DNA of 64,000 nt from NCBI GenBank assembly GCA_020746835.1, contig JAGPNK010000010.1, positions 930,001-994,000 of the forward strand. Direction: 5' to 3'. Shown here piece by piece: positions 1 through 64,000 of this stretch. The notes below the pieces were generated by a model, which did no database searches, had not been told where the DNA came from, and saw only the letters and a list, made by a program, of their open reading frames with translations. This DNA is from Stachybotrys elegans (taxonomy: Eukaryota; Ascomycota; Sordariomycetes; Hypocreales; Stachybotryaceae). The stretch's first letter is position 1, and the number at the start of each line of letters is the position of its first letter. The translations under genes and the position numbers were made by a program.

Positions 1-58
1 AACCCTTGCCCATGTCCCTATCGTCTTGTACCGCTATCCATATTCCGGTGTTGGCACA

Positions 59-1391
59 TTATGAATCCGCAACAAGGTTGGGAATGTCATCGACCTTCTT
101 GGTACCCTTCAGGATGTCATTGACGGCAGTAAAGAGAGGGTATTCCTTCTCCAAGCCCCTCGCCTTGAGGAAGCTGTTGACCTCAAATGCTGTCGAAGTA
201 CCCTGGAGCTTCTGTCCGTTGAGATCCTGCTCCTCAATCTCCTGGACCGACACGCCCTTCTGGACAGCCTTCTTGGCGCACTTAAAGTTACGACCGCCAG
301 AGCAAGACGTGATCAGATCGGCTACACCGGCCGAAGACTCGGTGAAGGTCTCAGTTCGAACCGTCTTACTGAAGAACTCCTTGCCAAACTTGACCATCTC
401 CATAAGACCCACGCGCATGATGGCGGCCTTGCCGTTGTCTCCCCAGCCCCGACCATCAACGAAGCCAGCAGCAAGGGCGACAATGTTCTTCAGGGCACCA
501 CCCAGAGATACACCAGCAACATCCGAAACCATCTGGACGTGGAAGTAAGGTCGGTGGAAGAGGGCACGGAAAGTGTCGTGGTCGAGAGGAGGGTACTCAG
601 GAGGAACAGCCGTCAGTTTCGTCTTGGATGTTCGTCCACGGGCATCCCGGTGCTGGAGTTCGGTGAGGGGCTCAAGACCACCAGCTCCGGGGTTGGGGCT
701 CCTTGTGCGGGGGGTAGGGTTCCTGCTGTTGTCCATGGGCGGAGGGTCGTAGGCAATGGTCGTCTCAGACCACTTCTCTTCGGCAATTTCGCTGGCAATA
801 TTGGCACCGCTGAGGGCACCGCAGTAGATACCCAGGCCATCGCCAATCCACTCGCTGAAGAGGCTCACGCCGTCATCGGTGACGTTGACGCCCTTGATGC
901 AGCTGATGCCACGAGCATAGGGGAGAATGTGGCCCCGCAGCTGCTCGCAGACCTTTCCGATGAACTGGTGAGGGAGGTTAAAGACGAGGATAGTGGAGTC
1001 TTTGACCGCATCCTGGAGGGAGGGGTTGGCGACGAGGTTCTTGGGCAGGGCGATGCCGGGCAGATACTTGACGTTCTCGTGGTGCTGGTTGATGATGGCG
1101 GTGAGCTTCTGGGGCTTGTCGCCGATGGAACAATCGTAATGCTTCGACTCCTCGGGAATCACGACATCCTCCTCATACACCCACATGTGAACCTCCTCCT
1201 CGAATATGTCCTTGTGCTCTCGAGTGTTCTCGGCAATGATCTTGGAAATGGTAGAACCCCTGAGGACACATTGGTTAGAGTGGATGGTCCTATAATGGCA
1301 GAGGGAAGCAGTGGATTTACCAGTTACCAGATCCAACCACCGTCACCTTGTGCTTCTTTTCGAAGCCGCCCAGGTGCGTAGCGCCATTCAT
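59..1391 (-). CDS. GPD1: Glycerol-3-phosphate dehydrogenase (NAD+), cytosolic type
   Basis: Reduces dihydroxyacetone phosphate to glycerol 3-phosphate with NADH, feeding glycerol (osmolyte) and glycerolipid synthesis. Proposed CDS is complement(59..1259, 1321..1391), about 424 residues. A 61-nt intron (donor GTAAAT, acceptor CAG) splits the nucleotide-binding motif: exon 1 encodes [20 protein letters not shown] and exon 2 continues [11 protein letters not shown], rebuilding the GxGNWG Rossmann motif. Further family marks are [18 protein letters not shown], the catalytic-lysine stretch [19 protein letters not shown] and [13 protein letters not shown] low-complexity insert rich in Pro, Ser and Arg sits before RTSKTKLT, as is common in ascomycete homologues. 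The start at 1391 is chosen because it restores the N-terminal motif; the upstream part of exon 2's frame is intronic. Identity is very secure; only the exact N-terminus is inferred. Confidence 0.95.
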
Positions 1392-2076
1392 CTTGTATAC
1401 GGGTGTGGTAGAGAAGTATCGTAGCTTTGAAACAGCTCGGAAGCTTGTCGAGGTAGTCCAGCAGCGCACGGAGAGACAACGGAGCATGGCAGAACGAAGA
1501 CACGCTGAGGGAGGGGCGACAATATCGTATTATGTAGTAGGTGCTCTAGCAGGTGCGGGTGGACAGAAAAAGCAGACCTCAGCTCATGACGCACTACCCA
1601 CCTCTGCTGTGGCGTGTGGCTGATGAAGGCATGCTTGCCGGATAGAGCTTAGACGGATGAGTCTGGTGGGGCTCAACATGGATTCATCCCTGCAACCAAA
1701 CAGAACGGACCGAGATGCGAGGTCAATCACATGCAAGCTTCTGAAGTCTGATGGTTCCAGTGGGTAAACAGGTGACGGAGATTGATCATGCTGAAACGGC
1801 ATCTCGGTATATTTTACACATGAAGCGAGGTTGCGCAGCTGCGATCACCAACCTCGGGTCGAAAGTCAATGGCGGGATTGAGTTACCTAGGTAGGGAGTG
1901 GCGCACAGCTAGGGCCGCCCAAAACGCAACATCAACAGGCACGGTATTTGCCCTGAAAATCATCAAATTACTGCCCAAGATAAGATAGGTAGTCAATTCC
2001 TAGCATGCGCCACAAATCCCTTCTTCCCAACATTCAACGGATGCATGCACAAAGTATGGCATGTGGACCCTCTGGC
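1392..2076. other. Intergenic: GPD1 5' flank and 3' flank of the next minus-strand gene
   Basis: About 0.7 kb without a convincing coding frame. It should contain the GPD1 promoter (transcription leftwards) and the terminator of the gene ending at 2077. I see no clear repeat, RNA gene or strong TATA element here. Confidence 0.6.
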
Positions 2077-3183
2077 CTATAGCAACGAAGCCTTTTCTTC
2101 ATCGCAGTAGCGCCCATATCTGTTGGGTCGCGTTCTGCTCTCTTCCTCCTCTTGCGTCCTCTCCCCATCCCCAAAGATGGGTTTAAATACGTTGTCGTAC
2201 AGCATCCAGGTCAGGTTGAATGCTACTGCCAGCAAGGTCGCCATCCACGGAGGGTAATTGGCCTTCTTTCCAACGAGGAATACCAGAGGCGCAATGAGCA
2301 GGAATGGTATCAGCATCGCCAGCAAGAACAAGTACTTGCCCACCTGTTGCCAGCAGGTGGTAGGCTTGTACGGCGTCAGGGATTGCAGGTACAGCTGATA
2401 CTCTTCCGGGATATCGTGTTCACGCGCTCCATCCGTAATCAGCTTCAAGTACCGTGGGCTCGCTTGCGCGTAGTCGGGAGCGGGCCGGACCGGTCGGGTC
2501 ACGAAGCGATACCACCACTTGTCCTTGCGAGGATCATCCGGCTCGTCCGTGTTGGGCAGGTATGGCGCGAAGAGCGTCCTCGCGAAGAAAGGTTTCGGCA
2601 GCTCGGGGAACGGCGGCTTCTCGGGCGTCGCAAAGCGAGGCGGGATCGGGATACATGGAACCACCACCTCTTTGTAGCTGGACCCGCCGCCCTCGGTCCG
2701 GATGATGGTATCATAATCTTCCGAGGTCACTTCGTAGACGACGCCGACGAGGCCTCCGTTCCAGTCCGAGACATTCTGATCGTGGTGGGGCGGCTCGAAC
2801 GGAGGGATCTTGGGAGGTTGGCCAGGAATCGGCAGCTTCGGCTTCTCGGGAAGCTTTCTGAATGCAACGTTGGCGAAGCAGGGCTCCCAGTATGGCAGCC
2901 CGGGCAGGTCAAAAGTCAGCCGCAGCGTAGGCACCGTGACGTTGACCTGCGATAGCGGTCGGATGCCTCGGTGGCCCAGAAATGTCTCGGCCGAGAGGTT
3001 GGAGCCATAGGCAAGATAGAGGCGCGTGGACGAATGGGGCGCATCGCCATCCTGCGCTTGCGCGAGTCGTTCCGGCGATGTCTGTGGAATGGCGGCAATA
3101 GGAGCGTGAGGCCGCGGCTTTTGCCACCGGTCAGCGACGTTCCGCCTAATGGCGGCGACGCTGCAAGCTTTGGGTTCTGACAT
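2077..3183 (-). CDS. Gamma-glutamylcyclotransferase-like protein with C-terminal membrane segments
   Basis: Single-exon frame of 368 residues. Residues about 54-230 carry the gamma-glutamylcyclotransferase (AIG2/GGCT) fold signature: LYLAYGSNLSAETFLG is the substrate-binding YGSNL loop, GLVGVVYEVTSEDYDTIIRTE has the spacing expected for the catalytic Glu, followed by GGGSSYKEV. GGCT enzymes release 5-oxoproline from gamma-glutamyl peptides such as glutathione derivatives. Unusual for GGCT, residues about 285-345 are strongly hydrophobic (YLFLLAMLIPFLLIAPLVFL and MATLLAVAFNLTWMLY), giving two predicted transmembrane segments, then an acidic/basic tail. The enzyme would thus be membrane-anchored; that is inference. 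The first 45 residues are basic and proline-rich. Convergent or cluster partners are not evident; the upstream neighbour is divergent. Confidence 0.85.
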   Translation of the reverse strand: MSEPKACSVAAIRRNVADRWQKPRPHAPIAAIPQTSPERLAQAQDGDAPHSSTRLYLAYGSNLSAETFLGHRGIRPLSQVNVTVPTLRLTFDLPGLPYWEPCFANVAFRKLPEKPKLPIPGQPPKIPPFEPPHHDQNVSDWNGGLVGVVYEVTSEDYDTIIRTEGGGSSYKEVVVPCIPIPPRFATPEKPPFPELPKPFFARTLFAPYLPNTDEPDDPRKDKWWYRFVTRPVRPAPDYAQASPRYLKLITDGAREHDIPEEYQLYLQSLTPYKPTTCWQQVGKYLFLLAMLIPFLLIAPLVFLVGKKANYPPWMATLLAVAFNLTWMLYDNVFKPIFGDGERTQEEEESRTRPNRYGRYCDEEKASLL

Positions 3184-4187
3184 GGCGCGCTGTCCTTGCC
3201 AAAAGTGTATTACCGCCGGGAAACTGTATTTCGATGAAAGAGTGCGTTATGAGGATGGAAAGAGGAGCACGGGCGGATTTGAGGGCTTATCTACCGAGTT
3301 GAAAAGGTGATGACGATAACGAAAGTCGATCCGTTGATGCGGAGTTGGTAATAAATGCCCGACAAGTCCGATGCGACTCCGACGACCCGATGAATAATTA
3401 TCGTTTTTCTGCAGGGTTGAATCCCGCTTCGCCTTAGACCACAAGCTGAGAAATCATAAAGATTCTGCTTGTTAAGCGGTTCACGTTGCCTCCCTATAGG
3501 GCGCGATTTGTACAATTAGATACTGGTGACTGACGCAAATTGACTTGCCAGGTCCTCTGGCAGCACCCTGCCAGTATTGGAGCCTTTCTGTATCAATGCT
3601 AACGCACAAAGCGATTGTATTACAAGCACTTCGAATCTGGAGAGTGCATGGGGAACTCCGACTTGGATGAATCTTTACATTTTTAGGGCCAGCTGTTTTA
3701 ATTCGAAGCCTGCACCTACTACAGTCACATCACTGAAGATGCACATTCGAGTTCACTCAGCATGGCTGCAAGCATAGGATTAATCTTCACGGGCTCCAAA
3801 CAGCACGTTCCAGATGTAAAGAGCTGGCCAGAAACCTTGGCCCTTTTCTTTTCTTTTTCTCTCTCTTTTGATTCATTGTGCATCTGAACCTCGCGCGGGC
3901 TCTTGTGTGTTAGGTGCCAAAACAATGGAATGGCTTGTTCCTGCGCCTGGGAGGGAAGGAGCACCCGGGCTCCTTCCTTCTTGTCAACAGCAAACAGCAG
4001 ACAAAATTTCTGGCGCCTGACCATTCCCTTCCCCAGTTCTTCTTCGGAGGCAAACGGAAGTCGATTCTATTTCCAGTCAATTCTGCACCTTTGTAGCGGC
4101 AACATCGAGATATTTGAGCACGAAGTTGGCTTCTAGGAGCATCGACCCATATCCCATCTACTCCAGAGCACAGTCGCTACTTCCGGT
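3184..4187. promoter_or_regulatory. Divergent intergenic region (about 1.0 kb)
   Basis: Lies between two genes transcribed away from each other, so it should hold both promoters. The part next to 4188 has pyrimidine-rich runs (for example 3843-3870) typical of fungal core promoters. No coding frame with protein-like composition and no repeat was found. Confidence 0.5.
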
Positions 4188-6928
4188 ATGGCACCTCGCG
4201 GTGGACGTCGAGGAAACCAGCCAGGCAACGGCATCACACGGCACACCAATCCCTCAGGTCGACCCCGCCGTTCTACGACACTTGGGAAGCTGGATACCTC
4301 GCCCTCCAGTCCTCACCATGGTTCTTCAAGCTCGGGATTTGAGGACTTTGAAGTCGAACGAACGCATTCTGCCACCAAAAATACGTCGCGAACCAAGATC
4401 AGTGGCAAACGACCAGATCAAGACCCGGAGAAGGCGATGGATTCCATCAGTTTGGACTCACGAAACCCCAGTCCTTCCAGAAGGTCATTACGATCGGAGT
4501 CTGGCGGTTACACCTGGTCCGAGACCGGCTCACAGACCCGTCGCAGTACTCCTGTCCGTGCTGGTGAGGTTCCAGACAGCATATGGGAGCTTGGCAGCGA
4601 CGACGAGGATGGCAATGATGACGATACTGCAATCCCCCAGTTTTCTAGTCCTGGCCCGGAAATGAGCAAGCTTCCAGACACTGCCCCCTTGCCTGCCGCC
4701 TCAATACCCATGACCCAACCCCAGATTGACTTCTCCGAAACAGCTTCCACGATTCATCGAAGCTCCCCGTTTGATCCGGATGGCATACCCCACGAAGGCT
4801 GGGATTTTTTTGCCAAATCATCAACAGGCAGGCAATCTACAGTCCCCGCCAGCGACGGACAGCTTGATGACACGATGCCATTGCACTCGACTCACTTCCC
4901 CCTCGACGAACTGTCTAATGCCACACATGAGGATGCAGCCGCGGACGAACCGACTTCTCAATTTCACAAAGCGTCTAGCAGTCATCAAGTCAGGCAAGAT
5001 GCAGGAGCTGCGTTACGAGCACCAGGCAGCGATGAAAAGAGTAGAAAACGAAAGCAACGTGCCAAAACACCACTGGAGTTTAACGAAGCCACACAAGAGA
5101 TCACTGATGCCTCGCGATCTAAAAGGCATGCCGGCCCCCAGCAGGTACTACAAGACTCACCTGAGCCCGTCAAATCAGCCCCTAAGCCGCGGCGCAAACA
5201 GCCTCCCAGGAAGGCAGCTCAAAAGAAGAATAAGAGAGGGCAAGCCACGACTAAGAAGGGAGCAAAGCCACCATCTAAGCCTAGTGGTGGTGAGATGATG
5301 AAAGCCTTGGATCTTGAGCAGGCGCCAATAGAAAAAGATACCGAGAAGCCTGCACAGGTTGCAACAGTTCCTGAGCTCACGGCAACCGCAGTGTCCGTAT
5401 CCCAAGTGCCAGCGTCGCCGCATGGTCATGACCAGAGGGCCCAATCGCCAGGAGATGGAGGAAAATCTGAGCCGAAGCCAGCTGAGGCCATCACTGTGTC
5501 CAGTGACACCGAAGATTGGCTGGATACAGTCAGCCTGGGCTCTAGAGTACTAGTGGGCATGTCTAGGGGGCAAGAGTCTCATGCGCCACCAGTATGCGAG
5601 TCTGCAGTAACCACCAACCCCCATCCTGATGTATTTAACTGCGTGTCTCTGTCGACAAAGAATCGGCAGCCAGTGGTCGATCGGGAAAATCCAGGCGATC
5701 AATCAGGTCAGATTGTGAAAAGTGCCCTCCAAGCCGAGATACAGGGAGGTATGGGACAAGTTTCAAGCGGTACTGAGCTGACCGAATATGCCGGGCAAGA
5801 CAAACCTCCCCAAAACAGCGGCATATCAGGGTGGAGAGAGCCGCTGGAGTCAATGCCGCCTAAGACAACTGTTTCACGCACACACTTACCTCCCTCCCCA
5901 TCTCATCCAGTATCCGGGATCGACACGACTTTCCCATTCAAGCCCAAGGCCGCTCAGGAAGAATCGAGACATGCCAAGCAACCTCTACCAGTTTCCCGAT
6001 TCAGGCGAGTCAGCATTGGAGAAAACGGGAGTCCTCTTCACGTTGAGCCACGGGATGGTTCCGCCCCGAGGGCGGGTACTGAGTCTCAGCCCCAAGGACG
6101 GCTGATAGGGGAAGGCTTGAGCCTTCGAGTTCAAGACAAGCCCCGATATTCATTCAAGCGACGTACAATCTCGATTCGAAACGTCCCAGCCATGCCAGAT
6201 AGTGTGATTGAGACACCAGACATGGAGGCCTCTCAGAAAGCGACGGTTGTACCTATTGCCCAGGAGGCCGCCGCCAAGCAGGACCCGGCGATTGACAGGT
6301 TCGAGGAGCTGTGTCGGCCAAGCCATCCTACGCCGCCCGAAATCGATATATCCGGTCGCAACGAACATCTTCGGACTCGCATACTGGAAGGCCTTCAACG
6401 AGTTGATGACACAGGCGTCGAGAATAATGACCTACAGAATATGCATGGGACCTCGAGTAATGATGGTCGACTATTTGCTTCAAAGAGCGAACCAAAGGCC
6501 ACTCTTGGCCGCCAGCTGCATCATCTAATCGATGTGAGTCTGCTGTGTACGAATACGAGCGCAGCTAACAGTCATGCCAGAAACTAGTCGTTCATCTCCA
6601 TTCCAAAAAAGCTGCTCTTCTCCAAGTCACGACAGATTACCATCAACAAACCGGAAGTTGTGTTGACAGGATTCAGCGTCGGTTCGTCAAGGAGCGCGAG
6701 TCACTGACCCGATACAGTGAAACAAATACCAGCCATTTCGAGAGCCATGTACAGGCAGCGAGAAAGATGGTCAAGGAAAGCAGGCATGACCGCCGGCGGC
6801 TGGTGGCGGATCTAGAGAAGGTTTTGACACAAAAGACGGAGTCTCACAGCGAGTCGCGCTACCGTCTTCAACAAATTGAACGGCACGTGGTGGATAAGTA
6901 TGGTATTGAGATGAGGGAGACTGTATAG
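4188..6928 (+). CDS. Hypothetical large disordered protein with C-terminal coiled coil
   Basis: Proposed CDS join(4188..6533, 6581..6928), 897 residues. The first exon is 782 codons of Ser/Pro/Lys/Glu-rich, largely disordered sequence, with a very basic patch around residues 325-365 (KPRRKQPPRKAAQKKNKR and further Lys runs) that could bind nucleic acid or serve as nuclear signal. A 47-nt intron (GTGAGT..CCAG, phase 0) joins LHHLID to KLVVHLHSKK; without splicing the frame ends soon after in the intron. The second exon (115 residues) is charged and heptad-like (RRFVKERESLTRY, RRRLVADLEKVL, RYRLQQIERHVVDKYG), a likely coiled coil. The C-terminal layout, basic disorder followed by helix, suggests a chromosomal or kinetochore/meiotic scaffold, but I recognise no domain and assign no function. 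Confidence 0.8.
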
Positions 6929-7744
6929 TGATATCTGGAGCGATTCGCAATTCGTCTTAGCAGTTGGCAATGGCGGGCATACGTCGAACATGTCTGTTGG
7001 GGGTAGAGATCGCATGTGTGGAATTTGCTTGGGACGTAAGGAGAGAGATGGGATGTTTCAATTTGCTGATGTAAGAAGCCTAATAATTGACGGGGGCCGC
7101 TTCCCGCACTATCCCGTACAGTGACAGATGGTTGACAAACATCAGGGCACGGTAGTAATTGAGCCGGGGGGTTGACGATCAGGGCTTCGTGCTCGTAGGG
7201 TTCGCGGGGATATGAGATAGGGTTGGCGGCCGATCCAATGAGAAGGCCAGACGCACGATGACAAGCTCGTGCATCGCAGGCTAAGCATGTGGTACACTGA
7301 CAGTTCGGGTGGCGCAGGCGTCTAACGATGATGACTTCACGATGGTGACGTAGTCGGCCATGTTGTTTTAGTGAGGGGCGGCCGGCCCCCACACCTGGTC
7401 GCTGACCAGCGCACAGCACCTGAAGCATGCATACCCCGGGCATTAGTAGGCTATGACTCAAGTACCGCCATTTGGAGTTCGAGGTGCTGACACGGGTCAC
7501 GGAAGGGAGGTGTCTTGGGTCCGACTTGTTAGTATTCGTGGGCCAAGGGCTTGGGAGAAGAACGGGCATACATATCACCCATCCTCCCTGTTTGCCTTTC
7601 TCTTCTTTCTCACTTCATACTACGACGAGATTTTTCTACACCAATATCCTATATATATACCCTTCTACCTTTCTCTTTGCTTTTTCTGGCCAGGTCTTGC
7701 TTCTTACCTGGTGGTGATTTTGGATCCCGTCACGAACCGTCATC
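6929..7744. other. Intergenic: promoter/5' leader of the protease gene
   Basis: About 0.8 kb. The last 150 bases are pyrimidine-rich (around 7590-7690) and end just before the proposed ATG at 7745. No convincing coding frame on either strand. Confidence 0.5.
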
Positions 7745-10139
7745 ATGACTTACAACAACGAGACGCTCGTCGACTCGGCGCCGAGGTACGTGCATAGTTC
7801 GTCTCAGGCCGTTGGAACATGCATATCTATGCTGTTCTGAATTTTTTTTTCTTTTTCTTTCTGTCTGTTTCGTCCTTTTCCTTCCGTCGCTGCCTCGCGG
7901 CCGTATCATTCGCACCGAAGACCACCGTCATCGTGAAGGGAGAAAAAGGTGGCCGTCGTGGCGCTTCCATTCTTCCACATTTTCCCCGTCAGCTCTTGGT
8001 GGCTGAATACCTGTCGCAGCTGCTGACGACTTGGGGCCGAGCCACCATTTCTCATGCAGGAGCTACTGCAGATTCCTAGCAGAGCTGGAGCTCACAGGCG
8101 CTAAACCCAAAATACCATTGTTGAAGGGCACCAAGTGCTGCACTCAGCCTACCGGTAGCTTTGGGGGCCCGAGAACTGCCCCTCCCCCTCTATTTTTTGC
8201 TGCCAATTTTTTTCCTCTTCATCCTCAGCTCACCTCAGCCGCTGCTTCACCTTTTTCTCACCTTTTGCTTTGCTCGGTCTTCTTTCGCTTTCCCCGCTTC
8301 CCTGCCGTTCCGAGTTGGTTCTGTCGGAGTAGGGAGACCGTGGGCGCTGTGGCTTTTTTTCTTCTCCTCTTCTTCCTTTCATCCCGGCCCTGTCTAGGGA
8401 ATCATCGGTTGTGCCCGAGGGATTGTCGGCCAATTGATCGTTGTGCATTCATCGTTGTCGAATCACAATACCGCTTTCAATAGGTACGCTCTGTTGAGTT
8501 GGGTGGCATGCAAGTACAGCGCAGTGGCACCTGACAGCATTTTGCATGCCTAATCTCTTCACTTTGCTCTCACATCCATCCTCGCTGCCTGCCCAACTTA
8601 AGTGCGCCCATGGCAGCTTCCTTCCATTCGTCCTCTTTCCCCCACTTGTAGGCTGTGTCATGCTGCCGCAAATTCTTGTTCATTCTGTTCCCTGATCGAT
8701 GTTCTCATCTTCCCGTCATTTTCTCTGACTTCGTCTGCACATCTGCGTTCCACCTACTTCTCCCGTGTCGTGCATCTTGTCTTGTCCGTTTCGACTTGAG
8801 CCTGGTCTGATCTCATCTGATCTCGTCTGATTCTCACCCTGCCCCGCTTTGGTCGCTGCCTCGGCCACTCAATTCTTTCTCAACGCCTACGGACAGCGCC
8901 AAGTGGACTCGCTGAACGAGACTGACTGGCCAAACTTTGCCGAACATTGACTTACATTTTGCCTGTTTCACCAGCCGCCTGCACGCCCTTCCCTTCATTC
9001 GCCCGCGACGGAAACTCAGTGCCGACTCCCGCATAGACTCCAGTGCCTCATCCCGAACAAGTGCCGATTCCTGTTCAGCCGCCGACTCGACCCTATCATC
9101 CCTCTCCCTCCCCTCTAGTACCGAAGCGCCCAGCGACGACTCCTCCAGCTATCGTTCCTCCTCGTCCTCCAAAGACAAGGATAGCATACGCAGAAAGGAC
9201 AAGAAGAAGAAGAAGAAGAAGAAGAAGAGGACGGAGAAGGACAGCTCGGCCGACGGCAAAAGGATCAAGATGCCATTCCGTGAGCGCATGGCTCGTCGCT
9301 TCGGCGATACGGTGCGTCATCTCCTCACCAAGCCGGACCCTTGATCATCGACACCTTGGAGTTTCGGTTGATCTCTCTTGGCGCACTGCTGACAGTTCCC
9401 CAGCTTTCTCCCGAGAAGGCTTACCTCAGCTACTACGACGTCCTCTTGACCGTCGAAGACATCAAGAGCCTCAAGCACGATTGGTTGACCGATAACAACA
9501 TTGCTTTTTGGGAGGAGTATCTGGAGCGCGAGACCCTCGTGCGCTACCCTCAAGCCCGTATCGTCCTCCTGCGGCCTAGCATGACTTTCCTTCTCATGAA
9601 GGAGCCCGATATGAGCCAGGTCGCGACCGCTCTGCCCGACTTTTCCAAAGTCACCCACGTTTTCCTACCCATCAACGACAACCGCAACGTTGGCGTGGCA
9701 GAGGGTGGAAGTCACTGGTCCCTTCTGCTCGTCTCCGCTCTCGATGGCGTGTCTTTCCACTACGACTCTCTCGGTGGCGCCAACTACGCCGAAGCCAACC
9801 TTGCCAGCCGCAAGATGGCTGAGATCTTGCGCCGCCCCCTCCGCTTTGTGAACCTCGAGGATTGCCCCCAACAAGAGAACGGCAGCGATTGCGGTGTATT
9901 CGTCTGTCTTCTTATGCGCCACCTGCTGGTCAAGCGACTCCTCAACGCCCACGCACGAGAAAAGGTGTCGATGAGCATGGCTGGCAAGATGGTTGATAGC
10001 AACGGCGGTCGGAAAGAAATGCTCCGTATCATTGAGAATCTGCGCAAGGAAGGCGAGCGCCGCCGGTCGTAAGTCTCCCCCACCCTCCCTCAATCCCGTC
10101 ATTTGCAGATGGCTGACACGGAAGAAGGAGAAGCGCTAG
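7745..10139 (+). CDS. den1: NEDD8/SUMO-specific cysteine protease (DEN1/SENP8-like, Ulp1 family C48)
   Basis: Proposed CDS join(7745..7785, 8975..9311, 9404..10068, 10109..10139), 357 residues; every junction preserves frame. The catalytic core (exon 3) shows WLTDNNIAFWEEYL, then the triad: His in GGSHWSLLL, Asp in FHYDSLGG, the oxyanion Gln and Cys in CPQQENGSDCGVFVC. Size and the short SENP8-like insert pattern favour a deneddylase over Ulp1/Ulp2. Exon 2 encodes a Ser-rich region with a run of nine Lys (AAG)9 and ends GDT, joined to LSPEKAYLSYYD. Exon 1 (MTYNNETLVDSAP) is inferred from an ATG followed by a GTACGT donor; it implies a 1,189-nt intron, very long for this genome. Alternatively translation begins within exon 2's frame. 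The last 40-nt intron (GTAAGT..TGCAG) is also short; unspliced, the protein stops at 10072. Confidence 0.85.
9201..9227 (+). repeat. (AAG)9 microsatellite coding poly-Lys
   Basis: Nine perfect AAG triplets inside the protease exon 2, translated as a Lys run between DKD-rich and RTEKD segments. Likely length-variable between strains and a possible nuclear or nucleolar targeting patch. Confidence 0.9.
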
Positions 10140-10218
10140 CCCATTTACTTCCAAGACGCCACCGCGGATCGAATAGAGGTCGGCTCGCTATTGTTCTTGC
10201 AAGCGGTTTGTGGAGCTG

Positions 10219-10527
10219 ATGCAGAAGGCCATGCAGACCTTGACAAGCGAGGAGGAAGACGAAATAATGAAGTACAGCCTCGCCTTGAGCAAGCCCCCCA
10301 CCCGAAGGTCTGCACGGATCAGCAATCAATCGAGCCCATCCCCTGCGAGCAGCAGCAGTGGTCGCGGAGGTATAATAAAGCCTGCCAGACGAATGATGCG
10401 GAATAGCGAATCGCCCACAGCCCAGGTCAAAGCCAGGAAAGCGAAAGGCGCTATTACCAGGACAGCCCGTTCAGCCTCCAGCGCCGCCAGACTTGAGAGA
10501 GCGCACAGCAAGGACGTGTCTCCTTAG
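10219..10527 (+). CDS. Small basic protein, or unassigned 3' exon
   Basis: Open frame of 102 codons from ATG 10219 (MQKAMQTLTSEEEDEIMKY..) to TAG. Composition is protein-like: an acidic helix, then Ser/Arg-rich basic tail with KPPTRRSARIS. The frame is open upstream to 10177, reading RFVELMQKAMQ, so it could also be a terminal exon of a spliced gene, possibly of the protease just upstream; I could not find an acceptor that joins it convincingly. No family recognised. Confidence 0.35.
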   Translation: MQKAMQTLTSEEEDEIMKYSLALSKPPTRRSARISNQSSPSPASSSSGRGGIIKPARRMMRNSESPTAQVKARKAKGAITRTARSASSAARLERAHSKDVSP

Positions 10528-11329
10528 AGGATCATCTTGGCCAAACTCACCACCGATGGGGGCATGAGTCAACATCGCAGGCCCCGACGGATCATTCCAT
10601 GCTTCGCACAGTCTCGACACCTTCGAACGTCTTCCATCATCCGGATTTTATGTCTTATACCTTGAGAGCGTTTTTGTGCATTATTTTTTTTATTTCTTCT
10701 TCTCTTTCCTCTTCTGATTTCCTCTTTATCTGTACGGAATGGCAGGCGTTGGATACGAGCGGAATGGCTTATGACATCTCTTCAGAAATGCACAGATGGA
10801 CGACGCGTTACCATGGCAAATTTACAAGCCCCCACAGGCTGTGCGGTGGTCTCTGCATCGTCAGAGTTCGGAGGGGGTTGAGGAATAAGGAGGCTTAAGT
10901 GATAATTGACACAGGCCTAATGCAGCCGTTGGCCATTGACAGAGGTTCAGGTCGGAAAACGGGGGCAGAACATAAGTACAGGCATACAGTATAGCACGTT
11001 GAGCGGAATCGACTAAGATCACCTTACGCCTTGGGCTTTGCCTTGAGACCAACCGGCTTACGCTGCCAACATCCTGCACCGCCAGTCATGTCATATCTTT
11101 GTCTTGTCCGCGTGTATGCGGGTGGGCTGTCATGACTCGGTCGTCGATTTTTTTTTTCTTGTTACTCTTGGCATCTTGCGTAAGGTCAACGCTGACGGGA
11201 CGGAGTCGAGCCGGAGGGGAAAAGGTGAAGCAAAAAGCAGAAATGAACAGAGCCCACCCACCAGAAAGGCCTGTTTCTGACAGTCGCATCAAGGATGAGG
11301 CCTCTTGGGGCCCTAGCTCCCTATTCTGT
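10528..11329. other. Intergenic, left border of the accessory island
   Basis: About 0.8 kb with T-rich runs (for example 10680-10720 and 11147-11160). No coding frame that I would support. Similarity to copy 2 becomes visible only from about 11330. Confidence 0.5.
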
Positions 11330-11714
11330 TTGCGCCGACCCTGACTTATTGCTTCTTCTGCTCTCCGTTGTCCTGTGCCGCAGCATCCATGTTTGCTTTT
11401 CCCTCTGCCTCTTCCCAAGACGAATGGCCCTGAAGGATGTCAGCTTGCCGACTATGTTCTACACCACGACTATGAGCCTCAGAAGATCGGACCAGAGTCT
11501 ATTGGCAATCAACCCCCTCCCCGGCTTACCAGAACAAGGCGACATGCGCTGGCAGCAGGGATAACATGTTATCCTTGCGCTGCGCACCCGCACCACGCCT
11601 GGATGCCGTCCCCCCTGCTCATCGAGCCGCCGAGCCGTCTCTAGAACTGCTTGAGGGTTGCCTGCACAGGAATGGACAACAACGTTGGTCCACAGCTGTC
11701 ACTGATCGGAGTTG

Positions 11715-11723
11715 TATATAAAA
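11715..11723 (+). promoter_or_regulatory. TATA box of small gene at 11845
   Basis: TATATAAAA, 122-130 bp upstream of the ATG, followed by a pyrimidine-rich leader (CTTCTCTCCTCTTCCCC). The same TATA-plus-leader arrangement is present in the copy at 21818, whose coding region is gone. Confidence 0.7.
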
Positions 11724-11844
11724 GGGGCCGTATGGACGGGCGTTGGGTTTCTTTCTGCACCCATATCTCCCAAGCTTCTCTCCTCTTCCCCTTTTTCTGC
11801 ATCAGACTCAGCTGAACGCTCTCCTACCCAAACTCAAGAACACA

Positions 11845-12216
11845 ATGAACACCTCTGCGCAAAGCTCTGTTTCGCGTCGTCGAGTCGTCACCTATGACTC
11901 CAAGCAGATCGCTCTGGAAATCACAATCAAGTTGGCTAGAGGCGAGATCACGCAGACGACGGGTAAGCATTCCACCACGGTCCGTACTGCCCAGCTGATA
12001 CTGGTCTAGTTCTTCAGATTGAGGACAAGGACGGGCAATTTCGCATGCACTACACCAACGGCGAAAACACCGTTACCTACGACAGCGAGGTAATGCCTAC
12101 GTCTTTACTACTCCCCTAGACAATTGTGTATTAAGTGAGCTGCGCTGACAATACAAATGTGGTCTATCTAGCCCAAATCTTCCCAGCCCTCCACGCAGCC
12201 CGCTAGAGCGGCCTAG
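11845..12216 (+). CDS. Small three-exon family protein, subfamily 1 (intact member D)
   Basis: Proposed CDS join(11845..11962, 12010..12089, 12172..12216), 80 residues. Introns are 47 nt (GTAAGC..CTAG, phase 1) and 82 nt (GTAATG..CTAG, phase 0). Exon 1 ends KQIALEITIKLARGEITQTT, exon 2 reads VLQIEDKDGQFRM and HYTNGENTVTYDSE, exon 3 PKSSQPSTQPARAA. The core pattern hydrophobic-x-hydrophobic..D-G..R-M-x-x-T-x-G-x..V-x-Y..E recurs in the pseudogenes at 19324-19675 and 24993. Exon sizes and intron phases match members at 15594, 20509 and 27414. No signal peptide or membrane segment; the central exon looks beta-rich. Function unknown and no database family recognised. It is the only subfamily-1 copy with an uninterrupted frame. 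Confidence 0.6.
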
Positions 12217-13652
12217 AAACGCCTATCGACCCAGCGAGACCTTGTTCTATAGGACTTGGATAGCACATAGGATTGGCTGATCCACGTTAAGTGAAGGTCC
12301 AAGGGCGCCGCGATAATTGGTATGCAGGTTGGAATTGTGATGAGGCTGGGACGCGGGGTCGGGACGGAGAGTTTTGTTCACCATATACAGAGCAGGAACT
12401 GCCTATGTACCTCAAGGTTATAATAAAACGAAGTGAGTTGCTTGTAGCTGTATTTTTTTCGTGGATCCGAAACTCCACCGCCTCCCAGTGAGCAGAGCTT
12501 CCAAGCCTTTCAGGCCGCAACCAAGTGCGGATGCTTCGTCAACGTCTTCTCATACCTGTAGTTAATATCTATCACCCCCATACCATCTCAGCTGTCCTGT
12601 ACTGGGTATGAGGGTGTGGCAGAGAGTCGGGACTCGTGACGGGGGTCCAGGCTATGTAGATGAAAGGAGTCGTTTCTCCCCCCCTAGAGACGGGTCCATT
12701 GTTTCAGTGTATCACATTGCCAGGACGATCAGATAGACATGGAAAGGCACAGGCGCCTCTAACCTGGAGTCAAAAGGAGGAGCATGCCCTGCAACTGCGG
12801 AGGCCTCGAGTTCGGCATGCTTCTTGACGCAGACGGTGCAGACGACGGAGGAGATTTTCGGATTGGGTAAGCCCTGACCCATGCTTGCAGGGCCCTTGCT
12901 ATCGCTGCTTCCTCCATCTCGTACTACATACCTCTACTTGGCATCACAAGGCATTCAAGATTGCCGGGTGTATGGGCTGAAGTGGGAGCTTGGCTCCAAC
13001 CCCGCAGCTGTGGCACGGCGCCCGCAATTAGGTTCACCTTTGTTGCTCAGGCCCCATTCTATGCGGCCCTGACGACCCGGGGGCGACCGGCGGTAGGTCC
13101 TAGTTAGGACTTGGACAACTGCTCAGGCTGGGTGTTGGGCGGGTCAAAACGATGCATCACATCACATAGGACGCACACCAACAGCCCCCCTTTCTGCTCG
13201 CCTGTTGGCTCTCATTTTTCTTCCGACCACTTGATACCGCTCTCTCTCTCCACAAGCTATTCAGGTGGAAGGCATGGAGGGAAGTGAGAGAGTCGATATG
13301 TGTCTCTCCCATCTCAGAGCCGTCCAAGAAGGTGTGGATGGGCATGGGACATTTTGTAGAAGGGCATCTCAGAATTTTACTCGGCCTTTCCATCTTGGGG
13401 CTTGTTTGGAACGGGCTTCTTCAGGGTCCAATCCACAACCAGCATGTCGGATTCGTCAAGCGCTGAGGGATACCTAGAGCCCTCATGTCAGACGCTTGTG
13501 TAGCCGTGTGCAAAGTGGGGCACTGTCTTGGCCGTGCACGGTCAAGCAAGCTTAAAGATTCCGGAATAATCGGACGATTTATTGACGGCTCAGCCGCCCA
13601 TGCCATACACACAGGTAGTCTCGCGGCGTTTCAGTACCCACTCTGGACTGCA
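12217..13652. other. Inter-member spacer of copy 1
   Basis: Contains sequence matching copy 2 at 21960-22540 and 23200-23700. Within it, 12790-12970 read on the minus strand retains a short shared coding-like block (TVCVKKHA) related to the decayed gene at 22177-22680 but internally deleted. The counterpart of the exon-like frame at 23225 is here (about 13255), with its acceptor CAG altered to AAG. No intact gene. Confidence 0.5.
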
Positions 13653-13890
13653 ACAAACACCTCGAGACGAGCCTTGAAGATCATGCTCACGGGTGCGCAG
13701 CGGAGAGGTCGCATGGTTCACCACAATTGCCCCCACCGCCTGGTTAACGTCTGCTTTTGAAGACGTGCCGCATGCACTTGATCTCTGGCAAGCACAAGGC
13801 CACCTCCCACAAGGCACTATCCACAACTTTCATCTTTATTTTTGCCCCATGTACGGAGTAGCTATTCTTATGTTAGCTGAAAGCGCATGA
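13653..13890 (+). pseudogene. Subfamily-1 small-gene relic H
   Basis: Aligns with the pseudogene at 24993 and with member D. The codon matching the ATG is ACA, then NTS; an internal deletion follows, then LKIMLTGAQRRGRM at the end of exon 1. The exon 2 relic retains CGC ATG CAC TTG followed by a TCT GGC AAG core (RMHLISGKH). The donor GT is GTTCAC-like and no frame is continuous. A decayed copy. Confidence 0.55.
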
Positions 13891-15593
13891 CGGTCGCACA
13901 GCACTGACGTCTCGATTCTGAGGGGCCTCAACCCAGGCGTATGGGGATGATCTGCCAGGCCCATGGACGGTTTAAACGGGGGTAGGGTGTGTCGATATCG
14001 CGCATCCTGAGGAGGCTGGGATGGAGCTACAGGACAGAGGTCTGCTGTCGTTAGCCGGGCATACACAGAGCATCTATTAGACGCACCTGAAGCCTGACAC
14101 GTCATGATTTAGACTGAAGGGGAAGGAGCCGCGTGTGATTACGTCTACTTGGTAGACCGCCTTAGCCATTTGAAGTTCTCGTCACCTGCATGGAAGTGCC
14201 ATTCGGACGCCAGTGACGGAAATTGGTCCGTGCAATACATATCGACTGAACCAAGCGCTCCCATACGGACAGAGACGACGTATGTCCCATCCACCCCCCC
14301 CCCCCCCTTTTCCTAGTGTTGGTGGGCAATTGGGGGCGAAGAAGCTAGTACGGTACGCTCAAGCTTCACATTTGGTTGATCGGGATGGGATCAAAGCCAC
14401 CGTCGTCGGAAATGAACTGTACCCGGGTTCAAACCATGACATCAGGTACGTCACTGCGAGGCTGGTGCTACTTGCTCTATGACTCTTTCGTTGGCTCTGG
14501 GTGGTCGGTCATTATAGAGATAGGAAGTATTCGCTATCCTTCTCTTCTACCGCTCGCTTAGACTAATGCTTCTGAGCTGAACGCCATCCATTAGTCTTCG
14601 TTATGAGAGTGGCTCAATTCCGACTGGGGGGTCAGTTTCGAGTTTCCTTCCCCCCCGGCACCCAGATCCACACTCTACGACGGACAGTGCTCCTATTGGT
14701 GGGCGGTGAGCATCTTATCATTGCATCTCATGATATATCTCCACTATAACGCCACGCGGACAGCTCTCCGATTGATCAAGATCTCCCCCCCACATATCCC
14801 ACAGGACTTGGGGATTTGCGTGCAGGAGTATGTTGGTGGGTTAAGACTCCTACGTATGATGAGAATCCCCCAGCATCCGTATTGCTAGCAAAGAGATACT
14901 TGTCTCGGCGAAGGCCAATGGGCGCCCGGTCAAAGATCATACATAGCATAGGAGCATGGGATCATGAGGGCATGATGTATGAGATTGGACATGACTTCAT
15001 TTGGTTCGAGCGTTAATATGGCGGAGCAGGAACCGGCCTTCGTCCAGCATGCCGCATGTCAAGACGTAAAGCCACTCACACCATAGCCTGCATGGCAGAC
15101 GGCCGCCTCAATTGAGGCCATCTCTAGGACAAGGGGCCCTGTCTTGATGAATTCTTTTCTGGCCATGCAGACTGGACTCGCATGGCCCTCAGGGATCAGT
15201 CGTCATCCACACAACTCAGCCCAGCCGCCCGCTGGACTCCCCGGCTCTCTCTTCCCTCCTCCCTTCCGTTTCATGTGCTGCGCTTTACAGGCTTCCCTTC
15301 TGGCTGTATGTCCTGATATCGTAAGGGCCGGCATCTCCCTCCCCACTCACACCTCAAGAAACAAGGCGGTATTATAACGGGAAGGTGATCTGTGTTAACG
15401 CGGACATTGGCGTGGAAGGGGATGGGATTGATGCCAGCATTCTTTCCTATAAAGAGGGCATGCTTAAGCATCTTGAAGGTTTGTGATCATACCCATCTTC
15501 ATATCCACCTCTCTACTCGCCCTTCTCCAATATTTTGGCTTACATCAGTCTCACTCTCATCTCTCCCTCTGTCGCGTTATCGCTTTCTCAGTC
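13891..15593. other. Copy 1 spacer and promoter of member A
   Basis: Homologous to 25255-27413. It includes the block at 14390-14545 that also occurs inverted at about 18330-18490, and a poly-C run at about 14287-14307. TATAAAG at 15448-15454 lies 140 bp before the ATG at 15594. I see no intact coding frame. Confidence 0.5.
15448..15454 (+). promoter_or_regulatory. TATA box of member A
   Basis: CCTATAAAGAGGG, the same position and flanks as CCTATAAAAAGGG upstream of the paralogue at 27414. Confidence 0.6.
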
Positions 15594-15922
15594 ATGGCTA
15601 AATACACCAAACATACAGGTGATATTGAAGCTACCCGTCGTGCCTATAGGAGACACTACTTGAAGCTGGCCTCCAATGCCTCCAAGAGAAAGCACGCCAA
15701 CATGGGTACTACCTCTGACCGGCTCCTGTTTCTCTGGCTCATTACGATATATAGGGGTTTGTTACGAGATTAGGCCGGACGGCGAGCATCTCACCATCAT
15801 ATCTCAGGATCTCAAGATCGTCAGAAACAAGGTACGACTCTCCCCAACATCTTATCCTGTAGGATCGCGCTTATGATGCCCGGGAAACGTAGCAGTCGAC
15901 CGTTATCACAGGGGCGAAGTAG
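15594..15922 (+). CDS. Small three-exon family protein, subfamily 2 (member A)
   Basis: Proposed CDS join(15594..15705, 15755..15831, 15893..15922), 72 residues. Introns 49 nt (GTACTA..ATAG, phase 1) and 61 nt (GTACGA..GTAG, phase 0). Exon 1 is basic and helical-looking (ATRRAYRRHYLKLASNASKR), exon 2 is GVCYEIRPDGEHLTIISQ then DLKIVRNK, exon 3 QSTVITGAK. The gene structure is the same as paralogues at 20509 and 27414; its first intron differs from that of 20509 at only 7 of 49 positions, whereas exon 2 differs at 38 of 77. No signal peptide or membrane segment. Unknown function. A real gene is inferred from three co-conserved open exons with valid splice sites. Confidence 0.6.
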
Positions 15923-17930
15923 GCGGCTCGAGCCCGACGAAAAGCAGCCAGGTGGGAAGCGGCTTGGGCACGGGTTTTGGTGCTAGGATGGCAGGCCATT
16001 TGTTGTAAACGAAGCAGTGTAATGTCAAAAGAAGGACGAATACTAGTGTAAAAGCTTGACTTAGTTCCTACATGCACTGTAATGGCTCATATTCTATGTC
16101 AGTCCTTGTCGTGTTAGCCCTGTGTCCATGTTCAGGTTGCCCTTTCGCACAGACTTCCCATCCACTTGTGTTCACGCTGTCGTCGCTGGAAATGACCTTG
16201 GCACGGCATGAGATCACTATCACTAATGCAGTGTGATAGAGTGGATTGCACCAACCTTGCCGCTCCAGCTAAAAAATGCATCACTAGGCTATTGCTGGCA
16301 CACAAGAGGGACAACGCAATTACAGCATACAATATAAACATCGACTCAATGGACATAAGCTCTGGTTAGTTGGTGCTGAAACATCTATGCGCCCGCTAGG
16401 CATCGCAGGTATACTTCATTGGATGGACAGCATGCTGCGATTGCCTCTTCCACATTACAAACGGGTAATTTCACTGCTCTGCCGCGCATGGGGTGCCTCC
16501 AAGGTGCGAGATAAGAGATTGTATGCTCTCCCCTTTAAAGGTCTTAAGCCCTCTGAATCTTCCATATTCCCAACTCCACCCTCATTGACCTGTAGAGGAT
16601 ATTGGTGTTGAGCCCGTTCCCAAATCAGGGAGGACCCCGAAGGCTGGCTAACCCATGACGACGGATACCATCCCAATGATTCATTGACCGCCAGTTTTCT
16701 GAGCCCAGGACATGAAATTGGGGCTGCACTATACCAGACCCCTGCGAGAAGGATTTAGGTGTTGTTTCTCTGCAGGAGTTGTGGTTGCAGACGCACCGCC
16801 TGCAGCCGTAGCTATGGTGTTGTTGTGGATCATTGAAACAACAAGTCTGTGACCGTGCTCGGTCCACCACCATTCCGGCATGTCAGCTTCGAGCTCCACC
16901 TCAGATTCGGCCCGCCAGGGAAGAAAATGTCGTAGGGCCAACAAGTACATGACCTCCAACGCGATTGCCACGCACCCAGTTGCAATCTTTGGGAGTGAAA
17001 TGGCCCTTTCTAATTGCCATGGATCTCGTCAGCATTCAGCCAAACAAAAGGTAGGCAGCAGTTGCTTCCGATTGTAAATCCGACATTGGTTGGTTGACAT
17101 GATCGCAATCTCTCTCTCTCGAGGTAGCTGCTCCAGGTAGAATTGGGTGTGACCGAGCGCTGGACCCAAATGCATCTTGATCAACATCATGGAGGTTCGT
17201 ACATAGGCGAAGCTGTCAAGGACGGGATCGGCGGAAGGGAAAAGGAGGGTCCATCTCAATGAACCCACAGTGCCCTGCCCTGTAACACACCCCAGGAGGT
17301 GTACCCTCTAAGAATGCAGGCCGCAGCGATTTTATTTATACAATTCTTTCCGGTCGGCTGGTGAAAAAATTTTCACCTGTATAGACACCATCTTCATGCA
17401 ATGGTAGTCAGTTATAATTTAAAGGTTATTTATACCTGAGTTGGAGCTTTGTGAATCTATGTGAATAGCAATTTGGGCGCTATAGAAAAAAAAGAAAAGA
17501 AAAAAAATCCTCGAACTTCCAAGCTACTAAATGTCAGCTACCCGTAGGCCATCACCGATTGTCATCGTGAAATTTAGCGTGCTTGCCCCTCCGTCTTCTC
17601 GATGCCAGTGACCATTAATATCCCACTGCCCAGGGGCGCAGGGTCGGGATATTCCACCTTGGCCATTCTTGCCCACCTTGACCACTCTTGCCCATCTTGA
17701 CTAGATGCTGGCAAGTCAATACAAATCCGAAATAGCATCAGGCCTTAACCTTTGCATGGGCCCTCATAACCATTGCACATCCGTGAATTGTCAATCCCGG
17801 TCGCATACTAATGCACATACACAGGCAAGAAGCAGACACAAACATGAACGGTCAATTCGACCCTGGTTCTAATTCTCGGCAGCGCCCCCCATTTCATATT
17901 CATCATCTGTCTACCTTCATCGATGTAAGG
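15923..17930. other. Copy 1 right part
   Basis: Starts with the 3' flank conserved in all three subfamily-2 loci (core GGATGGCAGGCCATTTGT at about 15988). It then holds the decayed minus-strand gene described separately and an A-rich run at 17485-17508. Homology to copy 2 runs to about 17930. Confidence 0.55.
16440..17270 (-). pseudogene. Decayed minus-strand gene, copy 1 version
   Basis: Minus-strand blocks keep coding-like similarity to 28250-29010: TQFYLEQLPREREIA here against TQIYLDQPPREREIA there; VAIALEVMYLLALRHFLPW (a possible membrane helix) against VAIVIEDATFF then stop; and a GGVG..LLSRTLEAPHARQ block against GGVG..SHLGRTPGVAEQ. Frames are not continuous in either copy and no start or family is recognisable. 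I read it as an old multi-exon gene duplicated with the module and then lost. Confidence 0.35.
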
Positions 17931-19323
17931 AACATAGGTGCGTGGATGGGGAACGAAATGCCAACCCACAAACTCCGGTCGCATCGATTAGGCCGCTTCC
18001 GTTTATTCACAACACACAGTCTCATGTTGCCGATCTTTAGCCCGCGCGAAGCAATCGACGGTACTAGCAATCTAGCAATAGCGATGCCGACGGATCCCTC
18101 CGAGGGTGTGTGGAAGTAACTTGGCCCCTTGGAGTGTCCACAGCTTTGGAGGAAGGCCCTCGAAGAAAGGGTATCTATCTACATGCTCTGGTAGATGGCA
18201 CAGTAAAACCAAGCCAGAAATGAGTCCTCTCATCTGTGTAGTCTGTATCCCCCCTGTTCGTAACTGCAGGTGGTCCAGTACAAGCTGAAGCCAGATAAAC
18301 GAGCCTTGACCCAAGGGCAAGGCCCGTAGCGAACAGAAGACGATAGGGGTGGTGAATCCTTCTCATCTCTATACCAACCAACCACTCCGACCCGCGCAAG
18401 AGTCATACAAGAACCAGGATAAGCCTTGCAACGACACACCTGAGATATGACACGTCATGGTTCGAAGCACGGGCACAGTTCATTTCCGCCTTGACGGTGG
18501 CCTCAGTTTGATCAGCCAAACTCGGACTTGGAGTGTACTCGATTCCAGCATTCGCTCCCCTTCTGGCTCTGCGACACCCAGGAGCCACCCTTGACCGTCA
18601 CAAAGCACGGGGCAGTGTCATGGCTGTGAGATTCTAGAATAGGACACCCATGTCCAAACACTCCAGACACTCTCTTACAGCCAGCCAGGTCCCACCCCCC
18701 GGCTGACGATGAATGACAGCCGGAGGTGCCATGCCACTTGAGATGAGCAGCCCGAGATATCTTTGGTACAAATCCATCACCTATATGCCGTCTCACTGGA
18801 GGATCCGGGTTCAATCAATATGTACTGCGCCAGTCTCCTTGCTGTCTTCTGATTGACATAGTGTCGCGTGGGTGACAAGGAAAACTTACCCACCTTCACA
18901 TGACGATACACTCACCAATAGGTAGCTTCTCGCGGTGAGGACCATGAAGAGAAATGAGCGATTCAAGTACGAATACGATGCGAAATCGTGGCAGTACGCA
19001 TGGGCTACGTATACTATGAGGGATTGATAGGGGGTTGTATTGGGCCACGGATGGAGCGCCATGCACTGGACATGAAAAGGCATCCGGTCTACGAACTCAA
19101 CCATAAGCAACTTCATTTTGTTGTAATTGTGAGGCACAAAGCCAACTCCCGCCGTGTGTGTAGCTACCGACGCTCGACAGCTGTTTTGCATCCCTGTCTC
19201 AGCCTCTTCACGATGTGCGACCTCCACACAAATCCCCATGTAAGCCATCCAAGCGCCTCACAGATCTCATCCCCAACCTGCCACTCTTATATTGAGACCC
19301 CACTGGATTGACGAAGCTAGTGC
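17931..19323. other. Third module copy, inverted part, and unique spacer
   Basis: From about 18150 the minus strand matches copies 1 and 2: 18330-18490 reversed corresponds to 14390-14545 and 26075-26235, and about 18190-18215 reversed to about 26440. The stretch 18840-19300 holds no frame I would support. Confidence 0.5.
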
Positions 19324-19800
19324 CTAGTGGCGGTCTTGACCATGGCGGGCTGTCAGCTCAGCCTATAGCCAATGGTGATGTTGAAGGCAAAAGGAAAGAT
19401 GGAAGCCATGGCTATTGCCTCGTTGTAGCTGACCTTGTGTTTGCCACAGGTGAAGGCCATGCGTAGTTTCTTGTCGCTATCCTCGACAACAAAAGCCAGG
19501 CCAAGGCTAACTGGGCAGCGCAAGTGCTTGTGGTAAAGGGCATACCCGTCTTGGCTTTGACTTCTCCTCTGAGCAGCTTGCCTACGCCCCCCAGAGCCAA
19601 CTGCTTAGGATCATAAGGGCAGGCCTGGGGGGTCTCTGCTTCAGGCGATCAGGAGCCTTCTTTTGAAGCGGTCATTGCGGTTTTGAGCGAGATGGGGGCG
19701 TCTGGGAGTGTCTGGTCAAATCTGATGTGGAGGGAGGCGAGAAGGGCAGGCTAGGAGATTCGTCCAAATGGCTCCATTTATACTTAACTAGCGTCGACGG
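18150..19800 (-). repeat. Module copy 3, left half, inverted
   Basis: Order on the minus strand is TATA-like (AGTATAAATGG at about 19780), pseudogene F, then the blocks matching 14390 and 26440. That is the same order and similar spacing as copies 1 and 2 in direct orientation. Confidence 0.65.
19324..19675 (-). pseudogene. Subfamily-1 small-gene pseudogene F
   Basis: Minus-strand three-exon layout as in member D. Exon 1 19675..19546 has TGA as codon 9 (MTASKEGS*), then an open frame ending YDPKQLALGGVGKLLRGEV and KAKT, closely matching D's YDSKQIALEITIKLARGEI. Exon 2 keeps VVEDSDKKLRMAFTCGKHKV and SYNE, matching D's core. The first acceptor AG appears lost (GGCT in place of CTAG), and the second donor is GC. 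Exon 3 would be AELTARHGQDRH. One nonsense codon plus splice damage make it a pseudogene, apparently a recent one. Confidence 0.6.
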
Positions 19801-20508
19801 TATTCAAATCACCCCAGTGATTGTCGACTTTGCTCCTACACGGCCGACATGGGCGAGTAACAAGATGGCGGGTTAGGAACCCGGCTGGCGTCCCGACTGT
19901 CGCCCATCATGGCCCTGCAGGTGGCCGTCTCGAGCGATGCCACCTCGCCCCAGAGGTGGCCTGGTACAAATTACTTGAACCGTCACTGCCCGGGCGAGTA
20001 TTGGATCTGGGGCATCCAGCCCGGATCCAAATTCTCCACCATATTCGCTGGCTCCAGGTAAGGAGGGTGAGCTGACTCCAGCATTATCCACACGCCTCTC
20101 CCCCTGCGTCCTTCTTAAACTCTCTCCTGTCCTCTCATCTCTTCTCCTTACTGGCCTACGTTCCAGCTTGCTTTCCTCATGCCCTGTGAGCCGACATCTC
20201 CCTCCCCACTCACACTTACAATCATCCAATAGGTATGCCATGCTTTTCCGAGAATGAGCGTGACTATAACGCGTTCTAGGCGTTATTGTCCACGCGATTT
20301 CTCGCGATGGCTGACGCGCAGATATACGGTAGCATAGGCACGAGCATCAATGGACGCGACTCTGCCAGCACTGCTATATATAGAGGTTCCCTACAGCATC
20401 CCGAAGGCTCGTGTTTGCACTACCCAACCCCTGACTCATCCTTCTTCAATATTTTGGCGAATATCAACCTCTCTGTCTCTCCTAGCGCTCTCCCATTGCT
20501 CTACCAGC
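19676..20508. other. Inversion junction and promoter of member B
   Basis: The change from inverted to direct module sequence falls between about 19800 and 20080. Direct similarity to copy 2 starts near the CCACACGCCTCTCCCC string at about 20088. TATATATAG at 20375-20383 precedes the ATG at 20509 by about 130 bp. Confidence 0.5.
20375..20383 (+). promoter_or_regulatory. TATA box of member B
   Basis: TATATATAG followed by AGG, at the same distance from the ATG as in the other family members. Confidence 0.6.
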
Positions 20509-20836
20509 ATGGATATCCATCCAGAAGACACAATCGATAACCAGGCCGCCAATCGCGCCCTTAGGAGGTTTGCCTTGAACGCATTTTCCAATGCCTTTGG
20601 GGGCAAGCTTGTCAAGAACACAGGTACTACCTCTGACTGGCTCATATTTCTCTGGCTCACTTCGATGTACAGAATTTCGGTTTGCGATCGATCCGGACGG
20701 TATGCGTGCTGCCATTACTTCGACCAATACCAACGTCAGCGTTAACGAGGTAAGACTACTTGCCCCATCTACTCCTCCAGGATAGCGCTTAAGATTCCCG
20801 GAATAGCCGTCCACTGCTATGGCAAGAAAGGAGTGA
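20509..20836 (+). CDS. Small three-exon family protein, subfamily 2 (member B)
   Basis: Proposed CDS join(20509..20623, 20673..20749, 20807..20836), 73 residues. Introns 49 nt (GTACTA..ACAG, phase 1) and 57 nt (GTAAGA..ATAG, phase 0). Exon 1 starts MDIHPEDTIDNQAANRALRR, exon 2 EFRFAIDPDGMRAAITS then TNTNVSVNE, exon 3 PSTAMARKE. It shares the first four residues' pattern (MD-x-H) and the E-D/E-T motif with member C, and PDG in exon 2 with member A. Otherwise the exons are strongly diverged although introns and flanks still align well. No signal peptide or membrane segment; function unknown. Confidence 0.6.
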
Positions 20837-21804
20837 GCAGCTCGAGATCGCGGGAAAGCAACCTGTCAAGGGGGCCGCTTGAGGGGTGGGTTTGGTGCTA
20901 GGATGGCAGGCCATTTGTCGCAAACCAAGCCCAGCGATCGTGATGTCCAAGAGGAATGAAGACTGGTAGAGAGGCTTCACTTAGTTCTTGCATACAATAT
21001 AATACCTAGTACTCCGTGCCAGCCGTTCGTATTTGTCACCCCTGTATCCCCTTTTAGGATTCCCCCTTTGCTCCGTCTTCTCATTCACGTGTGCCCATTC
21101 AATTGGGGATGATTGTCTTATGGCGCGCCCGGTGACGGGCATTTCTCGCGAGGATTTACGCTGTAGTGGCGTGTGCCAGCCTCGACGCTCCAGGTGGGCT
21201 TTTCCCGGCGGGCTAGCATGGCTTCTCGGTCGCCGGCTTCTCTTTGTTGTCACTTTTGGCGTGTTGCCGAGCCCCAGGAGGGCCGACCCGTTTCTAACAA
21301 ACGCCACGGGGACGTCAGGGCATTCCCTTTTCTCCTGGTGGCGCCGACCCTGACTCGTTTCTTTCGTCCCGGTCCTGATTTGCTTTTTTCCCCGCCTCCT
21401 CTCGAACCGAGGGGCCTACGGAAGAGTGGCTGATTGCTTTGCTGGCAAGGCTAACTGTAATCTGGGTCAGGGAAACAGCAGAAGCGCTGGAGGATGTATT
21501 TCCTACACCATGAACATGTGATTCAGCAGTAAGTTAGGACACGGTTCAAATAAAGTTGAACAAGATTCTGGACAAAACAGACAAGAAAGACTCAGACCTG
21601 ACAAACATGGAAGGGCGAGGTGGGCGCCAAGCCAGGCGGAATGAAGCACTGACAGGTATGTTATCCCTGCCCTTCACCCGCACCTGCACGCCTGGATACT
21701 AACCAAAAAGAAGAAGCCACGGCCTGCTTATCGAACTGCCATCGAGTCGCCGCCAGAACCTCACAGGGATAGCGGCGGCAAACGCTGGTCCACAGCTGTC
21801 ACTG
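20837..21804. other. Spacer between copies 3 and 2
   Basis: The first 270 bases are the subfamily-2 3' flank. From about 21330 (GCGCCGACCCTGACT) similarity to copy 1 at 11330 begins. No supported gene. Confidence 0.5.
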
Positions 21805-21945
21805 ATCGAAATTTGTGTATAAAAGAGGCCGTATGGGCGGGCATTCGATTTGTTTCTACGCCCGTATCTCCCAAGCTTCTCTCCTCTTCTCTTTTCTGCA
21901 CCAGACTCGGCTGAACGCTCTCCTACCCACACTCAAGAACACAAT
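21805..21945 (+). promoter_or_regulatory. Orphan promoter and leader of a deleted subfamily-1 member (E)
   Basis: TATAAAA at 21818-21824 and the following leader match 11715-11845 of member D closely, up to CTCAAGAACACAAT. The next bases then match 12560 onwards of copy 1, the region downstream of D's stop. The whole coding sequence with both introns is therefore missing while promoter and 3' flank remain. Confidence 0.7.
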
Positions 21946-22176
21946 ATACATTATATCATCTCGTCTGCCTTGTACTGGATATGAGGGTGTGGCAGAGAGT
22001 CGGGACTTGCGACAGGGATCCAAGCAGTGTAGATGAAAGGAGTCGTTTCTAGCCCCCAGAGACGGGTCTAGTGTTTCAGTGGACGAACATCTTGCCAGAA
22101 CGGCTAGATAGGCATTGGACAGGCACATGCGCCTATGGTGCTGGTCAGGGGGCGCGTTCTGCAGCTTGGGAAGTTT
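21946..22176. other. 3' flank of the deleted member E
   Basis: Matches 12560-12790 of copy 1 (shared string GAGGGTGTGGCAGAGAGTCG). No coding content. Confidence 0.6.
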
Positions 22177-22680
22177 CTAGTTGGGCATCTTCTTGACGTA
22201 GACGATGGTATAGACGTTTAGAGTGGGCATGCCTGCCCCCATGCTTAACGACCCCTCCTCATTGGTATAGGTGGCGTTCTCGCAGCCGCGCACAGTCTAG
22301 ATTCTGGTCCTTGCGGCTCGACCAGTCGACTGTCCTTGCGTGACAGCTTGACCAGGACCTCGTTGTTTTCCCCCCTGTTGTTGAGGTTACTGGGGCACTC
22401 GGCGCCACCCTTGCTGTTTACTGGCTGCAGGTATCCTCGTTACCGTTGCTTCCTCCATCTCGTACTGCATGCCGAGTACCTGTTATCATCACAGGCGGCG
22501 TCCAAGATTGCCGGGTACATGCTTGCCTGGCTGGCCAACATGCCGTGGGCTAGTGCGTATTTTGTCAGCAGAGCATGGTCCACTTCCACGTGGCAACTGG
22601 AATGGATGTCCGCAGGGGTTTATTTTCAACAAAGAGTACGGAGCTCCCTACTCTTTGCCGCTGTACCCAGATGAGTGGTG
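22177..22680 (-). pseudogene. Decayed minus-strand gene of unknown family
   Basis: The minus strand shows several protein-like stretches in different frames, in order: LLKINPCGHPFQLPRGSG then PCSADKI; MQYEMEEATVTRIPA; NNRGENNEVLVKLSRKDSRL; and a C-terminal ENATYTNEEGSLSMGAGM then VYTIVYVKKMPN followed by TAG at 22179..22177. Frameshifts and stops separate them. Copy 1 keeps only a deleted remnant (12790-12970). The Cys-containing NPCG..PCSAD part hints at a secreted protein, but I do not recognise the family. Confidence 0.4.
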
Positions 22681-22683
22681 AGA

Positions 22684-22885
22684 GTAGATTAGTATATAAT
22701 GCCTAAGGCCCATAGCTATTAGCAGTATTAGATTTATAAGGGAGATTGTAGATCTAGAGTTCTCTTACCTATATACCAGGTATAAAATTGAGTAGCAAAT
22801 ACTGGGATGTTATTATGTACCTCTTGTTGGAAATTAACCCCTGCGGGCTACAGGCCTAACCACTAGAGGACGGGAGATGGGCATT
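22684..22885. repeat. TA-rich relic with a tRNA-like head on the minus strand
   Basis: About 22690-22830 is conspicuously TA-rich. Reading the minus strand from about 22885, CCTCTAGTGGTTAGGCCTG followed by TAGCCCGCAGGGGTT resembles a tRNA D-arm/box A region, so this could be a tRNA-derived SINE or an LTR end. Too short and degraded for a firm call. Confidence 0.25.
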
Positions 22886-23029
22886 GGCCCTGGCTGTGGA
22901 GTAAATACATGTTACCTCCGAAGCCCCGCCATGGTCACTGCCAGCACAGAGCCACTCACCTATGCTCTGTGGAGGAGGCCTTGCATGTTTACTTTCTTTA
23001 ATTATGCAAGTGTATAAGTATGTTGCATA

Positions 23030-23095
23030 ATCCCACCATCCCACCATCAATCCCAAAATCTCACAATCCCACAATCCCACAATCCCGCAATCACA
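23030..23095 (+). repeat. Simple repeat, CCCACAAT-like units
   Basis: Imperfect tandem units of the type ATCCCACA, six to seven copies, followed by a CA/CG-rich stretch. Confidence 0.6.
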
Positions 23096-23224
23096 CAGAC
23101 ACAAACGCACACCCAGACGCTACACACCTAGACGCGCATACGGCACGCGCGCTCCCCCACCTCCCCTGCTCGCCCATTCTCCTTTCCCACCCTTGTTCTG
23201 CTTTCTCCAGCTTTCTCTCCACAG

Positions 23225-23356
23225 GCTATTCCTGTGGAAATCCCCGAGTCCCTCACATCCTCCCATACCTCCCCTGAAGCATGTCTCCCCACATCAGAAC
23301 CGTCCAAGAAGGCCACCGCTGCAACTGAACCCAAGGTTGAACCAATCCAAACGTGA
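23225..23356 (+). pseudogene. Orphan terminal-exon-like frame
   Basis: A consensus acceptor (CTTTCTCTCCACAG) is followed by 43 open codons (AIPVEIPESLTSSHTSPEA, then ..EPSKKATAATEPKVEP) and TGA. The composition resembles a disordered protein C-terminus. Copy 1 has a counterpart at about 13255 with CAG changed to AAG. I find no upstream exon, so it is probably a remnant. Confidence 0.3.
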
Positions 23357-24389
23357 AGGTGAATTGAGGGGATCAAGTGAGTCCTAGAGAACTTTCGTGT
23401 AGAATATGTCCCATCAGAGCATGTCGGAAGTGAAGACCTAAGACCAAATACATATCTGACTCCCTTTTGCCTCTTTAACTCCCTTTCTTGTCGTGGTCTT
23501 CTTGGAACAACTTCGAACTCCAGTCCACAGCCAGCATCTCGGATTTGTATGCAAGGCGCTGGACGGGACCGTGCCAACCTTGTCGCTCCATATGACATTC
23601 CCCTGCTGGCAGATAAGGAGAGGGACGCAAATGGCATGCGCCGAACGCTTGTGCGGCCATGCCCCTTGCACGGTACTGGAGCGCAGTTGGTTGTGATGCT
23701 TTCCCAAAGCAGCGAAAATGCAACTCCGATGTCGATTCCTCCGTGGCTATGGAGTGCGCACATCACAGATATTGACCGCCGCTTTCCGGAACACAGCGCA
23801 CGGAATTGCCTGCCCTCCGATCGGCCCTTGCGGTTGAGGAGTGCGAGGAGCATTCGGATACAAGTCGCCTGCAGTTTTGCCTACAGATGTACCGGGAGTA
23901 ATTGTGGTAGTGCTATGCCATTATACAGCAGGGCATTAAAATATGTCTAGTCCAGTAGCAATTACCACTCGGGAGCTGGGTTCCATCAAAATTCAACGTG
24001 TTGCAAAAGAAGGAGTTGTCGGCCCTACGACATCCAATGCCAATTGACATGCTGCCGGCTACAATGTTTGAAGGGGACCCTTCCGGCATCCGTTGGTGGG
24101 GTACAAAAAGGCAAGGTTCAGAAGAAGTGTGCATGCTCGCGAATGATCAGCACCGTAGGGACTGTGTGGATGCCAAGCTGGGCGGCACGAAGCGAACGAG
24201 GCAAAGCAAGACTTTGGTGTTGCCTAACTTTGGCAAACCCCAATTTCTACAACACTGGTGGGTGCTCCTGCCGGCCCCATAACACAAAGAACGCCCCTGG
24301 AAGGTTGACAGACGAAAAAGGAAAGGCCCTGGTATGATTGGCAAGCTTGGTCAAGCCTTTCCTCTTCTGCATTGGTTCATGTTGCCCAT
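23357..24389. other. Copy 2 spacer
   Basis: 23460-23600 resembles 13370-13480 of copy 1. Long open frames on both strands (for example 23128-23853 minus) overlap each other and lack protein-like composition. No gene supported. Confidence 0.45.
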
Positions 24390-24545
24390 GCCAAGCCCCA
24401 AGTCGCCCAAATCGCCCAAATCGCCCAAATCGCCCAAATCATCCAAATCATCCAAATCATCCAAATCATCCAAGTCATCCAAGTCATCCAAGTCATCCAA
24501 GTCATCCAAGTCATCCAAATCATCCAAATCATCCAAGCACCCCAG
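24390..24545 (+). repeat. 9-bp minisatellite
   Basis: About 16 head-to-tail copies of a 9-nt unit (CCCAAATCG, then CCAAATCAT and CCAAGTCAT variants) with ordered variant blocks. In frame it would encode Ser-Lys-rich repeats, but it lies in no credible gene. Absent from copy 1. Confidence 0.9.
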
Positions 24546-24992
24546 TCACCCATGTCAACCATGTCACCCATGTTGCTTTTATCCTAGTCATCTGGCACTC
24601 TGGTCCGTACTCTGCTGTTCCGGTGTATTCCGGTACATTTTAAACTGGCCACCGCCAGACCTTTTCTTTTGTAACTATTCGGAGATTCGGAACCCCAGTC
24701 TATTGGCCTACATATGTGCATACATCCTGGTGCTCCACTATTAGCAAGACCCCATAAAATCTTAACGAGAATCTTTCCCTCTTGTAGAGATTCGAATCCT
24801 CAGTCTTCTCTGGCCTCTGGCCCATGCGCCATGGCGGTTGCTCGCCATGGCTGTTTTAAGGTTGACAATGGACGGGGGATTGAGCTTTACCTCCTGTAGC
24901 TAGCTCGACGCTCCGGAATAGCCAGACGATGATGAGCTGTTCCTCCGGTGTCCTGTGCATGCACCTGAGTCTTCTCTCGGGGCTCTCTCGGG
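24546..24992. other. Spacer after the minisatellite
   Basis: No coding frame, RNA gene or further repeat that I can support. Confidence 0.45.
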
Positions 24993-25260
24993 AGGAACAC
25001 CTCCACGAAAGGCTACGGTGCGCTTGACGTAGTCCGCCTCTAGATCGGCCTCAAGCAGTTGGCCCTGAAGACCATGCTCACAGGGCTCAGCGGAAAGGTC
25101 GCAGACGAGACGGGTAGACCCTTGATCACAATTACCCGCCCTTGCCAGCCAACGTCGGTGCTGCTTTCGAAGACCTTCCGTATGGACTTGACCTCGGGCA
25201 AACGCATGGCCATCCCAACATTTGCCCCATTTATAACTATTCTTGTGTTAGCCGAAGCGT
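24993..25260 (+). pseudogene. Subfamily-1 small-gene pseudogene G
   Basis: Exon 1 aligns with D over its length: the start codon is AGG (RNTSTKGYGALDVVRL), followed by in-frame TAG, then IGLKQLALKTMLTGLSGKV, then ADET and a GTAGAC donor at 25114. Exon 2 keeps the CGT ATG GAC TTG ACC core (FRMDLTSGKR) matching D's FRMHYTNGEN. Start loss and a nonsense codon rule out expression of the ancestral protein. Confidence 0.6.
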
Positions 25261-27413
25261 CCCATGGTTCTCTCGTGCATGGTGGTTCGCACGGCACTAA
25301 CGAGGCGTTTCGATCCACAGTAGGCAGATCGGCAGGGGGGTCCGCATCGTGAGGAGGCTAGGACCAAGCTGCAGAACCAGGTCAGATATCATTGCCTTGG
25401 TATACACAGAACGCCGGTTGGCCATGCATATGATTCGACTGAATTGGAAGGAGTTGCGTACGATTCCGTTTACTTCGTGGACCGGATACTTTTACCGTGT
25501 CAAGCGGACGGCGCTTCATCCGCAGCCCAACCAATTCTACCTCTCTATCAACCCCCCACAGCCCATGCAGCAGCCCATACTGTCACGATGATTCCACGCC
25601 GTGTTGGTACTTGCATCGCTCCCCCCCTCTCCAAGGTCCTCACCGTGCGTAACTACCTATTGGCGAATGGGTCGCCATTTGAAGGTTCCTTATCACCTGC
25701 GCGACAACGCATCATCCAGACACCGGTGACGGAGATTGGTCCGTGCAATGCATTCTAATTGAACCAAGTCCTTCTCTACGTATAGAAGCGACGTATGCAT
25801 GTCCCCTCCGGGCAAGGTACCTCGGACTATCGAATTCAAGTATCATGGCGTCTGAACTCCCAACCGTCGTCACCAAGGGGACCGGTCGGCCGCAAGAGAC
25901 GTAAACACCGAGAAGAAGCCAAAGCCGCTTGGACAAGTGTTTTTGTGGTCTAGAACCCTGCCACTATGACGCTGTCCGCGTATTTTAGTTTCATGGCGGC
26001 CAAGGCTGCCTCCCTGGGAGTTGGAGGGGCGATAGAAGCAGATGAGCTAGAACCAGGCACTCTGGATGGTGAGACTGGTGCCACCGGCAAGTCGGAGATG
26101 AACTGTATCCATGTTCAGTTCATGACGTGGCCGATTTCAGGTGTATCGACGTGAGGCTGGTGCTAGTTCTTGTATGGCTTTTTCGTGGGTCTGGGTGGCC
26201 GGTTGGGATAGAGATAGGAAGGATTCGCTAACATCCTTGACGTTTGTCGACTCATCCCTCTCAGCCGAGAGTCGTCTATCTAGCTTTACCTTGGATTGTA
26301 TGCGAGGTGTGGTACACTGGGGAGATTTACGACTAGGGGGGAGGGCATCGGACCACGCAGGTACGGACCACGCAGGCAGAAGGGTCCAGGTCGTTTCCAC
26401 CCCCCATCGCCCCTCACCGCGACGTACGGGTGTTTTAATGTGCCATCTGCCAGGCACGGAAGGATTTCCTTGCGGGTCCGTGCTCGGGTGCTATGCGTTC
26501 TTGCAATTGCTCAAGCATCCCTCCCGCATAGCCTCTTGGGAGGGGTGACCCATTGTTCAGGGGCTTGGGGGCCGTGGAGACCTGGTGAGTTGACACTTCG
26601 GCTGGTCTGAGATGATCCACCAGCATGCTTATTGTGAGCACAGAGTGAAGTGGCTCGGCAAGGGCTGATGCGCCGCGAGGGTGCCTGGTCCAAGAACAAT
26701 AGCACGGAAGCACCATGCCTATAAGACTGGATATGACTTCGTTGGTTTGAGTAACAACACTGCGGCGCAGGGGCCCGGCTTGCGCCCGGCTTGCCGCTTG
26801 CCAAGAGCTGAAGCCACTCACTCCGTCGCCGGTAGATGGCCGCATCAAGTGAGACCACCTCTGGGACGAGGGGGGCTGGTAGAAAGAGTACACAGACCTT
26901 CACCGTCTTGATGAACATTGCTTCCTGGAGCATCCAAACTCGAGTCAAGAATTCTCTCATGCTCTCCGGAATTGGTCATCGTCCACACGCCTCTACCCAG
27001 GCGCCCGCTGGGCTCCCCGGTCCTCACATGCCTCTTCTCTTCCGTTTCCTAGCCTGCGCCGAGCTGGCTTGCCTTCTAGCTGTATATCCTGATATCCCGT
27101 GGACCGGCATCTCCCTCCCCACTCACACTTGTAGGCGTCCATGTCCAACAAGGAGCAAGGCTCTATTCCAACGCGAAGGGCGAGCCTGGGTTGTGGACGG
27201 GAACATCAATGGCAACGCGGACATTAGCGTGCGATGTAGGTGAATTGCGCCAGCACAGTTTCCTATAAAAAGGGGGTTTGCCCAAGCATCTTGCAGATTA
27301 ATGTCGATATCCATATTCACATCTAACTTGCGACTCATCCCTCTCCCATCAGTTGCTTTCCATCGGTTTCTGTCTCTCCCTCTGTCTTAGCGCTCTGCCG
27401 TTGTCTTACCATC
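25261..27413. other. Copy 2 spacer and promoter of member C
   Basis: Homologous to 13891-15593. TATAAAAA at 27264-27271 lies 143-150 bp before the ATG at 27414. Several open frames here are short and have no counterpart frame in copy 1. Confidence 0.5.
27264..27271 (+). promoter_or_regulatory. TATA box of member C
   Basis: CCTATAAAAAGGG, equivalent to 15448 in copy 1. Confidence 0.6.
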
Positions 27414-27750
27414 ATGGATGCTCATACCGAAGAGACAGTCTGTGTTCCGAGCACCTTTCTGGCTGCTTTTACAAGCGGCATGGAGATGATGTTCAAGGCC
27501 CGCGAGAGAGGTCATAACGATAACATGGGTAAATACCTCTGGCCTGAAACCCCTTTCTATGGCTCATTGTTATGTACAGCGGTTCATCTCAAAATGGTTA
27601 AGGGGCAAGATCTCCAGGGCGCCGTGGTTTCCCAATATGCCAAGGTCGTGGTCAACGAGGTACAGCTACTTTCTTCAATTATTCTTATGGGATTGCGCTG
27701 ACGATGGCTGGGAAATATAGCAGTCTACTGTTATTATGGGGAAAAAGTAA
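27414..27750 (+). CDS. Small three-exon family protein, subfamily 2 (member C)
   Basis: Proposed CDS join(27414..27528, 27580..27659, 27721..27750), 74 residues. Introns 51 nt (GTAAAT..ACAG, phase 1) and 61 nt (GTACAG..ATAG, phase 0). Exon 1 starts MDAHTEETVCVPSTF and ends RERGHNDNM; exon 2 is AVHLKMVKGQDLQGAVV then SQYAKVVVNE; exon 3 QSTVIMGKK, nearly the same as member A's QSTVITGAK. It sits at the same place in copy 2 as member A in copy 1, so the two are positional counterparts. Exon 2 is one codon longer than in A and B. No signal peptide or membrane helix; function unknown. Confidence 0.6.
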
Positions 27751-29964
27751 TCAGCTCGAGCTCACGGGACAGAAACCAAGCGCGGGGCGGCTTGGATGGG
27801 GTTTGGCGGCTTGAGGACGGGGTCTGGGACTAGGAGGGCAGGCCATTTGTTGTGAACGAAGCAGCGTGGTGGTGCCAAAGGAAGGATGAGGTCTCGTGTA
27901 GATGTTCGGTTCAGCCCCTACATACAATATAGTGGCTTATACTTTGTGCCTGTCCTTGCCATAAGTCGTCCTTGTATCCTTTGTCAGGTAATCCCTTGGC
28001 TCGGTCTTCTCACCCACTCGTGTGAACGAAGTCTTGACCCGGCGCAGCATGAGACCATCACCGATTTAGTGCATGCTGGAGTAGAGTGGGCCAGCCTCAT
28101 CGCTCCAGCTGGACAGCGCATCACTTGGACTACTACTGCCGGCACACAGGAGGGGCGACGCAATTACAGCATGCAATGTCAGCATCGACTCGAGGAGACC
28201 AAGTGGTGCTGAAACGCATGTGTAACCCCTGAACATCCAAGGCGTCCTTCACTAGATCGACAGCATGCTCTGACTACCTCGTCCACATCACCGAACAGGA
28301 AGTTTTGCTGCTCTGCCACGCCTGGGGTGCGTCCAAGGTGCGAGGTGGTGCTCTCCAGCCTTCCCTCAGGTTCCAAATCTGCCAGGCTCCCTCCTACTCC
28401 ACCTGGAATGGCCTGTACAAGATGTTGGTTCAGAGCTTTCAGAGCCAGAAGGCTGGCTCCCCCGACGACCGAGACTATCGCGCTGATGCATTTCACCGCC
28501 AATTTGCCGAGCCCAGAACATGAAATTAGCACTGCGCTCTGGCTGGTCCTTGCAGGAAGGATGCGGGCGCAATTTGCTCGGAGGAATTCTGTTTGCAGTC
28601 GTGACTATGATGTTGTTGTGAATCATCGAAGCAACAAATCCGTCGACGAGGTCGGTCCACCTATTTGGGCATTCCCGTTGTGAGCTGCACCAAAGACTCA
28701 ATCCACCGGGGAAGAAAGAGCCGTAGGTCCTAGAAAAATGTAGCGTCTTCAATGACGATAGCCACGCTCCCGGCTTCGGTGTTTGCGGGCTGTCATGAAT
28801 GCCGTCCGCATTCGTCACGCAGGACGGGGAGGTAACCAGCAGCTACTTGAGACTGTAAATTCAGCATTGATTGATCAACACTGCCGCAATTTCTCTTTCT
28901 CGAGGTGGCTGATCCAGGTAGATTTGGGTGTGAGTGATGGCCAGAGCCAAATGCACATCCCATCTTCATCCGCATTGTGGAGAGTGTAGTCGAGACTTGT
29001 CGAGGCGATCGACAGAAGGAAAAAGTAAAGCGAGGGTTCGGCTTGACGAACCAACCCACTACCTGTCGCGCAAGGCGGCCCCCCCTGTGACGTGGGGCCG
29101 TGCAGGCCAGGGCGCACAGACACTTTTTACAATTCATCTCAGCCGCCTCATCAAAAAAGTTTTCACCTGATATACACCATCTTCATACCGATGCAACTGT
29201 TGCAATAGGAGAGATAGACCGGAGTTGGTGCTTAGGAAATTAAATGCCTATCAACTTGGTTGCTATATCAAAAAACCCTCGAGTTTCCATCACTTTTTGT
29301 CCAAAAGTTACCAACTATAGACAAGCACCTTAGCCGGCGCTGGCCTTCACGATCCCCCTCTACTGGCCCTGCCACCACTCGGAACTGCTAGCGCACCCCA
29401 CCAAGTGCCAAATCGTGACTTAAATTTGAGGTCTCTATTCCCCGCTTCCCTGCTTCTTCTCGAAATCACTGATCATTATCCCGTTGGGGGACAGGGTGTG
29501 TTGGAGGTTCCCACCTCCCTCCTTAATTCAGCGAAGAGTACGTATTTCAGGTTGACCAGACGCGAGCTAACCTGGTTAAGCAGTCAGTACAAGTCCGAAA
29601 TAGCTTCATTCTTGATGTTTTCATGGGCCCTGATAGCTGTGCTGTCATCGTATCCATCCATGAACTGTCGATCCTGGTCGTAGGGGAGAAGCAGCCACAA
29701 GCATGCACGGTCAATTCGAGCCTGGTTCTGAGTCTCGGCAGTGCTCCCTGTCATTTCATATTGATCCATCGTCTGTCTGCCTTCCATCGATTCTAGCGCG
29801 CCACAGAGGTAAAAACAAGAAATCCCGGATGCCATTTTCGTTCGTTGTACGCCAGTTCCCAGTCTAGGTGCCGCAAGCGCCGCACATTCAATAGCCTTTT
29901 CCTCGCAATGTACTGCGTTATCCATGTTCATATGTCCAGTCAGTTGTCATGGCAGCAGGCACTC
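27751..29964. other. Copy 2 right part up to SLX9
   Basis: Begins with the conserved 3' flank (GAGGGCAGGCCATTTGTTGTG at about 27835), then the decayed minus-strand gene listed next. Homology with 17330-17930 ends near 29810. Confidence 0.5.
28250..29010 (-). pseudogene. Decayed minus-strand gene, copy 2 version
   Basis: Counterpart of 16440-17270. It retains TQIYLDQPPREREIA then AVLINQC and stop, and VAIVIEDATFF interrupted by TAG with another TAG after TTGMPK. A fairly long open stretch (28179-28532 minus) begins with a hydrophobic segment LAVKCISAIVSVVGGASLLA that may be an old membrane helix. Family not recognised. Confidence 0.35.
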
Positions 29965-30622
29965 TCATGACTTTTCCTTGAAGGCAGGGTTCTGTTCCAT
30001 CGTGGAAGATATGTAGCCCCGTAGCGCAGCCCAGCGGTTCGACGTCGCAGCCGCTTCCGCAGGCGTGGGTCCGTTCGAGCTCCCGCTCCCATCCTGCACC
30101 ATGTCCTCACCGATATTGGCCTGCTGCTGCTGCGCAGGCGCGCCCGTCGTGCCAGCCAGCTTGGCCATGCTGGCCCCGAAGCGCTCCATCTCGCCCCTGA
30201 CGACCCGCTCCTTGCGCTTCAGCGCACCCCTCTTGCTCTTGAGACTGCGGTGCCGTACCTTGCCATCAGCGGGCTCGGCGTTATCCTCGTCGAGCTCCGG
30301 CAGCGCGTCGGCGAGGCTGTCGAGGTTGGTGCGCAGCTTCTTGGCGGGGCGGCGGCGCTTGGCCTTGGTTATGCGCGAGCTCGTGATGCGCGACACAAAG
30401 GACGAGTGCTTGATCATTCGCTTGTCGCGCTTGCTCTTGAGGAAGTCGTCGCTCACGGCGGCGTCGGGGCGGAATACCTTGGCAGGCGCCTGAGGATGGA
30501 TCTGGCCCGTCACCCGCATGTGGCGGAGGGCGCGCGCTGAGGGTTTCGAGTTGGGGGCTATGGGTGCCTGGAGTTGTGTCAGTACGGCATTGTGTGTGGG
30601 TAGGGCACCATGGGCTCACCAT
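29965..30622 (-). CDS. SLX9: Ribosome biogenesis protein SLX9-like
   Basis: Nucleolar factor needed for 18S rRNA maturation and pre-40S export in yeast. Proposed CDS complement(29965..30567, 30620..30622), about 201 residues. The ATG alone forms exon 1; a 52-nt intron (GTGAGC..CCAG) follows directly and exon 2 continues APIAPNSKPSARALRHMRVT. This start is chosen because it gives the Ala-Pro-rich N-terminus typical of SLX9 and has perfect splice sites; the next in-frame ATG is residue 18. Diagnostic stretches are DDFLKSKRDKRMIKHSSFVS, RSLKSKRGALKRKERVV, EMERFGASMAKL and the C-terminal RWAALRGYI. Very basic, as expected. Divergent from UBA4 with 214 bp between start codons. Confidence 0.85.
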
Positions 30623-30836
30623 CTTGTCTGTGTTGCGATTTGCAAGTTTGCGGATGCGATGCGGTGACGTGCGGGACCGACTTCAATAAACTTTTTGGTG
30701 GGGGCATCAAGCTTTGGAGGGGCATGTCAGAGATGCTACCCTATAGCTTGAACAGAACACTTGACGACCTTACCTCAAACAGCCAATATTCTTATCTTGG
30801 TTCTATTTGCTTAGCATCTTATAAAAGACTCACTTC
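30623..30836. promoter_or_regulatory. Divergent SLX9/UBA4 promoter (214 bp)
   Basis: Short head-to-head interval between two start codons, so the two housekeeping genes very likely share promoter elements. TATAAAAG at about 30821-30828 is only some 10 bp before the UBA4 ATG, too close to be its TATA box if that ATG is used. Confidence 0.55.
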
Positions 30837-32299
30837 ATGGTGCTTCTGGATATGGAGGATATCCAACGTCTCCGTGATGAGATTGCCCGACGCGAGCAAG
30901 AGCTCAAAGATTTGAAGTCTCAGTTGGCGGCAGCTGAGGTAAACCACAATGACTCTTCGCCGGTATGGAAATGGCCGCTCCAACCGGAGGATTACGAGCG
31001 GTACAGCCGACAAATGATCATACCGAATTTCGGACTCCAGGGTATCACACACTTGGCAAAGCATCTTTTAAGTGAAAGCTAATCTCTTTGCCCAGGTCAA
31101 CTAAGGATAAAGAATGCCAAGGTTCTGATCGTGGGCGCAGGAGGATTGGGATGTCCGGCTGCAGCGTATCTTGCCGGTGCAGGCGTCCAAACTCTGGGGC
31201 TTGTAGACGGTGACACAGTCGAGACATCCAATCTTCATAGGCAGATTGCCCATTCATCAGCCCGTGTCAGCATGCCAAAGGTGCACAGTGCCGTTGCATA
31301 TCTTCGAGAGCAAGTCCGTCGTACCAAATATCGTGCCCTTACTGACGCTGCGGCAGCCTCAACCCGTGCGTTTCATACAATGCCTACGAAACTCATCTCA
31401 CTACCGACAATGCCAGGTCGATAGTCTCGGAATATGATCTTGTTCTCGACTGCACTGACCACCCTACATCTCGCTATCTCATATCCGACATCTGCGTCCT
31501 CCTCGGGAAGCCCCTCGTCTCTGCGTCGGCGTTCCAAACTTCTGGTCAGCTCATTATTCTCAACAGCCCTCCGGGAAAAGGGCCATGCTACCGCTGTGTG
31601 TTCCCTAAGCCGCCGCCGCCGGACACTGTCGTGAGCTGCGGGCAGGGCGGCATTCTCGGACCCATCGTCGGAACCATGGGTGTCCTACAGGCCCTCGAAG
31701 CCATTAAGCTCATTGCACGCGGCGGGCTAGAGGAAAAGGAAGATGCCGTTGCTCAGACACCGATGCTTCTTCTATTTAGCGGCATGGCAGATACGCCGTT
31801 TCGGTCGGTGCGGATGAGGGGTAAACGGAAAGACTGTTTCGCCTGTGCCGAAACAGGAGGATTGACGCTGGTACAGCTGGAGTCATCCATGGACTACGTA
31901 CAGTTTTGCGGCATCAGCGAAGACGTTGCGGTCCTTCAGCCCGAGGAGCGCATCACTGCCGAAGAATACAACAAGCTTACCAAAGACGGGTCAAAACATA
32001 CCCTCCTGGATGTACGCGAGAAGGAGCATTTTAGTCTCTGCAACTTAGAGGGCTCCCTCAACATCCCCTTCTCTCGTATCATCGGTCACCGGGAGGGGGA
32101 GCCTGACTGGGTCCCTGCCGACATTCACCCCGACACTCCTATATATCTAATCTGTGCGCGCGGAAACGACTCTCAGATCGCGGCCAAGAAGCTCAAGGAC
32201 CGTGGTCTGGATCGGAGCGGCCAACGCTTCATCGGAGACGTCAAGGGTGGACTTCAAGCATACAAGACATCGGTAGACCCTAGCATGCCATTCTTATAG
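30837..32299 (+). CDS. UBA4: Adenylyltransferase/sulfurtransferase UBA4 (MOCS3 type)
   Basis: E1-like enzyme that adenylates and thiocarboxylates Urm1 and the small molybdopterin synthase subunit; needed for tRNA thiolation and molybdenum cofactor. Proposed CDS join(30837..31041, 31096..31309, 31357..32299), 453 residues. N-terminal helix, then the ThiF domain with [34 protein letters not shown], zinc cysteines in CYRCVF and KDCFAC, and [19 protein letters not shown]. The C-terminal rhodanese domain starts [10 protein letters not shown] and has active-site loop [10 protein letters not shown]. The first intron is ordinary (54 nt). The second (31310-31356, 47 nt) is GC-AG with donor GCAAGT; using it gives [18 protein letters not shown], whereas unspliced sequence shifts frame. 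Start at 30837 is the first ATG of the open frame; Met at codon 6 is an alternative. Confidence 0.92.
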
Positions 32300-32522
32300 A
32301 ACCAGAGCAGAATAAATGTGAAGGGGGATAAAATGTTCATGTTGACACGGGAGTTTGCGCGATGTACATACTTGGCCAAAGATGGCCTATTGATACAAAG
32401 AGGGAGCGATGCTTTCCAGTTAGATCGGTACGCCGTCCCTATTACCAGACAAAGAAGCACCAATACAGAGAAAATTGGCTGTTTTGTTTTTCAATTCCAT
32501 CAATGTGAGCAGGACGAGTGAC

Positions 32523-33384
32523 TTATACGAAAGCCTGGGTCTTCTTCCTGTTGAATGCACGCTGGTCCTTGAGCCACCGACGGTATCCGCGGACGCTCTG
32601 GATCTTCTCGCCGTAGAAGTCGGGGACTATCACAAGTCAGCAAACGATCATAGAAACAGTTATAGAAAGGAGAAGTACCTGGGTTTCCGGCGCTGGAGTT
32701 GCTGGGATCGGCACGGTTCCTCTTGATGTGGGCGAGGAAGTCGCTCTCCTTGCGGCGCATCTGCTGCTTGATCTGGTTGTTGCTCAGGTAAAAGACCTGG
32801 CTGCCGATGCTGGGTCCGATGAGCCAGCCCATTCCGGCGCAGGCAATGACCATGAATCCCAAGGTGAAGATGGGGTCGAGGGGGAACATGGAGACGATGG
32901 GCTCAGCGGCACCCGTGGACAGCATGATGGCGCCGCCAAAGCCAGCGGCCAGGGAGGACGTCAGAGAGAAGAAGAGCTGGATACGGCGACGGCGGAGGCG
33001 GAGCTTGAAGAAGGTGTCCCAGTCGAGGGGCGCACCGGCGGCGGTGGTGGAAGCACCGACGTTGGCGCTTGAAGGCGTGGGCTTGACCTGCTTCTTGGAG
33101 CCCAGGTCGGCGGCCGTCTTGTTGTCGGTCGCGTTAGGGGCCTTTTGCGCGGCGCTGGCGAGGTCGTGTTTCGCCCTGGCGAAGCATCTCGGAGAGAGAA
33201 TGAGGGATTGCTGCTGCTGGGGCGCGCGGATCGATAGGCGGACGAGGCTCGTGGCGCCGGGGACGAGGCAGGCAGTCGAGAAGGAGGCGGCCTTGGGGCA
33301 GCACTGGGTGAGCCCAAGCGAGCGGGCAGCGCCCATGGGGGCCTGCGGCCACCGAAAGGCCACTGCCTTGAGGGCCGAATTCAT
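32523..33384 (-). CDS. PAM17: Mitochondrial import motor subunit PAM17
   Basis: Inner-membrane protein that organises the presequence-translocase-associated import motor (Pam18/Pam16). Proposed CDS complement(32523..32626, 32679..33384), 269 residues. The N-terminus is Ser/Ala/Arg-rich without acids, a presequence. The Pam17 domain starts LDWDTFFKLRLRRRRIQLFF, with two membrane segments (TSSLAAGFGGAIMLSTG and PIFTLGFMVIACAGMGWLIG) then FYLSNNQIKQQMRRKESDFL. A 52-nt intron (GTACTT..ATAG) leads to VPDFYGEKIQSVRGYRRWLK, the conserved Pam17 C-terminus; without splicing that ending is lost. Convergent with UBA4: the two stops are 223 bp apart. Confidence 0.92.
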
Positions 33385-34039
33385 GTCGTTGAGAGGGCTC
33401 GGACGTCTGCGTAGAGTGTGTATCGTATGGGGCGCGTGGTTCTCGTGGTTTTGGGCAGAAGAGTTGTGATGGAGTTGGAGGTTGAAGCTCCAGTCTTTTT
33501 TTGGCGAGAGCTTTCGGCTATGTGGATCGGGGCTTGGGCACTGAGGTCATGGACCGTGGGAGGAAAAACCCGGCACTTTTCAGCTCGTTACGGGACAAGC
33601 GCACGGCCGATAAGCGATAGATGCGCAAAGAATGATGCAAGCACAAGGCGCAAACCAATAGCCAACAACAATTAAATCGGGTTAATTTTGAACAATCAAT
33701 TGATAACTGCCCGTCTGCACGACCGTGGATCTAATTGATTGGCCACGGGCGAGACGTAGGCAGCTATGCTAGCTCAGCAATCTTGCGGCTGAAGATGAGG
33801 CCCTACTTTAATATGACTGCACGAGGCCGACCGTTGGATCTGCTATTTGTAGGGGTCTTATTTGAGAGTGACACGGGTGTCAGTTCAGAAGATTTGTAGA
33901 AATGCCACAGTTAATGTCATGGTAGAAGCTATCTATCTTTATTTGACAATGACAATGATATGCAGTTGGCTTTGGCTGGGGCGGACATGCGAGCTTCCCC
34001 AAGCTGTCAGCCGTTCAGGCAGCAGACCGTTTGGACTGA
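33385..34039. other. Intergenic 5' flank of PAM17
   Basis: No supported gene. GC-normal up to about 34040, where the TA-rich island starts. Confidence 0.5.
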
Positions 34040-34330
34040 CCCACCAAACACTAAGAAATAAGAAAAATATAGCCAGATATAAACCCCACTAAAAATATAG
34101 AGCGCCTCTATTATAGATTTATTTATTTAATATTGGTAAGAAAATCAACTTGCTATATGTAAATACATTCTATATAGAGATGTAAGTTAAAAAGAAAATA
34201 ATGTTTTTATTAAAATAAAGTTAAAAGAGTAACGATAATATAATAGTGCTTAAGTGTCTATATTCGTAAATGTGACTATTATTCTGGGTTTAGAGACTAA
34301 TTAGCTTGAAATCTGTATATTTTGTGTGGT
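34040..34330. repeat. TA-rich island
   Basis: About 290 bases with very low GC in sharp contrast to both flanks. It resembles a transposon relic degraded by repeat-induced point mutation, but no element ends or coding remnants can be identified. Confidence 0.5.
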
Positions 34331-34446
34331 GTGACAAGCCTTAGTTCACCTACTAAACTGCCCCAACTGGCAGAGGGTCCAACCACCTCAACCCTCTACG
34401 CGTCCCGTCCTACTCCCAACACCAGGCCATCGCCCAAACCGACGCG

Positions 34447-35436
34447 ATGCCACCGGACGACGCGCCGGCGGCGCCCTCGTCCTCTCGCCGCTCGAGGAAA
34501 TCCGCAGACAGCAGCAGGAAGCGAACGCGCATCGTCGTCCAGCTCCGCGCCCGCCCGGCCCCGTACGTCCCCCGATCCGGCCCGCGCCTCGAGCCGCCGC
34601 GCCTCCAACTGCCCTCCGACTCGACCGCTTACATCGTCGACCGCATCCTGCTTCCCTCGCCGGGCCCCGCCGCCGACGGCAGGCCGCTGCCCAGGCGCAT
34701 GACGTACATTGTCGGCTGGCACGACCTGCCCGCCGCCCGGGCCCTCGTCCCCGCCATGCGCATCCTCGAATACGTCTCGCCGCTTGTCCTCGAGGAGTGG
34801 GAGTGGCAGCTTGAGCTGGGACTCGACGAGGAGCGCGGACGGGAGCAGGAGCTACCCGCCTCGCCTCCGCTGCCTCCCGTCGCGTCGTCGCCTGCATTGG
34901 CTAAACCAATTCTTCCCGCTTCACTCGAGACGAAACCAGACTTCGTGATGCAAATCCCACCACTCCGACCACCACGACCCCAACGAACACCCGACGTCGA
35001 ACCCTTACCATCCTACACGCCAACCATATCCCTCAATCCGTGGACTTTCCATGCCCGCGCACCACCGCCTCCCCCGCCAGAACAAACGAAACCAGCCAGC
35101 TTGGCGGTAGCATTCCCCAACAAGTGGGAAAGCCCCAAGCCACCAAAGAAGCCAGATCGAAAGAAGAAGAAGACAGTTCAGTCCACGCTTCCATGGGCTA
35201 TGAAGAGGAAGTACAACAGCGTTAGCGAGGCATTCGCCGACTTCGAGGACGATGATGAGATGGGCGTCTACCATACCCATTCACAAGACGAAGCGTCAGA
35301 TAAGCAAACGGAGCTTTTTGTCGTGGAGGAAGAAAGCGCTGTGGCCATCAAGTCCAAATCTAAATCTAAATCCAAGTCCAAGGGACAAGACAGACGGGGG
35401 AATTGTTCTAAAAGCATCCAATTTGGGTTCTCATGA
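34447..35436 (+). CDS. Hypothetical protein with a chromodomain-like N-terminal segment
   Basis: Single-exon frame, 329 residues, starting MPPDDAPAAPSSSRR. Residues about 60-120 read TAYIVDRILLPSP..RRMTYIVGWHDLPAARALVPA then MRILEYVSPLVLEEWEWQ, which follows the spacing of a chromodomain (Y-x-V-x-x-I-L, then Y-x-V-x-W-x-x, then L-E-E-W) with a Pro/Gly loop insertion. If so it may bind methylated histone tails; this is inference from pattern only. The remainder is Pro-rich, with a basic KKPDRKKKKTVQST patch, an acidic ADFEDDDE patch and a (KS)5 run near the end. Codons are strongly GC-rich in the first half. It lies next to a TA-rich island on its upstream side. Confidence 0.65.
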   Translation: MPPDDAPAAPSSSRRSRKSADSSRKRTRIVVQLRARPAPYVPRSGPRLEPPRLQLPSDSTAYIVDRILLPSPGPAADGRPLPRRMTYIVGWHDLPAARALVPAMRILEYVSPLVLEEWEWQLELGLDEERGREQELPASPPLPPVASSPALAKPILPASLETKPDFVMQIPPLRPPRPQRTPDVEPLPSYTPTISLNPWTFHARAPPPPPPEQTKPASLAVAFPNKWESPKPPKKPDRKKKKTVQSTLPWAMKRKYNSVSEAFADFEDDDEMGVYHTHSQDEASDKQTELFVVEEESAVAIKSKSKSKSKSKGQDRRGNCSKSIQFGFS

Positions 35437-35731
35437 TGCCATTCGCATTATTATTCGACAGCAGGATATTGGCATTTGGGAGCCGGCGTTTCACGAATTC
35501 AATACCAGGATCACGCATGCATTTTCTAGACGCGGAGGAATATAGAGTATATTGGCATTTTGCCGCAGGTTTCGCGCTGTGTTGCGTGCTGGTTCGGAGC
35601 ACAAGCAAGTTGATGCCTCTACCATGACACCCAGTAAAGCAAAATTATAGACCGCACTTGGCAGCCTCGCTGATGAAGCAAATCACCGCCTTTGGTCGCG
35701 CCGATACATAAACGCAGTCTAACGTAGATAC

Positions 35732-36907
35732 TCAAAAGTCTAGGTCCTCGTCCTCGTACTCCTCCTCCTCGTGGATGATGGTGGATTTGAGATACTGCCC
35801 AATTACCTCGGGTACAGGGGCAGCAGCGAGAGGTGAGCACCCTATGCTGCAGTTCTGGCATTGGGGTATCTCCCACGTCTCCAGCCCCTGAGACGAGGCA
35901 ACCTCACGACGATGGCTGGCCAGCTTGCCGTACTTCTCCCACAGACGAATGTTGATCAGCCCACGACTGGCAAAATAGGCATCCCAGTCTGCTTCTAGTC
36001 CAGATTCCTGCAGATGGTAGTTGGCCAGCAAGTGGACGCAGTCGTCTTCCTGGATTTCGGACCCGAGGTGACATTGGATGAGGTCAATGGCGCTCTCAAC
36101 AATATTGTACTCGGAGCCTTTAATCTGGCGATGTTTTCGTAGAGATGCTGCAACCACTTCCTCGGGTATCTCGAAGGGTTGAACCAAGGATTTGACCTTG
36201 AGTAGCCGAGGGCAGGGGGGATCGCGCGGCTTGAGGCATTGTGGTTTCATGACATAAAGCTGCGCAGTAGGCCAAAATTGGTTATACGGGCTGCGGTTCC
36301 AAATATTTTCGAGGAAGTTCGGGTGAACATACGGAACCGGCTTGCGAGGTCTGAGTTCGTTCGCTGGTGACAGCATCTCAGCTGGATCAGAAGCAAATGA
36401 ATGGATGATGTCTCTGTAAATAAAGCTGCAGTTTCGGAATTGGTGCACCTGGTATCGCATCTTGTTCGCTTCAAACACCGAGGAAAAGTCGACCAGCAAA
36501 GCGCTTGTCTCCTTGTTATAGTAGACATCGACAATGTGCCGGGTACCGATGGCGCAGAGAAAGAACCAAATTCCAGTGGTGGGAAAGTTCTCAATTCGCA
36601 GGCTCCGGGTAGCTGTCGTTTTGAGCAGATGGCGGGTGGTATATGAATAGCAATAGGAGTTGGTAGGGACCAGAGACACATCAGCTTGGTGACTCTCTCC
36701 GTGCTCGTCCATATAGATAACTGGCGACTGGCTGGCGCCGAGAGCAAATTTGGCTGCAGAAGCTGGCTGCACAAGCTCAACGAGGGCAGTCGTAGATGGC
36801 TTCAGCCCTTGGATATCGAGCAGGGTGGCATGAAGCACAGTGCTATCGCAGCGAACGCCCCGAAGCACCTGGGATAAGGTGATTCCCTTGGGAAGGTCTC
36901 GAAACAT
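35732..36907 (-). CDS. RRM-like protein, downstream part
   Basis: Frame of 391 codons from MFRDLPKGITLSQVLRGV to an acidic tail EEEEYEDEDLDF. The beginning looks like an RNA-recognition motif (beta1 RRLMFRDLP, helix TLSQVLRGV, then ALVELVQPASAAKFALGA), followed by a second possible RRM-like part (TRSLRIENFPTTGIWFFLCA). Beta1 starts before the first Met, and the same frame is open and protein-like for 43 codons upstream (PLYYHADIREFPTLHAPSFP, then DTRAKHIDSRRL) until a TAG at 37039..37037, beyond which it continues as the coding exon of the next entry. The two entries are therefore probably one gene. A Cys-rich patch QCQNCSIGC occurs near the C-terminus. Specific family not recognised. Confidence 0.7.
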   Translation of the reverse strand: MFRDLPKGITLSQVLRGVRCDSTVLHATLLDIQGLKPSTTALVELVQPASAAKFALGASQSPVIYMDEHGESHQADVSLVPTNSYCYSYTTRHLLKTTATRSLRIENFPTTGIWFFLCAIGTRHIVDVYYNKETSALLVDFSSVFEANKMRYQVHQFRNCSFIYRDIIHSFASDPAEMLSPANELRPRKPVPYVHPNFLENIWNRSPYNQFWPTAQLYVMKPQCLKPRDPPCPRLLKVKSLVQPFEIPEEVVAASLRKHRQIKGSEYNIVESAIDLIQCHLGSEIQEDDCVHLLANYHLQESGLEADWDAYFASRGLINIRLWEKYGKLASHRREVASSQGLETWEIPQCQNCSIGCSPLAAAPVPEVIGQYLKSTIIHEEEEYEDEDLDF

Positions 36908-37036
36908 TAGGCGACGGCTGTCAATGTGCTTGGCACGGGTGTCGGGGAAGCTTGGGGCGTGGAGTGTCGGAAACTCGCGAATATCGGCATGATAGTAAAG
37001 AGGGATTGGCGGCGTAGCAGTGGTATCGTGGCAGTC

Positions 37037-37656
37037 CTACTGGGCGGATGTATGCTCGTCCGGTGTCCCGTCCGTGGAGATATCGTGGTAGTCCTGAAAG
37101 CGCTGTGATTGTCCATGCTGAGAGGGGGTAGCCGTGGTGTCTCGACTATGGGACCAACCACGCAGACCGTCAAGATCGGGTTTGAGATGGTCGATGAGAA
37201 TATCATCCTCGCGGATCTTGCGGAGGGCACCGCAGACGGACTTTTCCAATATAGCAATGCCTGGAGCAACGGGAGGGTGAGGGTTCTCAGCAAGAATGGC
37301 CCTGATCTTGGCCTAAATGTAATGTGTGAGATGGCAAGAAGTGAGAAGAGCAGGCGAATGCATCGACCAACCTTCTTGGACGAAATTAGATCCAGCATGG
37401 TTTCTTGATGGAGGAGCAGGGCATCCATCTCGTCGAGAAGGATAGCATAAGATGAGCCTGGCTGAATTGTCTCTTCCGTATCCTGCTTGGCTCGCTCTAG
37501 CAATGCTGAGTTGGCGCGGAGATTTTCCTGAGCTTGTCGAATAGCACGAGCCTGGGAGAGGACGAGATGGTCGCCGTCGTACCAATCCATAGAGGGAGCT
37601 GGAGGACGGGTGACGAAGGGGTCATCTGCGTCGATATAGCCGACCGAGAGTGACAT
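37037..37656 (-). CDS. Coiled-coil protein, upstream part of the same locus
   Basis: Proposed CDS complement(37037..37312, 37372..37656), 186 residues, ending at TAG. A 59-nt intron (GTTGGT..TTTAG, phase 0) joins LDLISSKK to AKIRAILAENPHPPVAPG. The protein begins MSLSVGYIDADDPFVTRPP, continues with a helical LSQARAIRQAQENLRANSAL, and ends ..DISTDGTPDEHTSAQ. After this TAG the same frame stays open into the RRM-like coding sequence with only 132 nt between the stop codon and the next ATG. Either an unrecognised intron removes the stop, or the stop is read through, or a recent nonsense mutation split the gene; two separate genes this close on one strand would be unusual. Confidence 0.65.
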
Positions 37657-39132
37657 TTTGGGAAGGGTTGAGGGGAAAGAAGCGGAAGGGGATTGAGGGA
37701 CAAGAAATGTACGAGAGGGAAAGAGAGGAAAATGGAAAGAGAGACGAGGGATGATATAAGATCCAGAAGGTATCTGGCGTTAATGCAGATGGAGGGAAAG
37801 GCGAAGGCTAAGATGATGTGAAGGGGCAGGGTAGATGGAAGAGAGCTGGGCAGAATAATTAGGGAATAAAAGTTAAGAGAATTGAACAATTGAACAATTA
37901 AAGAAGAGGAAGAGAGAATGTGGTGGATAGATACAGGTTGAGATCTGTGTTGCTGTGTTGAGGTGGAGGATTGAAGGAGGAGTGTAGGGGTAGAGGCAGT
38001 GTCAACGTGAAGCCGGGGCAAAGGCACTGCCAGGCCCATCTCGCAGTACAGTGATTAGTGGTCACCAGCTGCATACTACGATTACCTACATGATACCATC
38101 GGGAAAATGTCAAGATGAAAATAATACATTAATTGTTTGACAACTATGGTGCCTGTCGATGAGAGACGTTGAAATAAAGACTGGGAGTGGAGGGCCAGGG
38201 GAACAGCAGGTTGATGCGATCATACGTGCGACACTTGACAGAGGGGCGGCCAGGGTCAGATGCTCCGACGTGCAGATTGCATGAGGGAGGGATGACAGGC
38301 AGAGGCATCTGGGGTTCCCCGCAAATCCACAGAGGCCAAGGAGCCATTACAGCAGGGGGGTTACGTGATGCTATTCCGAGGCTAGTCTGCTTGCTGGGCG
38401 GCGAATGTACAAGTAAGGGCGACGGGAAGCTCGGGGAGGAACATTTCTTTAGTAGACGATACATTCTATTGCGATGTATGAAAGATGCATTACGAGATTT
38501 CGTCGTTAATAAGAGGTAAGCAATCAAGTTGGTTGATCGCATGGAAACAGTCACATGATGCAATCCATTCCTACCTTATCTTCAAGTTTCTTGCCATACG
38601 TTGGCTGCTGATACTTACCGCATATCCATCACAACCAGCTGGCTCGGGCTGATCAAATTCCTCCACCATCCACCGCTACGATGCTGATGCCGATGCCGTC
38701 CTGATTCCGTAACGCCGACCCATTCCCGTGCAAGATGGAAAGCAAAGGCCCAAGGTGAGTGGAACCCACCCTTGTTTTTCTCAAGTCACACCCTAACAAC
38801 TTGGGCTCGCCATGCCCCAAGCGAGTTTTCATTACTCAATTGGTACCACTTTCGGAGCTCATGACGACGGAGGTTCGTCTCTCGAATATTTCCGCGGACC
38901 TCGACGTTTCGGTTGCCGGAAGCAGGATGCCCTCGGTTGGCAAAGGGTAGATGCTGCAAAGGGGCCGAGAGAAGACACAAGATAATCCTTCTCTCCTCGT
39001 CTTCCTGCGCTGATCCACAAGGCCGGGCGAGGAGACGAACAGCGGCGGCCATAAACCCCCTTCCATCGTCCTTCCTAGCCGGGCCTGCCTTTGTATCATC
39101 TCTTCTCCGCCGTCAGCAGACTCACCGCCACC
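37657..39132. other. Intergenic, divergent promoters
   Basis: About 1.5 kb between the minus-strand RRM locus and the plus-strand HPP gene. 37660-37990 on the minus strand is a pyrimidine-rich leader/promoter. I see no coding frame with credible composition. Confidence 0.5.
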
Positions 39133-40134
39133 ATGTCCTCGACATGGCACTTCGACATCGACCGATATCTCAATCCCTTCGTGCCGCGCCCACCATGGCA
39201 ATGCATCCCTTACCCGGTATCGCGCTTCTTGGGCTATCGCGAACACAAGCCAAAGTCCATGGGCAATGTGAGGCCCATCCTGTGGGCGACGGTCGGCATC
39301 TTTTGCTCGCTGTCCGCCATTGAAGCCGCCTCCATGCACATCCCGTCCTTTGAGCACCGTGGCGTACCCATCATCATCGGCAGTTTTGTAAGTAACAACC
39401 CCATCATTTTATTTTGCAAAGAAGATCGTATTCTCCATCTTTTTCCGAGGTAGTGTAGCGTTTTGCTGACGAGGAATCCCTAGGGCGCTGCCGCCGTTCT
39501 CGAGTTCTACGCCATCGAGTCGCCACTGGGACAGCCGCGCAACGCCATCTTCGGCCAGCTAATTGCCGCCTTTGTTGGTATCAGCATCTGCCAACTGTTC
39601 AAGCTCAGCGACAACTTCAACGAGATCCGGTGGGCGGGTGGCGGGCTCGCGTGCGCCCTCGCGACGGCACTCATGGCCCTGACCAAGACGGTGCACCCTC
39701 CCGCAGGTGCAACGGCGTTGCTGGCTGTCGTCGATGATGCTGTCGCTGACCTGGCCTGGTTTCTCTTCCCTGTGATGCTGCTGGGCTGCGGGCTGATGCT
39801 AACTGTGGCCCTTATCATCAATAACATCGAGAGGCAGTTCCCCGTTTATTGGTGGACGCCTGAGGAGCTGCGTCCCAAGGGCGCCAAGCAACAGCGTAGT
39901 AGGCGACCGTCTGAGGTGCATGCGGAGAAGAAGAGTCGTGACTCGGTGCACGAGGGCACAGATTCCGAGGCGACGCTAGACCTCGAGGCGGGCGACGGCG
40001 CGAGCAGCACCGGGGAAAGCAGGGCTTCGCACGAGATCATCCTCCGTGCAGGCGAGGTTATCGTGCCAGATCATGTCAACCTCCGCCAGGAAGAGCTGCA
40101 ATTCCTCGAGTCGATATGTCTGCGTCTGTCATGA
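39133..40134 (+). CDS. HPP-family integral membrane protein
   Basis: Proposed CDS join(39133..39387, 39484..40134), 301 residues. The 96-nt intron (GTAAGT..CTAG, phase 0) joins GVPIIIGSF to GAAAVLEFYAIESPLGQPR. The family signature is complete: GQPRNAIFGQLIAAFVG, then TKTVHPPAGATALLA, which contains the name-giving His-Pro-Pro. Four to five hydrophobic segments (PILWATVGIFCSLSAIEA, AALEFYAI, CALATALMAL, WFLFPVMLLGCGLMLTVALI) support a multi-pass membrane protein. Plant HPP members have been linked to nitrite transport into plastids; the fungal role is not known. The C-terminal 100 residues are charged and cytosolic-looking, with DLEAGDGASSTGE. Confidence 0.9.
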
Positions 40135-40945
40135 TGGACAAGGGCGGATTCTCAGCAGGCGGTATGGGCGTGTCTTGGGCGAGATGGATGTACATATACC
40201 ACAGCATACAAGCGTAACGACCAGATATGAATGCAGTTCTATTTCTACAACGTGGAGTGAGGTGGGCAGCGGTCGGTTTTATGAGTGCGATCCCGGTCGT
40301 TTCCTTATCTCGTGGGTGGATTCCACGGCGGACAAGATGGGGATAGACGACAGTTTTGGGTGCACAAAACCCCACGCCCTGATAACAAGCTGTCCTGTCT
40401 AGGCCAGGGCCAGGGCCAGCAGCCAATGGGGATTGTTCCTCATTACCATCCGCAATTGCATCAGTAATCGCATCAGTAATCAGGCGTCTTGATGTGGCTA
40501 ATTCCCTTCCCTGATGCATGTCACGCCGAGAAGTTTACCAGGAATTTTGGATGACGGGCTGCGCGCGCAAAAGCACACCAGTTCAGTGGCTATCAGCCCA
40601 TTAAATTAGGCAGCTGCGCAGGGGCTTGCCTTTCTTTGTCTCCTTCGGCCGTGGCCACCTGTGATTGGCTCCGTTTTACACTTTCCCCGGATTGACTCAT
40701 TCACCGGCCGTTCTGCCTTCCGCTATTGGATGCTGGCTGCAGTAGCTGCTGCACTGTGGCTTTGGAAACTTGAGCTTGAAATTCTCCATCTTTGTGACTA
40801 TGCAGCCATGGCGCCCATAAAGCTGCCTCGTCGCCCTCTTCTTTGTCCTCGGATTCCTCTCTTTCTCATCCCGCGACTTGAGCAGATGAGCAGCCTCCCT
40901 CCCGGCCGTCCGTCTGATTCACCTCCCAAGCAAAAAGAAGCAATC
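40135..40945. other. Intergenic 5' flank of the DUF2828 gene
   Basis: The frame of the next gene remains open here back to 40661, including ATGs at 40886 and others, so its start could lie further upstream. The residues encoded before 40946 look like translated leader. No other gene seen. Confidence 0.5.
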
Positions 40946-43798
40946 ATGGCTTCGTGTCAGGATACGGCAGGCCAGCAAGCCTGGTTCCTCAAGAAGTCTC
41001 GCCCTGTCGAGCTGCCCGTCTTCGATGCCCTTACTCTCCCTCAGAGTCAGTTCGAGGAGTTTGTCGCCGCCAAGCTGCGTCTCCGTCATGGCCCAGATGA
41101 GCAGCCAAACAAGCCGGAACACCCTGCGACTGCTGAAAAGGATGTGGCCATGACTGATGATTCCTTTACCATCGTCAGCAATTCCACATCCGCAGAGATC
41201 AGAGGTGACCTGGATAAAATGGCCCTGGACGAGGAGGCCCTGGATGACGCCTTGGACAAAGCACTAGAGAAGTCGCCCACTGGCCAGACTTCCGAGAACC
41301 CTACGCCCGCGTCGACCGAGAAACCCCAACACCCTTTCATGAAAGGTCTTCTCCAATTTCATGAGCCAGAAACCCCAGAAACCCCAGATATGGAGAATAA
41401 GATGCTCACCGAAAACGGTGACGTGACTTATCGCTCCACCTCAAGCCCTCTTGTCGACCTATTTTCCGAACTTGACGAACTTACGAGTGGCCCCCGCCTT
41501 GTTGAGCTTCTCCAGGCCTCCTGGGCCACGGATCCCCTCGCGACCCTCAAAATCATCTTCAATTCCCGATCCATCCATCTCGGGCAAGGGTCCAAGCATG
41601 TCTTCTACCGCTGCGCAGGATGGCTAGCCAAGAATCACCCCCACACCCTCATAGCCAACCTCAAGTGGCTCAACAGACCCATCATCGAGAAGAATATGAA
41701 GGAGCCTGGCTCGGATGAGCCCGTTCTGGTCGATGCAAAGGATATCATTGAGGATGCCGACCAAGACGAAGTCTCCAAATATGACGTCAAACACGGCGTG
41801 GCTCATGGTTACTGGAAGGACCTCCTCAACCTGCTCGCTCTGGCTGTCCGTGGACACCTGGATCCGCTGAAGAGACCCCGAGACATTCTGAATATCAAGA
41901 ACCCTGGCTTCAGCTGTGGCATCCGCATCAGCAGAATCGGTCCTCGCACAGGCAGATCCAGAGGTAGAGGTCGAGGCAGTGGTCGAGGGGGTGTTGTGAG
42001 TGCTGCATCGACTAGAGGCCGAGGTCGAGGTTCTGGTGTCCAGCCTGTCACAGCCACCAGAGGTCATGTTCGTGGCAGAGGGGCAGCTGCAACGCCTGCC
42101 AACCCACGTGTCAACCGGTTCGATGTGTTGTCGGGGACGGAGAGTTCGGAGAAAGACTCTTCTGACGAAGAAGATTTGGAGCAAGACGACGCGGAAGAAC
42201 TACAGGAGCATGAGTCGACTCCGGATACCTTTGAGAAAATGCCCCCCGCAGAATCAGATCACAAAACGGCAACTGAGGCATACAATGCTGCAAGAGACGA
42301 GATACGAAACAGCGAGGCGACGCCCAAGGAGAAGAAACGCCAGATCCGTGACCTCCACCACAAGGCTGTCATCAACGCTTTGAACAATGACCCCGTCTAT
42401 CTCGCACTCCACCTCACTGTCGCCCGGATCTTTGCCGATCAGCTTGATGCTGACCTACGTGCTCTGCGAGGCACCGATGCTCAAGCGAAACGATCCATCA
42501 CCCTCTGCGGGAAGTGGGCTCCTACTCATGACCACTTTCACGACCAGCACACTTACATCGTCTCCTCCATAGCTGAGATCATGTACCCCCGAGATACCTT
42601 TGACACGCTCGACCCTGCCGAAAGCCGGGAGACGTATCTGCGTCACGCTCGCGAAAAATATCGCCAGGATACTTCGGCTCTGCGAAAGCACCTCGAGGTG
42701 GTCGAGCGCAACATTACCGCCCAGGCATTCGCCGACATCAAATACGATAGAGTCCCCTCCATCGCCATGAGAAACTACTCCAAGCTCTTCATGGAGAAGG
42801 ACATGGATCGGTTTGACAAGTATCTGGACAAGGTGGTAGAAGGCAAAGCCAACATCTCAGGAGCCACACTCCTTCCCTCTACTCTCATATTGGCCGCGTC
42901 CAAGGCCGGTTTGACATCTACAGCTGGCTCTTTGAGCTCTATGATAGAGGCCAAAAAGGCTCAGATGGAACAAAAGGTCATCGATGGTCAGTGGAAGACG
43001 CTTGTTCAGCGAATCAAAGACTCCGGAACCCTTTCATCCAGCATGGCCATCTGCGACGTGTCTGGCAGCATGAGCAGCCCTCGGTTCCCCGATGGCACTG
43101 AGCCTATTCACAGCGCCATCGGCCTATCAATGCTGATTGCCGAGGTCACGGAACCCCCCTTCGGTAGTTGCTTCATCACCTTCAGCGCGACCCCTTCCGT
43201 TGTGCCTCTGAGTCTTGAAAGAAGCCTGGTCCAAAAGTATCAAGACATGGTTAGGAGTAAATGGGGCATGAACACGGATTTTGCCTCTGTCTTCACAGAA
43301 CTCATCCTGCCCATGGCTCAAAGGCACAGCCTCAAACAGGAAGACATGGTCAAGCGGGTATTTGTCTTTAGCGATATGCACTTTGATGAGGCTGAAAGAG
43401 TGCATCATTGGGACAGGTCCGGGACGGAGCCTTCGCCGAGTTGGAGCAGTTCCTTTGAGCGTGTCAAGGCCGAGTACAAGAAGGCTGGCTACGAGATGCC
43501 GGAGCTCATCTTCTGGAACCTCGCTGGTGGAAGGGGTGACGGCTCCACGGCTCCCAAGCCTGTCGAGGCGACTGAGGAGGGCACAAGCTTGGTGAGTGGG
43601 TATTCACAGGCCATGCTCAAGGTGTTCATGGAGCAGGGCGGCTTCGAGGAGCCCGAGGAGGAAGAGGTTGTCACAAAGAACGAGGCTGGAGAAGACGTCG
43701 TTGTGGTGCAGAAGAAGAAGGCCAAGATGGACCCTCTATCGACGCTCAAGAAGGCAATTGGGCATAAGGCGTATAGCATGCTTGTCGTTCTTGATTGA
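40946..43798 (+). CDS. DUF2828 / TROVE-like vWA domain protein
   Basis: Single long exon; 950 residues from the chosen ATG (MASCQDTAGQQAWFLKKSRP). This start directly precedes the conserved PVELPVFDALTLPQSQFEEF region; earlier in-frame ATGs such as 40886 are possible. The DUF2828 body starts at MKGLLQFHEPET and contains ATDPLATLKIIFNSRSIHLG and RCAGWLAKNHP. An RG-rich linker (RTGRSRGRGRGSGRGG and further GRG repeats) may bind RNA. The C-terminal von Willebrand A-like part has the MIDAS motif DVSGSMSSPRF, plus FVFSDMHFDEAE. The layout recalls Ro60-type proteins, HEAT-like followed by vWA, suggesting RNA binding, but function in fungi is unproven. Confidence 0.9.
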   Translation: MASCQDTAGQQAWFLKKSRPVELPVFDALTLPQSQFEEFVAAKLRLRHGPDEQPNKPEHPATAEKDVAMTDDSFTIVSNSTSAEIRGDLDKMALDEEALDDALDKALEKSPTGQTSENPTPASTEKPQHPFMKGLLQFHEPETPETPDMENKMLTENGDVTYRSTSSPLVDLFSELDELTSGPRLVELLQASWATDPLATLKIIFNSRSIHLGQGSKHVFYRCAGWLAKNHPHTLIANLKWLNRPIIEKNMKEPGSDEPVLVDAKDIIEDADQDEVSKYDVKHGVAHGYWKDLLNLLALAVRGHLDPLKRPRDILNIKNPGFSCGIRISRIGPRTGRSRGRGRGSGRGGVVSAASTRGRGRGSGVQPVTATRGHVRGRGAAATPANPRVNRFDVLSGTESSEKDSSDEEDLEQDDAEELQEHESTPDTFEKMPPAESDHKTATEAYNAARDEIRNSEATPKEKKRQIRDLHHKAVINALNNDPVYLALHLTVARIFADQLDADLRALRGTDAQAKRSITLCGKWAPTHDHFHDQHTYIVSSIAEIMYPRDTFDTLDPAESRETYLRHAREKYRQDTSALRKHLEVVERNITAQAFADIKYDRVPSIAMRNYSKLFMEKDMDRFDKYLDKVVEGKANISGATLLPSTLILAASKAGLTSTAGSLSSMIEAKKAQMEQKVIDGQWKTLVQRIKDSGTLSSSMAICDVSGSMSSPRFPDGTEPIHSAIGLSMLIAEVTEPPFGSCFITFSATPSVVPLSLERSLVQKYQDMVRSKWGMNTDFASVFTELILPMAQRHSLKQEDMVKRVFVFSDMHFDEAERVHHWDRSGTEPSPSWSSSFERVKAEYKKAGYEMPELIFWNLAGGRGDGSTAPKPVEATEEGTSLVSGYSQAMLKVFMEQGGFEEPEEEEVVTKNEAGEDVVVVQKKKAKMDPLSTLKKAIGHKAYSMLVVLD

Positions 43799-44456
43799 TC
43801 GTATTTGCTGGGAAAAGGGTCGGGCTGCTTGCTATAATGCTTCGAGCTCACTTAAAATTGTCAGTGTAAAAAGAATAAAAAGTGATACCCCTTACTCGCA
43901 GGATGCATGATGACTGCAACGTATGATGGAGAGAGCCAAGCGACGATAAACTCAATCTGCCGAGACGAAACGCTTTGCCTACCGAGCTCTCATCAAAAGT
44001 CCCAACCTCCCCGAGCATTCCCCATTCCATCCCCCACCCAAAGTCTCACGCATCTACACACGCCCCCAGCTCTCTCTACTGTCTAAGACAGCAAGGGGGA
44101 TGTGAGGGGAGGAGGTCTTTGCCACACTCCGGAAAGTTTGTACGTAAGTGGGAATGTTGGCAAAAGAGATGGCTTCACGATGGAGTCATGTCTTTACAAA
44201 AGAAAGGAAAGGAAAGAAGAAAAAGAGGGGGGTCTTTTACTGTTGCGCATGACGATGTGGAATGAGCCAAAATCGTAGCGTGGTATGTGTAGGGACCTTG
44301 AAGAATGTTTGAAGCCATCGTGAAGGACATAAGTACGAAAACTGCCATTTGGGAGAGAGCTAGACGATGAGAAAGAAACACTAGGGGGTATTATGGTGAA
44401 AGCGAGCCAGCAAAAACAACAAAAACCACACAAAGACCACACATCGTGAGGAGTCC
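43799..44456. terminator. Convergent intergenic region
   Basis: Lies between the stops of a plus-strand and a minus-strand gene, so it should hold both 3' ends. No coding frame or repeat supported. Confidence 0.5.
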
Positions 44457-45557
44457 TCACCCTATAATAACCATCTCATCCACCATCTTCAGGAACCGCT
44501 CGCGATACTCTGCAGGATCCGCCGTGATGCTCATCGGGCCCTTCCTCGCCACGAGGTTCAGCGCTCCGACGAGGCCCGTCATGGCCTTTGCGCGGAGCTT
44601 GTGCTTTGCCCAGAAGAAGTCGAGCACCACGAGGCGGTACGTCCACAGGCCGTCCACGTCGTCGAGCCCCGCGCGCCAGCCGCTCGCCACGGACGGCACG
44701 GACGGCACAGCGCCGGCCCCCTCGCCCCGCGCGCTGGGGCCGGGGAACCGCACCAGGAAGATGGAGTAGTCGACGGCGTTGTGCCCGGCCAGCAGCGCCG
44801 TGTCCGCCTCGAGGAGCTCCCGCAGCTCCCTCTTCTGCGCGGCCGTGACGCGCACGCGGTCCGGGAACTCGTCCACGAGCCTCTCAATCACGCTGTCGGG
44901 CGCCAGCTTGCCGCCCGCGAGGTCCCTCTCCGGGAAGAAGAAGTCGCTGGGCTTGAGGTCGTACGTCTCCCACGCCTCGCGCATGCTCGCCTCGCGCTCC
45001 TGCTCCTTGCCGTACAGCAGGTTCTCCATGACGATGTGGTGCGTGGGCGCCACGCCCAGCATGCCGCCCAGCGTGGCCTGCGGCGCGCGCACCATGTCCG
45101 TGATGCGCACCAGCAGGCTCTCGGGCCGCGCGCGCATGTGGTCCACGTAGTCGTCAAACAGGTCGCGCGCAAAGAACTCGTGCTCGAACCGCCGCGGCAG
45201 CGACTTGATCAGATACTTGCCGTTGGGCGTCGTGAAGAAGGTCGACCCGCTGTACCCCAGGTCGCCCACGGCCACGAGCTGCGACTCCTCTCGCTGCTTG
45301 CCGTGCCGCCGCCGCGAGCCGCCTGCGCCGGGGTCGGCTTCTTGGAAGGATGCGACATACTCGGCCTCGTCGAGCTGCCAGACCTCCTGCCGCAGCGACA
45401 AGAAGTCATCGGAGCGGTACCGCGTGAGGACCAACCGGAACAGTGCAAAGAACTGTATAACACTCTGGAACACCCCGCGCAGGAGCTTTTTGGCCGCATA
45501 CTCTCGTGAAATGGCCCGCGTGATGGACGCCGATATACGCGATGCTCGGATCTTCAT
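44457..45557 (-). CDS. Phosphatidylinositol-phosphate kinase-like protein
   Basis: Single exon, 366 residues from the ATG at 45557 (MKIRASRISASITRAISREY); the frame is open 72 codons further upstream, but those residues look like leader. PIPK-core landmarks are present: SGSTFFTTPNGKYLIKSLPR (nucleotide-binding beta hairpin with the Lys), SLLVRITDMVRA, HHIVMENLLYG, YDLKPSDFFFPERD, HNAVDYSIFLVRF (D-Y-S-hydrophobic motif) and AEYRERFLKMV. It is much shorter than Mss4 or Fab1 and lacks N-terminal domains, so it belongs to the small stand-alone PIPK group known in fungi. Lipid specificity cannot be read here. Confidence 0.82.
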   Translation of the reverse strand: MKIRASRISASITRAISREYAAKKLLRGVFQSVIQFFALFRLVLTRYRSDDFLSLRQEVWQLDEAEYVASFQEADPGAGGSRRRHGKQREESQLVAVGDLGYSGSTFFTTPNGKYLIKSLPRRFEHEFFARDLFDDYVDHMRARPESLLVRITDMVRAPQATLGGMLGVAPTHHIVMENLLYGKEQEREASMREAWETYDLKPSDFFFPERDLAGGKLAPDSVIERLVDEFPDRVRVTAAQKRELRELLEADTALLAGHNAVDYSIFLVRFPGPSARGEGAGAVPSVPSVASGWRAGLDDVDGLWTYRLVVLDFFWAKHKLRAKAMTGLVGALNLVARKGPMSITADPAEYRERFLKMVDEMVIIG

Positions 45558-46325
45558 TGTTGCGCACGAAAGAGTCGTCCGTACGGTCTGGCTTTGGTCT
45601 GGGCAATGTGTGTGGGAGTGATGATGAAGCTTTCTGCATGCTGGGGCTCGAGTCTTGGGGTCATGATTATGCTGTGGCATGTCGACCATTTCAGTCTCAT
45701 TGGCAACGGTGACGTCATGACGATATGTTACGAGGCAAGCGCAAACGCAGGCAGCTCTGACACGTGACAACACAAGAAGACAGCCCTCACTGTTGAAAGA
45801 TGTTTGACAGCCTCAGTTTAGTAGCAAGAAGAAAATTTGGATGAAATGAACATCTTGTTGCAACGAGTCAATCGGGTTAGTTCCGGCCGACATCTTGTTT
45901 GTATCACTTATCATGGTACACCATGTATGTAGGAGGCCTCCCTCGTCGTGTTGAAAATACCAGTCAAAAACCAACATTGCGAGAATGAGTAGATATTATT
46001 TGTATGGCTAATAGACAATGTATTTCGATAAACAGCCTGCATGCTCCCCTTATTTTGTGTAAATACACCAAACTCCAGCTAAGAAACTAAATCTCAAACA
46101 CGCAATAATCAGACTCCGTTGCGCCTTTCGCTTCAAGTCTTTCTATGTGTATAATATTTCTGCTCGTCGTGAAGTCATCGTAGGGAGGGTAATATATCTG
46201 TTGTCATATTGAACCAAGCATCGTCCAGCTTCCCGCCACCGTTTCACGACCAGGGCATACGGCTCCTGGGAGTCGATAGTCAATCCACCTCTCGTATACC
46301 ATGTTTGGTGTATCGCGGGCCCCTC
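45558..46325. other. Intergenic
   Basis: Between the start of the PIPK-like gene and the stop of the ThrE/Prm10 gene, both on the minus strand. No gene supported; the middle (45960-46180) is AT-richer. Confidence 0.5.
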
Positions 46326-49109
46326 TTAGAAACTGAAGAGTCCGCTTCTGCGCTTGCCCAGAGGATACACAATGAGGGCGCTCATGAAGAGGCCGACGCT
46401 GATTCCAATGGCCACCTGGATCACGCTGAGCAGCACGTTGAACGCGGTGCTGTCGAAGTTGGGCGTGCCGCTCGTGTTGGGGTTTGTTGTCGTGTTGCCA
46501 GTGATCAAGTTGGCAGAATTGACACCCGCCAAGAGGGAACCGCCAGCCGCCAGACCAGATGGAACCTGCACGAAAATAGCCGGAAGCATCGCCGCCGCTG
46601 CAAGGCTGTATCCCACTTGTCGCGCCTGGCGCTGAGGCTTCTCCTCGTCGGGTGAGGTCGACCCAGACTCGGGGTCGCACGCCGGCTGAGGGTGAGGCCA
46701 AGCATCGCCGCTGCGGCGCTTCTTTCTGGCGAGCCGAGGACGCACGGTAAACAGCCACCACTCCTTGACGTCGAGCCATGCATTCTCAAAGTATCTTCCA
46801 GTTCGCGAGTAAAGGTTGGCCAGGATTCCGATGGTCAGCGCGCCAAGCATATTGGATATCTGCGTGTTGCCCTCAAAGTACTGGCTGCAGTAACTGTTGA
46901 CACAGAAACCGGCGAGACCCATAAACACCATCACTGGTGTCTGTTTCCACTGGGCTTGATTGACGATGCAAAGGCACAAGGTGAAGGCAGGGACAAAGAG
47001 GAGGTTCCATTCGCGCTGAAGAGGCTGGGGGCACTGGATGTGGCTGGAAGCATTGCGATCCATCATTCCGTACAGCGACGCGCCAATGGTGATGCCGTAA
47101 CCGAGGAACAGGGTGTAGATCATGGCGTGGACCATTCGCACACTTCCAGAGACAAGGTTGTGGCTTTGCAGCTCCAGTGAACCGCATAGCACCATGTATC
47201 CGGGTAGGATCAGGGCGATGCTGCTCTGCGCAAGGGCGCCGAAGCAGAAGACCTCGCCGTTGCGGATAGAACCGAAGCCGCGAGCTATGAAGGACGTGAT
47301 GATGGCTGCCGTAACTTCGAAAACGTGGGCATACAGTTCGTTGCTGGGGGCAAAGACGAGCTGAAGCACGCCTACGATGCATCCCAGTACAAAGCAGATG
47401 GGCAGATCGATGAAGCGGCCCTGGAACGCAAAGGGCGCGACGCAGGCGGACGCGACACCGTACATGAAAACGCAGAAGGCGACAGGAAATTTTTGCTTTT
47501 TACCCATGACGAACTCAAGGCGTTTGGTAGCTTCCTCCACGCCGACCTTGTCGTGCACAACGTCCTTGTAAATATTGTGCACCTCGCGGAGCTTGCCCAG
47601 GTCGATACCCTGGTGAACGCGAACCACCTTGACCTCGGTGGTGTGCGTGGTGCTGTCGTCGAAGCTGATGATCATGCAGGAAGGCATATAGAGAAACTGG
47701 CCCTCGATCTCGAGCACACGGGCTGACATCTGCATGTACTCCTCGAGACGGTGCGTGGGTGCACCATAGAGCATGAGGGCACGGCATAGCTTGATCAGGT
47801 AGCGGTGGCGGGCAATGATGCCGGCAATGTGGACGGTGATGCGGATGCGTTCCTTCTCCTTCTTGGGTTTGTAGGGGATGCCGTCATCCTTCTTGATCTT
47901 CTCGCTCCATTGATCATGGATCTCGCTGGAACCCGGGACCGCGAACATTGAGGAAGACTTGATGAGCTCAGTCAGGGCAAGGGAAGACGTCGAGTGATGT
48001 GATTTGTGGTAGCTAAACAAACCGGAACTTGGACGCGATCGTGGGCTTCCCACAATAGAAGTAGGTCTTGAATTCGGTGGTGAGGGGCGAGGCGACATGA
48101 GAGGAGTCGCTGGGGCTGAAGGAGTGGTATTTCCGCTTCCTGAGGCACCTCTATCATCGTTGTATAGTTTGAGGAGCGAAGCGAGAATGCCTCCACGATA
48201 CTTCTTAGGTCTTGGAACGTAGTCATGGGCATAGGCTTGATGTAATACGGGGGTGCTCGTGCCAGACATGCTCACACGGGGCTTGGACTGGAACAGATGC
48301 TTCCTGCCTCTGGTGTGAGACTTGACTAGAGTCTCAGCGGCGAACTGATCATCATCCTCGGCCAATGGCGGGGTGGGAGAATGGCCAAGTCGATATCTGC
48401 GGATCGGACGCTGCCTCAGATGATGCTGGGTTGGGCGCTGGCCAACGGGGGACCCCTTTGCCGCGACGCCACCAGTACGCGTGGCCGGCTGGTCGGCAGT
48501 GCTGAGAGAGACCTCTGGGGTATCATCGTGATCATCTGAGTCGCTCATCGGGTGCTGGAACGTAGACTTGTCCCGGTCGAATGAGTTCCTGCGGGAAGCT
48601 GGGGCGGAGTAGCTCCCCACAGACCTGGCGAGGCGATGGGCTCTGTTGCGGGCATCGGTAAGGGATTGCAGCTGGCGTTGACTGGCCTGCTTCTCCGCAC
48701 GGTCTGCCGTCTCTCGTTCCTCTGGGACATCGTAACTGGTGTTTCGTCGCAATGCCGGTCTCGGGAGTTTCGGCCCAGGAATCTCCAATCTGCTCTGTTC
48801 CGGCTTGCGATCTGGGAGCTTATTTTCCTTGGGCTGCTGATCTTGCTCCTTGCTCATTTCGCTATCCTCCCACTGCTTCTCTTCTGACAATATCTTGGTC
48901 AGAGCATAGCGCAGCTCGGCAGCATCGGGGGCGCCAGGAGGAGTGGCGCCGGGAGGGATGCTCGGAGACCCAACGGGCGAGAGAACCGTCGAGCCGTTTA
49001 TGGTATCCGGGGTGTCATCGTGGCTGTTGGAGGGATGGAAGCCTACTCTCTTCTTTCCTTTCCGGATAGGCGTAGGTACATCGCTGGACGGGCCACTTTC
49101 GTTGGACAT
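46326..49109 (-). CDS. PRM10: Prm10/ThrE-type membrane transporter
   Basis: Single exon, 927 residues, MSNESGPSSDVPTPIRKGKK... to GKRRSGLFSF. The first 420 residues are disordered (Ser/Pro/Arg-rich). Then comes the ThrE domain: HRYLIKLCRALMLYGAPTHR, LEEYMQMSARVLEIEGQFLY, MPSCMIISF, followed by two bundles of about five hydrophobic segments each (for example FCVFMYGVASACVAPFAF, LPICFVLGCIVGVLQLVFA, LFLGYGITIGASLYG, FNVLLSVIQVAIGISVGLFM). Bacterial ThrE exports threonine and serine; yeast Prm10 is pheromone-regulated with unknown substrate. A Cys-Asn-containing DUF3815-type second half is present. The start ATG has no competing upstream ATG nearby. Confidence 0.9.
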   Translation of the reverse strand: MSNESGPSSDVPTPIRKGKKRVGFHPSNSHDDTPDTINGSTVLSPVGSPSIPPGATPPGAPDAAELRYALTKILSEEKQWEDSEMSKEQDQQPKENKLPDRKPEQSRLEIPGPKLPRPALRRNTSYDVPEERETADRAEKQASQRQLQSLTDARNRAHRLARSVGSYSAPASRRNSFDRDKSTFQHPMSDSDDHDDTPEVSLSTADQPATRTGGVAAKGSPVGQRPTQHHLRQRPIRRYRLGHSPTPPLAEDDDQFAAETLVKSHTRGRKHLFQSKPRVSMSGTSTPVLHQAYAHDYVPRPKKYRGGILASLLKLYNDDRGASGSGNTTPSAPATPLMSPRPSPPNSRPTSIVGSPRSRPSSGLFSYHKSHHSTSSLALTELIKSSSMFAVPGSSEIHDQWSEKIKKDDGIPYKPKKEKERIRITVHIAGIIARHRYLIKLCRALMLYGAPTHRLEEYMQMSARVLEIEGQFLYMPSCMIISFDDSTTHTTEVKVVRVHQGIDLGKLREVHNIYKDVVHDKVGVEEATKRLEFVMGKKQKFPVAFCVFMYGVASACVAPFAFQGRFIDLPICFVLGCIVGVLQLVFAPSNELYAHVFEVTAAIITSFIARGFGSIRNGEVFCFGALAQSSIALILPGYMVLCGSLELQSHNLVSGSVRMVHAMIYTLFLGYGITIGASLYGMMDRNASSHIQCPQPLQREWNLLFVPAFTLCLCIVNQAQWKQTPVMVFMGLAGFCVNSYCSQYFEGNTQISNMLGALTIGILANLYSRTGRYFENAWLDVKEWWLFTVRPRLARKKRRSGDAWPHPQPACDPESGSTSPDEEKPQRQARQVGYSLAAAAMLPAIFVQVPSGLAAGGSLLAGVNSANLITGNTTTNPNTSGTPNFDSTAFNVLLSVIQVAIGISVGLFMSALIVYPLGKRRSGLFSF

Positions 49110-51976
49110 TGTAGGCCCAGGAGGCCTCGATGTCGTTGAAGAGAAGAGGAGGTCGTCTCAGAAACCCCTGAGATAGGTCTCGCAGGCAGTTTATGAGCGA
49201 AGGGACTTTAGAGTTGCTGTGGGACAAAAGGCAGATACACACACAAACACACAACTTTAAGCAAGCAATGTGGCACTAAAAGGACTCATATGGAAAATGG
49301 ACCGGCACCCCAGGGGGCGGCCCAGAAGCTTTCCAGCACAGCAAGCCATGGTAAACGACGATGGCAAAAGCCAGAGATAAGGTCCAGTGGGTCGGCCGAG
49401 GGAGACCGAGACGCTAACATGCCAGCATTGATGAGTGTATGAGGTCGAACATGACTTTTCGAGGGGTGATCCGTGAGCAGAAGTGGGCTCAGCTACCATG
49501 GGACAAGCAAAGTCTGACGTCGGGTACGTCTTTGCGCGGCGAACGGGCAGGTTTTTTTTTTCTCACGCCTTTGGCCGACTCCTCCCAGGAGTGAGCTTGC
49601 GTCGTTGGCCCCGGGCGGCGGGTCCATAAAGTGGGTAGAGATATCCAGGATGGCGAGATGATGAGGTTGAGGCGTCTGAGTCGTCTCGAGTACCTGGGAT
49701 GTCATGGTCCGACGAGGTCGGACGGAGCGACTGACGGATACGAACTGCCACGCGTCCGCTGGTTTGGGTTTTCATTGTGTATATTCGAATTCGAATCACG
49801 GTTGCCTTTTGAGGGTTTCCCAACAGGCTACTAGAGCATCCCACTTGGCCAAGAAGGCCAGGCATTGGCGCGCCCCATCTTGTCCACTCTTTTCTCCCTC
49901 GCGGAGAGGGAGTACAGCTAACAGAGTCGCGAGAAGTTTTGTTGTCTCTGATGGGGAGAGCGGGCGCTGCGGTGAAAGGATGTGGTATGCAGGCCGTAGA
50001 TCAGTGATAACAAGAGGGGGGTTAGACGTCAAAGGGCCCCCCCACGGATGGGTCCGATCACCAGGGTCGCTGATACAACTGACACGTGAAAAGGTTGGCA
50101 ATGGTGAGTGGTAGGTTGTTTTCTCTGGGAGAGGTGGCAGGGCTTGGTCTGCCCTTGGTCTGCCGCGCTACCATGTCGGCCAGGACGGGGCGCCGCACGG
50201 GCGATTTGGAAGCTTGTTGGGACGAGTCTGGACGGGCGTGCCGTCCGTCCCTGATAGATTGCGGCTAGGGGCGGAGCCGTGGAAACTTTCGAAGGTCTGT
50301 CGGAGTTGAATCGGAGGGCCGGATCTGATGCGCCAGCCGGGAGGGCGGTAAGCTAGCGTTTATGCCGCCGTGGCTTGCAGGAGTTGGCAGGCGTCGAGTC
50401 TATTTTCAGACCAGGGACCAGGTTAGGTTGAGATTGGGTCCTGCGCGGCTTGCTGATGAAACGTTGACTCGAAGCGGATCGCGACGAGGTATACGCAAGC
50501 AAGGAGAGGGGGCGAGGGTGGGAGATTGAGCGAGTGGAAAGGAATGGAGAATGGAGAATGGAGAGAGAGAGGAGATGGAGGAGGAGGAGTGGAAATTTCT
50601 TCAGCTGCTACAACTACATGGGAGGTGCCACTGGCAGGAGCCTGAGTAGGTAACGACGCTAGTGGCTCTTGTCTCGTGTCTCGTGGCGAAACAAGTCCGG
50701 AATGCTTCGTGCCTGCAGGTACCTGCCGAAACAGGACGATTCAGGCACCAGGCAGCCATTGGCCAAAGCATGTGCTGGAAGCTACTCCGTGCTACGTCGT
50801 AGGTTTACTAAGGTATTGGCAATGAAGCCACTGTCAGCCTTTATCGAGACGCCCATCACCTTTCACCTTGGATTAGTCGAATTAGGGGCAAGAGAGGGTC
50901 TCCAGCTCACCATGCACCACCACGCAAATGCTCACAAGTGGACAGGAGCCGTGCCCACATGGTGAGTTTCGATGCAGCCATGCCGCGTCCCCCGGGAGCA
51001 TCAGAGGGTCTCGCCTCTTCTTGTTTCCCTAGCGGCCCACCGTAGATAAGCCTCTGGCAGTATTGGAGTTCTCCTTTTCACATGGTAGCGACCCGGCAAG
51101 CAGAGATCCATGGTCGAGGCGGAAGACGGCTCGGGCAGCAACAGAAGCGAAATGTCGGGCTGCTGCTCGCTTGAGATAAGACAATTTCCAGCCGCCGTCG
51201 ACCCTGGCAGCGACACCACGGTGGCCTGGTTATGGCTTGTTCAAACAGGGTCGTGGGCATGTCGATAGGGTTCAGCGTGCTCCGTAATCCTACTTCTCAA
51301 GATTCGAGCCTGTGCGTCCAACAGCTATACCCTGACCTTGTAAATAATTAGCCTAGAAGCCGGCACAGGACGGGAAGCGGATCCAGCTAATGCCGGTGGA
51401 TACGATAAAATCCATGGATACGACTACCTCGAGGTTTGGTTGTTGGTCATATTCCCGTCCATGATAGTCTTGTTTGTAGATCTCGAGTTTACCACTGCAA
51501 TTGGTGGAGCTGCGATTTTACATACATAGGAGCATGTACGCGCCCGTCTTCCCGCGACCTTCATGAACTCTTCATCGCCAAAGAGTGACTGGTGTTTATT
51601 TTTACTTGCAGATGCAGATGCATCCAATCCTTTCGGCCTTTGATCCTTTCCCGAAACCCGCCATCCATTCATCGGCATCGCATCTGGACTGCACCTCAGC
51701 CCCTGAAAAGAGAAAATGAGGAAGGCATCCTTTTCCTCGGGAAATAATGATTCAAGATATAAAGCAAAAGAGTCCCCAGCGAGCAATTCTTTGTAGTTTG
51801 TAATCGAGGTTTTCGGTCGCGGCGTTCAAGGCTGCTTACCCCTCCCTTCGCATTTCGCATACGAACCGCCATTGGTGGCGCGCGCGTGGGGGTCCCTTTT
51901 ATCGTAAATTGTGTGCAACGCGACCCGCATCGCCTCACCCGTCAATCGTCATCACCGTCATCTCGTGTCGCACGAC
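49110..51976. other. Large intergenic region (2.9 kb)
   Basis: Between divergent genes, so both promoters lie here. Holds a T9-type run near 49551 and a GGAGAATGG/GAGGA purine repeat at 50535-50595. Open frames here are short and without family features. I found no RNA gene. Confidence 0.5.
50535..50595 (+). repeat. Purine-rich simple repeat
   Basis: GAATGGAGAATGGAGAATGG followed by GA and GGA runs; a polypurine stretch of about 60 bases in an intergenic region. Confidence 0.7.
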
Positions 51977-52929
51977 ATGTCGCAATCTCTCCCGTCCCAG
52001 GCGCGCAAAGCCGCCGCCGCCGCCTCGCCGCCCGATCGCCTGGTCCCGATGCGCCTCATCATCTGCGGCGTTCATCGCACCGGCACGCTGAGTGCGCCAT
52101 CCCCCCTTCCTTTCTTCCCTATGATTAACCCCGCGCAGGCATGCGCAATGCGCTCTGGCAGCTCGGCCTCCATGACTGCTATCACATGCACACGTTGATT
52201 GAGAATCCCGAGCGCGATGCTTCTCAATGGGTCCGCGCCTTAGAGGCAAAGTACGCCGGCAAGGGCACCTTCACCCGGGACGATTGGGATCGCCTGCTCG
52301 GCCAGTGCCAGGCTGTCTGCGATATCCCGCCCGCCTTCTTCGGCGCTGAGCTAGCCCAGATCTACCCCGACGCCAAGGTTATCATCCTGACGCGCGATCC
52401 GGACAAGTGGTACGACAGCGTCCTCAACAGCATCTACACCATGATCAAGCCCAAATCGCCCTTCGTCGTTCTGCAGCGCATTTTCTGCCTCCTCTTTGAC
52501 AGCAAGACGCGGAGCATGTTCCAGTACACCACGGCGCTCACCAAATACGCCATGCCCTACGACCACGGCAAGGAGAAGGACAAGGCACTGGCATGGTACA
52601 AGAATCAGTATCAGGAGTTTTACGACAACATCCCCCAAGACCGTCGCATCGATTATGCCGTAGGAGATGGGTGGAAGCCTCTTTGCGACTTTCTCGGAGT
52701 GCCTGTCCCTATGGTCAAGGACGACGTCACTGGCGACATGGTCGAAGCGCCCTTCCCCCGGCTCAACGACCGCGGGTCCTTCGCCACCAATACTGCCGCC
52801 ATGTGGTCCAAGGGCCGGAAACGGGCCACGGACAATTTCTTTGGTCTTGTGGGCAGAGCAACAATGATGGGGGTCGTGGGATGTGCAGGCTATTTTGCTG
52901 TCAATCGTCTGCAAGCCCAGCTGTCCTGA
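51977..52929 (+). CDS. Sulfotransferase-family P-loop protein (Sulfotransfer_4 type)
   Basis: Proposed CDS join(51977..52091, 52139..52929), 301 residues. A 47-nt intron (GTGCGC..GCAG, phase 1) interrupts the phosphate-binding loop: exon 1 ends IICGVHRTGTL and exon 2 resumes SMRNALWQLGLHDCYHMH, giving GxxRTGTxS, the 5'-PSB loop that binds PAPS sulfate in this family. The 3'-phosphate motif is VIILTRDPDKWYDSV. The C-terminus has a hydrophobic segment (GRATMMGVVGCAGYFAV), possibly a tail anchor. Fungal members are often mislabelled as NAD-dependent epimerases; true substrates are unknown. Start chosen as the first ATG before the conserved loop. Confidence 0.88.
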
Positions 52930-54464
52930 GTTGCACGCCTACCCTGTAGCGTTCTCCAATGTACAAAATCCGGATAAGGCTGTAGACATAGTTGTACATA
53001 CATACGAACTGACCATCTTATTTCCAGGCTACAATAGCTTGGTTTCTTGGGTTTATGCCTGCTCCGTCCCACTTGCTTCAACGACGCACATCCCCATTTC
53101 CTGGCTGGCTATAGGGGAGGATGTTCAACTTGTTGTCCCGAACAACTTATACTGGATCGCTGGATCGCCCTGCCAGGCCGGAATTGTTCTTTTAGAGCCG
53201 TCTTCTGAGTGGGAAGATGCGAATTATACAAATGCTAGGAACATACTGTGCTTTTCCAATGTCGTCAGACTAGCACCCCTGACGCAATGTGATGCGTCTC
53301 AAGACGTCGATTCATCCTGGCAAGCTATTGGTCGAGATCGGCGCTGTCAAGCCCATCGGAGCTCAAGACGCTTGTTTCGGCGTCGCGGCCAACCCGGCAC
53401 TAGTCGCCAGACCGGGGACTCGGATGCCTGACTCGCCTCTTGGAGCTGGAGACAGATTGAGGCACGAGCTCCCTGTTTGCGCGCAGGCGGATCTACTCAA
53501 GACTATTAATTTCACTCGACCACACAGTCTTGCTAGTGCTGTGCTCGTTGTCAAGGGTGATGAGTCGATCCGTTCTGGCATCTATCTGTGTTGCTGGCTT
53601 GTTTCGTGTCCTCGACTCAGCAGCTCTCACCGATTCAAGTGGCTATGTACAAGTTAAAAGAATTGCATGGATGCCGTATTCTCCGACCCCCCTGTCGCTA
53701 TCTGATTAGCAGTATCCAGACGCAGTTTCTCATCGATACACTTCTTGGTCTTTGCCACAGTCTTATGTTCCTCCGTACCTACGATAGTGACATGTGCAGA
53801 CCGTCATCGACTCTGCATGCGCGTTACGAGGCTGGCACAGTAGTTTGACGCCCCAAACAGAAACTACCGCCATAAAATGTCAGTTTGAAGCACTATTGAT
53901 CTAGTGGCCGGAATCGTTATGTCAGGTCGAGAACATTCTCTCATCCTGGTGTCAAGAATGTGCGAGAAAGCCCGATGGCTATGCTACGAGATTGATGATG
54001 CTATATCTGCACGAGGACTGAGTGAAGCAGCCTGTCCGCTGCTACAAGTACATGCAATGTGGTTGAGATAGACAGCACCAACTGGATTAGGAGGCATGAA
54101 ATATGACTTTCGCCAATCATCTTCTGACTTTTTCTCACCGCATCGTCTATGCCTGTATGTGGCCGTTTCTAAGTGCCGTCTTCCTGGAAACATTCTAAGA
54201 CATTGGTATCGTAATCATCCGACTTTTCTCACCGCATTGTCCATACTTGCCTGTAAATGGCCGCCATGTCTTGGAAATCCTCCCCGCCATTGGTACGACA
54301 AGCATCCTTCTGTGCCAGACCCTCCGCGTCGTCCATGAAGCCGTAGGCATGTTCAGTCGGGATGGGATTATAAAAGCAGGCTGCTCTGCAGAATCGCTCT
54401 GCAAGTAGTTTCACCCTCATATCACCCGCATCATCGTCGTCTCATTACCACTATACCCTTCAAG
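52930..54464. other. Intergenic
   Basis: About 1.5 kb. An open stretch continues in one frame to 53431 but has no protein-like motif. TATAAAAG at 54369-54376, 89-96 bp before the next ATG, is a good core promoter for the O-methyltransferase. Confidence 0.5.
54369..54376 (+). promoter_or_regulatory. TATA box of the O-methyltransferase gene
   Basis: GGATTATAAAAGCAGG located 89-96 bp upstream of the ATG at 54465. Confidence 0.6.
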
Positions 54465-56178
54465 ATGGCGTCCCAAACGCCCAACATGGACAACATTGCC
54501 GAAGCTCTGAAGCAGGTTGCTGCAGATGGCAACAAGCTCATGACCAACAACGACGACCCTGCTGCGCGCGAGCAGCTGGTAAAGAGCGCAAGGAATCTCC
54601 TCCGCGCGACCAAAACGCCTGTCGAGTCCCTGCTGTGGCATCTTTGGGCACCGGTAGGGAGGCGAACAACATCATCAGACCAAGGGTGATTGCAGCTGAC
54701 AACGACCAGCAAGTACGAGTGGTGGCCGCACGTATTGCCGTGGACATGAAGATATTCGAAACAGCCGTCGGGAACGGCGGAAACCCCAAGTCCGCTGAGG
54801 ATCTGGCTGCTCCGACAGGCGCCTCGCCTATGCTCGTGAAGCGCATCGCTCGCGCCTGCGTCTCCATGGGCTGGCTGGATGAGCAGGGTCCTGGCATTTA
54901 CGCACCAAACGAGATGACGAAGCTGCTCGCTATCAAGGAATACGCATCTGGCATCATCTTTGGGTATGTGCAAGCCCTGTCTGACGCACCCGCCGCGCCT
55001 TGTGCTCATGAAACAACAGGTTCGATGCCAGGTCGCTTCTTCTCACCAAGATGCCAGCCTTCCTCCGAGAGACCGGGTTCCAAAATCCCGAGGATCCTGA
55101 TGCTGGCCCATTCAAGTACGCAACGGCCGGTGTGCCGCTGCAGCAGTGGCTCATCCAGGAGCCGCTCGTCCTGGATGCCTTCTTCGATTACATCCACACG
55201 CTGCGCCAGCACCGCCCCAGCTGGGTGGACATGTACCCTGTGCAGTCACGTCTCGTTGAGGGCCTCAAGCCTGACGGCGACTCCTCTGTCTTTGTCGACG
55301 TTGGCGGCAACACCGGCCAGATCTTGAAGGACTTCGTCCGAGATGTACCGCAATACAAGGGCCGGCTGGTTCTCCAGGACACTCCCACGATGACGGCTGC
55401 CGCAAAGGCAAAGGGCGTCGACGCCGATGGTCGCATTGAGATTCAGGCCCACGACTTCATGACGCCGCAGCCCATCAAGGGTGCTCGGGCGTATTTCATG
55501 CGTTCGGTGCTTCATGATTGGCCTGACAAGCAGTGCCGTACGATTCTGGGGCACCTGAAAGATGCCATGGAGCCAGGATACTCGAGGATTCTTATTAGCG
55601 ACTGCGTACGTATCTCCATGCGATGGTTTCCTTTCTCTTTTTTTCTGTTGTTCTTTTCAATCTCCAATATAGAGCAACATACGAAGCTCCAAGTCACCAA
55701 TTGGGGTTCGTCCCCACATCCGGTATGGTGTAGTGGCTAACATCGCTCGCTCTCATTCATGATCCGAGCAGCCCAGGGTTCGATTCCCTGTACCGGAGTC
55801 ACGAGCTATCAGGCATTTACTTTTGAAAAAGCCGTTTACCTTATTTTCCTTTTTACTCCTCCGATCCTCGGCTCTACTCGTATCTTGATTCCATTCTCTT
55901 ATCACTCTTTTCCTTTTTTTTCTTGTGCCAAAACCCTTGTCATTTGCGAGAGACCTCTTGAACCCGGACAATGCTGACAGTATAATCAGGTCGTTTCGGA
56001 TCAAAATGCGGCCTGGCAGCACGTCTCGCTGGACATCTTCATGATGGGCCACTTGGCTGCCCGCGAGCGTACTGAGAGCGAATGGCATGCGCTGATGGAG
56101 AGCTGCGGCTTGAAGATTGTTGGCATCTACAGCAAGGGCGATGGAAACGAAAGCGTTATCGAGGCTACGATTGCTTAG
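54465..56178 (+). CDS. SAM-dependent O-methyltransferase (Methyltransf_2 family)
   Basis: Proposed CDS join(54465..54653, 54710..54963, 55020..55605, 55990..56178), 405 residues. All junctions keep frame: WAP|QVRVVAARIAVDMKIFE, FG|FDARSLLLTK and ILISDC|VVSDQNAAWQHVSLD. Residues in the first 170 form the helical dimerisation region (winged-helix EDLAAPTGASPMLVKRIAR). The SAM-binding motif I is VFVDVGGNTGQILKDF; the catalytic His is in RSVLHDWPDKQCRTIL. The family methylates phenolic hydroxyls, frequently in secondary metabolism, but no biosynthetic partners are present here, so the substrate is open. The last intron is 384 nt (GTACGT..TCAG), far longer than the two 56-nt introns, because it contains a tRNA-Glu gene on the same strand. 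Confidence 0.88.
55719..55798 (+). tRNA. tE(CUC): tRNA-Glu (anticodon CTC) with an 8-nt intron, nested in a protein-gene intron
   Basis: Acceptor stem TCCGGTA (55719-55725) pairs with TACCGGA (55791-55797), discriminator G. D-stem GTGT/ACAT, anticodon stem GCTCG (55745-55749) with CGAGC (55765-55769), T-arm CAGGG-TTCGATT-CCCTG. The region between anticodon stems is 15 nt; removing TTCATGAT (55756-55763) at the canonical 37/38 position leaves loop CTCTCAC with anticodon CTC. A TTTT pol III terminator follows at 55821-55824. Confidence 0.9.
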
Positions 56179-57301
56179 GTAGTCAATATCAGCATTGCCA
56201 TCTCGCATGGGGAATCCGCACATCTTCGGGTACGAATCAAGCCTGTTGGGAATACATCAGAGGCTGCGCTTGGTCTTTGGTCAAGCTTTCGTCATGGATC
56301 GACCAGGGCCTGACTCTGTCCTGCCCTGTATCTGGACTCTTCAGCTGCTAAGGCTCGCACACTTTGATCCATGCCCTGTCAACGCGTGGGGGTTTTCGTT
56401 TCGGTGCCACAGCCTGACCTTTGTTTGCCTCCTTGCCTTCCCCCCTCCAGTCTTTGACATGCTGGCTGACAATCTTTTCGACGTCTGACCATTGAGAGGC
56501 TCCTCACCGCCATGGCGTCTCACCTAAACCCTGGCCATGGGCGCTACCGCAAGGTCTCATGGCTGTGAAGAAGCAACATGGCGAACGTGATTGGCCTGCG
56601 GCCTCGGGACCTTCTTCTGGCTACTAGCATCATGCCTCCAGAAAATGCACAATAGTTGGCCTCCACCCTGGCATTCTCACTCGGTGCCGCATCATCACGA
56701 TCTTGGGCATGGTTGCAGAGGATTGGGATCGTCAGAGCCGTGTATTCTAGGCCCAGGCTGCCTCTGAAGTGTGTGCATCTCACCAACCAGAGGCAGCAAA
56801 CCAAGAACGGCATTGGCATGAAGCCTCCGTTCATCCGGTCACGCGGGCTGACATATGTTGCCTCTTTTCTCCGCACATGCTGTCATCCTCTTGTGCCGCC
56901 GGCATCGCCTCCGATGCCCATGTGGCAGACGGCAGGAGGGACGTCGTTACCAGATTCTGCGCGCGCGCGCAAACCCCCACGTCTTGTCCTGCCACGCCCA
57001 CGCCATACGACCAATGTCTTCCTCCACACACGCCTCAGCATCGGCAACACCCCCCCTGCCCTTTTGTGTTATACGTGTGGACAAGGCGAGTTTCTTTGGA
57101 ATTGGGTTTGTCCGCGTGAGCTGCTCCTGCTGGCTTGGAAACTATAAGAAGGGCCCCTTGACGCCTCTCGTCGGACACAGTGGCCCTCCTCTTGATGCCT
57201 TGTCAATTGCAAGAGATCTGCAAGCAGAACACCCCAATTCTTCTCATACTGCACCCATTGGTACTCTCTGTTCTTGGGTCAAATTCCTCGAACTAGCAAC
57301 C
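56179..57301. other. Intergenic 5' region of the aldolase gene
   Basis: About 1.1 kb. The aldolase frame stays open upstream to 56855 but the translated residues are not family-like. No other gene or repeat supported. Confidence 0.5.
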
Positions 57302-58300
57302 ATGACTGCCGCCCAGTTGACTCCTCCTCAAGAGACGGTCGACGACTTGGCCAACATGTCTGCGTCCAAGGCTGCTCATCTGCGCTTGGACAATGGCGTC
57401 TACGTCCCTACCGTGGCATGCTTCACGGCTGAGGACGAGATCGATGCTGCCGCAACCGAGAAGCACTTGGTGCGGCTGATCAATGCCGGTGTTACGGGCG
57501 TTGTCGTCCATGGCTCCAACGGCGAAGCCGTCCACCTGTCGCGGGACGAACGAATTGCCATCATCCGCATTGCCAGGGACACCATACTGCAGGAGCTGAG
57601 TGGCAACAAGTTCCCCCTCATCGCCGGCTGTGGCGCACAGAGCACACGAGAGACCATCACCCTCTGCGTTGACGCCTCCAAGGCGGGCGCCACACACGCT
57701 CTCATCCTGCCCCCCAGCTACTACGGGTCGCTGATCCCCGACAGCCTGGTGGTGCAGTACTTTCAGGATGTGGCGGACAAGAGCCCAATCCCCATCATAG
57801 TATACAACTTCCCGGCAGCAGCGTCAGGGCGCGACCTTAGCTCTGACGTTATCTTGGAGATTGCCCAGCACCCCAACGTGGTGGGTGTCAAGCTTACCTG
57901 TGGCAACACGGGAAAGCTGGCGAGAATCGCGGCCGAATGCCCGAGCGGCTTCTTCGTCGGTGGGGGCAGCGCCGACTTCATCCTTCAGGGCCACATCGTG
58001 GGCGCCAATGGCACCATCTCGGGGCTCGCCAACCTGTGCCCACGAGCCTGCCTCCACATCATGGAGCTCGCTGATCAGGGCCTGTTCAAGGAGGCCAGGG
58101 AGGTGCAGGCCGTGGTGGCGAAGGCGGATTGGGTGGCCATCCGAACAGGTTTCGTGGGCGTCAAGACGGCCATGGGCCACTTTGTTGGCTATGGAGGGCG
58201 GCCGAGGATGCCATGCGTGGGTCCCACGCACAAGGAGGCCCAGAGCATTGTGGATGGATTTCAGGCCGTCATGGAGCTGGAGGCGACACTGATGCGGTAG
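57302..58300 (+). CDS. Dihydrodipicolinate-synthase-family aldolase (2-keto-3-deoxy-sugar-acid or 4-hydroxy-2-oxoglutarate aldolase type)
   Basis: Single exon from ATG 57302, 332 residues. A class I (Schiff-base) TIM barrel of the DapA family: GVYVPTVACFTAEDEIDAAA, GVTGVVVHGSNGEAVHLSRD (substrate-binding region), AGCGAQSTRETITL, the catalytic Tyr in IIVYNFPAAASG, and the Schiff-base Lys in NVVGVKLTCGNTGKLARIAA, then GGGSADFILQGHIVGANGTI. The GVKLTCGNTGKLARIAA stretch and overall pattern resemble fungal L-threo-3-deoxy-hexulosonate aldolases (galacturonate pathway, LGA1/GaaC) and HOGA1-like enzymes; sequence alone does not decide. The neighbouring sugar transporter is convergent, compatible with a catabolic pair. 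The upstream ORF extension is leader. Confidence 0.88.
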   Translation: MTAAQLTPPQETVDDLANMSASKAAHLRLDNGVYVPTVACFTAEDEIDAAATEKHLVRLINAGVTGVVVHGSNGEAVHLSRDERIAIIRIARDTILQELSGNKFPLIAGCGAQSTRETITLCVDASKAGATHALILPPSYYGSLIPDSLVVQYFQDVADKSPIPIIVYNFPAAASGRDLSSDVILEIAQHPNVVGVKLTCGNTGKLARIAAECPSGFFVGGGSADFILQGHIVGANGTISGLANLCPRACLHIMELADQGLFKEAREVQAVVAKADWVAIRTGFVGVKTAMGHFVGYGGRPRMPCVGPTHKEAQSIVDGFQAVMELEATLMR

Positions 58301-60956
58301 CAAAGGCCAGGGCGCGAGGGAGTGGAGGGACGCGGAGGGGGCGGAGGACGACATGTCTCATGGGCCTTCCTATACGTGGATGGAGCATCCTTCTGGCTTC
58401 GTCTTCTTTGCTGGACATAGCCAAACGATAATAAACCGGGACTGGAGTTTGTTTCCCGTTCGATCCTGCCTTGTGTCCTTGGTCATTGCGTGCGAGTCTC
58501 TCTGTCTCATCAGCAAATAGTGGTTACTGCATCGGGTTCCACGGAGGGGCTGAAGTCCGTGAAAGGGGCTCTCTCTGCCAGCCACAACAAGCTCTCACGC
58601 GACTCTGACGGCGGCCGCATGCGCAGGATGCCAGAGGGGTAAAGGATCGCATACCTATGCGGCATATAGGGTGCCAGGCCATGCCGTCACAGTAGAAATC
58701 AGCTTCTACACACTGGCTCCCAAAACAGCAGCAGCCAGCCAGCCAGCCAGCCAGCCAGCCAACACGAGGTTTCCATGATCATCTGCCGAAAGCTGAAGAC
58801 GTCTTTAGGCGACTCCAATCAAGACATCAGGATCGCCAGAGGGGAAGGGGGCTTGGGATCGTGGGGTCCCCGCACGTAAAGGTATATGTCGAAGAGAGAA
58901 TAGGGGAAGGAACATGGCAGAAGGCAGATATGACGGCCCGATCACTCATGTACTCGTGTACTGCGTGTTACAGCATGACAGAGGGGGCCCAGCCAGATGC
59001 CACCCTCTCATGCGAGTCGATCACTGTCGAGGTTGCATTGCGGAGTGGCCAAAGTGACATGTCATTCAGATAAAGGGCTCATATGATGCCATGATGGTCC
59101 AACTTGATCGCCAGTGAAGCCCCGCCCGTGGGTGCTAAGAATGGAAATCTGTTAAGGTGATGAACAAGCTTGCATCGCATATATGCACCCCGCCTGGGAT
59201 AGAGAGCAGATAGATAACCAGCGTACAGCCAGTAACCTGTGGACAACAGAGCCAATGAACCAAGACACACATCCCCTGCCCAACTGCCACATAGGCGCAG
59301 ACCATAGCATCGCCTCCTTGCTCTCGGCTTTGCGTAAAGCGGCTGGTTTGTAATGGTAAGAAACCAGGCGGGAGAGCATCACGTCGATAATGAGATGAGC
59401 TTCTGCAGGTGCCCCGAAGCAGCACCATGATCCCTACTCACCGGTCCGGGGCGGTCCCACTCGCTTCTAAGGCTGAGCAGGACGCCAAGTAAAAAAAGAA
59501 ACAATAGTAATAAAAAGAGAGACAGAAGCTATGGGGCCCCCGTTGTTGCCGGCAAAGCTGACAGCTCGAGTAATGCCCGTCATGCGCCTCTCCCTGGGCC
59601 CCCCTCCCCCGCCAATTGAAGAAGCAGAGGCGCCCTGGCATTGGGTTGGACGGGTATATACCAACTGCGCTGAGGCATTTATGCCCGACAGGTCCAAGGT
59701 AGCAGCAGCGAGAGGACTGTCGACGGCCCGATCATCTCGGGGGGAGGAGCCGTAGGTGCTTGGTGTTCGGTATATCGACGGGGAGCAACACCTCCACAGA
59801 GTTGCCCTCCCTCTCTGCATTGATGTTGTCGCGTGACTGCTTGGATGGATGTGTCTCTCACGACAACCCAACCCCGGCGAGACACGAAGCCTGCATCGTC
59901 AGCGGCAAAGCTGCAATGGCAGGATTGGGGTTGCCGTATGATCGGATGGTGCAGAAGGCAATTCGAGACTGCCGAGGCTGCGCGGGCTACGGCGCTTTCT
60001 CCTTTTCTTTGGGTTGGGCTCTACCACCTCATAGTACGCAGACCCCTGGGAGGGGCAATGGCCGATTAGCGACGCCGACCAGTTCCCTGCCTTTTATTCG
60101 TCAGTGGCTATACCTGACTCAAATACGCCAGCCGGTTACCTATGCATGCGTGCACAAGGCCTGCGACTTCCGAGGCCAGGTTGTGGTCCCATAGGATGGA
60201 GGATAAAAGCTGTGCGCCGTACATGGTGAGATGGCAACAGTGATGTCTTATCCGGCCTCGACCCTCGGGGACTCTGAAGAAGAACCCGGGATTGGGCCAC
60301 GTCACTATGAAGCATGTCACCTGCGCCGGCCGACAGTTTCGGTGCCATGCACCGTAAGAGCTTATGATGCGAAGCGACCGCCAGAACCCTTGGTGCAAAG
60401 CTAGACCGTAAGTTGGGCCTTGGCCACTCAACTGCAGGCGGTGATGCTTTTGACCGCCTTGTGTGAAACTCGTAAACACCGGATCCTGCGCGACGAGTCG
60501 CATTTCCAGCAGCACAGGAGGGTGGATGTAGCAATGCATGAGTTAAAACAAAGATCCAAGGGCGAGTTCGATGCCCTTTCTGGATGGTAGGACATAGATG
60601 AGACCGGTCTTGGCGGTGTCGGTGGAGGGAGACGGGCCGGATGCGCGCAACCAAACGGGGCCGGTAGAGTGGAGGTAGGAGCCAGAGCCGGAGCTCGACC
60701 CGAAGAGCTTCACGAGCCATGAGACGGAGACTACGTACGTGTGTGATTGATGTGTTTCAATGGCTGTCGGCCAACCGAGGCGATAATCTGGCGTTTCGAA
60801 TGTCAGCTTGGCTCATAAGATGCAAGTAATTCTCTCGATCTGCAAACGGGCACACATTGCAGGTGGGATCAGAATTGTGAAATGGCGCTTATTTGCGCTT
60901 CATTTTATCGTGACTACTAATACAACATTGTGCCGGCACATGAAACCGCCGGACTT
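58301..60956. other. Convergent intergenic region (2.7 kb)
   Basis: Mostly without supported genes. It includes a (CAGC)n tract at 58733-58761. An ATG-less open frame on the minus strand, about 60543-60812, has C-ending codons typical of coding exons here (WLVKLFGSSSGSGSYL then ..VLPSRKGIELALGSLF and TAA) and may be a terminal exon or relic. Confidence 0.4.
58733..58761 (+). repeat. (CAGC)n microsatellite
   Basis: About seven tandem CAGC units (GCCAGCCAGCCAGCCAGCC) in intergenic DNA downstream of the aldolase gene. Confidence 0.9.
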
Positions 60957-62799
60957 TTACGTAGAGGCCTCGGAAACGCTCTTCTTTTCGGCGTGTTGGG
61001 TGCCCTTCTTGGCGACCTCCTTGAAGAAGCTCTCGTCCCGCTCCTTACGGGTGATATAGCCAGGAGGAGTCCATTTGGTGCTGCTCCAGGCCTTGGTGGT
61101 GGGATCGCTGTACATGAGGTCGACGTGCTCGAGGCTGAGCATGCGGGACTCGTAGAGGAAGAAGTAGACACCGAGGGCGGCGGTGAGGTTGGTGGCCACG
61201 AAGATGAAGCCGATGCTGTAGGAGATACCGGCAGTAATAAGAGGAGTGAGGAGACCAATCATGACTGTGATGGGAAAGTCAGTACATAATCACAGGAGCG
61301 AAAGGGGCGAGAAAGACGTACAGTTTCCGAGCCAGTTGGCAGCCGTAGCAAGAGAGGCTTGCTTAGCACGGGTGCGCAGCGGGAAGGTCTCGCCAGTGAC
61401 GACCCAGGCCATGGGACCCCAGGTTCCTGCGAAAGAGGCAATGTACATGCATGCCGCGACAATCATGACAACGCCAGAAGTCCTGCTGGTCTCGGGGTTG
61501 ATGGCGGTACCGACGCTGCCAAAGACGAGAAGCCAAGAAGCCTGCCACAAGGCACCAAGGATCAAGGGCCAGCGGCGGCCGTACTTCTCCACGACATAGA
61601 GACCGTAGAAGGTGGTGGCAGTGTTGACAGCACCCATGATGAGCTGGGTCTGAATAGGGTCCTCAATACCGGCAGCTTCGAAGATGGTTGAGCCGTAATA
61701 GAAAAAGACGTTGATACCTGCATAGTAAGTTAGCCATGATTTGTTGAGGCGGAACAGCCACTTTACTTACCACTCCATTGCTGAGCAAACTGGATGCCGG
61801 TGCCGAGAAGTGTGCGGTAGAGAGTCTTGGGGCTCTTGGCGTTGGGGGAGAAGCACTCGACCCAAGTTCCTTGGCCTTCACGGCGCTCACGCTCGATAAT
61901 CTCCATCATCTCATTAAGGTCGCGCTCGATGAGAGGGTTGTTGGGATCGTTCTTGAGACCACGGAGCCTGGCCATGGACATGCGGGCGCCCTCCCAGTCA
62001 TCGCGCATGGCGAGCCATCGAGGGGACTCGGGGACGAGCATAATACCAATCGCAAGGGGGAGAGAGAAGGCAATGCTCAGGCCGATGACGACACGCCAAG
62101 AGGCGCTCGTTTCTTGGATGTTGCGGATGCCGTAGTTGATGATGTTGGAAACAAGGATGCCGATGGTAATCATGAGCTGGTATGAGCCGACGACGCCACC
62201 ACGGATCTCCTTAGGGGCGGACTCGGATTGGAACATGGGGACACCGACGGAAACGATGCCAAGGCCAAGACCGGCAACGAAGCGAGCCATGGTCATGTGA
62301 ACCCAGCTGTTGTTTGCGGCGATCTGAATGATGTTGCCAACGACGAATGCCGCGACGCCGCATACGATGCTCTTTCGTCGACCGAACCAATCTGCCGTGC
62401 TAAAAAAAAAATGGGTTAGATATTGGCAATTCTTTGCAACAAGAATTCTCTGGGGAGTCGACTCACTATGCGCCCATCAGGGCACCGATCAAGCAGCCGA
62501 TGCTCATGAGGGAGACAAGAGTGGACTGGATGATAGGCACCCACTGGCGAGGGCCGCCGTCGGGGTCGTCATTCTGGGCGAAGCGGTTTCTGAAGTCGGT
62601 AAAGAGGAGCAGACCAGAGATCTGGCCAGTGTCGTAGCCGAAGAGGAAGCCTCCAATGGACGTGGTAACGCCCAGTAGGAGAGCTTCGGCACCACAGTCG
62701 GCGCCGTTAACCTTGAAGGACCTGTACGGGAAGTGATGTTAGTGGATGAAGAGACGGAGGTAGAAGGGATTGGCGAAGCTCTTACTTTCTGCCCAGCAT
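60957..62799 (-). CDS. MFS sugar transporter (sugar porter family)
   Basis: Proposed CDS complement(60957..61264, 61322..61717, 61771..62399, 62467..62721, 62786..62799), 533 residues; five exons, all introns 53-67 nt, and the sum is in frame. Exon 1 is only MLGRK. Sugar-porter signatures in order: GGFLFGYDTGQISGLL (TM1), CLIGALMGAYTADWFGRRKS (loop 2-3 R-x-G-R-R type), GLGLGIVSVGVPMFQSESAP (R-x-x-G-x-G in TM4), VPESPRWLAM, QQWSGINVFFYYG (TM7), EKYGRRWPL and TWGPMAWVVTGETFPLRTRA (TM10). The terminal motif is YESRMLSLEHVDLMY rather than PETKGLSLEE. Likely proton-coupled hexose or sugar-acid uptake at the plasma membrane; substrate not determined. Convergent with the aldolase gene. Confidence 0.92.
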
Positions 62800-64000
62800 G
62801 GTTGGTGTTATAGTAGTCTGAGGGTAAGCAAGTAAGTGTGTTGACTTGGAAGACAAGACAATGAACAGTCCACGCCGAGCTATGGAACAGGCTGATCCAA
62901 CATCTATATACCAACTCCAGAACCACAAAAAGGAAAGCTAAAAGCCCCCTTTCGGAGATGCCCATGGGGCAGGGAGGAAAAAAGCACACGAGGCCGATTC
63001 CTCGGGCAGTCTCCGCCAGCGAAACCGAGCTCATCGTCAGCAGGCCGCTTTTTTTTTTCTGCTCTGCCCACGCCCCTTGGCAATCGTCATGCAGGTGGAA
63101 ACCTACGGGTGCAAGCCAACAGAGGCGAGGAAGCGTGTACCAGAAGAAGCTTGGCCTGAGCGCCGCCGAAAGCACGCCCGAGGAGAGGGCTCCCGGCCCC
63201 GGCCAAGAAGGGCCGATGGGCGCTCCTGCGTGGACCCCCGGGCTCACGGGACTGGACGTGCACCAGGATTTGCCGACGCGCGATCTGGGTCAGGTAATTT
63301 GATGGGCAGTGCGAGAGAGCCCTGAGAAGGGGGCCGATGGGTTCGGCCATTTGCCAAGGAAACAGGTGAAGAGGATGGGGCTCGGCGGCACTGTGGCGCT
63401 TTTCTGGCTCCATGCAAAATGCAAAACAACGTCATGCTTTTCGTCCTTCTCCAGTTTCCTGTGCTTCCATCATGCTCTTCTCCTGGTTTGCTGGTTTGGG
63501 GATGTCGGGGAAATGGGGAAGTTCCCTCCACCCGCAGGTTGACAATGACGATGGATTGTGGGTTTGTCGTCCATGTTCCAGCTTCTCTTTCTTCCATTTT
63601 TTTCTTCTTTTTTTTTTTCGTCTCGGGCGTTTCCGGGATCATGGGACATTGTCCCCAAGACATGCCACTTAGGCCATCGATTCAACCGAGAACCAGACAA
63701 TAACAAAACTGGGGTCTCGGCCCTTCTCACGTGGTCGTATTGTTGTATGTTTTTTTCTTTGAAGCTCGTGCTGAACCTTCTTCACGTTGTTTCTATCTCG
63801 TGACGGTGCGCATGGCTAGGCCGGCGGCTTCACCCGTAGCTAGACCCCAAAGCTTATTGCAGGCCGTTCTTGGACGGGAGTAGCTCGCCTGCTTTCTCTG
63901 CTTGTGCTTTTTGCGTAGCTTGCAAGAGGACGAACTGTCACAGGTCGACGATCATTCCAAGGTCTGCGGCGGCGACTTTTCGCGGACAGGGATCCCCTGC
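62800..64000. promoter_or_regulatory. 5' flank of the transporter gene to window end
   Basis: About 1.2 kb with T/C-rich tracts (62990-63060 and 63595-63625). No supported coding frame; any gene further right would begin outside the window. Confidence 0.45.

What the first reader, a model, noticed from the sequence alone, without database searches (positions are those of the whole stretch)
11845..27750. Unrecognised family of tiny three-exon genes (72-80 aa) dispersed in an 18-kb island
Four intact loci (11845, 15594, 20509, 27414) share exon sizes (112-118, 77-80 and 30-45 nt), intron phases (1 then 0), TATA boxes 120-150 bp upstream and a central pattern of alternating hydrophobics around a D-G turn ending in V-x-x-N/D-E. 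Such genes are too short for ordinary gene callers and for the six-frame ORF view, so the family may be undescribed. No signal peptide or membrane segment is visible.
Basis: partly seen in the sequence, partly recalled or inferred. Interest (0 to 1): 0.88.

Follow-up and report, generated by a model that had tools for sequence, protein, structure and literature searches.

The report
Fast-changing tiny spliced gene family
An 18-kilobase stretch of a fungal chromosome holds four open copies and one broken copy of a tiny predicted gene that our searches found nowhere else, and in three of the copies the predicted protein-coding pieces have diverged more than the predicted introns between them, so the proteins are likely under pressure to keep changing.

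Summary
The four loci are in the sequence: open three-exon models, GT..AG introns of 47-82 nt, phases 1 then 0, TATA at -130 to -150. B, C and D are paralogues made by nested segmental duplication inside the island. Their spliced frame is the only placement open in all three of 984 tested per strand. They end in three different stop codons at one aligned column, and all four genes have gene-like codon usage. Exons 1+2 of B/C/D differ at 46-51% of sites, introns at 22-33%, 3' flanks at 30-32%. Best reading: a young, locally duplicating gene family with likely diversifying selection. Against selection alone: synonymous divergence is raised too, and the B/D units hold other stretches as diverged. 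No homologue was found, with low-sensitivity searches. Expression, splicing, fold and function are untested.

The parts
11845..11962 (+). A exon 1 (predicted)
   Evidence: open frame, GT donor, codon usage of the whole CDS 0.24 bits/codon
12010..12089 (+). A exon 2 (predicted)
12172..12216 (+). A exon 3 (predicted); a second acceptor starts it at 12187, giving 30 nt as in B, C and D
11715..11721 (+). TATA-like box of A, 130 nt before the ATG
15594..15705 (+). B exon 1 (predicted)
15755..15831 (+). B exon 2 (predicted)
15893..15922 (+). B exon 3 (predicted), stop TAG
15448..15453 (+). TATA-like box of B
20509..20623 (+). C exon 1 (predicted)
20673..20749 (+). C exon 2 (predicted)
20807..20836 (+). 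C exon 3 (predicted), stop TGA
20375..20381 (+). TATA-like box of C
27414..27528 (+). D exon 1 (predicted)
27580..27659 (+). D exon 2 (predicted)
27721..27750 (+). D exon 3 (predicted), stop TAA
27264..27270 (+). TATA-like box of D
19419..19675 (-). E: broken copy (in-frame stop at codon 9, altered splice sites); ATG at 19675, exon-2 homologue 19495-19419
21643..22521 (+). A': remnant of the A unit with TATA and leader, coding exons missing
14325..17924 (+). duplicated unit around B
   Evidence: 62.6% to 26016-29791
26016..29791 (+). duplicated unit around D
19914..21199 (+). duplicated block around C
   Evidence: matches 26829-28114; 20352-21195 also matches 15420-16270
15332..15352 (+). 21-nt element upstream of B, identical at 20195 (C) and 27108 (D), 262-314 nt before the ATGs
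   Evidence: 3 matches in the genome at up to 2 mismatches, all here; reversed control pattern 1
15983..16003 (+). element in the 3' flank of B, also at 20898 (C) and 27830 (D)
   Evidence: 3 matches without mismatch, all here; 3 others elsewhere with 2-3 mismatches

Best explanation
The island holds a locally duplicated family of tiny genes (four open copies, one broken copy and one promoter-only remnant), predicted to be spliced and TATA-driven and to make proteins of 72-80 residues, whose protein in copies B, C and D is likely under selection to keep changing. Shown by the sequence: nested direct and inverted segmental duplication, loss of copies, one conserved spliced frame, and coding exons more diverged than introns and 3' flanks in B/C/D. 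Inferred: the unit of promoter, leader, three exons and 3' flank spreads by unequal exchange inside the island; promoter, splice and 3' elements are held while the protein diverges, as in birth-and-death families caught in a molecular arms race. Inferred and least certain: with no visible signal peptide or membrane span and 0-1 cysteines, the proteins would act inside the cell, most likely as small binders that recognise or antagonise a partner which changes too.
For: Nested duplication, E and A'. Three-way frame unique to the gene: 2 of 984 + and 0 of 984 - placements; no frame-breaking gaps in exons 1+2; TAG/TGA/TAA at one aligned column; codon usage 0.08-0.24 bits per codon against a 95% level of 0.033 in 292 open island windows, other frames negative. 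Exon divergence 0.46-0.51 against introns 0.22-0.33 and 3' flank 0.30-0.32, bootstrap intervals of the difference above zero; simulations at the flank rate reach p 0.455 in 0 of 400 runs with omega 1 at either of two rates, and fit omega near 2. E links A with C (0 of 20000 shuffles for exon 2; local alignment P 0.0015). Island-specific upstream and 3' elements.
Against: dS is raised as well as dN (BC 0.59/1.15, BD 0.69/0.63, CD 0.80/0.78) and the three codon positions diverge alike. Over the whole B/D unit 389 of 2920 placements are as diverged as the exons, and the upstream part of C is nearly as diverged from B as the exons are. A against E shows no exon excess: exons 0.60-0.64 identical, intron 1 0.60. 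A has no direct profile similarity to B/C/D. E against B and D is not significant by local alignment (P 0.54, 0.19). In the B/D pair a longer shared open frame, of unknown meaning, lies upstream. No transcript, no relative in another species and no fold was available. Nothing bears on an intracellular binding role except the lack of other features.
Confidence: 0.5

Rival explanations
1. Real spliced genes, but the exon/intron contrast comes from gene conversion and regulatory constraint: introns, UTRs and flanks are homogenised or held among copies while the exons drift or are simply older, without selection for change.
For: dS as well as dN is above the flank rate in BC, and at the edge in CD; upstream and 3' elements are identical in three copies; A against E has no exon excess.
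Against: The bootstrap excess of exons holds against introns, 3' flank and all non-coding columns, and barely against the leader; conversion would have to respect exon borders in three copies.
Confidence: 0.35
2. Not coding: a duplicated non-coding or long-RNA region in which the frames are open by chance.
For: No homologue and no Pfam match above cut-off; exons less conserved than flanks; pairs of copies share open frames elsewhere too.
Against: Unique three-way frame, three different stops at one column, triplet-only gaps in exons 1+2, gene-like codon usage in one frame only in 4 of 4 genes. No Rfam match for 10500-30000.
Confidence: 0.08
3. Dying remnants: once-functional genes now under relaxed constraint and on the way to loss, like E and A'.
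For: Two of six loci are already broken or lost; dN/dS is 0.5-1.1 in B/C/D.
Against: Relaxation alone gives exons as diverged as flanks, not more; four copies keep frame, splice sites and TATA.
Confidence: 0.15

Closest known systems
Snake three-finger toxin genes and 'accelerated segment switch in exons' (PMC2474615; passages read)
   Same: Three exons and two introns, tiny proteins, a multigene family by duplication, introns similar (over 85% where present) while some exon segments fall to 12.5-50%.
   Different: Those are secreted, with a 21-residue signal peptide and ten cysteines; here there are 0-1 cysteines and no visible signal peptide, in a fungus, and introns of 47-82 nt.
Fungal small-ORF sets (PMC7394265; passages read)
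   Same: Proteins of 80 residues or less that standard annotation can overlook.
   Different: That survey used contiguous ORFs (getorf, sORFfinder) and 70% clustering across species; I expect it would miss spliced genes with exons about 50% identical.
Fungal HET/NLR allorecognition repertoires (PMC1805685, PMC4986451; listing and start of abstract only)
   Same: Fast-changing, duplicated fungal genes in an inferred recognition role.
   Different: Those are large proteins with HET or NOD-like domains (recalled); none of 11 island frames tested has a confident Pfam match.
DUF2188 (PF09954)
   Same: Weak match of A residues 11-53 (E 0.016, 15.8 bits).
   Different: Below the cut-off of 22 bits; matched by 1 of 4 open copies and not by the E piece.

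Membership tests
Three-finger toxin genes | ten conserved cysteines (feature from PMC2474615) | tested here: not met
   0-1 cysteines in A-D
Three-finger toxin genes | signal peptide | tested here: inconclusive
   only hydropathy was computed
Three-finger toxin genes | introns conserved, exons divergent, three exons (how it works, not membership) | tested here: met
   for B/C/D; not for A against E
DUF2188 | score above Pfam's cut-off (22 bits) | tested here: not met
   best 15.8 bits, A only; E piece none
HET/NLR allorecognition genes | HET, NACHT or NB-ARC domain | tested here: not met
   no such Pfam match in A-D or in 11 island frames
Birth-and-death tandem gene family | duplicates plus broken or lost copies in one cluster | tested here: met
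Birth-and-death tandem gene family | copy number differs between species or strains | not testable with these tools
   The genome search states that this genome has no relatives in its holdings
Positively selected gene family | dN above dS | tested here: not met
   BC 0.59/1.15, BD 0.69/0.63, CD 0.80/0.78: above 1 only in BD and CD, and slightly
Positively selected gene family | exons diverge faster than introns and flanks | tested here: met
   B/C/D; weaker over the whole B/D unit

The most novel reading that the evidence does not exclude
An undescribed fungal family of intracellular microproteins in which a fixed scaffold of promoter, introns and 3' flank carries hypervariable exons: a venom-like arms-race gene architecture working inside a fungal cell, for recognition or antagonism, in a class of spliced genes that contiguous small-ORF surveys cannot see.
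Probability: 0.25. Interest if true: 0.75.

Novelty: new variant of a known kind. Interest (0 to 1): 0.5.

Why it matters
If the copies are expressed, they are a protein family with no detected relative, hidden from contiguous-ORF surveys and from homology search, and found through its duplicated non-coding scaffold. Exons more diverged than introns in an apparently intracellular fungal family would point to an unknown molecular conflict and make it testable with a handful of short genes. It also suggests a general search: look for duplicated blocks in which the only shared frame is the least conserved part.

Tried and rejected
Homology: the four-sequence alignment and A alone against 5.8 billion proteins (37 and 2 candidates shared words, none scored E 10 or better). 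B, C and D were searched there only as members of that alignment, of which at most 100 words are used. PDB, Pfam, Rfam for 10500-30000 and phages for 11000-19000 gave nothing above cut-off for the family. A control with a flanking DUF2828 gene shows that the protein collection holds many Hypocreales, but the top-scoring other protein is 52% identical over 95%, so close kin seem to be missing and the absence of homologues is weak evidence (best 120 of 326 listed). Copies elsewhere in the genome: none seen, with one hit at E 0.33 inside a 421-residue frame taken as chance. These genome searches are not sensitive: protein A did not find E, C did not find B or D, and DNA of E did not find A. Protein B was not searched. 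Direct homology of A with B/C/D by profile comparison: none. The alternating-hydrophobic claim: not above shuffles. Domain or transposon genes in the island: no Pfam hit in 11 frames beyond one at E 0.098. Seven paper searches listed no description of such a family that I recognised; this is a statement about those listings only. Structure prediction was not run: the tool takes proteins read letter for letter from the DNA, which spliced proteins are not.
Full report
WHERE. The window is 930001-994000 of contig C2 of a 43.4-Mb assembly in 61 contigs. A flanking DUF2828 gene finds its top-scoring relatives in Hypocreales fungi, the best other one 52% identical over 95% of the query, so the genome is very likely a hypocrealean one without close kin in that collection. 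The island lies between a ULP1-type protease gene (Peptidase_C48, 9284-10069) and SLX9 (29965-30612, minus). None of 11 island frames tested has a confident Pfam match.

THE OBSERVATION. Four loci (A 11845, B 15594, C 20509, D 27414) read as three-exon genes with the stated exon sizes, GT..AG introns and phases 1 and 0. TATA-like boxes are at -130, -146, -134 and -150. A has two possible acceptors for exon 3. The downstream one (exon start 12187) gives a 30-nt exon, PSTQPARAA, that aligns with exon 3 of C, PSTAMARKE (5 of 9 residues, P 0.005; with B 0.09, with D 0.21, jointly 0.01). The protein motif is only partly there: D lacks D-G, strict V-x-x-N/D-E is in C and D only, and hydrophobic alternation is no better than in shuffled segments.

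ANATOMY OF THE ISLAND. Self-comparison shows a nested segmental duplication. 14325-17924 (around B) matches 26016-29791 (around D) at 62.6%. 19914-21199 (around C) matches 26829-28114, and part of it matches 15420-16270. Pieces at 18239-19679 are inverted copies of 24989-26335. 11552-12974 (around A) matches 21643-22521 in two pieces: this is A', with TATA and leader kept and the stretch of the coding exons missing. 11775-12142 matches, inverted, 19744-19354. That holds a fifth copy, E: the order TATA, ATG, exon 1, intron, exon 2 on the minus strand, with a stop at codon 9 and altered splice sites. Genome searches with five stretches of island DNA and with proteins A, C and D found no convincing copy outside the island, but they also missed known copies inside it. 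A 21-nt element 262-314 nt upstream of B, C and D is identical in all three and has no other match in the genome at up to two mismatches; the reversed control pattern has one. A 3' element is without mismatch only in B, C and D; three places elsewhere have 2-3 mismatches.

ARE THEY CODING? Five lines agree. (1) In the three-way alignment of B, C and D a spliced frame of this geometry is open and frame-coherent in all three at 2 of 984 + placements, both in the gene's own frame, and at 0 of 984 - placements; in pairs, other placements are open too (BC 23, BD 2, CD 18 of 984 on +). (2) Gaps in exons 1+2 are all of 3 nt; from the flanks 2.2-3.4 non-triplet gaps per pair were expected. (3) Under neutral change of 28% the chance that the frame stays open is 0.16, 0.32 and 0.22 for B, C and D, modest evidence by itself. 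(4) The stop codon is TAG, TGA and TAA at the same aligned column. (5) Codon usage favours the coding frame in all four genes, at 0.08-0.24 bits per codon, and scores the other two frames below zero; the 95% level of 292 open windows of the island is 0.033 and their maximum 0.251. Those windows were not cleared of the genes themselves.

ONE FAMILY? B, C and D are, by DNA. A against the B/C/D profile gives nothing, and A against B, C or D gives P 0.15-0.65 by local alignment. E is the bridge. It shares 21 of 50 residues with A. Its exon-2 peptide, as long as that of C, matches C end-anchored with a score reached by 0 of 20000 shuffles, D at P 0.008 and B at P 0.037; by local alignment E against C is P 0.0015, but against B 0.54 and against D 0.19. 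Exon-2 DNA gives P below 0.001 for E with B, C and D, and 0.001 for A with D, but 0.2 for A with B or C. I set the end of E's exon 2 myself by its likeness to the other copies. I read all as one family, with A's place less certain. A profile of exon 2 built from the five finds those five frames in the window and nothing else below E 0.33.

EXONS THAT OUTRUN THEIR INTRONS. For BC, BD and CD, exons 1+2 differ at 46, 47 and 51% of sites; introns at 22, 33 and 32%; the 3' flank at 32, 30 and 32%; the leader at 40, 38 and 40%; all non-coding columns at 38, 31 and 38%. Bootstrap intervals for exon minus other lie above zero in each comparison, barely so for the leader (0.001-0.164). With the gene geometry slid along the alignment, 15 of 762 placements are as diverged; the eight most diverged start at columns 476-485, beside the gene's own 490. 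Aligning each feature apart gives the same picture for exons 1 and 2; exon 3 is 57-70% identical. In simulations at two non-coding rates, omega 1 reaches p 0.455 in 0 of 400 runs each, and omega near 2 fits.

AGAINST SELECTION ALONE. NG86 gives dN/dS of 0.59/1.15, 0.69/0.63 and 0.80/0.78, and the three codon positions diverge alike. dS is above the range simulated for omega 2 in BC, within it in BD, and in or out by the rate chosen in CD. Something raises all exon sites, or the non-coding parts have been homogenised. Over the full B/D unit 389 of 2920 placements are as diverged as the exons. The upstream part of C is 56-59% identical to B and D, near the exon level. A against E shows exons as conserved as intron 1. 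Selection for change is therefore likely, not shown.

HOW IT LIKELY WORKS. Shown: duplication, loss, frame conservation, exon-biased divergence in B/C/D. Predicted: transcription from the TATA promoters, splicing of two short introns, proteins of 72-80 residues. Inferred: unequal exchange makes copies; selection keeps the regulatory and splicing scaffold and favours protein change; the proteins work inside the cell as small binders in a conflict, with self-recognition or antagonism of parasites or rivals as candidates. None of these roles was tested.

KNOWN KINDS. The closest working parallel is the three-finger toxin gene family, with three exons, introns over 85% identical where present, and some exon segments at 12.5-50% (PMC2474615, passages read). 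Membership fails on the cysteines. The fungal small-ORF survey PMC7394265 (passages read) used contiguous ORFs and 70% clustering, which I expect would miss this family. Seven paper searches listed no description of it that I recognised.

VERDICT. A real, apparently undescribed gene family limited in these searches to one island, probably coding (about 0.9, my judgement), with a striking exon/intron contrast whose cause (selection, conversion, or both) is open. New variant of a known kind; interest 0.5.

Noticed in passing
window 15099-15374 and 26836-27168: The B and D units share a 92-codon open frame upstream of the genes, with all four gaps a multiple of 3 (27, 3, 9, 18) and 75-76% identity at each codon position; it covers the 21-nt element and may be a second small gene or chance.
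   Followed up: partly
window 24380-24554: A 9-nt tandem repeat (CCAAATCAT-like), about 17 units, inside the island.
   Followed up: no
window 22610-22846: A 30-nt inverted repeat, 83% complementary, with 177 nt between the arms, in the A' region; perhaps a trace of a small mobile element.
   Followed up: no
window 16590-16991 and 23676-24070: A further duplicated block (57% identity) from the downstream part of the B unit, between A' and D.
   Followed up: no
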